Below, piece after piece: positions 1-64,000 of a stretch of 64,000 nt of DNA. Source of the DNA: Diplonema papillatum (lineage: Eukaryota; Euglenozoa; Diplonemea; Diplonemida; Diplonemidae); NCBI GenBank assembly GCA_030068145.1, contig JAPJBO010000192.1:236414-300413 (forward strand), written 5' to 3'. A program made the position numbers and the translations under genes. Each line of letters begins with the position of its first letter. Position 1 is the stretch's first letter. The notes under the pieces were generated by a model, which searched no databases, had not been told where the DNA came from, and saw only the letters and a list, made by a program, of their open reading frames with translations.

Positions 1-622
1 GAAGGATTGGTAGGACGCAGCGTAGCCCGGGACGTCTCGCGCGACGCGGTTCAGGTAGCGGGAAAGGTTCGGGTACGAGTCGAACACCAGCGGGTCCACG
101 AGCTTCAGCTGGTCGACCTCTGCAGTGAACAAAAAGTCTGCCACCGACAGCGAGTTGCCGACGATGAAGTCCTGGCGCCCGAGTCGGGCGTCGAACTCCG
201 CGAGCCAAGGCCGCACGGCGGCGATGCCGGTCGCCCGGCGGGAGTCTCGCTCGGACAGGGACCGAGCGGTGACCCACGGCCAGAAGCAGTCCTCGGTCAG
301 CTTCCGCGCCTCCTTCGCGTGCTTCCGGAAGTACTCGTGCAGCTTCGCCGCCCGGGCCGGGCCGACCTGCTGCACGCTGTGGTCGCGGCCGAGGTACTCC
401 GCGATCGCCGACGGCTGGCTCAAAAACAGGTCCCCGTCCTCGAGCGTCGGCACCGCGCCGTCCGGGTGAGCCCGGGACAGGTAGTCCGGCCTCCGGTGCT
501 CGTCGAGCCACAGGTCGCTGTCTTTGACCGCCAGCGGCTGGCGCGTGTACTCGGCCAGCCACCGGCACGCCCGCGACGGTTGCGACAGCGGGTGTGTCTT
601 GAGGACCGGCGTCGTCGAACCG
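1..622 (-). CDS. Giant GST-like gene, exon 3 (unit 14, partial at window edge)
   Basis: The reverse strand from 622 is open for 207 codons and encodes a complete-looking fourteenth GST-like unit: KTHPLSQPSRACRW, then VPTLEDGDLFLSQPSAIAEYL, DCFWPW, SLSVADFLF and FDSYPNLSRYL. It has no ATG at its beginning and starts exactly after an acceptor GGTACAG|CGG. Joining the AG left by exon 2 to the first C gives a Ser codon and keeps the frame between units. It could instead be the last exon of a separate GST-like gene. It runs off the window, so the true C terminus is unseen. Confidence 0.7.
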
Positions 623-3600
623 CTGTACCGTGAAGTGTGTCTGTACGAGCATTTGAGTGCAAAAGTGTGCACGGTGGAGTCCAGCCTCAGAAGAGAAAGG
701 TGGAGCCGCTGTAACTGCAGAGAGTATGAGGGTATGCGGAAGTGTGTCTGTACGAGCATTTGAGTGCAAAAGTGTGCACGGTGGAGTCCAGCCTCAGAAG
801 AGAAAGGTGGAGCCGCTGTAACTGCAGAGAGTATGAGGGTATGCGGAAGTGTGTGTGTACAAGCATTTGAGTGCAAAAGTGTGCACGGTGGAGTCCAGCC
901 TCAGAAGAGAAAGGTGGAGCCGCTGTAACTGCAGAGAGTATGAGGGTATGCGGAAGTGTGTGTGTACAAGCATTTGAGTGCAAAAGTGTGCACGGTGGAG
1001 TCCAGCCTCAGAAGAGAAAGGTGGAGCCGCTGTACCTGCAGAGAGTATGAGGGTATGCGGAGGTGTGTGAATACTAGCATTTGAGTGCAAAAGTGTGCAC
1101 GGTGGAGTCCAGCCTCAGAAGAGAAAGGTGAAGCCGCTGTACCTGCAGAGAGTATGAGGGTATGCGGAGGTGTGTGAATACTAGCATTTGAGTGCAAAAG
1201 TGTGCACGGTGGAGTCCAGCCTCAGAAGAGAAAGGTGGAGCCGCTGTAACTGCAGAGAGTATGAGGGTATGCGGAAGTGTGTGAATACGAGCATTTGAGT
1301 GCAAAAGTGTGCACGGTGGAGTCCAGCCTCAGAAGAGAAAGCTGGAGCCGCTGTACCTGCAGAGAATACGAGGGTATGCGGAAGTGTGTGTGTGAGTACG
1401 AGCCGATGAGGCTGGGGTTCAAATGCGCCCGCCACACTGAACCCAGATTTACCTGTGGTTCGTGGATGCGGCACATTTACCTCCGTTGAGACTGGAATAT
1501 TGTTGCGATAGCGGGGAGTCATGCGGCATGCTGATGAGTACCACATTATTTTGCGTATTACTTACAAAGCAGGTGGTTATGCAAAAAATACTAGGCCGCG
1601 CAAACAGCGCCTCGAACTGACCGAGCAGCGGCCGCACCGCCGCGACGCCCGCCGCAAGAGATATTCGATGAAGGGAAACAGGGAGTGTAAGACTCCACGG
1701 GTAGGATATAGGGGACTAGTCCTCTTTCCTACAGTTTAAGTTCGCTTAGGAACCCGGGGGTTAAAGCTTCCGTGTGACTATTGGCGAATGGAATCCTCTA
1801 TCGTATACTAGTATGCGTATCGTATCTGCAGTCGTGGCAGTACGAAAGCTTGTGTTGGTTACCTATTGCCGACTATTCGACTAGCTTTAGAGCGCATGTG
1901 GTTGTTGTGTTTCCACTTGAGAATGTAAGTTCGTGAAGGCAGACCTGCGGGGGGATGAGTACGCGCTGCGGGGCGCCAGCGTCGCGTCGAGGGAGCGGAC
2001 CGCGGCGGCGAGCGACTCGTGCGACGCTGCGTAGTCGGGGATCTCGCGGGAGATCCGGCCGAGGTACCGCGCGATGTTCGGGTACGCGTCGAAGACCGAC
2101 GGGTCGACACACTGCAGCTGCCCAACCTCCGGCGCGAACAGGAAGTCAGCCAGGGAAAGCGAGCCACCGGGCAAGACGTAGTCCTGCCGCGCAAACAGCG
2201 CCTCGAACTGACCGAGCAGCGGCCGGACAGCCGCGAGCCCCGCCGCCCGCCGCTCGTCGCGCTGGTCGTGGGTCTTCGAAGCGAGCCACGGCGCGAAGCA
2301 GTCGGTCGTGAACCGGCGCGCCTCCTTCTCGTGCTTCCGGAAGTACTCCCGCAGCTTCGCCTTGCCGCCAGCCCGCTCGGGTAGGATGGGATGGTTCTGC
2401 GCCAGGTACTCGAGAATCGCGGGGGCTTGCCCGAGGTAGAAGTCGCCTTCCTCCAGCGTCGGCACGCCGCCTTCCGGGTGACGCGCGAGGTATCCCGGCA
2501 GCCGGTCGTCTCCCGCCCACACGTCGACGGTCTTGATCGCGACGTTCTTGTTCGCGTACTTGATGAACCACCGGCACGAGCGGGACGGCTGCGAGACGGG
2601 GTGGCTGTTCAACGTCGGCACCACCGCCGGCCTCCGTGGCGGCATCGTGCCGTCCAACGACCGGACGAAGTCCCCCAACGCCGCGTATGACGCTGCGAAA
2701 CCTGGTATGTCCCTCGCGACTCGGTTCAAGTATCTAGCGATGTTCGGGAATGAGTCAAACAAAGCGGGCTCCATGTACTTCAGCTGGTCGACCTCCGGAG
2801 CGAACAGGAAGTCGGCGAGCGTCAGCGAGCTCCCGACGATGTAGTCCTGCATGCTCAGCTTGTCGTCGAATCTTTGCAGCAGCGCGCGAACGGAGGAGAG
2901 CCCCCTTGACTTCGCCTCGTCCCGTTCTTCCCACGTTTTCGCCGTGATCCACGGCCAGAAGCAGTCGGTGGTGAACCGTCTCGCCTCGACGCCGTGGCCC
3001 TGGAAGTATTCCTGCAGCCTCGCCCGCTCACTGGGGGTCTGCGGGGCGATCGGGTGTGTCTTCGCAACGTGTTCGAGGATCAAAGAAGGCTCGCTCAGGT
3101 ACAATGAGGCGTCCTCAAGGGTAGGCACAGCACCGTCGGGGTACCTGCTGAGGTAGTCTGGTCGGCGGTGTTCCTGAGCCCACAGGTCGATGTTTCGGAG
3201 TTTGACCGGCTTCTGCGTGTAGTTGACCAACAAACGGCAGGACCTTGACGGCTGCGACGCGGGGTGGACGTTCAGCGTCGGGATCGATCGGCGGGGGGGC
3301 AATGCACTATCCAACGCACGGATGGCGTCGCCCAATCCATCGTAGCATGCCGTGTATCCGGGTGCTTCGCGAGCGATTCTACCAAGGTACCTAGCGATGT
3401 TCGGGAATGAGTCAAACAAAGCGGGCTCCATGTACTTCAGCTGATCGACCTCCGGAGCGAACAGGAAGTCAGCCAGCGACAGCGAGGTACCGACGATGTA
3501 GTCCTGCATGCTCAGCTTGTCGTCGAATCTTTGCAGCAGCGCGCGAACGGAGGAGAGCCCCCTTGACTTCGCCTCGTCCCGTTCTTCCCACGTTTTTGAC

Positions 3601-6600
3601 GTGATCCACGGCCAGAAGCAGTCGGTGGTGAACCGTCTCGCCTCGACGCCGTGGCCCTGGAAGTATTCCTGCAGCCTCGCCCGCTCACTGGGGGTCTGAG
3701 GAGCGATTGGATGGTTCTTCGCAACGTGTTCGAGGATCAAGGGTGGCTCACTCAGATACAAAGAGGCGTCCTCAAGGGTAGGCACAGCACCGTCGGGGTA
3801 CCTGCTGAGGTAGTCGGGGCGGCGGTGCTCCTGAGCCCACAGATCGATGTTTCGAATTTTGACCGGCTTCTGCGTGTAGTCGACCAGCCACCGGCACGAT
3901 CTTGACGGCTGCGACGCGGGATGAACGTTCAGCGTCGGGGTCGTTCGGCGGGGGGGCAATGCACTATCCAACGCACGGATGGCGTCGCCCAATCCATCGT
4001 AGCATGCCGTGTATCCGGGTGCTTCGCGAGCGATTCTACCGAGATATCTAGCGATGTTCGGGAATGAGTCAAACAAAGAGGGTTCCATGTACTTCAGCTG
4101 GTCGACCTCCGGAGCGAACAGGAAGTCAGCCAGCGACAGCGAGGTACCGACGATGTAGTCCTGCATGCTCAGCTTGTCGTCGAATCTTTGCAGCAGCGCG
4201 CGAACGGAGGAGAGCCCCCTTGACTTCGCCTCGTCCCGTTCTTCCCACGTTTTTGACGTGATCCACGGCCAGAAGCAGTCGGTGGTGAACCGTCTCGCCT
4301 CGACGCCGTGGCCTTGGAAGTATTCCTGCAGCCTCGCCCGCTCACTGGGGGTCTGGGGAGCGATCGGATGGTTCTTCGCAACGTGTTCAAGGATCAAGGG
4401 TGGCTCGCTCAGATACAAAGAGGCGTCCTCAAGGGTGGGCACAGCACCGTCAGGGTACCTGCTGAGGTAGTCTGGTCGGCGGTGTTCCTGAGCCCACAGG
4501 TCGATGTTTCGGATTTTGACCGGCTTCTGCGTGTAGTCGACCAGCCACCGGCACGATCTCGACGGCTGCGACGCGGGGTGGACGTTCAGCGTCGGGGTCG
4601 TTCGGCGGGGGGGCAATGCACTATCCAACGCACGGATGGCGTCGCCCAATCCATCGTAGCATGCCGTGTATCCGGGTGCTTCGCGAGCGATTCTACCAAG
4701 GTACCTAGCGATGTTCGGGAACGAGTCAAACAAAGCGGGTTCCATGTACTTCAGCTGATCAACCTCCGGAGCGAACAGGAAGTCAGCCAGCGACAGCGAG
4801 GTACCGACGATGTAGTCCTGCATGCTCAGCTTGTCGTCGAACCTTTGCAGCAGCGCGCGAACGGAGGAGAGCCCCCTTGACTTCGCCTCGTCCCGTTCTT
4901 CCCACGTTTTTGACGTGATCCACGGCCAGAAGCAGTCGGTGGTAAACCGTCTCGCCTCGACGCCGTGGCCCTGGAAGTATTCCTGCAGCCTCGCCCGCTC
5001 ACTGGGGGTCTGGGGAGCGATCGGATGGTTCTTCGCAACGTGTTCGAGGATCAAGGGTGGCTCACTCAGATACAAAGAGGCGTCCTCAAGGGTAGGCACA
5101 GCACCGTCGGGGTACCTGCTGAGGTAGTCGGGGCGGCGGTGCTCCTGAGCCCACAGATCGATGTTTCGAATTTTGACCGGCTTCTGCGTGTAGTCGACCA
5201 GCCACCGGCACGATCTTGACGGCTGCGACGCGGGATGAACGTTCAGCGTCGGGGTCGTTCGGCGGGGGGGCAATGCACTATCCAACGCACGGATGGCGTC
5301 GCCCAATCCATCGTAGCATGCCGTGTATCCGGGTGCTTCGCGAGCGATTCTACCGAGATATCTAGCGATGTTCGGGAATGAGTCAAACAAAGAGGGTTCC
5401 ATGTACTTCAGCTGGTCGACCTCCGGAGCGAACAGGAAGTCAGCCAGCGACAGCGAGGTACCGACGATGTAGTCCTGCATGCTCAGCTTGTCGTCGAATC
5501 TTTGCAGCAGCGCGCGAACGGAGGAGAGCCCCCTTGACTTCGCCTCGTCCCGTTCTTCCCACGTTTTTGACGTGATCCACGGCCAGAAGCAGTCGGTGGT
5601 GAACCGTCTCGCCTCGACGCCGTGGCCTTGGAAGTATTCCTGCAGCCTCGCCCGCTCACTGGGGGTCTGGGGAGCGATCGGATGGTTCTTCGCAACGTGT
5701 TCAAGGATCAAGGGTGGCTCGCTCAGATACAAAGAGGCGTCCTCAAGGGTAGGCACAGCACCGTCAGGGTACCTGCTGAGGTAGTCTGGTCGGCGGTGCT
5801 CCTGAGCCCACAGGTCGATGTTTCGGATTTTGACCGGCTTCTGCGTGTAGTCGACCAGCCACCGGCACGATCTCGACGGCTGCGACGCGGGGTGGACGTT
5901 CAGCGTCGGGGTCGTTCGGCGGGGGGGCAATGCACTATCCAACGCACGGATGGCGTCGCCCAATCCATCGTAGCAAGCCGTGTATCCGGGTGCTTCGCGA
6001 GCGATTCTACCAAGGTACCTAGCGATGTTCGGGAATGAGTCAAACAAAGCGGGCTCCATGTACTTCAGCTGATCGACCTCTGGAGCGAACAGGAAGTCAG
6101 CCAGCGACAGCGAGGTACCGACGATGTAGTCCTGCATGCTCAGCTTGTCGTCGAATCTTTGCAGCAGCGCGCGAACGGAGGAGAGCCCCCTTGACTTCGC
6201 CTCGTCCCGTTCTTCCCACGTTTTCGCCGTGATCCACGGCCAGAAGCAGTCGGTGGTGAACCGTCTCGCCTCCACGCCGTGGCCCTGGAAGTATTCCTGC
6301 AGCCTCGCCCGCTCACCGGGGGTCTGCGGGGCGATTGGATGGTTCTCCGCGACGTGCTCGAGGATCGCCGGAGGGTCGCTGAGGTGCAAGGCTGCTTCCT
6401 CAAGCGTAGGCACAGCACCGTCGGGGTACCTGCTGAGGTAGTCCGGCCGGCGGTGCTCCTGGGCCCAGAGGTCGATGTTCCGGATTTTGACCGGCTTCTG
6501 CGTGTAGTCGACCAGCCACCGGCACGATCTCGACGGCTGCGACGCGGGGTGGACGTTGAGGGTGGGGATCGTGCGACGAGGAGGCAACGTCCCGTCTACA

Positions 6601-9600
6601 GAGCGGACGGCGTCGCTCAACGATTCGAAGCACGCTGTGTACCCAGGCGCGTCGTGGGTGACCCTGTTGAGGTAACGCTCGATGTTCGGGTACGAGTCGA
6701 AGACGTGGGGGTCCATGTGCTTCAATTGGTCGACTTCCGTCGCGAATAAGAAGTCGGCCAAGCTCAAGGAATGCCCCAGCACGTAGTTCTGCCTCTCGAG
6801 GAGAGAGTCATACTTCCCGAGCAGCGGCCGGGCGGCGCGGAGCCCCGACGCCGCCGCATCGTCGCGCGCTTCCCACGTCTTCGCCGTGATCCACGGCCAG
6901 AAGCAGTCGGTCGTGAAGGACCGCGCGTCCCGCGCATGCGTCCGGTAGTACTCCTTCAACTCGCCCGCCGCCGCCGGGCTGGTCGGAAGGATCGCGTGGT
7001 CCGCCGCGAGATACTCCAAGATCGCGGACGCCTGCCCGATGCGCAAAGCGGCGTCCTCCAGCACCGGCACGTCGCTGTCCGGGTGCCTCGATAGGTACTC
7101 CGGCCGCCTGTGCTCGTGCGTCCAGAGGTCGACGTTTCTAACGTTGACGCTCTTCCGCGCGTAGTCAGTAAACCAACGGCAGGCCCGCGACGGTTGCGAA
7201 AGGGGGTGGCTGTGCAGGGTGGGCGTGGATCTTCTCGGGGGAAGCCGGCTGTCAACGAGTCGGATGGCATCGCGGAGGGACTCGAAATTGGCGGCGTAGC
7301 CCGGGACTTCTCGGGAGATCCGGGCCAGGTAGCGGGAGAGGCTCGGGTAGGAGTCGAGCACCGTCGGGTCGACGCACTGGAGCTGGTCCAATTCGGGGGC
7401 GAACAGGAAGTCGGCCAGGGTGAGGGTGCTGCCGAGGATGTAGTCCTGCCGCGCGAGCACCGACTCGAACGTCGCGAGCAGCGGCCGCACGGCGGCGATG
7501 CCCGACGCCTTCCGCGCGTCCCTCTCCTCCCACGTGCCGGCCGCGAGCCACGGCCAGAAGCAGTCGTCGGTGAACCGCTTCGCGTCGGCCCGGTGCGTCC
7601 GGAAGTACTCCTGCAACGCAGCGGCTTGCGACGGGGTGGCCGGCGCGATCGGGTGGTTCCGCGCGAGGTGCTCCAGGATCGGCGGGCCTTGGCTCAGGAA
7701 CAGCTCGTCCTGCTCCAGCGTCGGGATCGAATCCGGGCGTCGTGCGAGGTATTCAACTCTCCTGTTTTTTACAGTGAAAGTTCGCTTGAAACTAAGGGGT
7801 TTTAGTGCTAAAGTCTTGTAAAGATGCTTTTTTTTGTGTTTCCGGCAATAATCGCAAAGTCGGTTGCCTACGACGGCGGTCTTTCTGATTGTTGTTCAGA
7901 GTACCGTATTAGGTCGGTGGTATAGAATCGCAGCTGATCTGCTGCGTGGACCTGCAATTGCAGTGTAGGGTTGATATGGACTCGAACGTCGCGAGCAGCG
8001 GCCGCACGGCGGCGACGCCCGACGCCTCCGCGCGTCCCTCTCCTCCCACGTGCCGGCCGCGAGCCACGGCCAGAAGCAGTCGTCGGTGAACCGCTTCGCG
8101 TCGGCCCGGTGCGTCCGGAAGTACTCCTGCAGCGCAGCGGCTTGCGACGGGGTGGCCGGCGCGATCGGGTGGTCCCGCGCGAGGTGCTCCAGGATCGGCG
8201 GGCCTTGGCTCAGGAACAGCTCGTCCTGCTCCAGCGTCGGGATCGAATCCGGGCGTCGTGCGAGGTATTCAACTCTCCTGTTTTTTACAGTGAAAGTTCG
8301 CTTGAAACTAAGGGGTTTTAGTGCTAAAGTCTTGTAAAGATGCTTTTTTTTGTGTTTCCGGCAATAATCGCAAAGTCGGTTGCCTACGACGGCGGTCTTT
8401 CTGATTGTTGTTCAGAGTACCGTATTAGGTCGGTGGTATAGAATCGCAGCTGATCTGCTGCGTGGACCTGCAATTGCAGTGTAGGGTTGATATGGACTCG
8501 AACGTCGCGAGCAGCGGCCGCACGGCGGCGACGCCCGACGCCTCCGCGCGTCCCTCTCCTCCCACGTGCCGGCCGCGAGCCACGGCCAGAAGCAGTCGTC
8601 GGTGAACCGCTTCGCGTCGGCCCGGTGCGTCCGGAAGTACTCCTGCAGCGCAGCGGCTTGCGACGGGGTGGCCGGCGCGATCGGGTGGTCCCGCGCGAGG
8701 TGCTCCAGGATCGGCGGGCCTTGGCTCAGGAACAGCTCGTCCTGCTCCAGCGTCGGGATCGAATCCGGGCGTCGTGCGAGGTATTCAACTCTCCTGTTTT
8801 TTACAGTGAAAGTTCGCTTGAAACTAAGGGGTTTTAGTGCTAAAGTCTTGTAAAGATGCTTTTTTTTGTGTTTCCGGCAATAATCGCAAAGTCGGTTGCC
8901 TACGACGGCGGTCTTTCTGATTGTTGTTCAGAGTACCGTATTAGGTCGGTGGTATAGAATCGCAGCTGATCTGCTGCGTGGACCTGCAATTGCAGTGTAG
9001 GGTTGATATGGACTCGAACGTCGCGAGCAGCGGCCGCACGGCGGCGACGCCCGACGCCTCCGCGCGTCCCTCTCCTCCCACGTGCCGGCCGCGAGCCACG
9101 GCCAGAAGCAGTCGTCGGTGAACCGCTTCGCGTCGGCCCGGTGCGTCCGGAAGTACTCCTGCAGCGCAGCGGCTTGCGACGGGGTGGCCGGCGCGATCGG
9201 GTGGTCCCGCGCGAGGTGCTCCAGGATCGGCGGGCCTTGGCTCAGGAACAACTCGTCCTGCTCCAGCGTCGGGATCGAATCCGGGCGTCGTGCGAGGTAT
9301 TCAACTCTCCTGTTTTTTACAGTGAAAGTTCGCTTGAAACTCAGAGGTTTTAGTGCTAAAGTCTTGTAAAGATGCTTTTTTTTGTGTTTCCGGCAATAAT
9401 CGCAAAGTCGGTTGCCTACGACGGCGGTCTTTCTGATTGTTGTTCAGAGTACCGCACTAGGTCGGTGGTTAGAATCGCAGCTGATCTGCTGCGTGGACCT
9501 GCAATTGCAGTGTAGGGTTGATATGGACTCGAACGTCGCGAGCAGCGGCCGCACGACGGCGACGCCCGACGCCAACGCGCGTCCCTCTCCTCCCAAGTGC

Positions 9601-12600
9601 CGGCCCGTGCGAGGTATTCAACACTCCTGTTTATTTAGAGTGCAAGTTTGCTCGAAACTCAGGGGTTTTAGTGTTGGAATCGCAAAGTCGGTTGCCTATG
9701 ACGGCGTTCTTTCTGATTGTTGTTCAGAGTACCGTATTAGGTCGGTGGTATAGAATCGCAGCTGATCTGCTGCGTGGACCTGCAATTGCAGTGTAGGGTT
9801 GATATGGACTCGAACGTCGCGAGCAGCGGCCGCACGGCGGCGACGCCCGACGCCACCGCGCGTCCCTCTCCTCCCACGTGCCGGCCGCGAGCCACGGCCA
9901 GAAGCAGAGATTGTTTTTGGACTAGATAATAGTGCGGAGCAAGCTTCTTTCCCCCTGCCAAAATGCATAGGGGGTGGGCGTCGGCCTTCAGGCCAGTAGG
10001 CCCGGGTTCGAACCCCGCCCATCACACTTTTCCGGTCGAAGATTGTTTTCGAGGTTTGTTGCGTTCCGGGGTCTAATGTGCCCGAAATTTGCGTTTTTTG
10101 CGGAGGTTTTCAGTATCTCGCGGTATTTGGGTCACCCCGGGAAACGGAGTCGGGGGGGGGTCCGGGGGGGTCTCCCGGGTACTGGCGCCGAACTTGCCAT
10201 TACAGGCCAAACTTGCTACCACACGCCGAACTCAGCATCACCAGACCCGAACTTTGCTTCGCCCGAACTTAGCTTTGCCGAACTTTGCTTCACCAGAACT
10301 TAGCATCGCCCGAACTTAGCATCACTCGAACTTAGCGTCGTCCGAACTGAGCTTCACCAGAACTTAGCATCGCCCGAACTTAGCTTCACCCGAACTTTAA
10401 CTGCTGCCTCCAGTCTCGCCACGCGCCGGCCGTAGCCGAGCGCACGTACTTGTGTTTCCGGCAACAATCGCAAAGTCGGTTGCCTATGACGGCGTTCTTT
10501 TTGATTGTTGTTCAGAGTACTATGTTAGGTTGGTGGCATAGAATCGCAGCTGATCTCATCAGGGGAGAAACAATACAACTACAAAGAGGGTAAACACAGG
10601 CACACCCAGAGTTACCTGTGATTCACCTCCTTTGAGATTTCGAAACTGGCACCTCCTCAGTATTTCCCACAAAGCACGTGCTTAAAAAATACTCGAACGA
10701 CTGCCTTGTGCTCATTTCGAAGGAGGCCATAGGGGGAGAAAAATACAACCTCAAAGTGGGTCTTTTTGTTGAACGCTTCCGCCCGCCACTAAACTCAGAT
10801 TTACCTGTGTTTCGTGTGGGCTACAGCACATCTACCTCCTTTGATCTTGGTATTGTTGCGATAGTGGGGAGTCATCGGCATGCCGATGAGTACCACACTA
10901 TGCCTGCCTTTCGCTACGTGACACCGGATGGGTCACTCTTCCGTCGTGGTGCCCGCGACGGCTGCTGCTGGTAGCTTGTGACAAGTTCGTCGTCAGATCC
11001 GGAATGGGAGTCCTCCTTTGATTCTTCGTAACTGGCAGCCTCCTCAAGCATTTCATACAAAAAGGCAGGTGCTTATACAACAAAAAATACAGAGAGAGAG
11101 AGAGAGTTGTAAATACCTGTGGTCCTGCGCCCAGAGGTCGACAGTGCGGTTGGTGACGTTTTTCCGAGCGTAGCTGGCTAGCAGCAGGCAGGACCGAGAC
11201 TCCTGGGAGACGGGGCTCGTGTTCAGCACGGGGACCGACGCGACGACGCGGCGGGCGGGCAGGGTGCGATCAACGGCGCTCACGGCCTCGGTCAGCGAGT
11301 CGAGCTGGGCGGCGTACCCGGGGACTTCGCGGGCGATGCGGCTTAGGTACCGCGCGATGTTCGGGTAGGAGTCGAAGACGTTCGGGTCGACAAGCCGCAG
11401 CTGGTCTACCTCCGGGGCGAAGTGGAAGTCCGCAAGCGTCAGGGTGCCCCCCAGCACGTACTCCCTACGTTCCAAGAGCTGGTCGAAGGAGAGCAGCAGG
11501 TCCCTCACGGACGCGATGCCCGTCCGCTTCCGTTCGTCCCGCTCGTCCCACGTCCTCGACGTGATCCACGGCCAGAAGCACTCGTTCGTAAACCGCCTCG
11601 CCTGCTTCGGATGCTTCCTGAAGTACTCGTGCAGCCTTGCTTTGACTCCTGGGTTCGTTGGTAAGATCGCGTGGTCCTTCGCGAGGTACTCGAGGATCGC
11701 GGGCGTCTCGCCTAGGAACAAGTCGTCGTGCTCGAGCGTAGGCACCGCGCCCTCCGGGTGCTTGGCGAGGTAGTCCGGGCGGCGGTGCTCGTCGGCCCAG
11801 AGGTCGACGTGCCGGCAGTTGACGCCGAGCCTCGCGAAGTCGGAGAACCAGCGGCACGAGCGCGATCCCTGCGAAATCGGGTGCGTGTTCAGCACCGGCG
11901 TCGAGACCACACGGCGCGGCGGCAGCGTGCGGTCCACAGCACGCACGGCGTCTCCCAGGGAGTCAAAGGACGCAGTATACCCGGGGGCTTCCCTGGCGAC
12001 ACGGGCTAGGTACCGCTCGATATTTGGGTACGGGCCGAGCACCAGCGGGTCCATGTACTTCAGCTGGTCGACCTCCGGCGCGAACAGGAAGTCAGCGAGC
12101 GATAGCGAGCCGCCCAGGATGAAGTCCTGGCGAGCCAGCACATCGTCGAACCGGCCCAGCAGCCCCCGCACGGCGGTCAACCCGGCGGCCTTCCGCTCGT
12201 CCCTGTCCTCCCACGTCCTCGAGAGGATCCACGGCGAGAAGCAGTCTGTCGAGAACCGCCGCGCCTCCCGGACGTGCTGTCTGAAGTACTCCCGCAGCGC
12301 GGTCTCATGGCTGGTGGTTGGGGGGTGCAGGTAGTGGTCGGCCGAGAGCTTCTCGAGGATCGCGGAGGCTTCGCGGAAAACCAGCCCGTCGTCGTCTAGT
12401 GTGGGGACCACAGCGTCGGGGTGGGTCACGAGGTAGTCCGGCCTGTGGTGGTCTAGCGCGAGGGCATCGGCCGGGCGGATGGTCACGTCCTTCTTCGCGA
12501 AGTCGGCGAACCACCGGCAGGCCCGCGACGGCTGCGAGATCGGGTGCGTCCGCAGCACCGGCGGCGGCCGCCGCCGCGGCGGCTCCCGGATCACGATCGG

Positions 12601-14799
12601 CGACAGCGGCGGCTCGGGCTCCCCCATCGCGCGCACGGCGCGCTCGAGGGCGTCGTACACTTTTGTGTACCCTGGCACGTCGCGTGCGAGGCGGTTCAAG
12701 TAGCGGGCGATGTTCGGGAACGAATCGAACACCGTCGGGTCCATGATCCGCAGCTGGTCGACTTCCGGGGCAAACAGGAAGTCAGCCAGCGTCAGCGAAT
12801 TGCCGAGCACAAAATCCTGCCGCGCGAGGAGATCGTCGAACTGCAAAAGCAACGGCCGCACCTGCGCGAGGCCGTTGGTCTTCGCGCTCGCTCTTGTGTC
12901 GTACGTCCGCGCGACCAGCCACGGCCAGAAGCACTCGGTCGTGAACCGGCGCGCCTCCTTCGCGTGCTTCCTGAAGTACTCGTGCAGCTTCGCACGGCGC
13001 CGCGCGTCCCGCGGCAGGATCGCGTGGTTGTGCGACAAAAACTCGAGGATCGCGGCGCTCTCGCCGAAGTACACGTCGCCGTCCTCCAGCGTCGGCACCA
13101 GCCCGTCTGGGTGCCGCGCGAGGTACGTCGACCTCCGGTGCTCGTCAGCGAAGATGTCGACCGTGCGCACCGATGCCGGCTCGCCCGTGTACTCGAGCAA
13201 CCACAGGCACGCTCTCGACGGCGAAGAGACGGGGTGCGTGTTGACCACCGGCACCGACCGCGGCCGCTCGACGGCCCGAGGAGGAGGCGGGGGAACAGGC
13301 ACCGGTAACGGCGTCGAGGGCGCGGCGTACGGGACTTCCGTCGCCGGGTGGGCCCGCAAAGCGGACCCGAGCCGGTCGAACGACTCCGCGTACGACGGCA
13401 CTTCCCTCGCGAACCTCCCCAGGTACCGGTCCACGTCCGGATGAGCGTCGAACACGTACGGATCCATGTACCGCAGCTGGTCGACCTCTGGGACGAGGAG
13501 GAAGTCGGCGAGAGTCAGCGAGTTTCCGACGGCGAAGTCCTGCCTCCGGAACTTGTCGTCGAACCGCGCGAGCAGCGGCCGGGCGGCAGCGAGCCCGGAG
13601 AGCCGCTTCGACTCGCGCTCGGAGGGGTGCGCGAGGAGCCACTTCGAGAAGCAGTTCTTCGTCAGCCGGCGCGCCTCGTGCATGTGCTTCCTGAAGTACT
13701 CGTGCAGGAGCGCCTTCTGCCGCGGCCCCTGCGGCTCCAAGTGGTGCCCCCTCGAGAGGTACTCGAGGATGGCCGGGCTTTCGCCGAGGAGCAAGTCGAC
13801 GTCTTCCAGCGTCGGCACAGCGCCGGATGGATGCTTCGCCAGGTAGTCCGGCCTCTTGTGCTCGTAGTTCAGCACGTCGATGAGGCGCAGGGAGCACGGC
13901 TTGCGGGAGTAGTTGATGAACAGCTCGCACCCCCGCGAGGGCTGCGAAAGCGGGTTCCAGTTCAACGCGGGGAGCGCCGAAGAACCGGGCGAAGGAGACG
14001 ACCGCACGATCGGCGGCAGCGGCGAAGACGTCGGCAGGCGGTAGTCCGCCGTCCGGTCCAGGCGTTCGATCGACGGGGAGTAGTCGAAGTACCCTCTTTG
14101 GGGAGACGAGACCGACACATACTCTTCGTGCGCTTGCTCCGTCTTCATTTCGTAAACTCGGTCGTCGCTCACGAAGACCTCCTCGTGCGGTGAAATGGGA
14201 CACAGGGGGATGTTGTGGATGGGTGATACAGTTGTCACCGTCATATACTGTGACGGGGCCGCGACAACCGACATCATCCTCGGGCCTCCGTATATCGGGG
14301 AGACCGACCGGATGGGGCTGGGAGTCCGCACCACGTTGTCGTATGGTAGATACGGCAGCGGGCGATTGAGGACGGGACTGCCTGAGCGGTGCAGAGGGGA
14401 TGACCTGCCGACGGACCCGCTTGATAACCGGCCGAGGTCGCCGGACATCATGGGGGTCACGTAGGTGGGGGTCCCGACCTGGGTGGCCGTGAGGCACACG
14501 TGGGCGCCGGGAGGGGGGTAGTGCGCCGCGTACTGCGCGGGGCTCGGCCCGCTGAACTCGCGCGAAAAGTCGCGCGGCCGCTGCGGCGAACCGCTGCCGC
14601 CCCGGTGAGGCGACGGGTAGCTCCGCAGCGGCAGCGGCGACGAGCCCGCGTTGGTCCGGGCCTCGTGCATGACCCGCTCCATGTACCCGGGGGGCAGCTG
14701 CTTTGTGGGGCTCTGCCCGCGCAGCGGCGAGTGGCGCAGATACGAGCCGACTTCCTCCTCGTACGACAGCCCTCGTCTGAGGCCGGAGGGACTTGACAT
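1..14799 (-). CDS. Giant tandem theta-GST-like polyprotein gene (3 exons seen, 3' end off window)
   Basis: Exons 14799-11117, 7761-1945 and 622-1 join in frame through two phase 2 introns to give 3,374 codons that are still open at the left edge. Residues 1 to about 275 are Ser/Pro/Arg-rich and probably disordered. After that come 14 units of about 219 residues. Each unit has a thioredoxin-like half with a theta-class motif of the form SQPSRxCRW, then VPTLED and an AILEYL-like motif. A helical half follows, with EARRFTTDCFWPW, SLxLADFLFAPEVDQL and FDSYPNIARYL. Theta-class GSTs use the Ser of such an N-terminal motif to activate glutathione, so this is probably a chain of GST folds. Whether it is an enzyme or a scaffold is unknown. 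GSTs are normally about 220-240 residues and single-unit, so this is exceptional. No signal peptide or membrane segment is visible. The exon structure is inferred from frame, homology continuity and splice sites, not from transcripts. Confidence 0.75.
632..1404. repeat. 107-bp minisatellite in intron 2 of the GST-like gene
   Basis: About seven full copies plus a partial one start at 632, 739, 846, 953, 1060, 1167 and 1274. The array lies in the intron 623-1944 and abuts the 3' splice site at 623. Several units contain CCGCTGTACC, the reverse complement of the GGTACAG|CGG acceptor used by exon 3, so the array carries copies of the splice junction. Short ORFs on both strands here are by-products of the repeat. 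Confidence 0.92.
1405..1940. repeat. Pieces of dispersed repeat families R2 and R4
   Basis: 1475-1590 matches family R2 (GAGACTGGAATATTGTTGCG, ending GGTTATGCAAAAAA), also seen near 10.9 and 36.97 kb. 1725-1930 matches family R4 (AGTTCGCTTAGGAACCCGG, CCTATTGCCGACTATTCGAC), also seen at 37.1, 41.9 and 44.6 kb. No gene other than the surrounding intron is supported. Confidence 0.7.
1590..1662 (-). pseudogene. Short fragment of a GST-like unit inside intron 2
   Basis: About 70 bp (CCGCGCAAACAGCGCCTCG and onward) nearly match positions 2187-2245 of exon 2, which encode the VRPLLGQFEALFARQ region of unit 13. The fragment is isolated, flanked by repeat sequence and cannot contribute a domain. Confidence 0.8.
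1945..7761 (-). CDS. Giant GST-like gene, exon 2 (units 5b-13)
   Basis: The acceptor AAAAACAG|GAGAGTTG at 7762 restores unit 5 as HRRVEYLARRPDSIPTLE, matching HRRPDYLSRYPDGAVPTLE in its neighbours. Units 6 to 13 follow, with starts near 7220, 6560, 5905, 5250, 4590, 3935, 3277 and 2615. Units 8-11 are almost identical to one another. Units 7-12 read DP or EP where theta GSTs have ES, units 5, 6 and 13 read QG, QA and QA, so glutathione binding may be weakened. The unit Cys in TDCFWPW is kept throughout. Without splicing the frame would end at 1887 after about 19 unrelated residues. The donor CCGCAG|GTCTGC at 1944 instead joins exon 3 in frame. Confidence 0.85.
2750..6700 (-). repeat. 657-bp coding tandem repeat with 1,314-bp higher-order period
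   Basis: Six units (7-12) repeat every 657 bp exactly, equal to 219 codons. Diagnostic bases alternate. Units 8 and 10 share GAGGGTTCC (Ser after MEP) and TCTGGTCGG. Units 9 and 11 share GCGGG (Ala) and TCGGGGCGG with CAGATCGATG. The alternation shows that a two-unit block of 1,314 bp was duplicated after the single units had diverged. Confidence 0.9.
7762..9920. repeat. 516-bp tandem array in intron 1 carrying copies of the exon 2 start
   Basis: Three near-identical units begin at 7971, 8487 and 9003 (period 516/515). Two degraded ones begin at 9518 and 9799. Each holds about 280 bp of the start of exon 2 (unit 5b up to about VRPLLATFES), its acceptor ACAG|GAGAG and about 240 bp of intron. 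Acceptor copies lie at 8278, 8794, 9310 and about 9627. A one-base deletion (CCTTCC to CCTCC) shifts the frame in the copies, so they cannot replace the real exon. The real acceptor is the one farthest from exon 1. Confidence 0.93.
9960..10025 (+). other. tRNA-like hairpin with T-arm but no D-arm
   Basis: GGGTTCGAACCC forms a canonical T-arm/B-box motif. GGTGGGCG and CGCCCATC can pair over 8 bp as an acceptor-like stem around it. The GGCCTTCAGGCC hairpin sits where an anticodon arm might be. No A box or D-arm is visible and the whole is too short for a tRNA, so a tRNA-derived fragment or SINE head is more likely than a working tRNA. Confidence 0.35.
10195..10402. repeat. Degenerate ~16-bp minisatellite (CCGAACTTAGC)
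   Basis: About a dozen imperfect copies of CCGAACTTAGCATCGC-like units lie in intron 1 of the GST-like gene. The stretch between the 516-bp array and this repeat (10026-10195) shows nothing recognisable. Confidence 0.8.
10600..11092 (+). repeat. Three pieces of dispersed family R2 in intron 1
   Basis: Segments at 10600-10690, 10757-10910 and 11010-11092 share CGCCCGCCACTAAAC, CTACAGCACAT, CTCCTTTGATC and a 3' end of the type GTGCTTATACAAAAA. The last piece ends about 20 bp from the exon 1 donor and is followed by a GA-dinucleotide run (11094-11106). 10403-10600 holds a copy of the CGGCAACAATCGCAAAGTCGG sequence also present in the 516-bp units. Confidence 0.75.
11117..14799 (-). CDS. Giant GST-like gene, exon 1 (N-terminal head and units 1-5a)
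   Basis: The ATG at 14799 opens a frame of 1,227 codons plus 2 nt. The head (residues 1-275) is rich in SP, RSP and PxP motifs. Unit starts lie near 13970, 13240, 12560, 11895 and 11235. Units 1 and 2 keep the Glu-Ser pair in GES(P/A)AILE that binds the gamma-glutamyl end of glutathione in theta GSTs. Unit 4 has ET, and unit 3 has EA. The exon stops inside unit 5 just after DLWAQDH at a donor reading CACAG|GTATTT (intron from 11116 down). Continuing past the donor gives only about 20 unrelated residues and a stop at 11053. The missing rest of unit 5 appears at 7761, which supports splicing. Confidence 0.85.
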
Positions 14800-15132
14800 A
14801 TCCCCTGTCTTGTGTTTCCGAATAGAGATTGGATCTCTTTTTAGACTCCGTTCTTAATCAGGGTTTCCTAAGAGAATCGGGGGTTTTGGAGGTAAAGTTC
14901 GCTTGACATTCCGGGGGGTTAGGGTCTCCTTGTGACCGTTGTTTTTAGGGCTTTTTTACCGGCCTTACCGGCATCTGGTAGTTCTGATGCTGGCTGGTCC
15001 ACCATTCATCATCTCTTAACCCTTTACCGACCATCTACGCATATATGCGTAGATAATGCAGCGAATATCATGAGTAGCTCCCGAAGGGTGCCCCTGTGGT
15101 TAATCCGGCACCCAAGGGACGTATTTTAAAGG
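14800..15132. other. 5' flank of the GST-like gene
   Basis: A copy of the R4 motif (AAAGTTCGCTTGACATTCC) lies about 90 bp upstream of the ATG. The same sequence follows each of the three decayed exon 1 copies near 19.8-20.8 kb, so it may belong to the ancestral promoter or 5' UTR. No TATA box or other defined signal can be called. A palindrome CTACGCATATATGCGTAG lies near 15035. Confidence 0.4.
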
Positions 15133-15329
15133 TTTCTTAGCGGTAAATTTCCCTTATATCCCACCCCAAACAAATTTGTGCCCTTATATCCCACTTCAAA
15201 CAAGGGCACAAAATTTGTTTGAAGTGGGATATAAGGGCACAAAATTTGTTTGGTCGTGTAAAAAGTCTTTTGAGGGAACCGAACCGGCCACCCATGGTGC
15301 CGGTGGCATGTGTGCTTTGACTCGGCCAC

Positions 15330-15745
15330 AACGTCCAAAAATTCCAGGGCAAAATTTTCGAACAAAATTTGCCCCAACATTTTGCCCACAAAATTTTGCC
15401 CAACTAGATTATGACCAAAAATCTGGACCCAAAAAATTCGACCAAAAATCTCGACTAAAAATTTGGATCCAAAGTTTCGACCAAAAATTTCGACCAAAAA
15501 TTTTGGACCCAAAATTTCGACCCCAAAAATTGGACCCAAAAATTTCGACCAAAAATTTGGACCCAAAATTTCGACCAAAAATTTTGGACCCAAAATTTCG
15601 ACCCCAAAAGTTGGACCCCAAAAATTTCGACCAAAAAATTGGACCCAAAATTTCGACCAAAGATTTGGACCAAAAATCTCGACCAAAATTTTCGACCCCA
15701 AAAATTTGGACCCCTAAAATTTGACCAAATTTTTTGACCCAGTCC
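15330..15745. repeat. AT-rich TTTCGACCAAAAATTTGGACC satellite
   Basis: Imperfect alternating blocks TTGGACCCAAAA and TTTCGACCAAAA of about 12-24 bp. ORFs on either strand encode only low-complexity Asn/Phe/Lys/Gly strings and are not genes. Related GGTCGAAAATTTTTGG sequence recurs at 59.80-59.97 kb and near 62.25 kb. Confidence 0.85.
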
Positions 15746-16779
15746 ACCCCCTTCCATCCGTTTTTGGTGTTTCCTTGTCCGTAGGCATAAAGCTGGCTTC
15801 AATGCCCCACCCGAGACGTCTCAAGACGTTCTGGGTGCCTCAGAGCGACTGGTTGCACCGTTTCACAACTTCAAGCTGGCCACCGCGGCCACACTCGATC
15901 CCCGATCGGGTGCCTCAACTTGGGAGGCTCAAGCAAGTACTCAAGAGAACCGCATCAGAGCCAGGTGCCTGGCTGCACCGTCTGACCGTGCGGCGTGTCA
16001 CGGCGTGCCACGCTGACGTTCGGGGCTAATCGCGGTGACAGAACTGTAGTAGCTGGCCAGATGCTACAGCCGAGAGTCAGGCGAGACAACTGATCTCATC
16101 AGACTCATGATCCGTAAGCGAAGATTACTGCAGTGAAGGAAGCTGTGTCCACCGTCGTGCAACCGGTGTGTGTGCAACCAGTTGCGGTGCAGGCGTGGGC
16201 ACAACGACAGTTGATGACTTTAGGAAGGAATCAGCCATTCTTGCGTGAGCTGCAGATTCCGTCTGTCGGCAACAGTGTCCGACTGTGTCGCCACCTTGGG
16301 TTGTTAGCCCACCGTCCTCCGCGGTTCTGGCCATCTGTCTTGTAATCTGGGTTCAGTTCCGAGTTTGGTTTCCTATCCGAGGCTATCGGGCACTGGTTCA
16401 GTTTCGGGTTGAGGTTCGGTTTCGGGTTCGGTTCTGCCACCATCACTCCTCACCCGAACTTCTGGGTTCGGGTTCGATTTCGGGTTTGGCTCGCCGTGCC
16501 AGGGCCCAGGCATGGGCGTCAACTCGCGACACGTGATGTCTCCATGTCACTGCCAATGTCAGGAGCATGGCAGTGCACTCAAACGCCACCTTTCGCTGTT
16601 GTTCCTGTCTGTCTGAGCACTCAAACTTTGAGTCAAAGCGCACGCGCCCGCTCTCCTCCTTCGTTCGCTGCTGTGACAGGGGCTGTGCTGCAGTGTGCAC
16701 GCATGCACGTGGCAATAGCAACAGCAACAGGAGTCCAGCGTCGGGACCCGGCTGGACGAAAAGTTTTTTTTTTCGCCGT

Positions 16780-16856
16780 AGGTATCCGGATGGTCGAGCC
16801 AACCACCCTTGGGTTTCAAGGTGAGTGGTCGGGGGTTCAAGCCCCTCCTCGGCAAG
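16780..16856 (+). other. tRNA-like sequence inside the MULE
   Basis: TATCCGGATGGTCGAG resembles a class II tRNA A box and D-arm. CCTTGGGTTTCAAGG can form an anticodon-like hairpin. GGGGGTTCAAGCCCC is a T-arm/B-box motif, and the flanks GCCGTAGG and CCTCGGC pair partly. The anticodon loop is poor, so this is likely a tRNA-derived relic (tRNA-Ser/Leu type) rather than a functional gene. Confidence 0.35.
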
Positions 16857-17206
16857 TTTTCCAGCATTTTCCTCGATTCAAAGTTGTCAAAACAAATTTG
16901 TGCCCTTATATCCCAGTTTGGGATACAAGGGCACAAAATTTGTTTGAAGTGGGATATAAGGGCACAAATTTGTTTTGAGTGGGATATAAGGGCATTACAC
17001 CTTTCTTAGCGTATCTTTCCATTAAAGCAACTGCCGACAAAAAAGAGTGCCTGCCCCCCCTCTTTTTTCACGGCTGGAACTCGAGGTGTCCCCAGAAAAC
17101 TGGGAGGTTTTCTTGGGCCAGTCACACACGGATTTTGAAATATCAGCACCGGTACCAAAAAAACGAGCAGGACAGAACTGCGGACTGAACAAAAGAACTG
17201 CAAAAA

Positions 17207-17865
17207 ATGGTCAGGAAAGGCGTGATTGTCAGTGATGAAGTGTGCGATTCAGAAAGCACATCGTCCGAAGCAGAGTCGGACAGCTCGTCGACGGATGAGG
17301 AAGAGGTGAAGCCGAGAAAGTCCCCTTCCCGTGCGCAGAAACCTGAAAAGCAGACTGGGAAGCCTCAGCAGCCGGTAGATGGGTGGACAGAGGGTATGGG
17401 GCCTGTGGATGACTTCCTGAGAAAGTTGCCTGCGGACACCTTTCGCACGTGCACCGTCGTTGATTCCCTGGAGCAGTACGACGACCACCGAAGCAGGCGC
17501 GAATTCGGGTCCATACCCGGGGTGACACTGAGACTGAGAAACGAGCAGAAGGGGTGTGAATGCGCCTACATCGCGTTGTGGCGTGCACTTGCATGGCGAA
17601 CTACCGGAAAGACAGATCTCCCGACTAAGGCTGTCCTCCTCAACTTTGCAGAAGAGAACTTCCATGAGAAGAAAACGAGCGTGGGGAGCTTGAGGTCGCT
17701 GGATTGCTTTGAAGTTCAGCAGTTTTGCCACACGCATGGCATTGGATTCGTACTCTCGCCGGACTGCATGAAGACAATCCTGTATCGCCGTGTTACAGGA
17801 GACGCAACGCACAGGGAGGAGTACGAAGCACAGCGTCCCGTGAACATTGTTTTCCTCAATAGCGT
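17207..17865 (+). CDS. N-terminal ORF joined to a piggyBac remnant, function unrecognised
   Basis: The ATG at 17207 opens a frame that continues to 18040, but its last part is the wrong frame of the downstream transposase. The first 80 residues are acidic and Ser-rich, like the N-terminal tail of piggyBac transposases. The next part contains NEQKGCECAYIALWRALAW and HTHGIGFVLSP, which I do not recognise as the piggyBac catalytic domain. It could be an unrelated module captured by the element, or a badly decayed transposase. Confidence 0.45.
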
Positions 17866-18482
17866 ACATGGGCGGTGTCGACCTCAGCGACCAGCTCATG
17901 GCCAGTTGTGGCCGGCTCATGAAGGGTCGGAGGTGGTACCTGAAGCTTTTCTTCTACTTGTTGGAAGTTTCGTGCCTCAACGCATCTGTTATTTGGAAAC
18001 ATCTCCACAAAGACGATCTGCAGAGCTTTTCCTTCGCTAACTTCAAGCGTGCGCTTATTGCGGGGCTCCTGAACGCAGATCCTGCCGATGACAGCAGCAC
18101 AGAACCGGATGAGGTAAGTGCCGGCCCCGAACCCACGACTCCCACCAAATCGCAGCAGGACAGCGCACCGTCGACCCCATTCTCGCCAAGTACTCCGTCA
18201 CGTGCTGACGATCATCCGTGCCGGCTTGACGGTAAAACCCACTACCTTGTGCCCCTGGACCGCCGGACGACTTGCAAGTGCCACGTGCAGCGCAAGGACG
18301 TCCAATACATGTGCAAGCAGTGTGGTGTGCCATTGTGCCCTGCACCCTGCTTTGGGCGGTTTCACACCAAGCAGGACCACAAATTCGACGACCCGAACTT
18401 GAAGGACGCGCAGCGCCGACTCAAGGATCCCAACGGGCGCCCATTCAAGCGCGGGAGGAAGCGCAGTCTCCAGTCAAACAAC
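17866..18482 (+). pseudogene. piggyBac-like transposase, C-terminal remnant
   Basis: In the frame shifted from the upstream ORF, YMGGVDLSDQLMAS is the diagnostic piggyBac motif (YNxYMGGVDxxDQ) that carries a late catalytic Asp. RRWYLKLFFYLLEVSCLNA, the segment after the catalytic core in this family, follows. At 18220-18370 comes the C-terminal Cys-rich zinc-binding domain: CKCHVQRKDVQYMCKQCGVPLCPAPCFGRFH. The catalytic Asp residues expected upstream are absent and the frame breaks near 17865, so the element is dead. TTAA-flanked ends were not identified. Confidence 0.8.
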
Positions 18483-18825
18483 AGCCCTGCGCACAACGAG
18501 CGCAAGACCTGGCTGTGCTTGGATCGCCTTCTACTTTTTCGACGCGTAGGAGTGCAACCTCGCTACCAATTTCGTCTCTCTTCATACCTTCCGTGGCAGA
18601 GCTTATTCTTTCACTCTCATTCTTTCGTTAAGTTTCCAGGTGGCTGGCTGAGCAACGCCTGGCCAACCGGACACGATACTTTTGCGACGGCCCGGCCCCC
18701 CTGCACGCCGAACATGACATGAGTGCCTGATACAAGACCAGCACGAATGGGAGGCAGCGTCTTGAGCTCCGTTCTTAATTCTTTCGTTTCCCTCTTTTCC
18801 GTAGTTACATGGCACCTGACGGATT

Positions 18826-18906
18826 TGCTCGACAACCGGCCGAGGTCGCCGGACATCATGAGGGTCCCGACCTGGGTGGCCGTGAGGCACATGTGGGTGC
18901 CGGGCT
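18826..18906 (-). pseudogene. Decayed copy of the GST-like gene head (piece d)
   Basis: The reverse strand encodes HMCLTATQVGT, MMSGDLGRLSS, matching HVCLTATQVGT...MMSGDLGRLSS in the head of the giant protein (14400-14510) but lacking the residues between. It lies upstream of the gene in the same orientation. Confidence 0.85.
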
Positions 18907-18914
18907 TGCTGACA

Positions 18915-19009
18915 GTTTCAAGTCCGTTCCCTTGACTGCTGTTTCGCCAGATAGTAGGTAGGGACAGAAGGAATCTCATTGGTCCATTCATGCGCGTCTT
19001 TAACTAGAA

Positions 19010-19069
<60 letters not shown>

Positions 19070-19478
19070 ACCTGATCTCTCAGCGTTGACATTCAGGGCA
19101 CTGGGCAGAAGTCACATTCCACTTGCCACCGCTGTGATGAAGCGAAATGCTGTGGTTTAATTAACCAGTTGGATTCCTCTTGTTCGCAACAGTTCCAAGC
19201 TGACACTTCATTGCGGGCACAACATGCAAGAAGGCCTGGAAGAAATCAGGAGCCGCGGGTAGCACCCAAGAGCGCCACTCACAGCACCTTCAATCTGAGC
19301 CCAGACCTGACCCGCACTGACAATCCCGCATGTGTCCTCAGAGCCAATCCTTTTCCCGAAGTTACGGATCCAGTTTGCCGACTTCCCTTACCTATATGGT
19401 TCTGTCGGCCAGAGGCTTTTAGCCTAGGAGACCTATTGCGGTTAACGGTACGGCCCGATGCAAGAGAATGAGATCTCC
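18915..19478 (-). rRNA. Nuclear LSU (28S-type) rRNA fragment
   Basis: The reverse complement contains universally conserved cytosolic LSU rRNA sequence: GGATCCGTAACTTCGGGAAA, then GGTTAATTAAACCACAGCAT, TTCTGCCCAGTGCCCTGAAT, GGGTAAACGGCGGGAGTAAC, CTCTTAAGGTAGCCAAATGC and CGCGCATGAATGG. Their order matches the LSU gene. Only about 560 nt of a molecule over 3 kb is present, with differences from usual conserved positions (for example GACCAATGAGATTCC), so this is a partial and probably non-functional copy. Confidence 0.88.
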
Positions 19479-19524
19479 CCTATTTTTTCCATGCACATCC
19501 ACAAGACACCCTACACGAAGAAAC

Positions 19525-19810
19525 GCCGCGTACTGTGCGGGGCTCGGCCCGCTGAACTCGCGAGAAGTCGCGCGGCCTCTGCAGCGAACCGCCGCCGCCG
19601 CCGCGGCCCCGGTGAGGCGACGGGTAGCTCCGCAGCGGCAGCCGGCGACGAGCCCGCGTTGGGCCGGGCCTCGTGCATGACCCACTTCATGTACCCGGGG
19701 GGGGCAGCTGCTTCGTCGGGCTCTGCCCCCCGCAGCGGCGAGTGGCGCAGATACGAGCCGACTTCCTCCTCGTACGACAGCCCTCGTCTGAGGCCGGAGG
19801 GACTCGACAT
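19525..19810 (-). pseudogene. Decayed copy of the GST-like gene 5' end (piece a)
   Basis: The reverse strand starts MSSPSGLRRGLSYEEEVGSY as in the giant gene, then a frameshift gives GAEPDEAAAPPGYM in place of GQSPTKQLPPGYM. A second shift follows, and the copy fades after about 95 codons. An upstream R4 motif follows at 19820. Confidence 0.9.
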
Positions 19811-20130
19811 TTCCCCTTTTTAGAGTGAAAGTTCGCTTGAAACTCCAGGGTTTTTGTGTTTCCGACGATCCCGGATGGGCGTACAGATTGGATCTCTTTT
19901 TTCAAACTCTGTTTTTAATTAGGGTCTGCTAGAATGAAAGTTCGAAACGAACAGTTTTCTAGGAAAAGTAGGCGGTTTCAAGGCCCACCGGCCTTACCGG
20001 CGTCTGGTAGTTCTGATGATGGCTAGTCCACCTTCATAATCATCTCTTGAGCTCCATTCTTAATTATTCGTTTCCCTCTTTTCCGTAATTACGTGGCACC
20101 CAATTACTAGTGACAATCATTTGTAAATTC

Positions 20131-20285
20131 ACGAGCCCGCGTTGGTCCGGGCCTCGTGCATGACCCGCTTCATGTACCCGGGGGGGGCAGCTGCTTCGTC
20201 GGGCTCTGCCCCCCGCAGCGGCGAGTGGCGCAGATACGAGCCGACTTCCTCCTCGTACGACAGCCCTCGTCGAGGGACTCGACAT
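20131..20285 (-). pseudogene. Decayed copy of the GST-like gene 5' end (piece b)
   Basis: About 150 bp matching the first 50 codons of exon 1, with a deletion after the first codons (GAGGCCGGAGG missing) and the same G-run expansion as piece a. It is followed by the same R4-containing flank. Confidence 0.88.
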
Positions 20286-20485
20286 TTCCCCTTTCTAGAA
20301 TGAAAGTTCGCTTGAAACGAACAGTTTTCTAGGAGAAGTAGGCGGTTTCAAGGCCCACCGGCCTTACCGGCGTCTGGTAGTTCTGATGATGGCTAGTCCA
20401 CCTTCATGGTCATCTCTTGAGCTCCATTCTTAATTATTCGTTTCCCTCTTTTCCGTAATTACATGGGCACCCAATTACTAGTGAC

Positions 20486-20632
20486 AGTCCGGGCCTCGTG
20501 CATGACCCGCTTCATGTACCCGGGGGGGGCAGCTGCTTCGTCGGGCACTGCCCCCGCAGCGGCGAGTGGGGCAGATACGAGCCGACTTCCTCCTCGTACG
20601 ACAGCCCTCGTCTGAGGCCGGAGGGACTCGAC
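20486..20632 (-). pseudogene. Decayed copy of the GST-like gene 5' end (piece c)
   Basis: A third copy of about 150 bp with its own small indels, again followed by the R4-like flank (20640-20830). Pieces a-c look like tandem duplicates of a roughly 350-480 bp block (5' coding plus flank). Confidence 0.88.
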
Positions 20633-21065
20633 ATTTCCCCTTTCTAGAGTGAACGTTTGCTTGAAACTCCAGGGTTTTTGTGTTTCCGACGATTCCGGAT
20701 GGGCGTACAGATTGGATCTCTTTTTTCAAACTCTGTTTTTAATTAGGGTCTGCTAGAATGAAAGTTCGCTTGAAACGAACAGTTTTCTAGGAGAAGTAGG
20801 CGGTTTAAAGGCCCACCGGCCTTACCGGCGTCTGGTCCATCCCCTCTTGATAGACCGTGATAGACCGAAGAATACAGCACGGGCAATTCGATGCAGCACT
20901 AGGGATGGACCTGATAGACCGTGGTGGACCGTTGATGCTTTAGTTTGGGAAATCGGTAGCCACTTGACCCGTAGACCTGTGGCACTGCAGTACCGCAAAA
21001 AATCGAAAGGTAGAAAGGTCAGGCAGTGATTCTGACTCACAAATAGTAAATTAAAAGAGGGGGAA

Positions 21066-21352
21066 ATACTCGACGTAGCTGCTTCGACTCCGAATGGAAG
21101 GGGGGAAATATAGAGGTAAGGGGCAAATACAATACAAATACAATCTGATTTGTTCTTCGCTTACACCACCGTGTGTTGTTTTCTCACTCAGGACTTTGAC
21201 CTGTTGTGTTTGTGTGATTTGTCGTGTAGGGGTAGACCCGCATGACCTCACGTCCGTTCAACACGTGGTTCGGTAGTTACAGCACTTGGGATCCCTTCTG
21301 TTCTTTGTCGGGCAGCATCGTCGAGCATTTCCTTTCAAGCTGGCGCTTATGT
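21066..21352 (+). mobile_element. SINE-like family R1, copy in segment A
   Basis: The sequence runs from AAATACTCGACGTAGCTGC through TTACACCACCGTGTGTTG and GGGGTAGACCCGCATGACC to CTGGCGCTTATGTAAAAAAA. Copies share an A-rich 3' end with unrelated sequence after it, as expected of retroposons. The duplicated copy is at 28087-28373. Confidence 0.65.
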
Positions 21353-21756
21353 AAAAAAAAAAGGAGGGAAGGCCGTTTTTTCGACGGTACCCCTTTGTTC
21401 TGGGGAGAGAAGCAAAACGAGGGTGAGGTCGAACCTGCGCTTTCGGCGCAGGGGCAGGAGCTCACGCGGTCCACGTTGACACTCAGAAGGGAGGGGGAGG
21501 GACGTGCTGGGCACCAGCAGTGCGGCCTGTCTGTCTAACTCGTGCAGTCCAAAGCGTCGTGCTGGCTTGTCAAAAGACCAGACACTGTATGTGTGCGTGT
21601 GGGTGGAGATCTCGAAGCTTGGGGTGCAAGATTTCAAAAGAAATCTCTCGAATGCGCCGGTGGTTTCAGTAAGATTGGAACCAGAGGGGAGGGGGGCAGC
21701 ACGTTTCTGGCCCCTTCGTCGAGTGAGTACATCCGCCAATCCAGTGCAAAATCCGG

Positions 21757-22440
21757 GTGCGACACCCGGAAATCCGTGTGAATCCGTGACACCCGGAAAT
21801 CCAGTGTGAATCCGTGTGACACCCGGAAATCCAGTGTGAATCCGTGACACCCGGAAATCCAGTGTGAATCCGTGTGACACCCGGAAATCCAGTGTGAATC
21901 CGTGTGACACCCGGAAATCCAGTGTGAATCCGTGACACCCGGAAATCCAGTGTGAATCCGTGACACCCGGAAATCCAGTGTGAATCCGTGACACCGGAAA
22001 TCCAGTGTGAATCCGTGTGACACCCGGAAATCCAGTGTGAATCCGTGTGACACCCGGAAATCCAGTGTGAATCCGTGTGACACCCGGAAATCCAGTGTGA
22101 ATCCGTGTGACACCCGGAAATCCAGTGTGAATCCGTGTGACACCCGGAAATCCAGTGTGAATCCGTGTGACACCCGGAAATCCAGTGTGAATCCGTGTGA
22201 CACCCGGAAATCCAGTGTGAATCCGTGTGACACCCGGAAATCCAGTGTGAATCCGTGACACCCGGAAATCCAGTGTGAATCCGTGTGACACCCGGAAATC
22301 CAGTGTGAATCCGTGTGACACCCGGAAATCCAGTGTGAATCCGTGTGACACCCGGAAATCCAGTGTGAATCCGTGTGACACCCGGAAATCCAGTGTGAAT
22401 CCGTGTGACACCCAGAAATCCCGTGTGAAATCCAGTCAGG
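21757..22440. repeat. 30-bp minisatellite, copy A (about 22 units)
   Basis: Units read CCGGAAATCCAGTGTGAATC followed by CGTGTGACAC. Some are 28 bp, having lost GT. Because 30 is a multiple of 3 and the unit lacks stops in several frames, all reverse frames are open. The apparent 278-354 residue proteins here are artefacts. Confidence 0.96.
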
Positions 22441-22444
22441 ACAA

Positions 22445-23340
22445 CCCGTAAATACAGGTGATCCCACTGGATTTGGCGGGTACCCGCCAAAGTGGACCGC
22501 ACACAGTTTAACTCCCCCCCCGCTGGAACGCACCGTGTAGTTAGACAGCTGGCACCACCAAGGGAACGCGGGCGGGGGGGCAGGGCCCTCCCCTGCCAAT
22601 TTCCGACCTGCTGGGACGTCTCGGTTGTGTCAGGAACCAGCGTGGCGCATACCAGTTGCGGCTGTGCTCTTGAGAGTCGAGCCTGGCCAGCAACCTGACG
22701 CTACAACCCGGGGGGGGAAAATGTTTCTGGGGTTGGGGGGGGATGGGGAGGGAGAAGTATTGAGAAGAGCAAGGGGATGGAGTCTCTCAGTTCTGGTTTT
22801 TCTTAATGTCCAGGCAGAACTCTGCCCTTTCCCCGCACGTCGGCAGTGCTGGCCCATCAAGTCCACACATTGAGCCGGTCCATCCCCTCTTGATAGACCG
22901 TGATAGACCGAAGAATACAGCACGGGCAATTCAATGCAGCTCTAGGGACTAGGGATGGACCTGATAGACCGTGGTTGACCGTGATGCTGTGATCGATGCA
23001 GTTTCAAGAGATAGGGACCGACCGGATCACACATGATGAAATGACGCCCGGGGGTCAAAGCGGGGTACGCATTTCCTTTTAATTTGTGTTTCCGGCGAAT
23101 AATCGTTTTCTTTTCCTCTTTTTTGTCTAAGCAATCTTCCTGCCATCGTTTTTTTTTTTTTTTCTTCTAGTAAGTTCGCTTTGTAGGAAATGCTTGAGAA
23201 GACTGCCAGTTGCGATAGATCAAAGGAGGTAAATGTGCTGTAGCCCACACGAAACACAGGTAAATCTGGGTTTAGTGGCGGGCGTAAGCGTTCGACAAAT
23301 CTTTTTAGCATTTGCAAAGGAAGAGCACTAAGAAAGAACT
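22445..23340. other. Non-coding part of segment A with repeat pieces
   Basis: It contains a second GGTCCATCCCCTCTTGATAG block (22877-22990), a reverse-strand R2 piece (23165-23305) and long G and T runs. No frame shows a recognisable domain. Duplicated at 30781-31676. Confidence 0.5.
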
Positions 23341-23647
23341 GGGCTGCCCATCAGAGGGAAAAAGCGTTTTTAGAGTGGTTCGCTTGAAACTCCGGGGTTT
23401 TAAAGTCTCCGGGTGACCGTCGTTGCAATGACCAACAACTAAGGTACCCACCGACCCTCTTACCTCGTGTAGCCACCACTCTTACGACACTCAGAGCACA
23501 AAGGATCCTCCTCAGTATGGTGCCGCAGTAGGTGACTGTCTGTCTTTTTGGTACCCGTATGACCGTCTCTTTTCGTGTATTTTTGGGCGAGATCATAAAA
23601 TGAGAGAGTTATCTCACGAAAAGCTCGCTACGCTCGGGGTTTTGCTA

Positions 23648-23915
23648 CTTCTCAGAAATATAGAGGTAGAGGGGCAAATCCAACACAAACACAATCTGAT
23701 TTGTTCTTCGCTTACACCACCGTGTGTTGTTTTCTCACTCAGGACGTTGACCTGTTGTGTTTGTGTGATTGGTCGTGTGGGGGTAGACCCGCATGATCTG
23801 ATCTCACGTCTGTTCAACACGTGGTTCGGTAGCTACAGCACTTGGGATCCCTTCGGTTTTTTGTCTGGCAGCATCGTCGAGTATTTCCTTCCAAGCTGGC
23901 GCTTATGTAAAAAGA
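23648..23915 (+). mobile_element. SINE-like family R1, second copy in segment A
   Basis: Diverged R1 copy ending GCGCTTATGTAAAAAGAAAA. The duplicate is at 31984-32251. Confidence 0.6.
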
Positions 23916-24154
23916 AAACGACCGTTTCCACCTGCCCGCCAACTTCTCTGCAACCTTCGTGAGCTACTTTTCTCACTGCACACTTCGGGTCTTCCGCACC
24001 AATTCGGGCACTTCCATACTTGTGGAGAGCCTTCAGGCGCTGTCCTTAAGAGTAGCCTCTCGAAGGTTTCTCATAGTCGTCTGGTAGGTGGGAAACCCAT
24101 CTTCTTGCCCCGAGAAGTTGTTTGCTGGCACCGGCAAGAAAACAACGTTTCTCT

Positions 24155-24456
24155 CGGGCAAAAATACTCGACGTAGCTGCTTCGACTCCGAATGGAAGGG
24201 GGGAAATATAGAGGTAAGGGGTAAATACAATACAAACACAATCTGTTTTGTTCTTCGCTTACACCACCGTGTGTTGTTTTCTCACTCAGGACTTTTGACC
24301 TGTTGTGTTTGTGTGATTTGTCGTGTAGGGGTAGACCGGCATGACCTCACGTCCGTTCAACACGTGGTTCGGTAGTTACAGCATTTTGGATCCCTTCTGT
24401 TCTCTGTCGGGCAGCATCGTCGAGCATTTCCTTTCAAGCTGGCGCTTATGTAAAAA
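24155..24456 (+). mobile_element. SINE-like family R1, third copy in segment A
   Basis: Close to the first copy, ending GCGCTTATGTAAAAAAATAG. The duplicate is at 32491-32792. An older, partial R1 copy lies at 37580-37757. Confidence 0.65.
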
Positions 24457-25049
24457 AATAGCTGATTCAAAAGGATAGGGAAAAGAATTTGGGGGTCGGA
24501 TAGGGGGAAAATCTTAAATTTAGTTTGTTGTTTAGGCAGAGCACTGCCTCTCATGCGTGGTTGATGCTGGGCATGAAGTCTGGGGGAGGGGGGCTGTCAA
24601 GGATGGCAATAATAAAATGCACTTGCACTTTATCTTTTATTGTATTTCATTATATTTTATTCTGGAGAAACTGGATTTAATACAAGTCTGTCCCGATCAT
24701 CCCTGGTGTCACACCATGGATTGCAGCTTCAACAGTGCTGCGCCCGCTTTTTTGTGTTTCCGACGATCCGAATGGACGTACAGATTGGTGTCTTTCGACC
24801 TTTTGGATGCTTGTGAAGTTCAGCTTAGTGCGTGCTTGTGGTGATCGGTGGGGTTCCCAAAAGAAAATGTTCCGTGTTATCGTATCTTCGAGCTAGACTT
24901 GATCTCGTGCATTAGCCAAGTGGCCCATTCTGTTGCTTTTCCGCTGGGCTCCTGATAGCGGACTCGCGCGCAAACAGACAGTATGACTGCTGTGTTGCGG
25001 GCTGCAAATTCATCCAATACTTGTCTGTACGTTACCTTTTTTTTTTTGC

Positions 25050-25553
25050 AGGAGTTGGATGATGACGAGAAGCAACTTCTGTCAGGGTCTGTATTTTAGC
25101 GTTTATTGTGGTTTAGAGGTCTGTGTTTTATCGTAGTTTATTGTATTTTATTATTGGATTTGTATTTAATTATTTGACCCTTTTATTATACCATCCTTGG
25201 GGGCTGTACTGCACACTTCTTTAAGTTCTACGATGACGACAAAATCCTTTTCGTACCCGTTCGCTGCTTTGTTCTCGCTCTAGGACGCTGGAATGGACAA
25301 CAGGGCAAGAGCAGGGGGCAAGCAACGAGTGCAGGTACAAGGCTTTTTGGGGAAGCAGCGGGGGAGCAATCACACATTGCATATGACTAAAACCGGATAC
25401 CGCGAGAGCAGGAAAAAGAATAAACGGGACCTAGAGTTTTTCGCTGACCGCACAAAACTGACTGAACCCGTGGTTTCAGGTGGCAAATTGGTGACCAGAA
25501 GGTCCTACTTGGGTGGTTCAGTTTCCTCACACATTGCATGTGGCCAAAAATAA
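25050..25553 (+). CDS. Hypothetical small exons in segment A, not recognised
   Basis: A strong acceptor, a 12-13 T run followed by GCAG, precedes ELDDDEKQLLSGSVF and a stop. A second acceptor-like CTCGCTCTAG precedes an 86-codon frame starting MDNRARAGGKQRVQ at 25293, basic in composition. Neither resembles a known family. They may be remnants of a transposon gene. The identical copy is at 33386-33889. Confidence 0.2.
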
Positions 25554-25941
25554 GAGCTCGTCACTCGCACAACCGCGGCTGATACAAAACTAACGGTGAT
25601 GATGGGAAGAGAGAGAGAGAGAGAGAGTTGAACGCCGTGCCTGATCGTTTTTGCGTAACGCTGGATTCAGGACGCAAGTGAAAACGCCACGGTCTGCGGC
25701 GACAAGCTTCTCATTTCCTCCAACATTTCATGTTTGGTGAAGAAATGCGTAGTTTTGTTGTTGAAAAAAACACTCGGCTCGTGAAATCAAGTACTTGGTG
25801 ATGGTAGCGACACTTGGGAGCGAGGTAGGCCGCTTCTACAACAACGCTGCGATCGCCAGCGACAGGACGGCCATGGAAGGGAGCAACGCGCTGACGGAGC
25901 CAGTCAAGTCCGGGAACTGTGTTTTTTTTATTTAGAGTGAA

Positions 25942-26343
25942 CAGTGCTCCCGCTAACCTCACTTTTAGTGAGGAAACCAAAAACCTGGGCTGGGCTTTTT
26001 TTTTCCCCCTCCCACTTTCGCGTTGGTGCAGGCTATTAGCATCTTTTTCCAGTTGGTCACTCAAATCTTCTAAAGGGGTCCGGGGCTCCGCCCCCCGGCG
26101 AACGGTACGGTACATCCAGGTGGAGAAACCCGTTGGTCGCAATAAACGTGTGACCAACATACTGGTGGCACTGCTGCAGCCACGCCGAGCAGAGAGTAGA
26201 CCGTGATGAAGTGCTTTGGCTGCACGATACCACCAACGGGAAAAAAGTGAGGAATTCCTCATGAGGAATTCCTCACCCTCTTTTTTCCAGCCTCTTTTTT
26301 TTTTTGAGGAATTCCTCGCACTTTTTCGTTAGCGGGAGCACTG
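25942..26343. mobile_element. hAT-like MITE (segment A copy)
   Basis: Perfect 16-bp inverted termini CAGTGCTCCCGCTAAC bound a 402-bp element. AGAGTGAA occurs directly before it (25934-25941) and one base after it (26345-26352), an 8-bp target duplication as in hAT elements. Subterminal GAGGAATTCCTC palindromes lie near 26250 and 26305. It inserted into an R4 repeat and has no transposase. It also disrupts the 551-bp reverse frame that overlaps it. Confidence 0.8.
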
Positions 26344-26564
26344 CAGAGTGAAAGCTTTTTTTTTCGTGGTCTGCATTCCGTTCAGAGTATTAGTTCAGAG
26401 GTTCCAGGGGTTTGCAGATATTGACCGTTTGTGAGGGATGGTTCTGAGGCGGTTTAGTCAGCGCTTTCGTTTCGGTGGCTCGGGGCTGACACACCTCCGC
26501 AACTTTGTCCAAAAGTAACCGCGGCTCCAGCGTCCCGGCGCCTTCGCGCGCACCGTGTAAATAC

Positions 26565-27426
26565 CACCCCCCCTAGGCATACTGTGCATACGAGTCGTAT
26601 TCTCGTCTAAACTCGTATTGACGAGTTTAGACGAGTACAGGCTATTTTCACACGGTATTTGGCCTTCTGTGCTACTTTCTTTCACCAGAAGACCGGTACT
26701 GTTCCTCATTTCCTTCAGCTCTTGTATTCCAAGAATTCCTGCTCCCGAACTGCCGCTTTTCAGCCTACGGTTTTCAGGGCGACGGTTGGATAATTTGAGG
26801 ATGGCCGACCAGCCACACAAAGAAGACCAAGAAGATTCGCAACAGCATCGGCAAGATAGGCAAGACGGGGGTCCGGTACACTTGAATGTCCACAAACCAG
26901 CAAAGTACCCCATCGCGACTTAGGTCAAGCATATGGAGGCGGTGCCGCGACGACCACGTGCTGTGCACCTCGTTGAGAAGAGAGCGATTCTCAACCGAGA
27001 GATGAGAGCAGGGAAATGTTACAGGGAATGTTACAGGGAATGTTAACGAGGGTTTAGCACAAGACGGATTCACATGATTGGTCCCATGACAGCCCATAAG
27101 CAAGCACGCTCGGCAACCATGTTTCCCCAGTCACCCACGTATGTTCCGTCGATCAGGGACGCCAGTTTTCGGAAAGTATCAGGAATTTTTGGCCTCGCGA
27201 GTTCCTGACTAACGAACTGCACCAACAAAGCGTGACGGTCAGAATGTTGAAGTTGCTTGGGTGAGGGCGGCATTATTGATGTTGGCAGCATCGACATCAA
27301 TTTCTTCACGGTGAAACGCTTCTGCAGCTGCATCACTTCCTCTTTGGTCGCGTTGCGTCTTTTATGGATCAGAACCAGCCCAGGAGGTTTTCCTCCGGAC
27401 ACAACATTTCTTAGCACACCAAAGAA
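26565..27426. mobile_element. Truncated copy of the hairpin-ended element (segment A)
   Basis: Same left end as the element at 34899, but cut at the segmental duplication junction, so the right terminus is missing. Most of its unrecognised reverse frame remains (27070 onward). Confidence 0.6.
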
Positions 27427-27854
27427 ACGCTTGCTATCCTTGTACAAACTCTATTGAAGACTTGATAGCGGGGAAAAGGCCAATAAAAAAACAAAAAAAA
27501 AAAAAAAACTCGACTAACCCTGCCAGCCTCGGTGTAGAAGACCCGCAAGGAATCGACTGCATTCGAGGGAAGGGAGGGAAGACACTCGCTGTTTGTCGTG
27601 GTTGGTGATACAGAAGAGAAGGGGTATATAGGAATGCTGTTCTACAAGACCCGGTGCACGGATGACTGGCGGTCCAGATCCCCTTCGCGTGGGTCCTTCC
27701 TGGCCTGGCACCATACATGTGTGGTCCCAAAGAAACTTCGCTCGAGATTGCTGGATGGTTCCACGACCTTCGTCGAATGACTTCTCTTGTTTTGAAGACT
27801 TCGTAGAAAATACTCTGAGGAGGCCGCCAGGTGCACAAGTCGCATCAATGAGCC
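27427..27854. other. Spacer between the two duplicated segments
   Basis: 428 bp not found elsewhere in the window, with a long A run near 27490. Short ORFs here lack recognisable domains. Nothing functional is visible. Confidence 0.6.
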
Positions 27855-28777
27855 GGTCCATCCCCTCTTGATAGACCGTGATAGACCGAAGAATACAGCA
27901 CGGGCAATTCGATGCAGCACTAGGGATGGACCTGATAGACCGTGGTGGACCGTTGATGCTTTAGTTTGGGAAATCGGTAGCCACTTGACCCGTAGACCTG
28001 TGGCACTGCAGTACCGCAAAAAATCGAAAGGTAGAAAGGTCAGGCAGTGATTCTGACTCACAAATAGTAAATTAAAAGAGGGGGAAATACTCGACGTAGC
28101 TGCTTCGACTCCGAATGGAAGGGGGGAAATATAGAGGTAAGGGGCAAATACAATACAAATACAATCTGATTTGTTCTTCGCTTACACCACCGTGTGTTGT
28201 TTTCTCACTCAGGACTTTGACCTGTTGTGTTTGTGTGATTTGTCGTGTAGGGGTAGACCCGCATGACCTCACGTCCGTTCAACACGTGGTTCGGTAGTTA
28301 CAGCACTTGGGATCCCTTCTGTTCTTTGTCGGGCAGCATCGTCGAGCATTTCCTTTCAAGCTGGCGCTTATGTAAAAAAAAAAGGAGGGAAGGCCGTTTT
28401 TTCGACGGTACCCCTTTGTTCTGGGGAGAGAAGCAAAACGAGGGTGAGGTCGAACCTGCGCTTTCGGCGCAGGGGCAGGAGCTCACGCGGTCCACGTTGA
28501 CACTCAGAAGGGAGGGGGAGGGACGTGCTGGGCACCAGCAGTGCGGCCTGTCTGTCTAACTCGTGCAGTCCAAAGCGTCGTGCTGGCTTGTCAAAAGACC
28601 AGACACTGTATGTGTGCGTGTGGGTGGAGATCTCGAAGCTTGGGGTGCAAGATTTCAAAAGAAATCTCTCGAATGCGCCGGTGGTTTCAGTAAGATTGGA
28701 ACCAGAGGGGAGGGGGGCAGCACGTTTCTGGCCCCTTCGTCGAGTGAGTACATCCGCCAATCCAGTGCAAAATCCGG

Positions 28778-30775
28778 GTGCGACACCCGGAAATCCGTGT
28801 GAATCCGTGACACCCGGAAATCCAGTGTGAATCCGTGTGACACCCGAAAATCCAGTGTGAATCCGTGACACCCGGAAATCCAGTGTGAATCCGTGTGACA
28901 CCCGGAAATCCAGTGTGAATCCGTGTGACACCCGGAAATCCAGTGTGAATCCGTGTGACACCCGGAAATCCAGTGTGAATCCGTGACACCCGGAAATCCA
29001 GTGTGAATCCGTGACACCCGGAAATCCAGTGTGAATCCGTGTGACACCCGGAAATCCAGTGTGAATCCGTGTGACACCCGGAAATCCAGTGTGAATCCGT
29101 GTGACACCCGGAAATCCAGTGTGAATCCGTGTGACACCCGGAAATCCAGTGTGAATCCGTGTGACACCCGGAAATCCAGTGTGAATCCGTGTGACACCCG
29201 GAAATCCAGTGTGAATCCGTGTGACACCCGGAAATCCAGTGTGAATCCGTGTGACACCCGGAAATCCAGTGTGAATCCGTGTGACACCCGGAAATCCAGT
29301 GTGAATCCGTGTGACACCCGGAAATCCAGTGTGAATCCGTGTGACACCCGGAAATCCAGTGTGAATCCGTGTGACACCCGGAAATCCAGTGTGAATCCGT
29401 GTGACACCCGGAAATCCAGTGTGAATCCGTGTGACACCCGGAAATCCAGTGTGAATCCGTGTGACACCCGGAAATCCAGTGTGAATCCGTGTGACACCCG
29501 GAAATCCAGTGTGAATCCGTGTGACACCCGGAAATCCAGTGTGAATCCGTGTGACACCCGGAAATCCAGTGTGAATCCGTGTGACACCCGGAAATCCAGT
29601 GTGAATCCGTGTGACACCCGGAAATCCAGTGTGAATCCGTGTGACACCCGGAAATCCAGTGTGAATCCGTGACACCCGGAAATCCAGTGTGAATCCGTGA
29701 CACCCGGAAATCCAGTGTGAATCCGTGTGACACCCGGAAATCCAGTGTGAATCCGTGTGACACCCGGAAATCCAGTGTGAATCCGTGTGACACCCGGAAA
29801 TCCAGTGTGAATCCGTGTGACACCCGGAAATCCAGTGTGAATCCGTGTGACACCCGGAAATCCAGTGTGAATCCGTGTGACACCCGGAAATCCAGTGTGA
29901 ATCCGTGTGACACCCGGAAATCCAGTGTGAATCCGTGTGACACCCGGAAATCCAGTGTGAATCCGTGTGACACCCGGAAATCCAGTGTGAATCCGTGTGA
30001 CACCCGGAAATCCAGTGTGAATCCGTGTGACACCCGGAAATCCAGTGTGAATCCGTGTGACACCCGGAAATCCAGTGTGAATCCGTGTGACACCCGGAAA
30101 TCCAGTGTGAATCCGTGTGACACCCGGAAATCCAGTGTGAATCCGTGTGACACCCGGAAATCCAGTGTGAATCCGTGACACCCGGAAATCCAGTGTGAAT
30201 CCGTGTGACACCCGGAAATCCAGTGTGAATCCGTGTGACACCCGGAAATCCAGTGTGAATCCGTGTGACACCCGGAAATCCAGTGTGAATCCGTGACACC
30301 CGGAAATCCAGTGTGAATCCGTGTGACACCCGGAAATCCAGTGTGAATCCGTGTGACACCCGGAAATCCAGTGTGAATCCGTGTGACACCCGGAAATCCA
30401 GTGTGAATCCGTGTGACACCCGGAAATCCAGTGTGAATCCGTGTGACACCCGGAAATCCAGTGTGAATCCGTGTGACACCCGGAAATCCAGTGTGAATCC
30501 GTGTGACACCCGGAAATCCAGTGTGAATCCGTGTGACACCCGGAAATCCAGTGTGAATCCGTGTGACACCCGGAAATCCAGTGTGAATCCGTGACACCCG
30601 GAAATCCAGTGTGAATCCGTGTGACACCCGGAAATCCAGTGTGAATCCGTGTGACACCCGGAAATCCAGTGTGAATCCGTGTGACACCCGGAAATCCAGT
30701 GTGAATCCGTGTGACACCCGGAAATCCAGTGTGAATCCGTGTGACACCCAGAAATCCCGTGTGAAATCCAGTCAG
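28778..30775. repeat. 30-bp minisatellite, copy B (about 66 units)
   Basis: Same unit as in copy A. Runs of more than twenty consecutive identical 30-mers (29040-29660) are interrupted by 28-bp variants. The 5' end variants match copy A, so expansion happened inside the array. Apparent ORFs of 686-855 residues are by-products. Confidence 0.96.
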
Positions 30776-33700
30776 GACAACCCGTAAATACAGGTGATCC
30801 CACTGGATTTGGCGGGTACCCGCCAAAGTGGACCGCACACAGTTTAACTCCCCCCCCGCTGGAACGCACCGTGTAGTTAGACAGCTGGCACCACCAAGGG
30901 AACGCGGGCGGGGGGGCAGGGCCCTCCCCTGCCAATTTCCGACCTGCTGGGACGTCTCGGTTGTGTCAGGAACCAGCGTGGCGCATACCAGTTGCGGCTG
31001 TGCTCTTGAGAGTCGAGCCTGGCCAGCAACCTGACGCTACAACCCGGGGGGGGAAAATGTTTCTGGGGTTGGGGGGGGATGGGGAGGGAGAAGTATTGAG
31101 AAGAGCAAGGGGATGGAGTCTCTCAGTTCTGGTTTTTCTTAATGTCCAGGCAGAACTCTGCCCTTTCCCCGCACGTCGGCAGTGCTGGCCCATCAAGTCC
31201 ACACATTGAGCCGGTCCATCCCCTCTTGATAGACCGTGATAGACCGAAGAATACAGCACGGGCAATTCAATGCAGCTCTAGGGACTAGGGATGGACCTGA
31301 TAGACCGTGGTTGACCGTGATGCTGTGATCGATGCAGTTTCAAGAGATAGGGACCGACCGGATCACACATGATGAAATGACGCCCGGGGGTCAAAGCGGG
31401 GTACGCATTTCCTTTTAATTTGTGTTTCCGGCGAATAATCGTTTTCTTTTCCTCTTTTTTGTCTAAGCAATCTTCCTGCCATCGTTTTTTTTTTTTTTTC
31501 TTCTAGTAAGTTCGCTTTGTAGGAAATGCTTGAGAAGACTGCCAGTTGCGATAGATCAAAGGAGGTAAATGTGCTGTAGCCCACACGAAACACAGGTAAA
31601 TCTGGGTTTAGTGGCGGGCGTAAGCGTTCGACAAATCTTTTTAGCATTTGCAAAGGAAGAGCACTAAGAAAGAACTGGGCTGCCCATCAGAGGGAAAAAG
31701 CGTTTTTAGAGTGGTTCGCTTGAAACTCCGGGGTTTTAAAGTCTCCGGGTGACCGTCGTTGCAATGACCAACAACTAAGGTACCCACCGACCCTCTTACC
31801 TCGTGTAGCCACCACTCTTACGACACTCAGAGCACAAAGGATCCTCCTCAGTATGGTGCCGCAGTAGGTGACTGTCTGTCTTTTTGGTACCCGTATGACC
31901 GTCTCTTTTCGTGTATTTTTGGGCGAGATCATAAAATGAGAGAGTTATCTCACGAAAAGCTCGCTACGCTCGGGGTTTTGCTACTTCTCAGAAATATAGA
32001 GGTAGAGGGGCAAATCCAACACAAACACAATCTGATTTGTTCTTCGCTTACACCACCGTGTGTTGTTTTCTCACTCAGGACGTTGACCTGTTGTGTTTGT
32101 GTGATTGGTCGTGTGGGGGTAGACCCGCATGATCTGATCTCACGTCTGTTCAACACGTGGTTCGGTAGCTACAGCACTTGGGATCCCTTCGGTTTTTTGT
32201 CTGGCAGCATCGTCGAGTATTTCCTTCCAAGCTGGCGCTTATGTAAAAAGAAAACGACCGTTTCCACCTGCCCGCCAACTTCTCTGCAACCTTCGTGAGC
32301 TACTTTTCTCACTGCACACTTCGGGTCTTCCGCACCAATTCGGGCACTTCCATACTTGTGGAGAGCCTTCAGGCGCTGTCCTTAAGAGTAGCCTCTCGAA
32401 GGTTTCTCATAGTCGTCTGGTAGGTGGGAAACCCATCTTCTTGCCCCGAGAAGTTGTTTGCTGGCACCGGCAAGAAAACAACGTTTCTCTCGGGCAAAAA
32501 TACTCGACGTAGCTGCTTCGACTCCGAATGGAAGGGGGGAAATATAGAGGTAAGGGGTAAATACAATACAAACACAATCTGTTTTGTTCTTCGCTTACAC
32601 CACCGTGTGTTGTTTTCTCACTCAGGACTTTTGACCTGTTGTGTTTGTGTGATTTGTCGTGTAGGGGTAGACCGGCATGACCTCACGTCCGTTCAACACG
32701 TGGTTCGGTAGTTACAGCATTTTGGATCCCTTCTGTTCTCTGTCGGGCAGCATCGTCGAGCATTTCCTTTCAAGCTGGCGCTTATGTAAAAAAATAGCTG
32801 ATTCAAAAGGATAGGGAAAAGAATTTGGGGGTCGGATAGGGGGAAAATCTTAAATTTAGTTTGTTGTTTAGGCAGAGCACTGCCTCTCATGCGTGGTTGA
32901 TGCTGGGCATGAAGTCTGGGGGAGGGGGGCTGTCAAGGATGGCAATAATAAAATGCACTTGCACTTTATCTTTTATTGTATTTCATTATATTTTATTCTG
33001 GAGAAACTGGATTTAATACAAGTCTGTCCCGATCATCCCTGGTGTCACACCATGGATTGCAGCTTCAACAGTGCTGCGCCCGCTTTTTTGTGTTTCCGAC
33101 GATCCGAATGGACGTACAGATTGGTGTCTTTCGACCTTTTGGATGCTTGTGAAGTTCAGCTTAGTGCGTGCTTGTGGTGATCGGTGGGGTTCCCAAAAGA
33201 AAATGTTCCGTGTTATCGTATCTTCGAGCTAGACTTGATCTCGTGCATTAGCCAAGTGGCCCATTCTGTTGCTTTTCCGCTGGGCTCCTGATAGCGGACT
33301 CGCGCGCAAACAGACAGTATGACTGCTGTGTTGCGGGCTGCAAATTCATCCAATACTTGTCTGTACGTTACCTTTTTTTTTTTGCAGGAGTTGGATGATG
33401 ACGAGAAGCAACTTCTGTCAGGGTCTGTATTTTAGCGTTTATTGTGGTTTAGAGGTCTGTGTTTTATCGTAGTTTATTGTATTTTATTATTGGATTTGTA
33501 TTTAATTATTTGACCCTTTTATTATACCATCCTTGGGGGCTGTACTGCACACTTCTTTAAGTTCTACGATGACGACAAAATCCTTTTCGTACCCGTTCGC
33601 TGCTTTGTTCTCGCTCTAGGACGCTGGAATGGACAACAGGGCAAGAGCAGGGGGCAAGCAACGAGTGCAGGTACAAGGCTTTTTGGGGAAGCAGCGGGGG

Positions 33701-34277
33701 AGCAATCACACATTGCATATGACTAAAACCGGATACCGCGAGAGCAGGAAAAAGAATAAACGGGACCTAGAGTTTTTCGCTGACCGCACAAAACTGACTG
33801 AACCCGTGGTTTCAGGTGGCAAATTGGTGACCAGAAGGTCCTACTTGGGTGGTTCAGTTTCCTCACACATTGCATGTGGCCAAAAATAAGAGCTCGTCAC
33901 TCGCACAACCGCGGCTGATACAAAACTAACGGTGATGATGGGAAGAGAGAGAGAGAGAGAGAGTTGAACGCCGTGCCTGATCGTTTTTGCGTAACGCTGG
34001 ATTCAGGACGCAAGTGAAAACGCCACGGTCTGCGGCGACAAGCTTCTCATTTCCTCCAACATTTCATGTTTGGTGAAGAAATGCGTAGTTTTGTTGTTGA
34101 AAAAAACACTCGGCTCGTGAAATCAAGTACTTGGTGATGGTAGCGACACTTGGGAGCGAGGTAGGCCGCTTCTACAACAACGCTGCGATCGCCAGCGACA
34201 GGACGGCCATGGAAGGGAGCAACGCGCTGACGGAGCCAGTCAAGTCCGGGAACTGTGTTTTTTTTATTTAGAGTGAA

Positions 34278-34678
34278 CAGTGCTCCCGCTAACCTCACTT
34301 TTAGTGAGGAAACCAAAAACCTGGGCTGGGCTTTTTTTTTCCCCCTCCCACTTTCGCGTTGGTGCAGGCTATTAGCATCTTTTTCCAGTTGGTCACTCAA
34401 ATCTTCTAAAGGGGTCCGGGGCTCCGCCCCCCGGCGAACGGTACGGTACATCCAGGTGGAGAAACCCGTTGGTCGCAATAAACGTGTGACCAACATACTG
34501 GTGGCACTGCTGCAGCCACGCCGAGCAGAGAGTAGACCGTGATGAAGTGCTTTGGCTGCACGATACCACCAACGGGAAAAAAGTGAGGAATTCCTCATGA
34601 GGAATTCCTCACCCTCTTTTTTCCAGCCTCTTTTTTTTTTGAGGAATTCCTCGCACTTTTTCGTTAGCGGGAGCACTG
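34278..34678. mobile_element. hAT-like MITE (segment B copy)
   Basis: Duplicate of the element at 25942, with the same CAGTGCTCCCGCTAAC termini and AGAGTGAA duplications and a shorter T run. It was carried by the segmental duplication, not by a new insertion. Confidence 0.8.
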
Positions 34679-34898
34679 CAGAGTGAAAGCTTTTTTTTCG
34701 TGGTCTGCATTCCGTTCAGGGTATTAGTTCAGAGGTTCCAGGGGTTTGCAGATTTTGACCGTTTGTGAGGGATGGTTCTGAGGCGGTTTAGTCAGCGCTT
34801 TCGTTTCGGTGGCTCGGGGCTGACACACCTCCGCAACTTTGTCCAAAAGTAACCGCGGCTCCAGCGTCCCGGCGCCTTCGCGCGCACCGTGTAAATAC

Positions 34899-35892
34899 CA
34901 CCCCCCCTAGGCATACTGTGCATACGAGTCGTATTCTCGTCTAAACTCGTATTGACGAGTTTAGACGAGTACAGGCTATTTTCACACGGTATTTGGCCTT
35001 CTGTGCTACTTTCTTTCACCAGAAGACCGGTACTGTTCCTCATTTCCTTCAGCTCTTGTATTCCAAGAATTCCTGCTCCCGAACTGCCGCTTTTCAGCCT
35101 ACGGTTTTCAGGGCGACGGTTGGATAATTTGAGGATGGCCGACCAGCCACACAAAGAAGACCAAGAAGATTCGCAACAGCATCGGCAAGATAGGCAAGAC
35201 GGGGGTCCGGTACACTTGAATGTCCACAAACCAGCAAAGTACCCCATCGCGACTTAGGTCAAGCATATGGAGGCGGTGCCGCGACGACCACGTGCTGTGC
35301 ACCTCGTTGAGAAGAGAGCGATTCTCAACCGAGAGATGAGAGCAGGGAAATGTTACAGGGAATGTTACAGGGAATGTTAACGAGGGTTTAGCACAAGACG
35401 GATTCACATGATTGGTCCCATGACAGCCCATAAGCAAGCACGCTCGGCAACCATGTTTCCCCAGTCACCCACGTATGTTCCGTCGATCAGGGACGCCAGT
35501 TTTCGGAAAGTATCAGGAATTTTTGGCCTCGCGAGTTCCTGACTAACGAACTGCACCAACAAAGCGTGACGGTCAGAATGTTGAAGTTGCTTGGGTGAGG
35601 GCGGCATTATTGATGTTGGCAGCATCGACATCAATTTTTTCACGGTGAAACGCTTCTGCAGCTGCATCACTTCCTCTTTGGTCGCGTTGCGTCTTTTATG
35701 GATCAGAACCAGCCCAGGAGGTTTTCCTCCGGACACAACATTTCTTAGCACACCAAAGAATATGTCCCAAAAATGACCTTGTGACGAAAATACCCCACCT
35801 TCAAAAAATTCTCGTCTAAACTCGTATGACGAGTTTAGACGAGAATCTGATACGAGAATACGACTCGTATGCACTGTATGCCTAGGGCAGTG
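34899..35892. mobile_element. Terminal-inverted-repeat element with hairpin ends (994 bp)
   Basis: The left end CACCCCCCCTAGGCATAC and the reverse complement of the right end, CACTGCCCTAGGCATAC, continue as inverted repeats through GTGCATACGAGTCGTATTC. Each end also holds its own hairpin (CTCGTCTAAACTCGT with ACGAGTTTAGACGAG). CACTG-type ends recall CACTA/EnSpm elements, but no target duplication is clear. A reverse frame (35404-35874) starts in the right terminus and encodes about 156 residues without a known domain. Confidence 0.55.
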
Positions 35893-36740
35893 AAGCTGGT
35901 AAACGTTGAGTAAACGCGTTTACTCCAAAATGAGTAAACTGGAGTTTTATGTCAGCTAAATCCGACTGAAGCCTTCGTGGGCTTCGCATTTCGACACAAA
36001 CAGGAGTAATTCTCGTTTTGTCCGGCGAGCGCTTTAGCGGAACTGATGCGAAAGCGAACACGAAGAGGACGGATGCGCGATGTCTAACCAACTAGGTGAT
36101 GCCCCACCTGCTGCATTGAGAACACTCGAGGACGCTCCGAGGCAAATGGGATGGGACACTTTCCCGTCGGGCGTGGGGGGTTATGGTTGCAAAAAGTGGC
36201 GCGAGGGTTGGCAAGGGGACTGTGTGTGGAGGGTGCAGTGGAAAACACATGGTGTTTGAGTAGCTCCCTCACGCAAGCACCACGTGCTAGAAGTTTAGCA
36301 CTCCTGCGATGCGCATTTCTGGAAGAAAGAACAGTCGGGGACCCGGAAGTACACCTACAGACCGTAAGAAGACGAAGGTATCCAGGATCTACACCAACGG
36401 GGTGTGACCCCCTAAGTCGTCAGGAGCAAACCCTGTAAGAAAGCTCCAGTATGACTCGGACGAAGAGGTGAGCCAGGCGGGCGACCCACACACACTGTCG
36501 ATAAGTGGATGAAGAAGTACGACGGCACGAAAGACCATCATGAACGACTGCTGAAGAAAGTTCCAGTGCGCGCTGGAAGCACACACCTGCCAAACGATAC
36601 TGGAAGGTGAGGAAAATACTCTGTCCGTCCGAAGAATGATCCTTTGTGCTGGCAAGCGTTCTGAGATGAGAACACAGCCGGCAGTGCTGCAGACGGCACC
36701 CAGCAGCCCGCTGAGCTGCAAGACCGCAAAGGGAAGGGGC
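35893..36740. other. Stretch with no recognisable gene
   Basis: Short ORFs on both strands lack domains. A small hairpin of GTAAACGCGTTTAC lies near 35911. Nothing else can be supported. Confidence 0.4.
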
Positions 36741-36744
36741 TGGA

Positions 36745-37105
36745 ATGCCTACAGTCTACAGTACAGGCTTTTCAGGGACTTCTGCGTACAATCTTAGCTG
36801 TTCCGCGTGCATTCTTGGTGTTTCCGTTTGTATTATTAGTGTTTCCGCGTGTATTTTTAGTGTTTCCGCGTGTATTCTTAGTGTTTCCACGTGTAGTTCT
36901 AGTGTTTCCGCTGGCATTTTTCGTGTTCCTGGAGGTATTATCAGTGATTCTGGATCTGCAACCTTATACAGATTCACCTTCTTTGAGACTGGAATATTGT
37001 TGCGATAGTGGGAAGTCATGCGGAATGCAGTACCACATTATTTTGCAACTGGGTGTCACCAAGTATTACAAAGCAGGTGGTTTGTTCTTCGCTTACACCA
37101 CCATG
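36745..37105. repeat. ~30-bp repeat (GTGTTTCCGCGTGTATT) and R2 piece
   Basis: About six imperfect 30-bp units of TTAGTGTTTCCGCGTGTATT type span 36810-36935. An R2 fragment (CTTTGAGACTGGAATATTG) follows at 36970-37085. Confidence 0.7.
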
Positions 37106-37109
37106 TGTT

Positions 37110-37370
37110 GTTAGAGTGCAAGTTCGCGTAGGGATCCGGGGTTTTATAGTCTCCGGGTGACCGTAGTCGTAAACCTTTAGGTTCCTTTAAGGTATATATA
37201 TTTGTGTGTGTATCTTTGCTGCCTATTGCCGACTATTCGACTTATTTTAGCGCGCACTCTTTTTTCCTATGTGCTTTGCCAAGTCCATGGCTTTTGTGAC
37301 CGACACCGAGTTCACGTTCGCGAGGACAGCGATCTCGGGCCCCCCACGTGCATACATGTTTAGCATTGAG
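37110..37370 (+). repeat. Dispersed family R4, longest copy
   Basis: Order of shared blocks: TTAGAGTGCAAGTTCGC, CCGGGGTTTTATAGTCTC, CCTATTGCCGACTATTCG, GTGACCGACACCGAG and TCGGGCCCCCCACGT. Matching blocks in the same order occur at 41885-42115 and partly at 1725-1930 and 44620-44870. Its class is unknown. Confidence 0.65.
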
Positions 37371-37789
37371 TTCTTCTAAGTACATGAACCACATGGATTA
37401 GCATGCAATGTTTAGCAGGGGTTGCCATGTAGCCCGTATCGGTCTAGTGTCCTGGTAGTTGTTGCCTTGGCGGCAGTCTGATTGTTGCCTGTGTCTTCTA
37501 CTACGTAGTTGTGTGCTAAAGGGACTTATGTAGCTGATAGTTTTTTTGAAAGGGCGGTAAATGTTGGGCTGTTCGTTTCTCTCACGTTGTTCTCACACTC
37601 AGGACTTTGACCTGTTGTGTTTGTGTGATTTGTCGTGTAGGGGTAGACCCGCATGACCTCACGTCTGTTCGGTAGCTACAGCACTTGGGATCCCTTCTGG
37701 TCTTTGTCGGGCAGCATCGTTGAGCATTTCCTTTCGAGCTGGCGCTTATGTAAAAAAAGGAGAGGGGGTTTGGGTAGGGTGCTTCATAC

Positions 37790-40360
37790 CTCTTGCGGGG
37801 ACTCCCTGCACGAGCTGTCGGTCCACCAGTAGCAGGAGGTCGTGCAATACTCCCGGGACTGGCGCTCAGCGCACGGGAGGAAGCAGATCGGATGCTCCTC
37901 GGTCAGGAACTCGACTTCGGCGTCGATGTTGGCGCAGTTGCCCGCCTCGATTTCGAACTTCTCGTCGCCTTCGAACAGGTTGCGGACGAAGAAGGTCGAC
38001 GTTGTGTTGACGGCGTCGGGGTGGAACACGGAGATGAAGTCCTGCAAGACTGCGTCGGGCTCAATGACGAATCGAACGAACTGGTCAGTATACTGCGCCG
38101 GCGTGTTGATTCTTCTGTCCAGGCGGTACATTTGCCTGTTGGCAATAAACTTGAATTGAGTGTCGTCGACGGTCAAGTTGTAGAAAGCGAGGGCCTCAGT
38201 CAGGTTCGGGTACAACCCCGACACATAGGAGTTGTCAAAGAGCACGTCGACGTCAGCCAGCGCCCTGCGAAACACTGCGTCACCGTGGTACAAGTAGGTA
38301 CCGCCCTCAAACTTCGACGCCTCAGTAACGATGGAGCTGGCGTCATCGAAGGCGAGGTTGTTTCCACCGGCGTCGTGGAACGTAATCCTTTCATGCTCAG
38401 CCTTGTTCGCCAAGTACCCTTCCTTGAAGTCCGGCCCAGGGGTGGCCGGCTTGTAGATCCCCCTGACCAACGCGACGTTCGGTCTTTTTCCCGACAACGC
38501 GGCCGCGGCCATGCCGCGCTCGCGGATGCACAAGTACTTCGCGGCGACAGTGTCGACCACAGTACTCGCCCTCGCTTCCTTGTTGTGGAACAGCGCAATG
38601 TACCCGACCCACTCCAGCCTGTTCAACGGCCCCGGGTCCGCTGTCGCGCTAGAGTACGCGCTGTTGTCGCAGCCGGCTGCGCCGAACATCACGTCCAGGG
38701 CCCCGGCATCTGCGCATGAAATCGACCACGACGACACCATATCTCCTTCTTCGATGCCCTTGAGGACGCACTCCGATGGGGTAACGGTCGTGATTTTGAC
38801 GTGGCCCAGCACACCCAACAGCGCGGCTATCCCGACCTCAGGGGTTGCCTGGTATGCAGACGTCTCGATCGGGATGGTGAACCGCCTGGTCCCGACGTAC
38901 GCGCTCGGTGCAACTGCTTCAGTGCCCCGTTGGACGAGCACGTACTGCTCCCCGGTGGACAGCGATCGGACCATTTTCCAAGTGAGGTGGTACGACACGG
39001 TGAACAGGGCCGCGTACCGCGTCTCGAACTTATCCGGAAAGTAGTCGGTCAACCTCTCGTACGCGACGGCGCCGGTAGGATTCTCGGACACCTTCTCCAC
39101 CAATGAGCTCGTCAGCACGTGCCTGATTGAGTGGGGATCCGTCGGCCGCGACACTCCCATTCCGCACGTCTCCGCATCCGCCGACACTTCGATGGGCAAC
39201 TCGTCGACTCTGCGGAGGAACATCAAGTCAACACCGCCATCCTTGCTGGGCGAGCTCCACGGGGCCAACTTCCTTGTCGCTTTGATCGCGTCGGACAGCA
39301 CCAAGTCGGGCGCTGCCGCCGTGTACGCGTCGAAGTACGCAGCGGTCAACCCTTGGGTGCTGCTCTTGTGCCTGTCCGTTTGGTACACCCGCGCCGTGCC
39401 GTTGTCGTAAAACAGGTACTCCGTCACGTTTTCGACCGAAAGCTTCTCCAGGGCAGCGGTCAGGTCGAGGTGGGCCCCTCCGATGACGACGGCGGAAGCG
39501 GTGCGCAGCGCCGCGTCCAGCTGATCGAACGTGACCGTCTGAGAGAAGTCGGTGATCGTCAGCTTCGCGTCGCTGAGGATGTTCCGGAAGTACACGTCGC
39601 CGAGCATCGTCGCCTCGCCGGCTGCCTCGTCTATGGAGTCGATCCACACAACGTTCAGCTCGTCCCACGTGTTCTCGCTCTGGAGGTCGTACGTGATCTT
39701 CACACGTTCGATCATGTAGTTCGCAAGCGACTCCTGGTTGTAGAAAAGCGACGCGAATTCGACCCACCACGCGCGTGCCATAGGTTCCTGCTCATGGGTC
39801 AACCCGGTCCGCACGAATTTGGTGTAGCCTGCGTCGGTGACCAGCGGAGTGGTGTCCGTGAAGAACGCGTCGATTTCGTTAAGCTGCGCTGTGTCCGTCG
39901 TCGACGCAGCCCCGGGGTTGTTCGATTGGACGCAGGGAGAGACGGAGGCGAGCTCAGTGTACTTCACTGTCTTCTCGACTTCGATCTCCTCGAGCATGCT
40001 GAGGAACAGTGCGCCGCCGACGGAGACCTTCTGGAGGGGGATCTCGAACCTCGAGCACGGCACGTCCGCGGTGGTCTCACACACTGGAATGAAGGCCGTC
40101 GCGTTGGCCGCTGCGTCGGGGTCTGTGAAGCACTGCACCAGCTGGTACAGGCTCTTCACGCCGTTGATGTCGACGGTGACGTTCTTGTACACCAGTCCGT
40201 AGCTCACGGAAAACAGCGCGCTGCCGGTCCCGGCCGTTTTCTGCGCGAAGTAGTCCTCGGCCTCGTTGAAGGCACCGCTCGTGCAGGTCCTCGCTGCGTC
40301 TTGCGCGGCTACGAGCCCGAAGGCCGCGCTCACAGCGAGAGCGACAGCGACCGTCCGCAT
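37790..40360 (-). CDS. Secreted protein with two periplasmic-binding-protein-like halves
   Basis: The ATG at 40360 starts a clear signal peptide (MRTVAVALAVSAAFGLVAA, then Q). The roughly 855-residue exon has two related halves. The first has GSALFSVSYGLVYKNVTV and FEIPLQKVSVGGALFLSMLE. The second has FTVSYHLTWKMVRSL, YVLVQRGTEAV, FTIPIET and TPEVGIAALLGVLGHVKI. This pattern resembles type III (Fe/vitamin B12-like, helical-backbone) substrate-binding proteins found as secreted proteins in fungi and protists, so metal or cofactor binding outside the cell is possible but inferred. A Cys-rich tail (CFLPCAERQSREYCTTSCYWW) closes the exon. AAGAG|GTATGA forms a good donor right at the end, so a further 3' exon, perhaps a membrane anchor, may lie to the left. 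The unspliced stop is at 37784. Confidence 0.7.
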
Positions 40361-40377
40361 TGTTCGGTTCCTTTTGC

Positions 40378-40565
40378 AAATTATCCTATTTACTGTGTTC
40401 GTGGCTTCGCGGCGATATCTTTCTTTGCAAGTTTGCTTACAACGCAAAGCACTGGGAACTTTCAAGTACGTGGACCACGTGGATCAGCATGCACTGCAGT
40501 TAAGCAGCGCTGCAAATTATCCTATCGACTGGGTTCGTGTTTTCCGTCGATATGCCTTGCGTTCA
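40378..40565. repeat. Duplicated 5' flank of the secreted-protein gene
   Basis: AATTATCCTAT...GTTCGTG...CG...CGATAT at 40378-40425 is repeated, diverged, at 40513-40560. The CACGTGGATCAGCATGCA block at 40478 recurs near 37390, on the other side of the gene. Confidence 0.55.
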
Positions 40566-40802
40566 GCATGCTGAACGTCCTGATTTCACACCTGAATTTT
40601 CTTACTACTGATTCGGATCCAGATGTCGAATCCGGACTCATTTGGTATGTGGGTTTCTGTGTATAGCCCAAGGAATGCGTGCGGGTTTCTCCTAAGAAGG
40701 TGTCAAGGAACCCCAAGACCCAGAATCACTGTGAAATGTGCTGAGGGGCACCTGAATCACTACGCGACCCATAGACTGTTCAAATTCAGAGTTCTTGTAC
40801 AC

Positions 40803-41103
40803 ATGCTGGATACCAGGGAAAGCCTGCTACACGGGAGCCAAGCTTCACGTGGTCGGCGGTACTGCAGAGCCACGGGTCTACGGGTCAAGTGGCTACCGAT
40901 TTCCCAAACTAAAGCATCAAGGCGTGGCGCACCTTGGGGCTTGGCGCTCGCGCTGAACACCAGCTCGTCGAGACGGTCAGCCGCAGGGCAGAGCGGACGG
41001 GGTTGTGGCACTGTGCTGCCTCCGACTCAAGCTTTGCAAGCTGTGGTTGACCGTTACGTTCCTGGACCAGGAGCGGCCTTTTTCTTCTTTTCTATTTTTT
41101 GCA
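40803..41103 (+). mobile_element. TTC-tailed retroposon family R3, copy 1
   Basis: The element begins TACCAGGGAAAGCCTGC, contains GGTCAAGTGGCTACCGATTT and ends in a pyrimidine run after CAGGAGCGGCC. TCTTGTACAC flanks it on both sides (40793-40802 and 41104-41113), a 10-bp target duplication that extends imperfectly. Confidence 0.75.
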
Positions 41104-41324
41104 TCTTGTACACGTACTGAAATCAGTACGTGCTATCTTTTCTGCAGATTCATCTGGGGAATCCACCGCAGTGCCGGGGATTCCGGTCGGCAGGTCGGCA
41201 GATCCTGCTGTTGCTTACCACCGCGACACCGAAGGGTTGAGGCCGGAGAGGAGGCAGAGGCAAAGGCATGCAACACTGGCAGGTGAGCCCCCTATGCTCT
41301 ATTTCTTTTTTGCCTGACCCTACG

Positions 41325-41636
41325 GTACCAGGGAACCGTACCGGTTTGGTACCAGGGAAAGCCTGCTACACGGGAGCCAAGCTTCACGTGTTCGGCGGTA
41401 CAGCAGAGCCCGTAGGCCCGTGTCAAGTGGCTACCGATTTCCCAAACTAATGCATCAAGGCGTGGCGCACCTTGGGGCTTGGCGCTCGCGCTCGTCGAGA
41501 CGGTCAGCCGCAGGGCAGAGCGGACGGGGTTGTAGCACTGTGCTGCCTCCGACTCAAGCTTTGCAAACTGTGTGGTTGACCGTCACGTTCCTGGACCAGG
41601 AGCGGCCTTTTTCTTTTTCTTTTTCTTCTTCTTCTT
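41325..41636 (+). mobile_element. TTC-tailed retroposon family R3, copy 2
   Basis: About 310 bp ending in (TTTTTC) and (TTC) repeats. It is flanked by perfect 12-bp duplications CCTGACCCTACG (41313-41324 and 41637-41648). Confidence 0.85.
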
Positions 41637-41648
41637 CCTGACCCTACG

Positions 41649-42115
41649 TACTGATTTTCAGTAGGTATTTAGCTCCAAGACAAAAAGAGCTGCGCAAGCC
41701 ATGGATGGCGAGGGTGGGGTTGCTAGAACGTGCTTGGAATGGACGTGTGCTCAACATCGCACTGGCCCCGTCGTCTGCGCCATCTTTCGGTCCTATGAGC
41801 CACGGACACGTAATGCGGACCATCATGCATCAGCGCGGGACCTTTCTGTCTGCAGACAGGACAGCGGTGTGACTGGCAGTCAGGCTTTTTTAGAGTTAAA
41901 GTTCGCTTGAAATTCCGGGGTTTTAGGGTCTCCGTGTGACTGTTCATGAATGGGTTCTCTTAGAGCAAGAAAGGGCGATGTGGTTACGGGTTGTATATTT
42001 AGTGCACGCTTTCGTTATGGGTTATGGCTAGCCATGTCCGGGACTGTTTGTGACCGACACCAAGTACATTCCTTCGTGGAGTGTAGTCTTGGGCCCCCCA
42101 CGTTCTACAAGTTTT
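41649..42115. repeat. Dispersed family R6 piece and R4 copy
   Basis: 41700-41880 (GAACGTGCTTGGAATGG, CGGTCCTATGAGCCACGG) recurs at 52815-53000 and in part at 55852-55915 and 62518-62570. 41885-42115 is an R4 copy. Confidence 0.65.
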
Positions 42116-42359
42116 TTGTCGGTCTTTTTCGTGTTGTCCGTTGAACTGCGCGAATCAAGGCACTTGGCGAGAGAGAAAAAAGGAAAGCCGCAAAACTACG
42201 CAAACAATCGCATGATCGAGCATGAATCGAGCAATGGGAACCGGTTAGAAACGGCGAGGAAAAAAGCACCACCCGGAACCGGCAGCAGCTTTTCTGGCAA
42301 CAACCGCCATCGATCCACGACACCTCGTTGTTGGGCGGTCGTAGCTGCACATTCACTAC

Positions 42360-43570
42360 ACCAACGTAGATACTAAGGCCATGGCTCTCATCACGAGGAA
42401 ACACCTGCCGTATGGCGTTGAAAACAAGAGGGTCGCCGTGATCGACAACGCCTCCGTTTCGCATATAGTATGTACATTCCCTGGACCAATCATGCCATGA
42501 ATCTCGCCACGAGGCAACAATGCCGTGCAAGGATGACGTTGAGAACAAGAGAGTCGCCTTGATCGACAACGCCTCCGTTTCGCATATAGTATGTACATTC
42601 ACTGGACCAATGTCGTATACTCATGCCATGAATCTCGCCACGAGCCGTGCAAGGATGACGTTGAGAACAAGAGGGTCGCCGTGATCGACAACGCCTCCGT
42701 TTCGCATATAGTATGTACATTCACTGGACCAATGTAGTATACTCGCCACGATGCAACACTGCCGTGCAAGAATGACGTTGAAGACAAGAGGGTCGCCGTG
42801 ATCCACGACGTCTTGTTGTTCCGCAATAGATCGATAGTCGAAGCGTATATCTACTACATCCATGTCCGGGCTCGTATCACGCGATCACCACTACCGTGCG
42901 CGAATGACGCAGAGAAGACAAGAAGATCGCCACACCCACCGAGCTGGTGATGACCGGTGTATTGTTGTTGTGGGTGCGTGGCGCCGCCGGCTGCTGAGGA
43001 ACTCGGGGCATCACAAGCCCGTGATCAGCAACTCTCTTTGCGGGGCAGATGGTAGCAGGTGTCCATCCGCAACACCATGTAGATACCATGGCATGGCTCT
43101 CGCCAGGTGACAACACCACGCTCGCGAATGGCGCAGAGAAGAAGAGAGCCTGGTAACGACTTTTACCCTTGCGGGGGCTGCTGAGGATGCTGAGTGGAAT
43201 CACGAGCCCACGGTCCACACCCTCGTTGCTGGGTGGATGGTAGTAGGTGGACATCCACTAAACCATAGCATGGCACCCACTGCGAGGCAACACTGCATGC
43301 GCGACAACGACGCAAACAATAAGGGGATCACCGCGCCGATTCGCCAGGCGCGTTGAGTCTGTTGATGACCCTCGTGCCCTTGTGGGGTGCGTCGATGTAC
43401 CGAACCTGTTGATGTGTTGCAAATGATAACACGGTAATCCAGTCGAGAGAATCGATCCCTTGTTATTCCATGCTTTATCATTCACGGCGAGCGCCTGCTT
43501 TGGGCATGCTGGTTTGTTCACAAGAACATCGGTGGTCGACCCGTATGCGTATGGTGGACGCGTAAGCGCT
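42360..43570. repeat. Degenerate ~120-bp tandem repeat
   Basis: Units of GCCGTGCAAGGATGACGTTG, AGGGTCGCCGTGATCGAC and CATATAGTATGTACATTC repeat four times at 42410-42800 and then grade into more diverged copies to about 43570 (CATGGCTCTCGCCAGG, ATGGCGCAGAGAAGA). ORFs inside are repeat by-products. Confidence 0.8.
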
Positions 43571-44620
43571 TTCATCCCGATGAAGAGATTACTTGCAAGG
43601 CACCATTACCACCGTTCCTAGATATCCTAGTCCTTGTCTAGACAGAACACTGCTTCAAAAATATGTCTTCGCTCTTTCGGTATCTTTTCAAAAACTGTTG
43701 CGTTGACGCATCCACACTTTCGTTGAGCAGGCCGAGTTTGGGCCCTCTCTTCAGGTTGTTCTTCTTCTTTTTCACCTGGTATGTCTTGAGTTAGGGATCT
43801 CCATGTGAAGCACGGACATGTAAACTGTGACAGTGGCATGATCTTCAGTTTGGTGTTGGTTCGCTCATTGCTCAGGTTTACATTTTGGAACACATTGCAA
43901 TGTCTCAAAAAAGATTAATATGGCGCTTTCTTTTGTTTGCGCGCACTAGCGGTACTCACCTGCTTTGGTAAGTTTCATGTAGTACGCTGGCAACTACTAG
44001 TTTTAGTACCAACAGTGCTTTGTTGAACGCTTACGCCCGCCACTAAACCCAGATTACCTGTGCTTCGTGTGGGCTACAGCACATTTAACCCCTTTGATCT
44101 TTCGCAACTGGCAGTCTCCTCAAGCTTTTCTACAAAGCAGGTGCTTATACAAAAAAGACAGGCGCTTCGTTTTGTTTGTGCGTGCCGATTGATCGTTTTC
44201 CCACTTGTATTTACCATGTGTGTATTCAGGTAAGGAATTCTGATCAACCCCCAAAACGCTGCCTACGTCTTTTTAGCCTGCACAATACATTGAGGGGCAA
44301 CCCACAAGATTGTTAGTACTAAAAAGAACTGCCTCTCAAGCATGCTGGATGTTGGCACCAAGTCTTCTCGAAGCAAAATAGAAATGGAGGGGTAAGAAGA
44401 TGCAAAAGCGTACCTTGTCTGCACCGGCGTATTCCATCCACACCTGGTGAACATTGTGCTCTGCGCTTCTCCGCTCGCTGAGATGGTGGGAGTTGAAGTG
44501 GGAGAGTTCGCAAAGAAAGAGCAGGAGGACAAATGGTTCCGTTTAGAACAAATGCCAAATGGCCGATTAAAACGAGTACACGCACGCATTTCCTTACACA
44601 GTTGTTCCTATTCAATGTGT
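43571..44620. other. Repeat-rich stretch without a supported gene
   Basis: 43920-43990 recurs at 52708-52795 (TTTTGTTTGCGCGCACTAGCG-type). 44020-44150 is an R2 copy with the end GTGCTTATACAAAAAAG. 44160-44335 recurs at 48497-48665. A reverse ORF at 43627-43908 is Glu/Arg-rich without a recognised domain. Confidence 0.5.
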
Positions 44621-44935
44621 AAGCTTGTTTAGGGATCCGGGTTTTTAAAGTCTCCGGGTGACCTTTGTCGTAAAGGTTCCTTGAAGGTGTGTGTGTGTGT
44701 GTCTTTGTTGCCTATTGCCCATTCGACTTGTTGTAGAGCGCTCTCATTTCCTGTGTGTCGTGTTACTTCCGGGGTGTTTACGACCGGTTCGCGTTCGGTG
44801 GGAAGGCGTTCTCGGTTCTATTTAGTTCAAAAAGTGTCTCGGCTCTTTTGTGCGCAGGCCGGGGTTTTCTTGTGTACGTTCAGGGGTTATTCTAATCCCC
44901 GAAACTCTGGAAAATCCCGGTTAAAAAATCTTTGA
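44621..44935 (+). repeat. Dispersed family R4, diverged copy
   Basis: CGGGTTTTTAAAGTCTCCGG, a (GT)n run and CCTATTGCCCATTCGAC follow the R4 order. Confidence 0.6.
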
Positions 44936-45535
44936 TATGGCCAGAAAAAATTTTTCCCCACGCTGCGCGTGGGAAAGCATGGATTGCTGAAGCAAGCAGT
45001 GTCCCACACAGTAGCGTCATTACGTTAGCACAGAGTCGACAGCGGCAGCACCACTAAAACCAAATGCGGCAAGCGACATCTCTTTAGTTTCAAAATCCTT
45101 TCGGGCCTGCGAGCTTCAGGATAGCAAACGATCCTCCAGTGACTGATTACTGGGTGTGATGGAAAACACAATCTGGCTGCTGCTTCTCCACTTTGTTGTA
45201 GCCTTCACTTGTCAGTCCCAGTGGGCACTACAGCGATGGCCTCAACGCCTTTCAACGAATCAGGGCGAAGCTCCTCACGACAGGCGCCCCCCAACACGCT
45301 AATCCCAACGCCCCTCATGCCCCATAGATATTTCTGGACCAAATTGCTGGCAGGCTGTGTACGCACAAAACAGCAACTACGACTCCAGGATCTGAGCCCT
45401 GGGTCCCTTGCCAAAAAGTTTTCACACCAGAAATCCCCATGGTTAAAAAATATTTTTTCACCGGCCTGTTTTCAGAATTTTTTTTTTTTTTGGTGAAAAA
45501 AATTTTTTCAACCATACAGGATAATCCCTGTGTAC
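44936..45535. other. Possible small inverted-repeat element
   Basis: ATGGTTAAAAAATATTTTTT at 45439 and its near-complement ending AACCAT at 45516 form a strong hairpin. A similar AGAAAAAATTTTTCCCC block sits at 44943. No target duplication was found, and no gene. Confidence 0.35.
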
Positions 45536-45639
45536 GTTACCCCTGTTTTCAGTGATTTAGCACAGCACACTGTCATCCGACGCTTTTTAGCGTTTATTGT
45601 GGTTTACAGGTTCGGTGTTTTAGGGTCTCCGGTTGACCA

Positions 45640-46410
45640 TTGAGGCTGTGAGGCGGGTGGTATGAGGGTAGTAGGTATGCTTATACACTTGTTACAAAAG
45701 TTACTAAAATAATGTCGTGCGGCACTCTCGTTAAACAGACAAGCAAGCTTGTTCCCGCAAGTTACCGTAACTAATTGTCGTGCGGCATACTTGCCATCGG
45801 ACGCTTTTCGGTATAGACAAGCAAGCTTGTTATAAGTTACCCATAAAAGAATGTCGTGCGGCATACTTGCCATCCGACGCTTTTTGTTATGGACAAGCAA
45901 GCTTGTTACCATAAAAGTTACTAAAATAATGTCGTGCGGCACTCAAACAGACAAGCAAGCTTGTTCCCGTAAGGTACCGAAACTAATTGTTGTGCGGCAT
46001 ACTTGCCATCCGACGCTTTTTGGTATGAACAAGCAAGTTGTTACCATAAAAGTTACTAAAATAATGTCGTGCGGCACTCAAACAGACAAGCAAGCTTGTT
46101 CCCGTAAGGTACCGAAACTAATTGTTGTGCGGCATACTTGCCATCCGACGCTTTTTGGTATGAACAAGCAAGTTGTTACCATAAAAGTTACTAAAATAAT
46201 GTCGTGCGGCACTCAAACAGACAAGCAAGCTTGTTCCCGTAAGGTACCGAAACTAATTGTTGTGCGGCATACTTGCCATCCGACGCTTTTTGGTATGAAC
46301 AAGCAAGTTGTTACCATGAAAGTTACTAAAATAATGTCGTGCGGCACTCAAACAGACAAGCAAGCTTGTTCCCGTAAGGTACCGAAACTAATTGTTGTGC
46401 GGCATACTTG
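45640..46410. repeat. 135-bp tandem array abutting the MRPL47 exon
   Basis: About five units contain ATGTCGTGCGGCACTC, CAAGCAAGCTTGTTCCCG and GTGCGGCATACTTGCC. The later ones are nearly identical. On the reverse strand every unit has CAAGTATGCCGCAC, identical to the sequence at the end of the MRPL47 reading frame. The 186-codon forward ORF is the repeat itself. Confidence 0.92.
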
Positions 46411-47585
46411 AGAAAGGGGTCGACGCCGTCGGGCAGGCGGTTGAAGGGAAACGGGGTGACGGGCGCGGGCCGCGTGTTGCGGCGGACGGACCACTCCTCG
46501 CGGGCGAGGACGTGCTTGTACAGGTCGTCCTCCGACTCGGGCACGTGCACCTCGCCCGAGAACAGCAGCTGGTCTTCCGAAGCGAACGCCGCGAGCAGCG
46601 GCTCCGGCGGGCCGGCGGCGGCCGGCTCCTGGCCGGCCGCCGCTTCGGCGGCCAGCACGGAGAAGTGCATGACCTGGTCTTCGCCGTCCTCCGCCCGCCG
46701 CAGCAGGCTTTGCGCGGCGTCGGCCGCCTTGAGCGTGACGTCGTACCGCCACGGGCCCTGGTGGTACAGGGCATCCCGCTCCGCGCGCCACTCGGGGATC
46801 AAATCGAGTGATAGCGGGCGCAAGTCGCGCGACGCACTCCGCAGCTTGTTGACGAGGAACTGCCGGCGCTCTTTTCTCTGCTCGCCTTCGGCGGTCAGCC
46901 GCTCCTTCACGTCTTCAACGTCGACATCGAGAACGACGTTGAGGCGGTCCCGCAGGGCCTCCCATTCACCGGGGGGCTGGAACCCCATTTCGTCCACGCC
47001 GCCGCGCTGGTTGATCTGCTCTTCTTGCGGGATCACGCGGCGGGCCGCGTACACCGTTACGACCCTCTCTTTAGTCGCGATCTCAGCCGGCGGCTGCGGC
47101 CCGGCGGGAAACCGGTAGTACTTCAACCCGACTCGCTTGGTGAACTCGTCCCAAGCGACACGCTTCGCAACCAAATGCCTGTCGGCCATCACCTCCTTCA
47201 CCCTCCGCATCGACTCCGTCACGCGATCCAGCCTCCCCGGGTGCGGGAAGGGGCCGAGGGTCTCCTCCTGGTGCTGGTGGAACAGCTCGAGGGACAGCAG
47301 CTGGTTCCTTTCCTTCAAGAGGATGAACCACACCCTCCGCAGGTCGACGTAGCTCTTTCCCTCCAGCTCCGTCTTCAGCCAGCTCCTCCCCGGGTCCGGG
47401 ACGTCGCCCGTGAAGCCCTTCTCGAGCACGTGCGTCCCGACGAACTGCTCGATCCCCAGCTGCGCCACGTTCACCTCTTCTTCGGCGTCGTCGTCGGTGG
47501 CTGCCCTCCGCTGCGCCTTCACCAGCAGCCTGCTGCCGTGGAGGCGGCGCGGGCCCAGCCGGCCCACCACTCGGATCATCGACAT
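46411..47585 (-). CDS. MRPL47: Mitochondrial large-subunit ribosomal protein uL29m (MRPL47)
   Basis: The ATG at 47585 gives MSMIRVVGRLGPRRLHGS, a basic, acid-free start fitting a mitochondrial targeting peptide. Residues about 65-150 carry the MRP-L47 signature: GRSWLKTELEGKSYVDLRRV, WFILLKERNQLLSLE, and RLDRVTESMRRVKEVM. uL29m binds near the exit tunnel of the mitochondrial ribosome. At about 390 residues it is longer than animal homologues (about 250), with a charged C-terminal extension. Homology-like sequence ends at GVDPFLK, exactly where the 135-bp array begins. Either the frame runs on through the array to a stop at 46326 or a donor CTCAA|GTATGC at the junction starts an intron whose next exon I could not identify. 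An in-frame GTG at 47618 is a less likely start. Confidence 0.85.
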
Positions 47586-47769
47586 TTTTCCCGCCGCCTC
47601 TCCGGCCCCCCCACGCACTAGGTCGCACTAGCTGCCTTGCTTCCTTGCTTTTCCTGCTTTTAGACTTAAAATGGACGGTTCTCATCATGCAGATAAAGTG
47701 ATGATAAGCAGAAATCTGTTTTCGCGTTTTCGAGAGTGAAAGACTTTTGCAAGAAGAGTGATACTCAAG

Positions 47770-47905
47770 CTCCGGAGGCCGACGTAGCTCTTTCCCTCCA
47801 GCTCCGTCTTCAGCGTGAAACGCTTCTCGAGCACGTGCGTCCCGACGAACTGCTCGATCCCCAGTTCACCTCTTCTTCGGCGTCGTCGTCGGTGAGGTCT
47901 ACGGG
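47770..47905 (-). pseudogene. Decayed MRPL47 fragment 1
   Basis: The reverse strand encodes LGIEQFVGTHVLEKRFTLKT then ELEGKSYVGLRS, matching the MRPL47 N-terminal region but lacking the GDVPDPGRSW segment. It lies upstream of the gene, same strand. Next to it (47905-47990) is a hairpin of GGTACGCGCGTGA-type sequence. Confidence 0.88.
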
Positions 47906-48198
47906 CGTGAGCGTGGGCGTGATTCACGCGCGTACCAAACGAAAGCCCGTTTTGGTACGCGCGTGACGCGCGTGGTACGGGCGTGAAGAGCGTGGCGATC
48001 AGAGCTCTGATAACCTACAGGACACCCTCGTGGTGTTCTTCAACCCCCCTTCGGTTTGCAACTCATCAGACCCTGCAACGCACATGAAGCGCGCAGACAA
48101 CCTCCTACGCTACTACACTACTGTCTGTGGAAAGGTGTACGCCCGGTACGACGTGCTCAGCGCACTAAAACAGACATTTTTGTATCACGCGCGTGAAA

Positions 48199-48477
48199 GA
48201 AGAAAAGAAGAAGAAAAAGGCCGCTCCTGGTCCAGGAACGTGACGGTCAACCACACAGTTTGCAAAGCTTGAGTCGGAGGCAGCACAGTGCTACAACCCC
48301 GTCCGCTCTGCCCTGCGGCTTACCGTCTCGACGAGCGCGAGCGCCAAGCCCCAAGGTGCGCCACGCCTTGATGCATTAGTTTGGGAAATCGGTAGCCACT
48401 TGACCCGTAGGCCCGTGGCTCTGCAGTACCGCCGAACACGTGAAGCTTGGCTCCCGTAGCACCTGGTATCCACTCTC
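48199..48477 (-). mobile_element. TTC-tailed retroposon family R3, copy 3
   Basis: Reverse-oriented R3 element with perfect 15-bp duplications ATCACGCGCGTGAAA at 48184-48198 and 48478-48492. The tail reads GAAAGAAGAAAAGAAG on the forward strand. Confidence 0.88.
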
Positions 48478-48689
48478 ATCACGCGCGTGAAAAAAAGACA
48501 GGCGCTTCGTTTTGTTTGTGCGTGCCGGTTGGTCGTTTTCCCACCTGTATTTACCCTGTGTATTCAGGTAAGGAATTCTGATCAACCACCAAAACACGCT
48601 GCCTACGTCTTTTTAGCCTGCACAATACATTGAAGGGCAACCCACAAGATTGTTAGTACTAAAAAACGGAGCTTTTTTAGCCACGCTCG

Positions 48690-48895
48690 TCACGGAGGTC
48701 GACGTAGCTCTTTCCCTCCAGCTCCGTCTTCAGCCAGCTCCTCCCCGGGCCCCGGACGTCGCAGCCGTGAAACCCTTCTCGACCCGACGAACTGCTCGAT
48801 ACCCCAGCTGCGCCACGCTCACCTCGTCGCCGGAAGGGGGGCTGCCCTCTGCTGCGCCTTCACCACGTTCAGATCGCACTAGCTGCCTTGCCTCT
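48690..48895 (-). pseudogene. Decayed MRPL47 fragment 2
   Basis: A second copy of the GTCGACGTAGCTCTTTCCC region with several deletions. It continues through sequence matching the 5' UTR of the real gene (CACTAGCTGCCTTGC), so it copies the 5' end including the leader. Confidence 0.85.
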
Positions 48896-49490
48896 TTGCT
48901 CTCCCTGCTTTAAACCTTTCAGAGCAGCTTGGCTGGCAACGCTCCTCATCGTGTTGGGGGAGGGCTGAAGAGTGCCAAAAGGTTGACTTCGCTTCCTTGT
49001 GAGGAAGAGTGATGCCACTAGCACTGAGGCTCTGGATACCCGACCTGAGGTGGATGTCTACCCATCCCGAGGTCCTCAGCAGCAGCGGTATCGTGGTAGT
49101 ATACACACATACGTAGTATGGTGGTATACATACTACCTACATACTACCTACAGAGTACCCTGTAGTACCAGGTGGTACTACGTGGACCTCTGTAGAAGAC
49201 GACGTCAACGGCCCCAAAACACCGCACAGTGGCACAAGTAAACAGGAATGGTACATCCGCCGAAAGCGTACTGAGAAAAGAACTTCGAAGACGCGCGATA
49301 CTGCGTGTTCAAGGAGGTGACTACCTCCGGATACCAGCACAGGACATCACGGATCTTTTTCTTGCACCAGGCCATAACTTTTAGCCGCAAATAGGCTAAA
49401 AGCCTCAAGGTAGGCATTCACAACGTGGGCAAGGTGGTGTCGGAAAAAACCCACAACCTTCGGGAAAAGATTGAATCCGAGTAGAAAAGT
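48896..49490. other. Stretch with palindromes, no gene
   Basis: 49090-49190 is a run of GTAGTAT, CTACCTACATACTACC and GTAGTACCAGGTGGTACTAC able to fold into nested hairpins. Nothing else is recognisable. Confidence 0.4.
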
Positions 49491-49499
49491 CGCGCATGG

Positions 49500-49835
49500 G
49501 CTAAGGCCGGCGGAAAGAACGACCCCCCACGGCGATCGGTACGCGCCGTACCGCGCCAGGTGCGAGAAGACACGTGCATCGTCGCCGGCAGTGATGGATT
49601 TCCTCACCCGGTCCAAAAGGTCGAAACGCAGTTTGCCGTTTCCGAAGCTTGGGCTGGACTTCTTCACGGAACTTCCAAGAAGCCTGAACGTAGATAGTAG
49701 TTTGCGGAGTGCTTGACTCTTCACCAGACTTCCAATAAGTCGAAACCAAGTTCTCGGAGCCTCTCGGCCACTGCGGCGACGTCCTTCGAAGGCTGATACG
49801 AGTGGAAGGCCTGCTCCGGCGGGAACACGCGGGAA
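49500..49835 (-). pseudogene. Two fragments of the 257-residue gene, downstream of it
   Basis: 49500-49610 matches 50560-50680 (GGCGATCGGTACGCGCCGTA type) and 49735-49835 matches 50490-50560 plus 50725-50750, both with small indels. They are decayed copies, separated by about 120 bp of other sequence. Confidence 0.8.
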
Positions 49836-49837
49836 CG

Positions 49838-50440
49838 TCGTCTTGTTGCGTTAGTGGTATGGTCCTTTGACAGAGTGAGCCGATGCCTCTCATCTCACCT
49901 TTAAAACACGGCTGAGTCGCGCATGCTCTTGACAGACGCTAGCGTCCGACATTTCGCACGCGCGTCGCAGTCGTTGGGTGGTATTGACAAGGGGTTTCAT
50001 CGGACACTCGGATGAGCTTCGTTACTTCACTGCCGCAGGTTCCCCCCTGCCCTGGGAGGTCCGCTTGGCTGCCTTCGGGTTGCGTTTCCGCGTTGGTGTT
50101 GTTGCTTCGCTTTTGGACTCCTTCTTCGACTTCGCACGGTACCAACGTCCTGGTCTGCCCTTGGTGCACGTCTTGCGCTCAGTCTGCGCAGTTCGTCTCT
50201 CCTGCTTGACCTCGTGCTTCCATCGAGCCTGCTTGCGCTTCCATCCCGACGGGTAGTGCGTCTGCGGTCGAAAACTGCCTTCTTGTTGCGTTAGTGGTAT
50301 AGTCCTTTGACAGAGTGAGCCGATGCCTCTCATCTCACCTTTAAAACACGGCTGAGCCACGCATGCTCTTGACAGACGCTAGCGTTTAGCCGACATTTCG
50401 CACGCGCGTCGCAGTCCTTCTTGTTGCGTTAGTGGAGCCG
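49838..50440. repeat. Direct repeat of ~140 bp around a unique centre
   Basis: CTTGTTGCGTTAGTGG, CCTTTGACAGAGTGAGCCG and GACAGACGCTAGCG at 49838-49975 recur at 50283-50415. CACTAACGCAACAAGAAG, the reverse complement of one block, also abuts the rRNA fragment at 53235. The centre (50000-50280) has no recognisable gene. Confidence 0.75.
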
Positions 50441-50479
50441 AAACGCATGGTTTGTGGTTGGCGGAAAATCTGGGTTACG

Positions 50480-51253
50480 TCACCGGACTTCCAAGAAGTC
50501 GAAACCAAGCTCTCGGAGCCTCTCAGCCACTGCGGCGACGTCCTTCGAGGGCTGATACGAGTGGAAGGCCGGCGGAAAGAACGCCCCCACACGCGACGCG
50601 GCTTCGAAGCTGCTTATGACGGCGGGATACCCGTCTCGGTACGCACCGTACCACGCCAGGTGCGAGAAGGCGTCGTCGCCGGCCGGAGGAGGCAGGGCGC
50701 CGCCGAGCGCCGCTGCGACGTGGAAGGCCTGCTCCGGCGGGAACACGCGGGACAGCGCGTGCACACACAGCGCGAGATGCCCGTATTGCGCCCACTCCAC
50801 TTCTTCTCCCGCGAGTCCAGAAACCGTCGGTGCCGGCGGCCCGGAAGAGAGCAGGTGGAACATGGCTGGGCGGCCTGAGTGGACGACGACAGCGTGGTCC
50901 TGGGCGTAGTGTCGCACGATGTCGGCGGTTATAGACACGCTCTCGTCGTCCCCTGGGGCGAGGACGGTGTTCTCGGTCGTGTTGAGCAGGACGCCCGCCA
51001 GGTCCCGCCACCGCTGCGGCTCGTCGGCGGTGAACACGCACGCGAGTAGGTCCCTGCTCGGCCGCAGCTGCGCCACCCAGTGCGCCAGCACCCGCCCCGC
51101 GAAGACGTCCTCCCCGCCCTCGGCCCCCTCGGGCAGGACCCCGGCCACCGCGTGCCGGAGGTACACCATGTCGCATACGTGCAGCCTCCTCGGGCCTCCC
51201 GCCGCGTACGCATTCCGCGCCGCCTTCATCGCAGGCGTCCGGACGACGGACAT
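50480..51253 (-). CDS. Hypothetical protein, 257 residues, not recognised
   Basis: Complete frame from the ATG at 51253 (MSVVRTPAMKAARNAYAAGG) to TGA at 50480. Base composition and codon use match the other genes here. Segments include DMVYLRHAVAGVLP, LAHWVAQLRPSRDLLACVF, AQDHAVVVHSGRPAMFHLL and the C-terminal AERLRELGFDFLEVR. No membrane segment is visible. The first residues could be a weak organelle-targeting sequence. I recognise no family. Three decayed partial copies nearby (49.5, 49.75 and 51.45 kb) share its sequence, which supports a real exon. A GT lies just before the stop codon, so further exons are not excluded. Confidence 0.65.
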   Translation of the reverse strand: MSVVRTPAMKAARNAYAAGGPRRLHVCDMVYLRHAVAGVLPEGAEGGEDVFAGRVLAHWVAQLRPSRDLLACVFTADEPQRWRDLAGVLLNTTENTVLAPGDDESVSITADIVRHYAQDHAVVVHSGRPAMFHLLSSGPPAPTVSGLAGEEVEWAQYGHLALCVHALSRVFPPEQAFHVAAALGGALPPPAGDDAFSHLAWYGAYRDGYPAVISSFEAASRVGAFFPPAFHSYQPSKDVAAVAERLRELGFDFLEVR

Positions 51254-51429
51254 TTTAATGCACTATTTTTAGACCGCTTTCTCGCTTTCAGCAATCAATG
51301 TTCTCAAGTCCCCGATTGACATGAGTGAGGCGGAGGCGGGTCACTTAGAAGAGTTGGGTGGACAGGGGAAAAGCATGGGAAACCCCACAAGGAGAGAGGG
51401 TGTGCGTGATGAAGAACTTCGTCAAACGA

Positions 51430-51530
51430 AGTGAGAGGCGCCCGGTGTGGACGACGACAGCATGGTCCTGGGCGTAGGGTCGCACGATGACTGCGGTTAC
51501 AGACACGCTCGTCGTCGGCATCGTCTGTCC
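51430..51530 (-). pseudogene. Decayed internal fragment of the 257-residue gene, upstream
   Basis: The reverse strand reads SVSVTAVIVRPYAQDHAVVV HTGR, against SVSITADIVRHYAQDHAVVV HSGR in the gene. It lies about 200 bp upstream of the start codon, same strand. Confidence 0.88.
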
Positions 51531-51559
51531 ACGGCCCCCAGCAGTGATAGGCTGAGTAC

Positions 51560-51915
51560 TGTTGCCGATCGCACTGCTCAGCAGTGTCTGTCCGCAGCCC
51601 CCAGCAGGGTTGCTGCGTGCGTACCGCACTGTTTCGTCTGCCCGCGGCGCCCTGCAGTTTATGGCTGAGCCTTGTAAGCTGTGCTGTCGAGATTGGTCTG
51701 CCCGCGGCCCTCTACACTTAGTGGCTGAGCATTGTAAGCTGTGCTGTTGAGATAGGTCGGCCCGCGGCCCTCTACAGTTAGTGGCTGAGCATTGTAAGCT
51801 GTGCTGTTGAGATAGGTCGGCCCGCGGCCCTCTACAGTTAGTGGCTGAGCATTGTAAGCGTGCTGTCGAGATTGGTCTGCCAGCGGCCCCCTGCAGTTAG
51901 TGGTTGGTCCGGTTT
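51560..51915. repeat. 60-bp minisatellite
   Basis: About five units of GTCGGCCCGCGGCCCTCTAC, AGTTAGTGGCTGAGC and ATTGTAAGCTGTGCTGTTG. Two are identical (51740-51860). Weaker related sequence lies at 51530-51600 and 52220-52275. Confidence 0.92.
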
Positions 51916-53240
51916 GGTGAGGTGTAAGAGTGCCTACCTTGGTCCGGTTTTGAGGTGTGAGAGTGCCTACCTTGGTCCCCCATGAGTAGGAAGCCGACAT
52001 GTATCCCGTAAACGGCACACATGCCGGACTCCAAGGTTCGAAAAGCGGATCACACCTACGCGAGGCACGTGCCCAAGTCTCGTGCAGGACTACTGCAGCA
52101 GTCTCCAAGTTTTGCACCTTCCTCAACTAGGGAGGGCTTCAGGTAATTGGAAAAACACGTTCCCCTCCCCGGCGTGTGCGCGTGGTTTCCCTCCACCAGG
52201 GTCACTGCGCCGAAGCAGCCGTCCTGCCCCCTGCAGTTTGTGCCGTTGAGATTGGTCTGCCCGCAGCCACCTGCGAGAGCCAACAACAAAAAGTCCGGGT
52301 TTTCAACGGCCGACGCAATAACGGACGCTCACCAGCATTCTACTAGCCCCACAGGTATCGCGCAAGAAAGCGGCAAGGAAAAGATAACTCTAGGAGGCGA
52401 CGAAGTTAATTAAGTGGTCCCTCCCCAGCTGCGAGGGAGGGAGGGCGTGGTAACCAGTACCCAGTCCTTCGGCTTCGGGTAAGCAATACGGTCACAAAAT
52501 GATTTACCTACGGTTACGGGTGCGATTGTCACTCCCCAGATACGTTTGAAACTGTCCCCCTCGCCGACTTTTTGCAATTTGGGGGGTGACAATTACACGC
52601 ATCACCACGTCACTCAAGGTAGTAAAAAGCAACCGGGTCTTTTCGTTGGACGCGGGAGGTGCGGCGTCGGAGACCATCCGAATACTTTCGAAAGTGACCA
52701 GGAAATTTGTATGGCGCTTTCTTTTGTTTGTGCGCACTAGCGGAACTCACCTGCTTTGGTAAGTTTCATGTAGTACGCTGCCAACTACTCATTCTTAGTA
52801 AAGGGGGGGGGGTTGGCAAGAACGTGCTTGGAATGGGTATGTGCTCAACACCGCACTGGTCCCGTCTGCGCCGTGTTTCGGTCCTTTAAGCCACGGACAC
52901 ATAAGGCGGACCTGCGGTGTGAGTCTGGTTTGTCAGACGCGGCGGACGGGCCAGCCAGCCGTGGTATCCCCGGAAGGGGAACTGAGCGGCTCACGCGCCC
53001 ACACACGGTGAGGTCCAGCCTCAGAAGCTGGCGGTAAAAGAGGTGTACCCGACACACCAGAAAAGCGGACAGGCTACAGGGAAACGCGTGTGTAAGGTCC
53101 ACACCCGAATGCGGGTGCGGGCACGCGCTTTTTTAAACTCCAGCCTGCAACACCAGCTTCTGAAATGGGACACTACCGTGTGAGCTAGCCGCGCAGCTGA
53201 TAGCGTGGTACTCATTTGCATGCGAATGGCTGCCCACTAA
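51916..53240. other. Stretch without a supported gene
   Basis: It contains the 52708-52795 duplicate of 43.92 kb, the R6 piece at 52815-53000 and a short duplicated GGTCCGGTTT...GTGAGAGTGCCTACC block near 51905-51975. No ORF here has a recognisable domain. Confidence 0.45.
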
Positions 53241-53248
53241 CGCAACAA

Positions 53249-53490
53249 GAAGATCTCATTCTTTTGCATCGGGCCGTACCGTTAACCGCAATAGGTCTCC
53301 TAGGCTAAAAGTCTCTGGCCGACAGAACAATGTAGGTAAGGGAAGTCGGCAAACTGGATCCGTAACTTCGGGAAAAGGATTGGCTCTGAGGACACGTGCG
53401 GGATTATCAGTGCGGGTCAGGTCTGGGCTCAGATTCGCGGGAACGGGAAGTTCACGTGCACGCACATTCTCGTGCTCTGCCGTGAAGTGT
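53249..53490 (+). rRNA. Second nuclear LSU rRNA fragment
   Basis: The forward strand has CATCGGGCCGTACCGTTAAC, GGATCCGTAACTTCGGGAAA and AGGATTGGCTCTGAGGACAC, the same region as the 5' part of the fragment at 18915-19478. Both start at AGATCTCATTCT. This copy is shorter and diverges after GGGCTCAGATT, with a last block GTGTCAGCTCGGGCGGC related to the next LSU segment. Confidence 0.85.
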
Positions 53491-53900
53491 CAGCTCGGGC
53501 GGCTATTGTTGGGCCAACAGCGCCTGAGCACTGCTCGTAGCCTGTATGTGCACTGCAAGTTCGTGTAAATAGAACTGCGCAGCACCCTGCAAGTACCGTG
53601 GTGCCTCCAAGCGTGCGCTCTTGATTGCACCTGTGTACCGAGCCGTGCTATAAAGTGTCAGCTTGGGTTGTTGCTATCATTGGTGGGCCAACAGTGACTA
53701 CACGTAGCCTGCATGTGCGCTGCAAGTTCGTGTAAATAGAACTGCGCAGCACCCTGCAAGTAGCGTGGTTCCTAGCCAAGCGTGCGCTTTTGATTGCACC
53801 TGTGTACCGAGCCTTGCTATGAAGTGTCAGCATGGGTTGCTATTATCGTGCCGACAGTGCCTACACAATACACGTAGGAGCGCTGCTTGGTGCGTGTAGC
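53480..53900. repeat. ~170-bp tandem repeat derived from the rRNA fragment end
   Basis: GAAGTGTCAGCTCGGG, GTTGGGCCAACAG, GTGTAAATAGAACTGCGC and TTGATTGCACCTGTGTACCG recur with starts near 53483, 53655 and 53823. The first block matches LSU rRNA, suggesting amplification from the fragment edge. Confidence 0.85.
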
Positions 53901-54740
53901 AGGACTGCCTGCACCAGCAGCGAGCTGCATTTACGAATAGCATTCAAAGCTGATTCTCTTGCAAAGCCGCAGAATATCAAAGAAATGCTCGCTCAGACAA
54001 CCCCGCTGCCAAGCCTGAACTTCTACAAATATCCGGAAGGTGGCGCAAGCTGCTTGGGGACACAACTGGCGTCGAGGTAAGTCTCCTGGAATGGGGTATC
54101 CACAGAGGGTGAGAGTCCCGTATTTCCTCGACGAGCCATGCTGGTTAACTCCTTGCCAGCACGAGTCACTCAGTTTGGGAATGCAAGCCACAGCGTGTGA
54201 TCGATGACCCTATCTGCAGTGCACCTGCGACAGCGACGCCGCTATGTCTGTGGCACGTCTCTTTGCGCGTTACGTGTATCGCCGCAAAGCTTGGCGGAGG
54301 GGTACCGCACCTGCAATGAAGGGCGCGCAGACACGGTGCACAGACCGCTTACCTGGCTTTGCAGTGCACCTGCGATGCGTTGAGATGACGTCTGAAGGAG
54401 GAGCGCCCCAAGCTGGCACTAAGGGTGTGATGAAGCGCGCACGGTGGCACCCACAGCGTGTGTGCGCAAGGTGTCGTGCACCTATACCTTCTCAGCGCTG
54501 GCACAGTATTTCGGCGCTTACTGCTTCGGATACGGTATTTCTTCACACCAATGCGTCGTGCAGTTGACGGGAACGTACGTCCAGAGGAATGGCTGTGGAT
54601 GTGGACACATGTTTGGTATTGTTGCCTGCTGAAAAGGATTGAACCGCAGTTTTTGAACCGCTGTTTTTGGTATCCTTCCTTTGCGAGGTGGTTCTGCTCG
54701 CAATCCGTTCTCTTTTCTTTCTTATATGATGTAGGAAATA
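53901..54740. other. Stretch with one possible orphan exon
   Basis: A short forward frame (53832-54076) ends at a textbook donor GTCGAG|GTAAGT and encodes KADSLAKPQNIKEMLA and SLNFYKYPEGGASCLG. No start, partner exon or family can be recognised. The rest shows nothing. Confidence 0.25.
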
Positions 54741-55085
54741 CTTGAGGAGACTGCCCATTGCTAAATCTCAAATAGTGTGGTACTCATCGCCCCGCTATCG
54801 CAACAATATATCAATCTCAAAGGAGGTAGCTGTGCTGCAGCCCACACGAAACACAGGAAATCTGGGTTCCGTTCTTCTTGTGCTTCCGACGATCCCGTAT
54901 ATATGGACGTACAGATTGGCGTCTTTCAACTTTTCGCGTCTTTTCTTTTTGTATAAGCACCTGCTTTGTAGGAAATACTTGAGGAGGCTGCCAGCTGCAA
55001 AATATCAAAGGAGGTAAATGTGCTGTAGCCCACACGAAACACAGGTGAATCTGGGTTCAGTGGCGGGCGTAAGCGTTCAACAAAC
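54741..55085 (-). repeat. Two reverse copies of dispersed family R2
   Basis: Reverse complement of R2 blocks: CACGAAACACAGG, CAAAGGAGGTAAATGTGCTG, AAATACTTGAGGAGACTGCC. The copies are arranged head to tail just downstream of the methyltransferase gene. Confidence 0.75.
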
Positions 55086-55108
55086 GGCTTGCGAAAACCC
55101 GCCAACTT

Positions 55109-55579
55109 TTAGACCAACGCAACACCGGGGACAAGGTTCAGGAAAAAGCATACCACCGTCGCTTCGTTTTTCGTGATGACGACAGAGTACGTGTTCGGAA
55201 AGGTCTGTTGCGACTTCAGCGGGAAGACGGGGACGGACGAGAACAGACTCCGCTCCTCGTGGATCTCCACGGACACAGGGAGGTCTCTCAGGCACGGCCT
55301 GACGTCCTTCCTCCGGTATTCCGCGTTTTCCGTCCACCCGTTGTATATCCGGCCACCCTTCCGGACCACTCGGACCATCGACCGCAGCACCGCGCAGAAG
55401 GTCGTCCGGTTGTACACGTGGTACACAGAGCCGAAAGAGAGGGCGTGATCGAAATAATTTTCGGGGAGCCACTCGTCGATGCGAGCCCCGTTGGCCCGGC
55501 AGAAGTGGTTTTGCTCCGTCGTGTTGACGAGGCTGTACGCGATGGACTTCTCGCTGACGTCCAGACCAAAGCCCGTGAC
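55109..55579 (-). CDS. Methyltransferase exon 2
   Basis: It carries the second half of the SAM-binding fold and the C terminus (PNTYSVVITKNEA, then a hydrophobic tail). It has no start codon of its own in a sensible place and cannot fold without exon 1. Confidence 0.85.
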   Translation of the reverse strand, partial: VTGFGLDVSEKSIAYSLVNTTEQNHFCRANGARIDEWLPENYFDHALSFGSVYHVYNRTTFCAVLRSMVRVVRKGGRIYNGWTENAEYRRKDVRPCLRDLPVSVEIHEERSLFSSVPVFPLKSQQTFPNTYSVVITKNEATVVCFFLNLVPGVALV

Positions 55580-58500
55580 CTGTAAAAGGCGGGGGGGTCG
55601 ACTAATAACACACGTCTGGTTGTCTAAAAACACTACCACGACTCGATCCTGCTACCCGAAAACTTTTTTTTAGCATTCGACAAATCGAATAATAACACAG
55701 GTGTTATCATTCGACCCCTCCCCCCCCTTTATTGAGATTCGCTTGAACCAACCTATCAAATCACTCGAAAGACACATGGCTCGGTTCTTTTTCCGGCAGC
55801 TTCGGGCACGTCCTTCCAAGCTGCCGTTTATGTAAAATTCCTTCAGGTCCTTGAAATGGATATGTGCTCAGCACCGCAGTCCGTTCGGTCCTTTACTGGG
55901 GGGGGGGGTCGAATACAAGAGGCACCTACCCTCCCCCGTGCATAAGATGGATGAAAAACTCGGGGTTTGGCAGTATCCATCTTAAACACGGGGCACTGTA
56001 GACTACAGTGTAGCCACGGCATTCTCTCTTTTTTTTTTTTTTTCGGGCTCGTACGGTTTTGTTGATTCGGGTCGTTTTTGTGATGTGTTGCGGGTCGGGT
56101 TTGCGAGCTGTAGTGCACCGGGCGGTGCAAAGTGGCGGCATCTCGCTTCCGCTGCACCTCCACGTCTAATCCCTTGTTCAAACATTTGTCTTTGCCATCC
56201 AGTTTACGGTCCATTCTGCGGAGTCCGCATCGCCTCGTCAACGACCACTTTGACCTTCACGAACGGCATTTTTCTTTTTTGCCCTGGTGGTTTGATTCGG
56301 GCGCTTACGGTGTGGATCTTGGGGTTTTGTTGATTCGGGGGGTTGTGATGTGTTGTATTTGCGAAGTGTATCAGAGCACCGGACGGTGCAAAGCGGCGGC
56401 GCCTCGCTTCCCCGCCGCACCTCCAAGCCTAAATGTTTCTTCAACCATTCGTGCGTCATCCAGTATACGGTACACTTTGCGGTGTCTGCATCACCTCGTC
56501 AACGACCACCTCGACCGCCACAAACGGCACTTTCTTTTTTTGCGATGGTGGTTTGGTTCGGCTCTTACAGTCTGGTCTTGTGGATTTGTTGATGCGGGAG
56601 TTTTGTGGTACGTTGCGGGTTGGGTTTGTGGAGCGTAGCACCTGCTTCTCCGCTGAACCTCCAAGTCTAAACTGTTCTTCAAACATTCGTCGTCATGCGT
56701 CATGCCGGTAGTGCGGAGATGAAAACCTCCTTCTACTCACCACCCACCACCCACCCACCCCACACACATACCACCCCTACCCACCCACCTACCCACCCAC
56801 TCACCCACTACCACCACCCACTCACCCACCTACCACCCACCACCCACCCACCCCCAAGCAAATCCACTTTTTTCTCCCAAAAACGGTGAGTTTCGGGGAG
56901 CTTCGGGGAGTTTCGAGCAAGTTTCGGGGAGTTTCGGGGAACTGCCTCTGAGCCGGGATCAGGTGGCAAGGTACCTCTTCTATTCAAGGTACCCCTGTAT
57001 TCGACCCCCCCCCCCCCCCCCCCCCCCCGGGTCCGCTTCGTTTACTTTTGGAATCGGTTCGCTTCTTGGTTCGTTTCTAGTTTTGAAAGGTTCGAACTAG
57101 TTTTGGAATCGGTTCGTTTCTGGGCTCTTTTTAGGCTGATTTAGCTTGGGGAGTGCTTCGTTGACTTTTGGAAGGTTCGAAACTAGTTTTGGAAGGTTCG
57201 TTTCTAGTTTTGGGTGGCTCGTTTACTTTTGGAACCGGTTCGTTTCTAGTTTTGGAAGTGCTTCGTTTACTTTTGGAAGGTTCGAAACTAGTTTTGGAAT
57301 CGGTTCGTTTACTTTTGGAAGGTTCGAAACTATTTTCGTTCACTTTTGGCTGTTTTTGCAGGAGTTACCACAGTTTTCCACAATTTCCATACTTTTCAGA
57401 TTTTGGCCATTTTTGGCAGATTTTGGCCATTTCTTGCCAAATTTTCCAGATTTTGGCCATTTTTGCCAGATTTTGGCCATTTTGGCCAAATTTTCCAGAT
57501 TTTGGCCATCTTGGCCAAATTTTTGGCCATTTTTGCCAGATTTGGCCATTTTTTGCCAAATTTTCCAGATTTTGGCCATTTTGCCAGATTTTCCAACTGG
57601 CCATTGCTATGTTTTTCCAAATTTTCACACACAGTGCCACTATGCCAACCCTTCGCTTGGTTGGACTCCCGTTTTGTCGTGAACCCATGACATTCGTAAA
57701 TTGAAAAGGAATCGGAATCTTCGCTCTTCCGCTTTGCGCCGAGGAAGGGCGCGAGTAGCCGGGAAGAGTCGGCTGGATTCATATCGTTCGAATAAAACAA
57801 AACCACGCGGTTCTTTCCATTTTACCTGAGTTTTTCCAATGAATGACCATCGGCTCTTCCTTTCGAACTTCGAACCGAACCATATTTACTTTGTGTGTGA
57901 CATAACCCATGACCTGTCTCTAACTTGCGTCGTGATATAGTCGATTGTTGAAAGATGAATGCCTAGTGGAACTCAATCAGCTTGTACTAATTGCATATTC
58001 CTTGTTTCGATCCGGTACGAAGCCTTTAAGCATGAAAACGAAATCTAGTCTCACCCCAAAAAGGAAACAAGATGTCCACTTCTTCAATGGAGGCTTTGCT
58101 TCGGCTCGTGGAGTTGAAGCAGGCGGGTTACGCGAGTCTGAATTTCAGATCATGAAATCGGACATAATGACAAATGCTGCGCGCAACAACGCCGGCCTGC
58201 CAGCCGCACTCGGACCGCCCCCTGTCTTCGAAACGCCACCGCCCATGCTGATCCGGTCGTTCCACCACCTCCACCTGCACCATCGCCAGTCACCCCCGCG
58301 CCTGTTGTCACACCACAACCCCACACACAAGGCCTGGGCGCATGCTGCAAGGCCGTTGCGAGCTGTTGAGTGACCCTGGGTCGGAGGAATATTTCTGATG
58401 GATGCTAGCTGGTTGTGTACTGGATCGAAACAAGCATTGTAGCTATTTTAGACTATTAACACTGCATTCTTATAACTAACTAAATTCTTTCTATCCTAGC

Positions 58501-61500
58501 GGCTATTAACATACACGATAACCGGATGACATAAAATTGTCCGCAAATACACACAGCAGATCAAAGAAAGGGGGGCAAAGGTGGAAAATGCAGATCAAAC
58601 GGGAGTAGAATGTGCACACGCTTATCCGACTCTTGACTTACTATGCCGTGTTCTGAAAGCTGTCGAGGGGCCCCTCCATAGGTTCTCGCATGATTCGTTC
58701 GCCTTTATAACACTATCCGTTTGTAGTACGCTTCGCAATTGTGTTCTTGCACTCTAGCCGAATGGCGGGTGGCGGATTTCCGCGCTCGGGCGCAAGACAC
58801 AATTATGCTGCTTTTGCAGTGCAAGCCGAACCCGGTTCGCGACTTCGGTTGCGGTAAAGTGTTACGAAGTCTTCGGCTTTCTGATCCGGATACGCGTATG
58901 CAACAGATAGTTAGAGGTCACTTGAAGGATACCCGTGTTCGCAGCGTTCGAAAGAGTTTGCGTATCTGGCGTCTTTTTTTGGGGGGAACTCTTTCGACCC
59001 TCTTCGCAGGTTCGTTTCTAGTCTTGGAAGGTTCGCTTCTAGTTTTGGAAGGTTCGTTTCTAGTTTTGGAAGGTTCGCTTCTAGTTTTGGAATCGGTTCG
59101 CTTCTGGTGGTCGGAGTCCGCTTTTTGGACACGATTGCCTTGGAACTTCGGTCCGATCTCGTTCTTAGTTTTGGAAGATTCGTTTCTAGTTTTGGAAGGT
59201 TCGTTTCTAGTTTTGGAAGGTTCGAAACTAGTTTTGGAAGGTTCGTTTCTAGTTTTGGAAAGGTTCGTTTCTGGTGGTCGCAGTCAATTTTTGACACGAT
59301 TCCCTTGGAATTTCGGCCGATCTCGTTTTAGTTTTGGAATCGGTTCGTTTCTAGTTTTGGAAGTGGTTCGTAACTTTTCGAAAAAGTAAACGAACCACTT
59401 CCAAAAGTAAACGAACTCTTCCAAAAGTAAACGAAGCGATTCCAAAACTAGTTTCGAACCTTCCAAAAGTAAACGAACCGATTCCAAAACTAGTTTCGAA
59501 CCTTCCAAAAGTAAACGAACCGATTCCAAAACTAGAAACGAACCTTCCAAAAGTAAACGAACCCCACACCCCCCCCCTCCCCGTGGGAGTCTTTATTAGC
59601 GGAAAAAAGTCTTTATTAGCGGCCGCTAATAGAGACTTTTTGGCGCTATTAGCGGCCGCTAATAAAGACTTTTTGGGCGCGAATAAAGACTTTTTGGGCG
59701 CGAATAGAGACTTTTTGGGCGCGAATAAAGACTTTTTCGGCGCGAATAGAGACTTTTTTTCCGCGGATAGAGACTTTTTCCCGCGGAAAAAGTTGTGAAA
59801 GTCGGGTCGAAAATTTTTGGTCAAAAATTTTGGTCACAAATTTTGGTCGAAAATTTTTGGCCAAAATTTTATGGTCGAAAATTTTTGGTCAAAAATTTTG
59901 GTCAAAAAATTTTGGCCAAAAAATTTCGTCGAAATTTTTTGGTCGAAATTTTCTGGTCAAAAAATTGCCCAAACCCAGAACACAGACCAACCCCCATTGA
60001 TAAACACACACCCTGATAACCACAGATACGACCCAGATACGACCCTTGAATCCCGGATCCTTAAGCTGCTTTGATCAACGCAACTATTGTAAATCGCTTT
60101 GCTGTACACGTAAATTGCTTTGTACACTATACTCTTTCATCACGACTAACCGATAGCGAGTTTCTACTTCCCAAGCTCGAGATCTTGCGGGAGGGGGTTC
60201 GCCACCATGCCACCTGCACCGCCACTTCCAAACCAGCTTCCCATCCCCCCGATCAACAACCTCCAAACCGTCAGGCTGCAGCCCTACACCCTGCGCCACT
60301 TCCACCAGAAGCCCCCAAGCTCCAGCGACCATCGTGCCCGATGACGATACGACACCCCGGCACAGTCGCGGAGTTAGGGCCGCCACAGCAGAGCGCCTCT
60401 TATCACTGGAGGCTGGCATACCCAGACCCGCAAACCCGCATACCTAACCCGCAAACCCCGCAAACCCGCATACCCTAACCCGCAAACCCCGCAAACCCGC
60501 ATACCCTAACCCACAAACCCTGCAAACCCGCATACCCGAACCGCCAACCCTAATACCCGCATACCGAGACCCGCAAACCCGCATACCCTAACCCGCAAAC
60601 CCCGCAAACCCGCATACCCAAACCGCAAACCCGCATACCCTAACCCGCAAACCCCGCAAACCCGCATACCCTAACCCGCAAACCCCGCAAAACCGCATAC
60701 CCTAACCCGCAAAACCCGAACCCGCCAACCCTAATACCGCATACCGAGACCCGCAACCCGCGTACCCTAACCCGCAAACCGCCGCAAACCCGCATACCCT
60801 AACCCGCAAACCCGCAAACCCGCAAACCCGCCGTGCCGGAACTGTTTTGCAAATACACACAGCAGATCAAAAAGGGGGGCAAGGTGGAAAATGCAGATCA
60901 AACGGGAGTAGAATGTGCACACGCTTATCCGACTCTTGACTTACTATGCCGTGTTCTGAAAGCTGTCGAGGGGCCCCTCCATAGGTTCTCGCATGATTCG
61001 TTCGCCTTTGTAACACTATCCGTTTGTAGTACGCTTCGCAATTGTGTTCTTGCACTCTAGCCGAATGGCGGGTGGCGGATTTCCGCGCTCGGGCGCAAGA
61101 CACAATTATGCTGCTTTTGCAGTGCAAGCCGAACCCGGTTCGCGACTTCGGTTGCGGTAAAGTGTTACGAAGTCTTCGGCTTTCTGATCCGGATACGCGT
61201 ATGCAACAGATAGTTAGAGGTCACTTGAAGGATACCCGTGTGCAGCGTTCGAAAGAGTTTGCGTATCTGGTGTCTTTTTTTTCTGGGGGGGAATCCCTTT
61301 TGACCCATGTATTTTGTGTGAAGATTTTCGAAACAGCCCGAGGATATTCGTCAGTCCTTTCTTTCCCGTTTTCACATTTCTTCCGGCGTAATTGTCGTCC
61401 AGGTTACTGATCGTGAAGGGGTTCCAAGTACATGCTGTCAATTCTGTCTGAGTGCGCGATGCAGTTTACCGATAGCCACCGCGTGCCTTCTGTGCCAGGG

Positions 61501-63474
61501 GTCGGATACGTTTACTTGCTGACCGGTGCTAACGTTGTAGAAGGCCCACCTATCAGCCTGAGTTCAGCTCCACAAGGTTCGTTTCGTTAAGGCAACTCAT
61601 GATCACTTCGGTGTGAGGGATTAGTCCTGTTAGAAACTACTTGTGGGCGCCTGCTCCGTTGCGTGGTCTTCTCTCCGTACAGTGTTCCACGTCTGGAAGG
61701 TCCTTGCGTTCAGTTCGCGCTTCCTGTGGGCACAAAGACAGCCGATGACTTCAGGAAGGAATCAGCCATTCTTGCGTGATGTAATGTGGAGAGCCTCAGA
61801 CTCCGTCTGTGGCCATTTGGGTTGTTAGCCCACCGTCCTTCGCTTGCGTTCGGGAAATGCAGATCAACCGGAAGTAGAATGTGCACACGCTTATCCGTAT
61901 CGTGGCTCACTATGCCGTGTTCTGAAAGCTGTCGAGGGGCCCCTCCATAGGTTCCCGCATGATTCGTTCGCCTTCGTAACACTATCCGTTTGCAGTACGC
62001 TTCGCAATTGTGTTCTTGCAATATCTAGCCGAATGGCGGGTGGCGGATTTCCGCGCTCGTGCGCAAGACACAATTATGCTGCTTTTGCAGTGCAAGCCGA
62101 ACCCGGTTCGCGACTTCGGTTGCGGTAAAGTGTTACAAAGTCTTCGGCTTTCAGATCCGGATACGCCTTATGCAACATGATAGTTAGGTCACTTGAAGGA
62201 TACCCGTGTGCAGCGTTCGAAAGAGTTTGCGTATCTGGGTATTTGAGACCCAAAATTTTAGCCCAAAAATTTGACGAAATTTTTGACCGCCGTGCACATT
62301 TTTCTGAAACTTCGGAAAAAGTCTCTATTAGCGAGCGCTAATAGAGACTTTTTTCCCGCGAAAAGAGCGCTTTTTCCGCGTAAAAAGCCACTTTTGCGCG
62401 AATAAAGACTTTTTGGGCGCGAATAAAGACTTTTTGGGCGCGAATAAAGACTTTTTTTCCGCGGATAAAGACCCTGGGCCGCTAATAAAGACCCTGTCCC
62501 CCCCTCCCCCCCCAGTAAGCCACGGACACGTTAAGCGGATCGAAGTGTCTGCAGACGATTGCAGCGTAAAACATCGAGAAAACAGGAGTCGCGTTTCAAT
62601 CACAAGCAGTGTCGAACAACAAAGGAAGCGCCGGATGCGCTTTCTTTCGGGAAACCCGAAATGAAATGCAAACCTGCTTCTTTTCAGCCAGGAATCGCAG
62701 CTTGTGGCCACATCCGGACCCCCAGTCGAACACGTGCTCGCCGGGCTTCGTGCCCAGGAGGTGGTCGATGATGGACAGGATCTTGCGGTGGTCGTCGAGC
62801 GTGATCTTGTGCCAGATTCCGGCCTTGAGGCAGTTACTGGCGCGGCGGTCGTACTTCTGGTCAACCGACGTCGGCTTCTTCCGCGGCAGGTGCCGCAGAG
62901 GGATTTGCAGCGTGTCGAGGTCGGTTTCCCACGGCGGGCAGATGAGGACACTGCGACCCGAAGCCGGCAGCTTCTTGCCCGCACGGAACACTGTCCGGTA
63001 CATGGGGAGGGCCTCTATGGCGGCCCAGGGCAGCTGCTTGCCGGAGAGGGCGCGGTCCTGGTCGGTGGACTGCCTCTGCAGCGAGGCAGCTCGCGGAATG
63101 CCGTGCTCCGTGATGTACAGCGACCCGCCTCTGCTGTCCAGAACGTTCGCCCCCCGGCGCGCCGCGGCGGCGTTGTCCCCGTCGGCGTCTTGCCGCTGCT
63201 GCTCGTCGCTGCCCGACTCCGAACCGGTGGACTCGGCAGCCTCCCTTTCCGCGTCCGTCGCCCCAGCCACTCCGCGCTCCACGACAGCCACTCTTTCCAC
63301 CAACGCCTTCAGTCGCACCTGGTCCCGGCCCCGGTTCGGCTCGCTCCGCACGTCGCCCGCCGCAGCGAGCGACGCATTGCTCCACCCCGTCCAGTACCCG
63401 GCGGCGTAGACGAACACCACGAGCCCCGCCCACAGCGTGACGGTGAGCTTCCCGCTGCCTTGCTGCTTGCGCAT
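55109..63474 (-). CDS. Membrane-anchored SAM-dependent methyltransferase (2 exons, 7.1-kb intron)
   Basis: Exon 1 (63474-62674, 267 codons) and exon 2 (55579-55109, 156 codons plus stop) join in phase 0 to give 423 residues. Residues about 10-30 form an uncleaved hydrophobic anchor (LTVTLWAGLVVFVYAAGYW), so a type II membrane protein facing the secretory lumen is likely. A variable stem follows. The class I methyltransferase fold has motif I HVFDWGSGCGHKLRFLAEKK at the end of exon 1, and GFGLDVSEKSIAYS, FDHALSFGSVYHV and GGRIYNGW in exon 2. The intron therefore splits the SAM-binding core between the first two strands. Donor AAGCAG|GTTTGC and acceptor CCTTTTACAG|GTCACG fit. The substrate is unknown. 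Confidence 0.82.
56085..56715. repeat. ~255-bp tandem repeat, three copies
   Basis: Blocks GATGTGTTGCGGGTCGGGTT, CACCTCCACGTCTAA, CCATCCAGTTTACGGT and CGCCTCGTCAACGACCAC recur with starts near 56085, 56345 and 56605. The third is truncated. Confidence 0.88.
56730..57030. repeat. CACCCA-rich and poly-C tracts
   Basis: 56738-56858 is (CACCC)n-like simple sequence. 56885-56940 repeats TTTCGGGGAG. 57007-57030 is an uninterrupted C run. Confidence 0.9.
57040..57350. repeat. ~22-bp satellite TTTTGGAAGGTTCGTTTCTAG, first array
   Basis: Imperfect units of TTTTGGAAGGTTCG with TTTCTAG, AAACTAG or TTTACTTT endings. The same family recurs at 59000-59570. Confidence 0.88.
57380..57605. repeat. TTTTGGCCATTTTGCCAGA satellite
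   Basis: About twelve imperfect units of 17-33 bp built from TTTGGCCATTTT and GCCAGATTT or GCCAAATTTTCCAGA. Confidence 0.88.
58545..58985 (+). repeat. Dispersed family R5, copy 1
   Basis: It runs from GCAAATACACACAGCAGATC through GAATGTGCACACGCTTATCC and GAACCCGGTTCGCGACTTCG to AAAGAGTTTGCGTATCTGG. Copies 2 and 3 are at 60845-61280 and 61854-62243. Each is followed by satellite sequence. Confidence 0.85.
59000..59570. repeat. Second 22-bp satellite, arranged as an inverted pair
   Basis: 59000-59375 reads TTTTGGAAGGTTCGTTTCTAG. 59380-59570 reads the reverse complement (CCAAAAGTAAACGAACC). The two arms can pair over about 200 bp with almost no loop. Confidence 0.88.
59575..59970. repeat. GACTTTTTGGGCGCGAATA and GGTCAAAAATTTT satellites
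   Basis: 59580-59790 repeats a 20-25 bp unit with AATAAAGACTTTTTGGGCGC. 59800-59965 repeats TTTTGGTCAAAAATTTTGG. The first also occurs at 62325-62500, and the second is related to the MULE satellite at 15.4 kb. Confidence 0.88.
60415..60835. repeat. Telomere-like CCCTAACCCGCAAACC array
   Basis: Units of about 31 bp combine CGCAAACCCCGCAAACCCG with CATACCCTAACC. CCCTAACCC is telomere-like, but the array is mixed and degenerate, so it is an interstitial relic or a coincidence of C-rich simple sequence. Confidence 0.8.
60845..61280 (+). repeat. Dispersed family R5, copy 2
   Basis: Nearly identical to copy 1 over its whole length, placed directly after the telomere-like array. Confidence 0.85.
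61854..62243 (+). repeat. Dispersed family R5, copy 3
   Basis: Lacks the first 40 bp of the other copies and differs by scattered substitutions. 61728-61850 just before it matches part of the MULE interior (16190-16320). Confidence 0.85.
62325..62515. repeat. Second GACTTTTTGGGCGCGAATAA array
   Basis: Same family as 59580-59790, starting with a TTAGCGAGCGCTAA palindrome and ending in poly-C about 160 bp from the methyltransferase donor. Confidence 0.85.
62674..63474 (-). CDS. Methyltransferase exon 1
   Basis: It carries the ATG, the membrane anchor, the low-complexity stem (SESGSDEQQRQDADGD), the VLICPPWETDLD segment and SAM motif I. Reading past the donor adds 25 unrelated residues to a stop at 62596. 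Confidence 0.85.
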
Positions 63475-63740
63475 GTGCGTGGAGTTTTCGAAAAAACGCC
63501 TAGTGGTGGTGGTGGTAGTGGTACGGGTGCGGGGGGAAATATTTTTTCTCAGTTCAGTGTTTGTGTTTCACGTATGTTTGATGCTACGCTGTGTAGTAGG
63601 ACTCCCTAATTAGGGTACGAAACCTTGAGACTCAGTGTTTGGGCAGTATCTTGACTCTCATGTATGTTTTGATGCTGGGAAGTTAAGTTGTTGGACACGA
63701 ACGCTTGTGTAGAACTCCCTCATGAAGGTATGAAACCTTA
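63475..63740. other. 5' flank of the methyltransferase gene
   Basis: A (GGTGGT)n-like run lies just upstream of the ATG. Two related blocks (GTGTAGTAGGACTCCCTAAT and GTGTAGAACTCCCTCATGAA) follow at 63592 and 63707. No promoter element can be called. Confidence 0.4.
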
Positions 63741-63744
63741 AGAC

Positions 63745-63815
63745 ACGGAACACCGTCCGGTACATGGGGAGGCGGTCCAGGGCAGCTGCTTGCCGGAGAG
63801 GGCGCGGGGGGGGGG
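63745..63815 (-). pseudogene. Decayed fragment of methyltransferase exon 1, upstream
   Basis: GGAACACCGTCCGGTACATG and CAGGGCAGCTGCTTGCCGGA match 62985-63055 of exon 1 with a 15-bp deletion between. The fragment then runs into poly-G. Confidence 0.88.
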
Positions 63816-63956
63816 GGGGAAACTTAGTTTAGTGTTTCAGGGCAGAATCTGGCATTTCGTGTATGTTTGATGCTGGGGTGTTAAGTTTCAATTATGATAC
63901 CTTGAAGGGCTGGCTCTCTGTATTCATTTTTCGCCGCGGTCCAGGTAGTAATAATA

Positions 63957-64000
63957 GGTACCAGGGAAAGCCTGCTACACGGGAGCCAAGCTTCACTCGT
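63957..64000 (+). mobile_element. TTC-tailed retroposon family R3, copy 4 (cut by window edge)
   Basis: GGTACCAGGGAAAGCCTGCT and CACGGGAGCCAAGCTTCAC match the start of copies 1 and 2. Confidence 0.75.

Follow-up and report, generated by a model that had tools for sequence, protein, structure and literature searches.

A diplonemid gene predicted to encode a chain of fifteen theta/delta-like glutathione S-transferase units

Glutathione S-transferases (GSTs) are textbook one-unit enzymes that act as dimers. What, then, might a protein be in which many such units follow one another in a single chain? The question is raised by a locus of Diplonema papillatum, a member of the diplonemids, which the genome paper (PMC10161547) presents as marine flagellates that are abundant but biologically little understood. 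We analysed a stretch of 64,000 nucleotides of contig C192 (the window), for which an initial annotation had proposed at least 14 tandem GST-like units in one reading path of at least 3,374 codons. Both claims held. Joining exons 1-3 on the minus strand, with predicted splicing at GT-AG introns of matching phases, gave 3,374 codons without a stop, and a profile search of the window found 14 units (four in exon 1, unit 5 split by intron 1, eight in exon 2 and one in exon 3). Exon 3 extends past the window edge (contig C192 down to 235655), through a fifteenth unit to a TAG stop codon, and the joined protein gave 15 nearly full-length matches to a profile that was built from 14 of these same units. 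The locus is a nuclear gene of a diplonemid (D. papillatum, also called Paradiplonema), whose predicted product of ~410 kDa would begin with a low-complexity Ser/Pro head and continue with 15 theta/delta-like GST units, mostly joined by short linkers (Table 1). A dinoflagellate source was set aside: searched for the spliced leader, the window gave a single 12-base match, with two mismatches.

Table 1. Features of the locus (window positions; residue pairs are those at the Glu-Ser position).
Feature	Position	Strand	Remarks
5'-end copies of the gene, truncated	19524..20634	-	Upstream, outside the protein
Head: ATG and 275-residue Ser/Pro-rich region	13975..14799	-	ATG at 14799; frame open
Exon 1: head, units 1-4, residues 1-39 of unit 5	11117..14799	-	39th codon split; donor AG/GTATTT
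GST unit 1	13312..13971	-	Glu-Ser kept; profile match
GST unit 2	12589..13251	-	Glu-Ser kept; profile match
GST unit 3	11899..12561	-	Glu-Ala; profile match
GST unit 4	11236..11898	-	Glu-Thr; profile match; structure modelled
GST unit 5		-	Gln-Gly; split by intron 1 (exons 1/2)
Intron 1	7762..11116	-	3.36 kb
Exon 2: remainder of unit 5, units 6-13	1945..7761	-	Donor AG/GTCTGC
GST unit 6	6567..7223	-	Gln-Ala; profile match
Young array, GST units 7-12	2619..6566	-	Profile match
GST unit 7	5910..6566	-	Asp-Pro
GST units 8-12	5253..5909, 4596..5252, 3939..4595, 3282..3938, 2619..3281	-	Glu-Pro
GST unit 13	1953..2618	-	Gln-Ala; Asp replaces His38; profile match
Intron 2	623..1944	-	1.3 kb
Exon 3, part inside the window	1..622	-	GST unit 14
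GST unit 14	1..609	-	Gln-Pro; profile match
GST unit 15	outside window, contig C192	-	Glu-Ser kept; profile match

Cytosolic GSTs are described as combining an N-terminal thioredoxin-like domain with a C-terminal all-helical domain (PMC4138524). The families GST_N and GST_C both exceeded the Pfam cut-off in exons 1, 2 and 3, with four stretches each in exon 1, and nine of GST_C and eight of GST_N in the exon 2 frame (1887-7616). Three other families (PF21972, PF24927 and PF24422) passed their cut-offs for the whole of exon 2 but in no single stretch, and were set aside as summed weak repeat matches. The head contains 21 [ST]P pairs compared with 8.5 +/- 2.4 when its residues are shuffled; a Pfam search to E 0.1 gave no family for it, and a search of the genome placed it on C192 only. 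The unit length of about 219 residues given initially is exact for units 6-11 alone, the period ranging from 211 to 244 residues across all 15. The motifs reported with it were borne out: exact matches to SQPSR occur in 11 of the 14 window units, and to ADFLFAPEVDQL in 8, the rest being close variants. The surrounding SxxSRxC stretch, which includes the catalytic serine, does not vary among the 14 window units, and unit 15 has it too.

To which class the units belong is less clear-cut, and we regard them as theta/delta-like, and possibly theta. The SQPSR motif is called typical of theta GSTs in one account (PMC11925944), and this part of the initial assignment to the theta class stands together with the catalytic serine found in all units; in the profile comparison, however, insect delta GSTs were the best matches and human theta GSTs scored lower. 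In the fold comparison of a two-unit model, epsilon, Ure2p-like and theta GSTs were tied, their matches covering only its second half (unit 4). The models are weak (pLDDT 59; pTM 0.58 for the single unit and 0.40 for two), yet unit 4, the one unit compared, appears to adopt the GST fold in both, so that the lack of a GST fold, which the initial annotation would have taken as refutation, was not seen for it. The N-domain of the single-unit model is poor, and at a pTM of 0.40 the two-unit model gave no reliable packing between units. In a tree of the units and their paralogues, built with no outside GST classes, one of 20 inner branches was well supported; it neither shows nor excludes that the 15 units go back to one ancestor.

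The protein grew by repeated in-frame duplication. Units 8 and 10 differ by two bases and units 9 and 11 by nine, and this growth apparently included the duplication of a two-unit block; the copy number of the near-identical block is that of one assembly. A DNA search with unit 8 found no near-identical copies outside the array, just short matches of 73-77% in C9. Silent changes predominate among the young units, whose amino-acid sequence is under purifying selection. Because of this predominance, and given that the gene copies in intron 1 are frameshifted, a pseudogene or a DNA repeat read by chance was ruled out. Replacement changes are equally rare in the two halves of the young units (pN 0.023 and 0.022), and where the glutathione-binding half shows the lower ratio (0.08 versus 0.17), this is due to its higher pS. 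Among the old units, conservation is slightly lower in the glutathione-binding half than in the helical one (pN 0.311 versus 0.269).

The glutathione site itself differs along the chain. A complete core site (Ser, Val/Ile, Pro, Glu-Ser) is present in units 1, 2 and 15, i.e., 3 of 15. Ser9 and Pro53 occur in 15 of 15, whereas Ser65 is replaced in 12 units and Glu64 in five. Equivalents of Gln51, His52 and Arg68 of the silkmoth enzyme bmGSTD are absent from units 1, 2 and 15, and likewise from four aligned free-standing paralogues. The best overall explanation, which we put forward tentatively, is a 15-unit chain from one gene with active end units and altered inner binding units. The protein would stay one long cytosolic chain of beads, in which units 1, 2 and 15, with catalytic serine and Glu-Ser pair, could work as GSTs. 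The twelve inner units would have retained fold and serine with a changed gamma-glutamyl pocket; present in many copies but of low activity, they might bind a thiol or a hydrophobic ligand, in the manner of ligandin, and also serve as spacers. The head may tether or regulate the chain. We are more doubtful of the further step of seeing here a novel protein type: 15 GST folds in one homotypic chain, the inner twelve re-tooled under selection from glutathione conjugation to a recurring module for binding or structure, and enzymatic units confined to the neighbourhood of either end.

Could the units instead be a rigid repeat fold that merely spaces or tethers cell components, with no thiol ligand involved? 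GST folds do serve without catalysis in S-crystallins and tRNA-synthetase complexes, and the replacements at Ser65 and Glu64, the exact 219-residue period of units 6-11, the [ST]P-rich head and a glutathione-binding half conserved no better than the helical one would all suit a scaffold. We nonetheless find it rather unlikely, since the catalytic serine has stayed invariant in its motif and three units retain the Glu-Ser pair. Another reading is a multi-site detoxification enzyme, which the initial annotation named beside a thiol scaffold and a structural repeat protein. Most or all of the units would then be active GSTs whose gamma-glutamyl contact has shifted, one transcript providing fifteen active sites. 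The constancy of Ser9 and Pro53 and the rarity of replacement changes in the young N-halves are in its favour, as is a report that families of genes enlarged in D. papillatum alone are involved in oxidative-stress protection (PMC10161547). It is weakened for 12 of the 15 units by their altered pocket: in a silkworm GST the equivalent mutants S67A and E66A are reported to have insignificant activity towards diazinon (PMC4954967). We consider this reading improbable.

Two other readings concern whether the long chain persists or exists at all. Cleavage at the linkers might release single GST units that dimerise as usual, and a P(P/A)RR motif does recur in 11 of the 14 inter-unit tails while being absent from the ends of the free-standing paralogues C9, C556, C95 and C1338. 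Yet the tails of units 1, 13 and 14 have no such motif, and the N-terminus (MSSPSGLRRGLSYEEE...) shows by eye no hydrophobic stretch, so that secretory-pathway processing at basic pairs is not expected; we think such a polyprotein unlikely. Alternatively, the gene model could be too long, the true products being shorter (13 units up to a TAA in intron 2, or exons 1 and 2 as separate genes) and part of the array debris. According to the genome paper, repeats beside genes may yield over-long models; ends of genes recur next to them in this kind of genome, and ends of exons recur within introns (PMC10161547). The present locus has such repeats within intron 1 and on both sides of the gene: intron 1 holds repeated, frameshifted copies of its own end and of the start of exon 2, which are not units, with further acceptors at 8277, 8793 and 9309 (spaced 516 bp), and downstream of the stop lies a truncated copy of the last two thirds of unit 15, open to its own TAG, so that an alternative 3' end is possible. 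In intron 2 a 107-bp tandem repeat is present in 7.1 copies, along with a weak GST fragment at 1557-1706 (E 0.02); the donor of this intron is ambiguous between two in-phase GT sites 18 bases apart, and without splicing, translation would stop after 13 units at an in-frame TAA (1887-1889). However, the intron-1 copies are frameshifted and the flanking ones truncated, whereas none of the 15 units is incomplete or out of phase, and silent changes predominate between the young ones. An over-long model thus seems very unlikely, and the shorter versions would still carry 4, about 8.5 or 13 units.

If the preferred reading of a selected fifteen-unit chain is true, nature would here have tried out the conversion of an enzyme to a repeat protein, with core sites near the ends and altered conserved sites between them. 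It would also pose the question of what becomes of a dimeric fold once covalent links hold its partners in a row. As gene replacement is reported to work in D. papillatum (PMC10161547), this question is directly testable there.

The initial statement that no protein of this make-up had been described agrees with our search of the open-access literature, which showed, among the matches listed, no tandem-GST protein of this kind (one Leishmania paper surfaced) and no paper on diplonemids together with glutathione S-transferase. Prokaryote genomes and viral contigs contained no relatives in scans that each used one or two short peptide patterns and are little informative. Theta and delta GSTs such as silkmoth bmGSTD (3vk9) and human GSTT1-1 and T2-2, which are among the best sequence and fold matches, resemble the giant protein in GST_N and GST_C, in the serine at the start of helix 1 and in unit length, but have one unit per chain against 15, 12 of them without the Ser of the Glu-Ser pair. 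The trypanosomatid TDR1 and Tc52 are tandem double-GST proteins, TDR1 being omega-like; they share with the giant protein more than one unit per chain, two against fifteen. GST folds with reduced or absent catalysis, as proposed here, are found in S-crystallins, in domains of the tRNA-synthetase complex and in FzlA, but to our knowledge none of these is one long homotypic chain.

Relatives also exist in the same genome, where the comparison left out GST_N_3 matches on C377, C119, C106, C77, C71, C512, C168, C703, C13 and C53 and the first on C191. The paralogues on C9, C556, C95 and C1338 carry an SQPSR, SQPCR or SAPCR motif and are 39-46% identical to array units, but each is a single unit; all four keep Glu-Ser, and three end in ARGY, SRGW or ARGF. 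A 685-aa open frame on C101/C948 does hold GST units in tandem, but only three, the middle one strongly degenerate, and without the head of the giant gene. Loss of the Glu-Ser pair is not limited to the giant gene, the pair being also missing from two of these three units (b and c).

For the minus strand between 14799 and 1, the initial annotation had proposed a Ser/Pro-rich head followed by no fewer than 14 GST-like units in tandem, in a single reading path of at least 3,374 codons, and both figures hold. A profile built from 12 units of the giant gene itself finds the units in the order four (exon 1), a split fifth, eight (exon 2) and one (exon 3), and the joined segments 14799-11117, 7761-1945 and 622-1 give 3,374 codons with no stops. 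At the sequence level both introns have GT-AG junctions with matching phases (AG/GTATTT ... CAG/GAGAG for intron 1 and AG/GTCTGC ... TACAG/CGG for intron 2), and unit 5, reassembled across intron 1, matches the unit profile over its full length. GT-AG introns are in the large majority in D. papillatum, according to part of PMC10161547. Past the window edge the gene holds one further unit and then a stop at position 235655 of the contig (C192), which brings the predicted whole protein to 15 units, 3,626 aa, 410.3 kDa and a pI of 7.1. An alternative in-phase donor lies 18 bases before the end of exon 2. The gene structure, at the sequence level, and the GST domains are shown by these data; an over-long gene model, joining more units than one gene contains, is a less likely rival. 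The window lies at C192:236414-300413; the assembly containing C192 comprises 271.4 Mb in 2,910 contigs, and the published one described in part of PMC10161547 comprises 280.3 Mb in 6,181.

Locations of gene parts, duplicated ends and related GST frames (window positions unless a stretch with its own numbering, L, or a contig, C, is named)
Feature	Position	Strand	Remarks
Unit 5, start	11098-11232	minus	profile match, exon 1 side
Unit 5, rest	7224-7865	minus	profile match; exon 2 begins at 7761
516-bp repeats of intron-1 end and exon-2 start	7762-9960		each with acceptor and frameshift
Three truncated copies of giant gene 5' end	18700-20700		head copies at 19.5-20.6 kb
28S rRNA fragment	18918-19404		occupies head-sequence break in nearest 5'-end copy
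Truncated unit 15 copy beyond stop codon	L027:8591-9241 (C192:235004-235654)		frame open up to own TAG, starting near unit residue 62
Second multi-unit GST frame, 685 aa	L031:7289-9343 (C101), L034 (C948)		degenerate middle unit; more GST exons adjoin
Three other GST frames	L034:1085-2215, L036:4707-5633, L040:4233-5633		MGCT or MGSC starts ahead of low-complexity head
Stray fragment	L038:4649-4903 (C863)		close to middle of unit 14

TDR1/Tc52 are GSTs with two units per chain. Chains of two GST units are also on record in part of PMC11925944. Searches of an open-access library found no account of a GST chain as long as these 15 units, and none that connects diplonemids with GSTs. The giant gene may well sit unremarked in published annotation.

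Residues of the glutathione site are numbered after unit 8, with equivalents taken from the alignment to the silkmoth delta-class GST bmGSTD (3vk9): Ser9 corresponds to Ser11, Val52 to Val54, Glu64 to Glu66 and Ser65 to Ser67. Passages of PMC4954967 place these four in the G-site of bmGSTD together with Gln51, His52 and Arg68, and report for the related bmGSTu2 a Gly at the catalytic Ser position and insignificant diazinon activity in the mutants E66A and S67A. Across the 15 units Ser9 and Pro53 occur in 15, Val52 in 14, Glu64 in 10 and Ser65 in 3; Ser65 is kept in units 1, 2 and 15, replaced by Thr in unit 4 and by Pro, Ala or Gly in the rest. Because equivalents of Gln51, His52 and Arg68 are missing from all 15 units (likewise from the four aligned paralogues), a "complete" site here means the Ser/Val/Pro/Glu-Ser core only. 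The units divide into those with and those without the Glu-Ser pair. Fifteen active sites, one in every unit, would suit the unbroken Ser9 and sit poorly with a pair confined to three units.

Elsewhere in the genome the pair is present in 9 of 11 units read (contigs C9, C556, C95, C1338, C26 and C191, units a and d of C101, unit e of C948), a set covering part of the genome's GST_N_3 places, with identical contig copies and a partial second copy in C556 left out. The two units lacking it, b (degenerate) and c (Asp-Pro), both lie in the three-unit C101/C948 frame, whose matches on the two contigs score identically; all six single-unit frames carry it. Fisher's test of 3/15 in the giant gene gives p 0.004 against these 9/11 (0.03 with units 7-12 as one) and p 0.0015 against the six single-unit frames (0.011 with units 7-12 as one). 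Genome-wide, GST_N_3 matches number at least 41, of which 14 are in the giant gene (counts are lower bounds). The MGCT/MGSC starts of three other frames look like N-terminal acylation signals.

Units 7-12 form a young array that is under purifying selection. Silent and replacement changes number 19 and 1 between units 8 and 9, 20 and 3 between 10 and 11, 32 and 10 between 7 and 8, and 53 and 31 between 9 and 12. Units 8-11 encode near-identical proteins in non-identical DNA, and unit 8 differs from unit 10 by 2 bases and unit 9 from unit 11 by 9, a pattern that points to two neighbouring units having been duplicated together as a block. Between older units, silent sites are close to saturated (dN/dS 0.18-0.60). 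Over 15 non-independent pairs per region, units 7-12 have mean pN 0.023 and pS 0.279 in the glutathione-binding half (ratio 0.08), 0.022 and 0.132 in the helical half (0.17), and 0.096 and 0.252 in tail and linker (0.38); pN being equal in the two halves, the gap between their ratios stems from pS. In a set of seven older units, conservation is slightly weaker in the glutathione-binding half (pN 0.311) than in the helical half (0.269).

Units 7-12 show few replacements in their altered pocket, which favours a changed role over simple decay without separating binding from structural roles; a pure scaffold is a less likely rival. Units 1, 2 and 15, which keep the Glu-Ser pair, are predicted enzymes. 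The motif P(P/A)RR occurs in 11 of 14 unit tails and would suit a cleaved polyprotein, its units released separately, another less likely rival. We favour a 15-unit protein that would stay whole, its inner units weakly binding a thiol or hydrophobic ligand or acting as spacers, and its head perhaps a phosphorylated tether. The Ser/Pro-rich head has 21 [ST]P pairs (8.5 +/- 2.4 in shuffles), and its six matches genome-wide are all on C192, at the giant gene or directly upstream. Cys15 and Cys107 are invariant in 14/14 window units; unit 15 keeps Cys15 and not Cys107.

ACAGTTTCTGTACTWTATTG, which we take to represent the spliced leader's 3' half in diplonemids and kinetoplastids, has 328 + 296 matches in the genome (reversed pattern 0 + 0), and among the matches listed all have the ACTTTATTG form. 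For D. papillatum, portions of PMC10161547 describe 5' gene ends repeated beside the gene, exon ends repeated within introns or 3' untranslated regions, and ~3,600 scattered 28S rRNA pieces. All three oddities are present in the window, as head copies (partial duplicates of the head), exon-2 start copies in intron 1 and a 28S fragment. The 516-bp repeats in intron 1 are putative decoy exons, and the unit 15 copy may represent either a duplicated 3' end or another place where the gene terminates.

A TTTCAAGCGAACTTTCACT-like element lies on the minus strand at 7791-9657, 14908, 19842-20775 and 41912 and on the plus strand at 10384, frequently ahead of intron-1 acceptors and head ATG copies; its 12 matches (<=4 mismatches; 0 in 20 single-strand shuffles) are not independent, because many sit in duplicated stretches. 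A weak piggyBac-type transposase remnant occupies 17847-18722 (PF13843 and PF13842, each below cut-off). Positions 21729-27426 and 30060-35760 are a 5.7-kb duplication of 99.6% identity, and inside or beside it is a 30-bp minisatellite of 22.9 and 66.9 copies with several frames open. A mitochondrial ribosomal protein L47-like gene lies at 46326-47618 (Pfam PF06984, E 1.6e-16).
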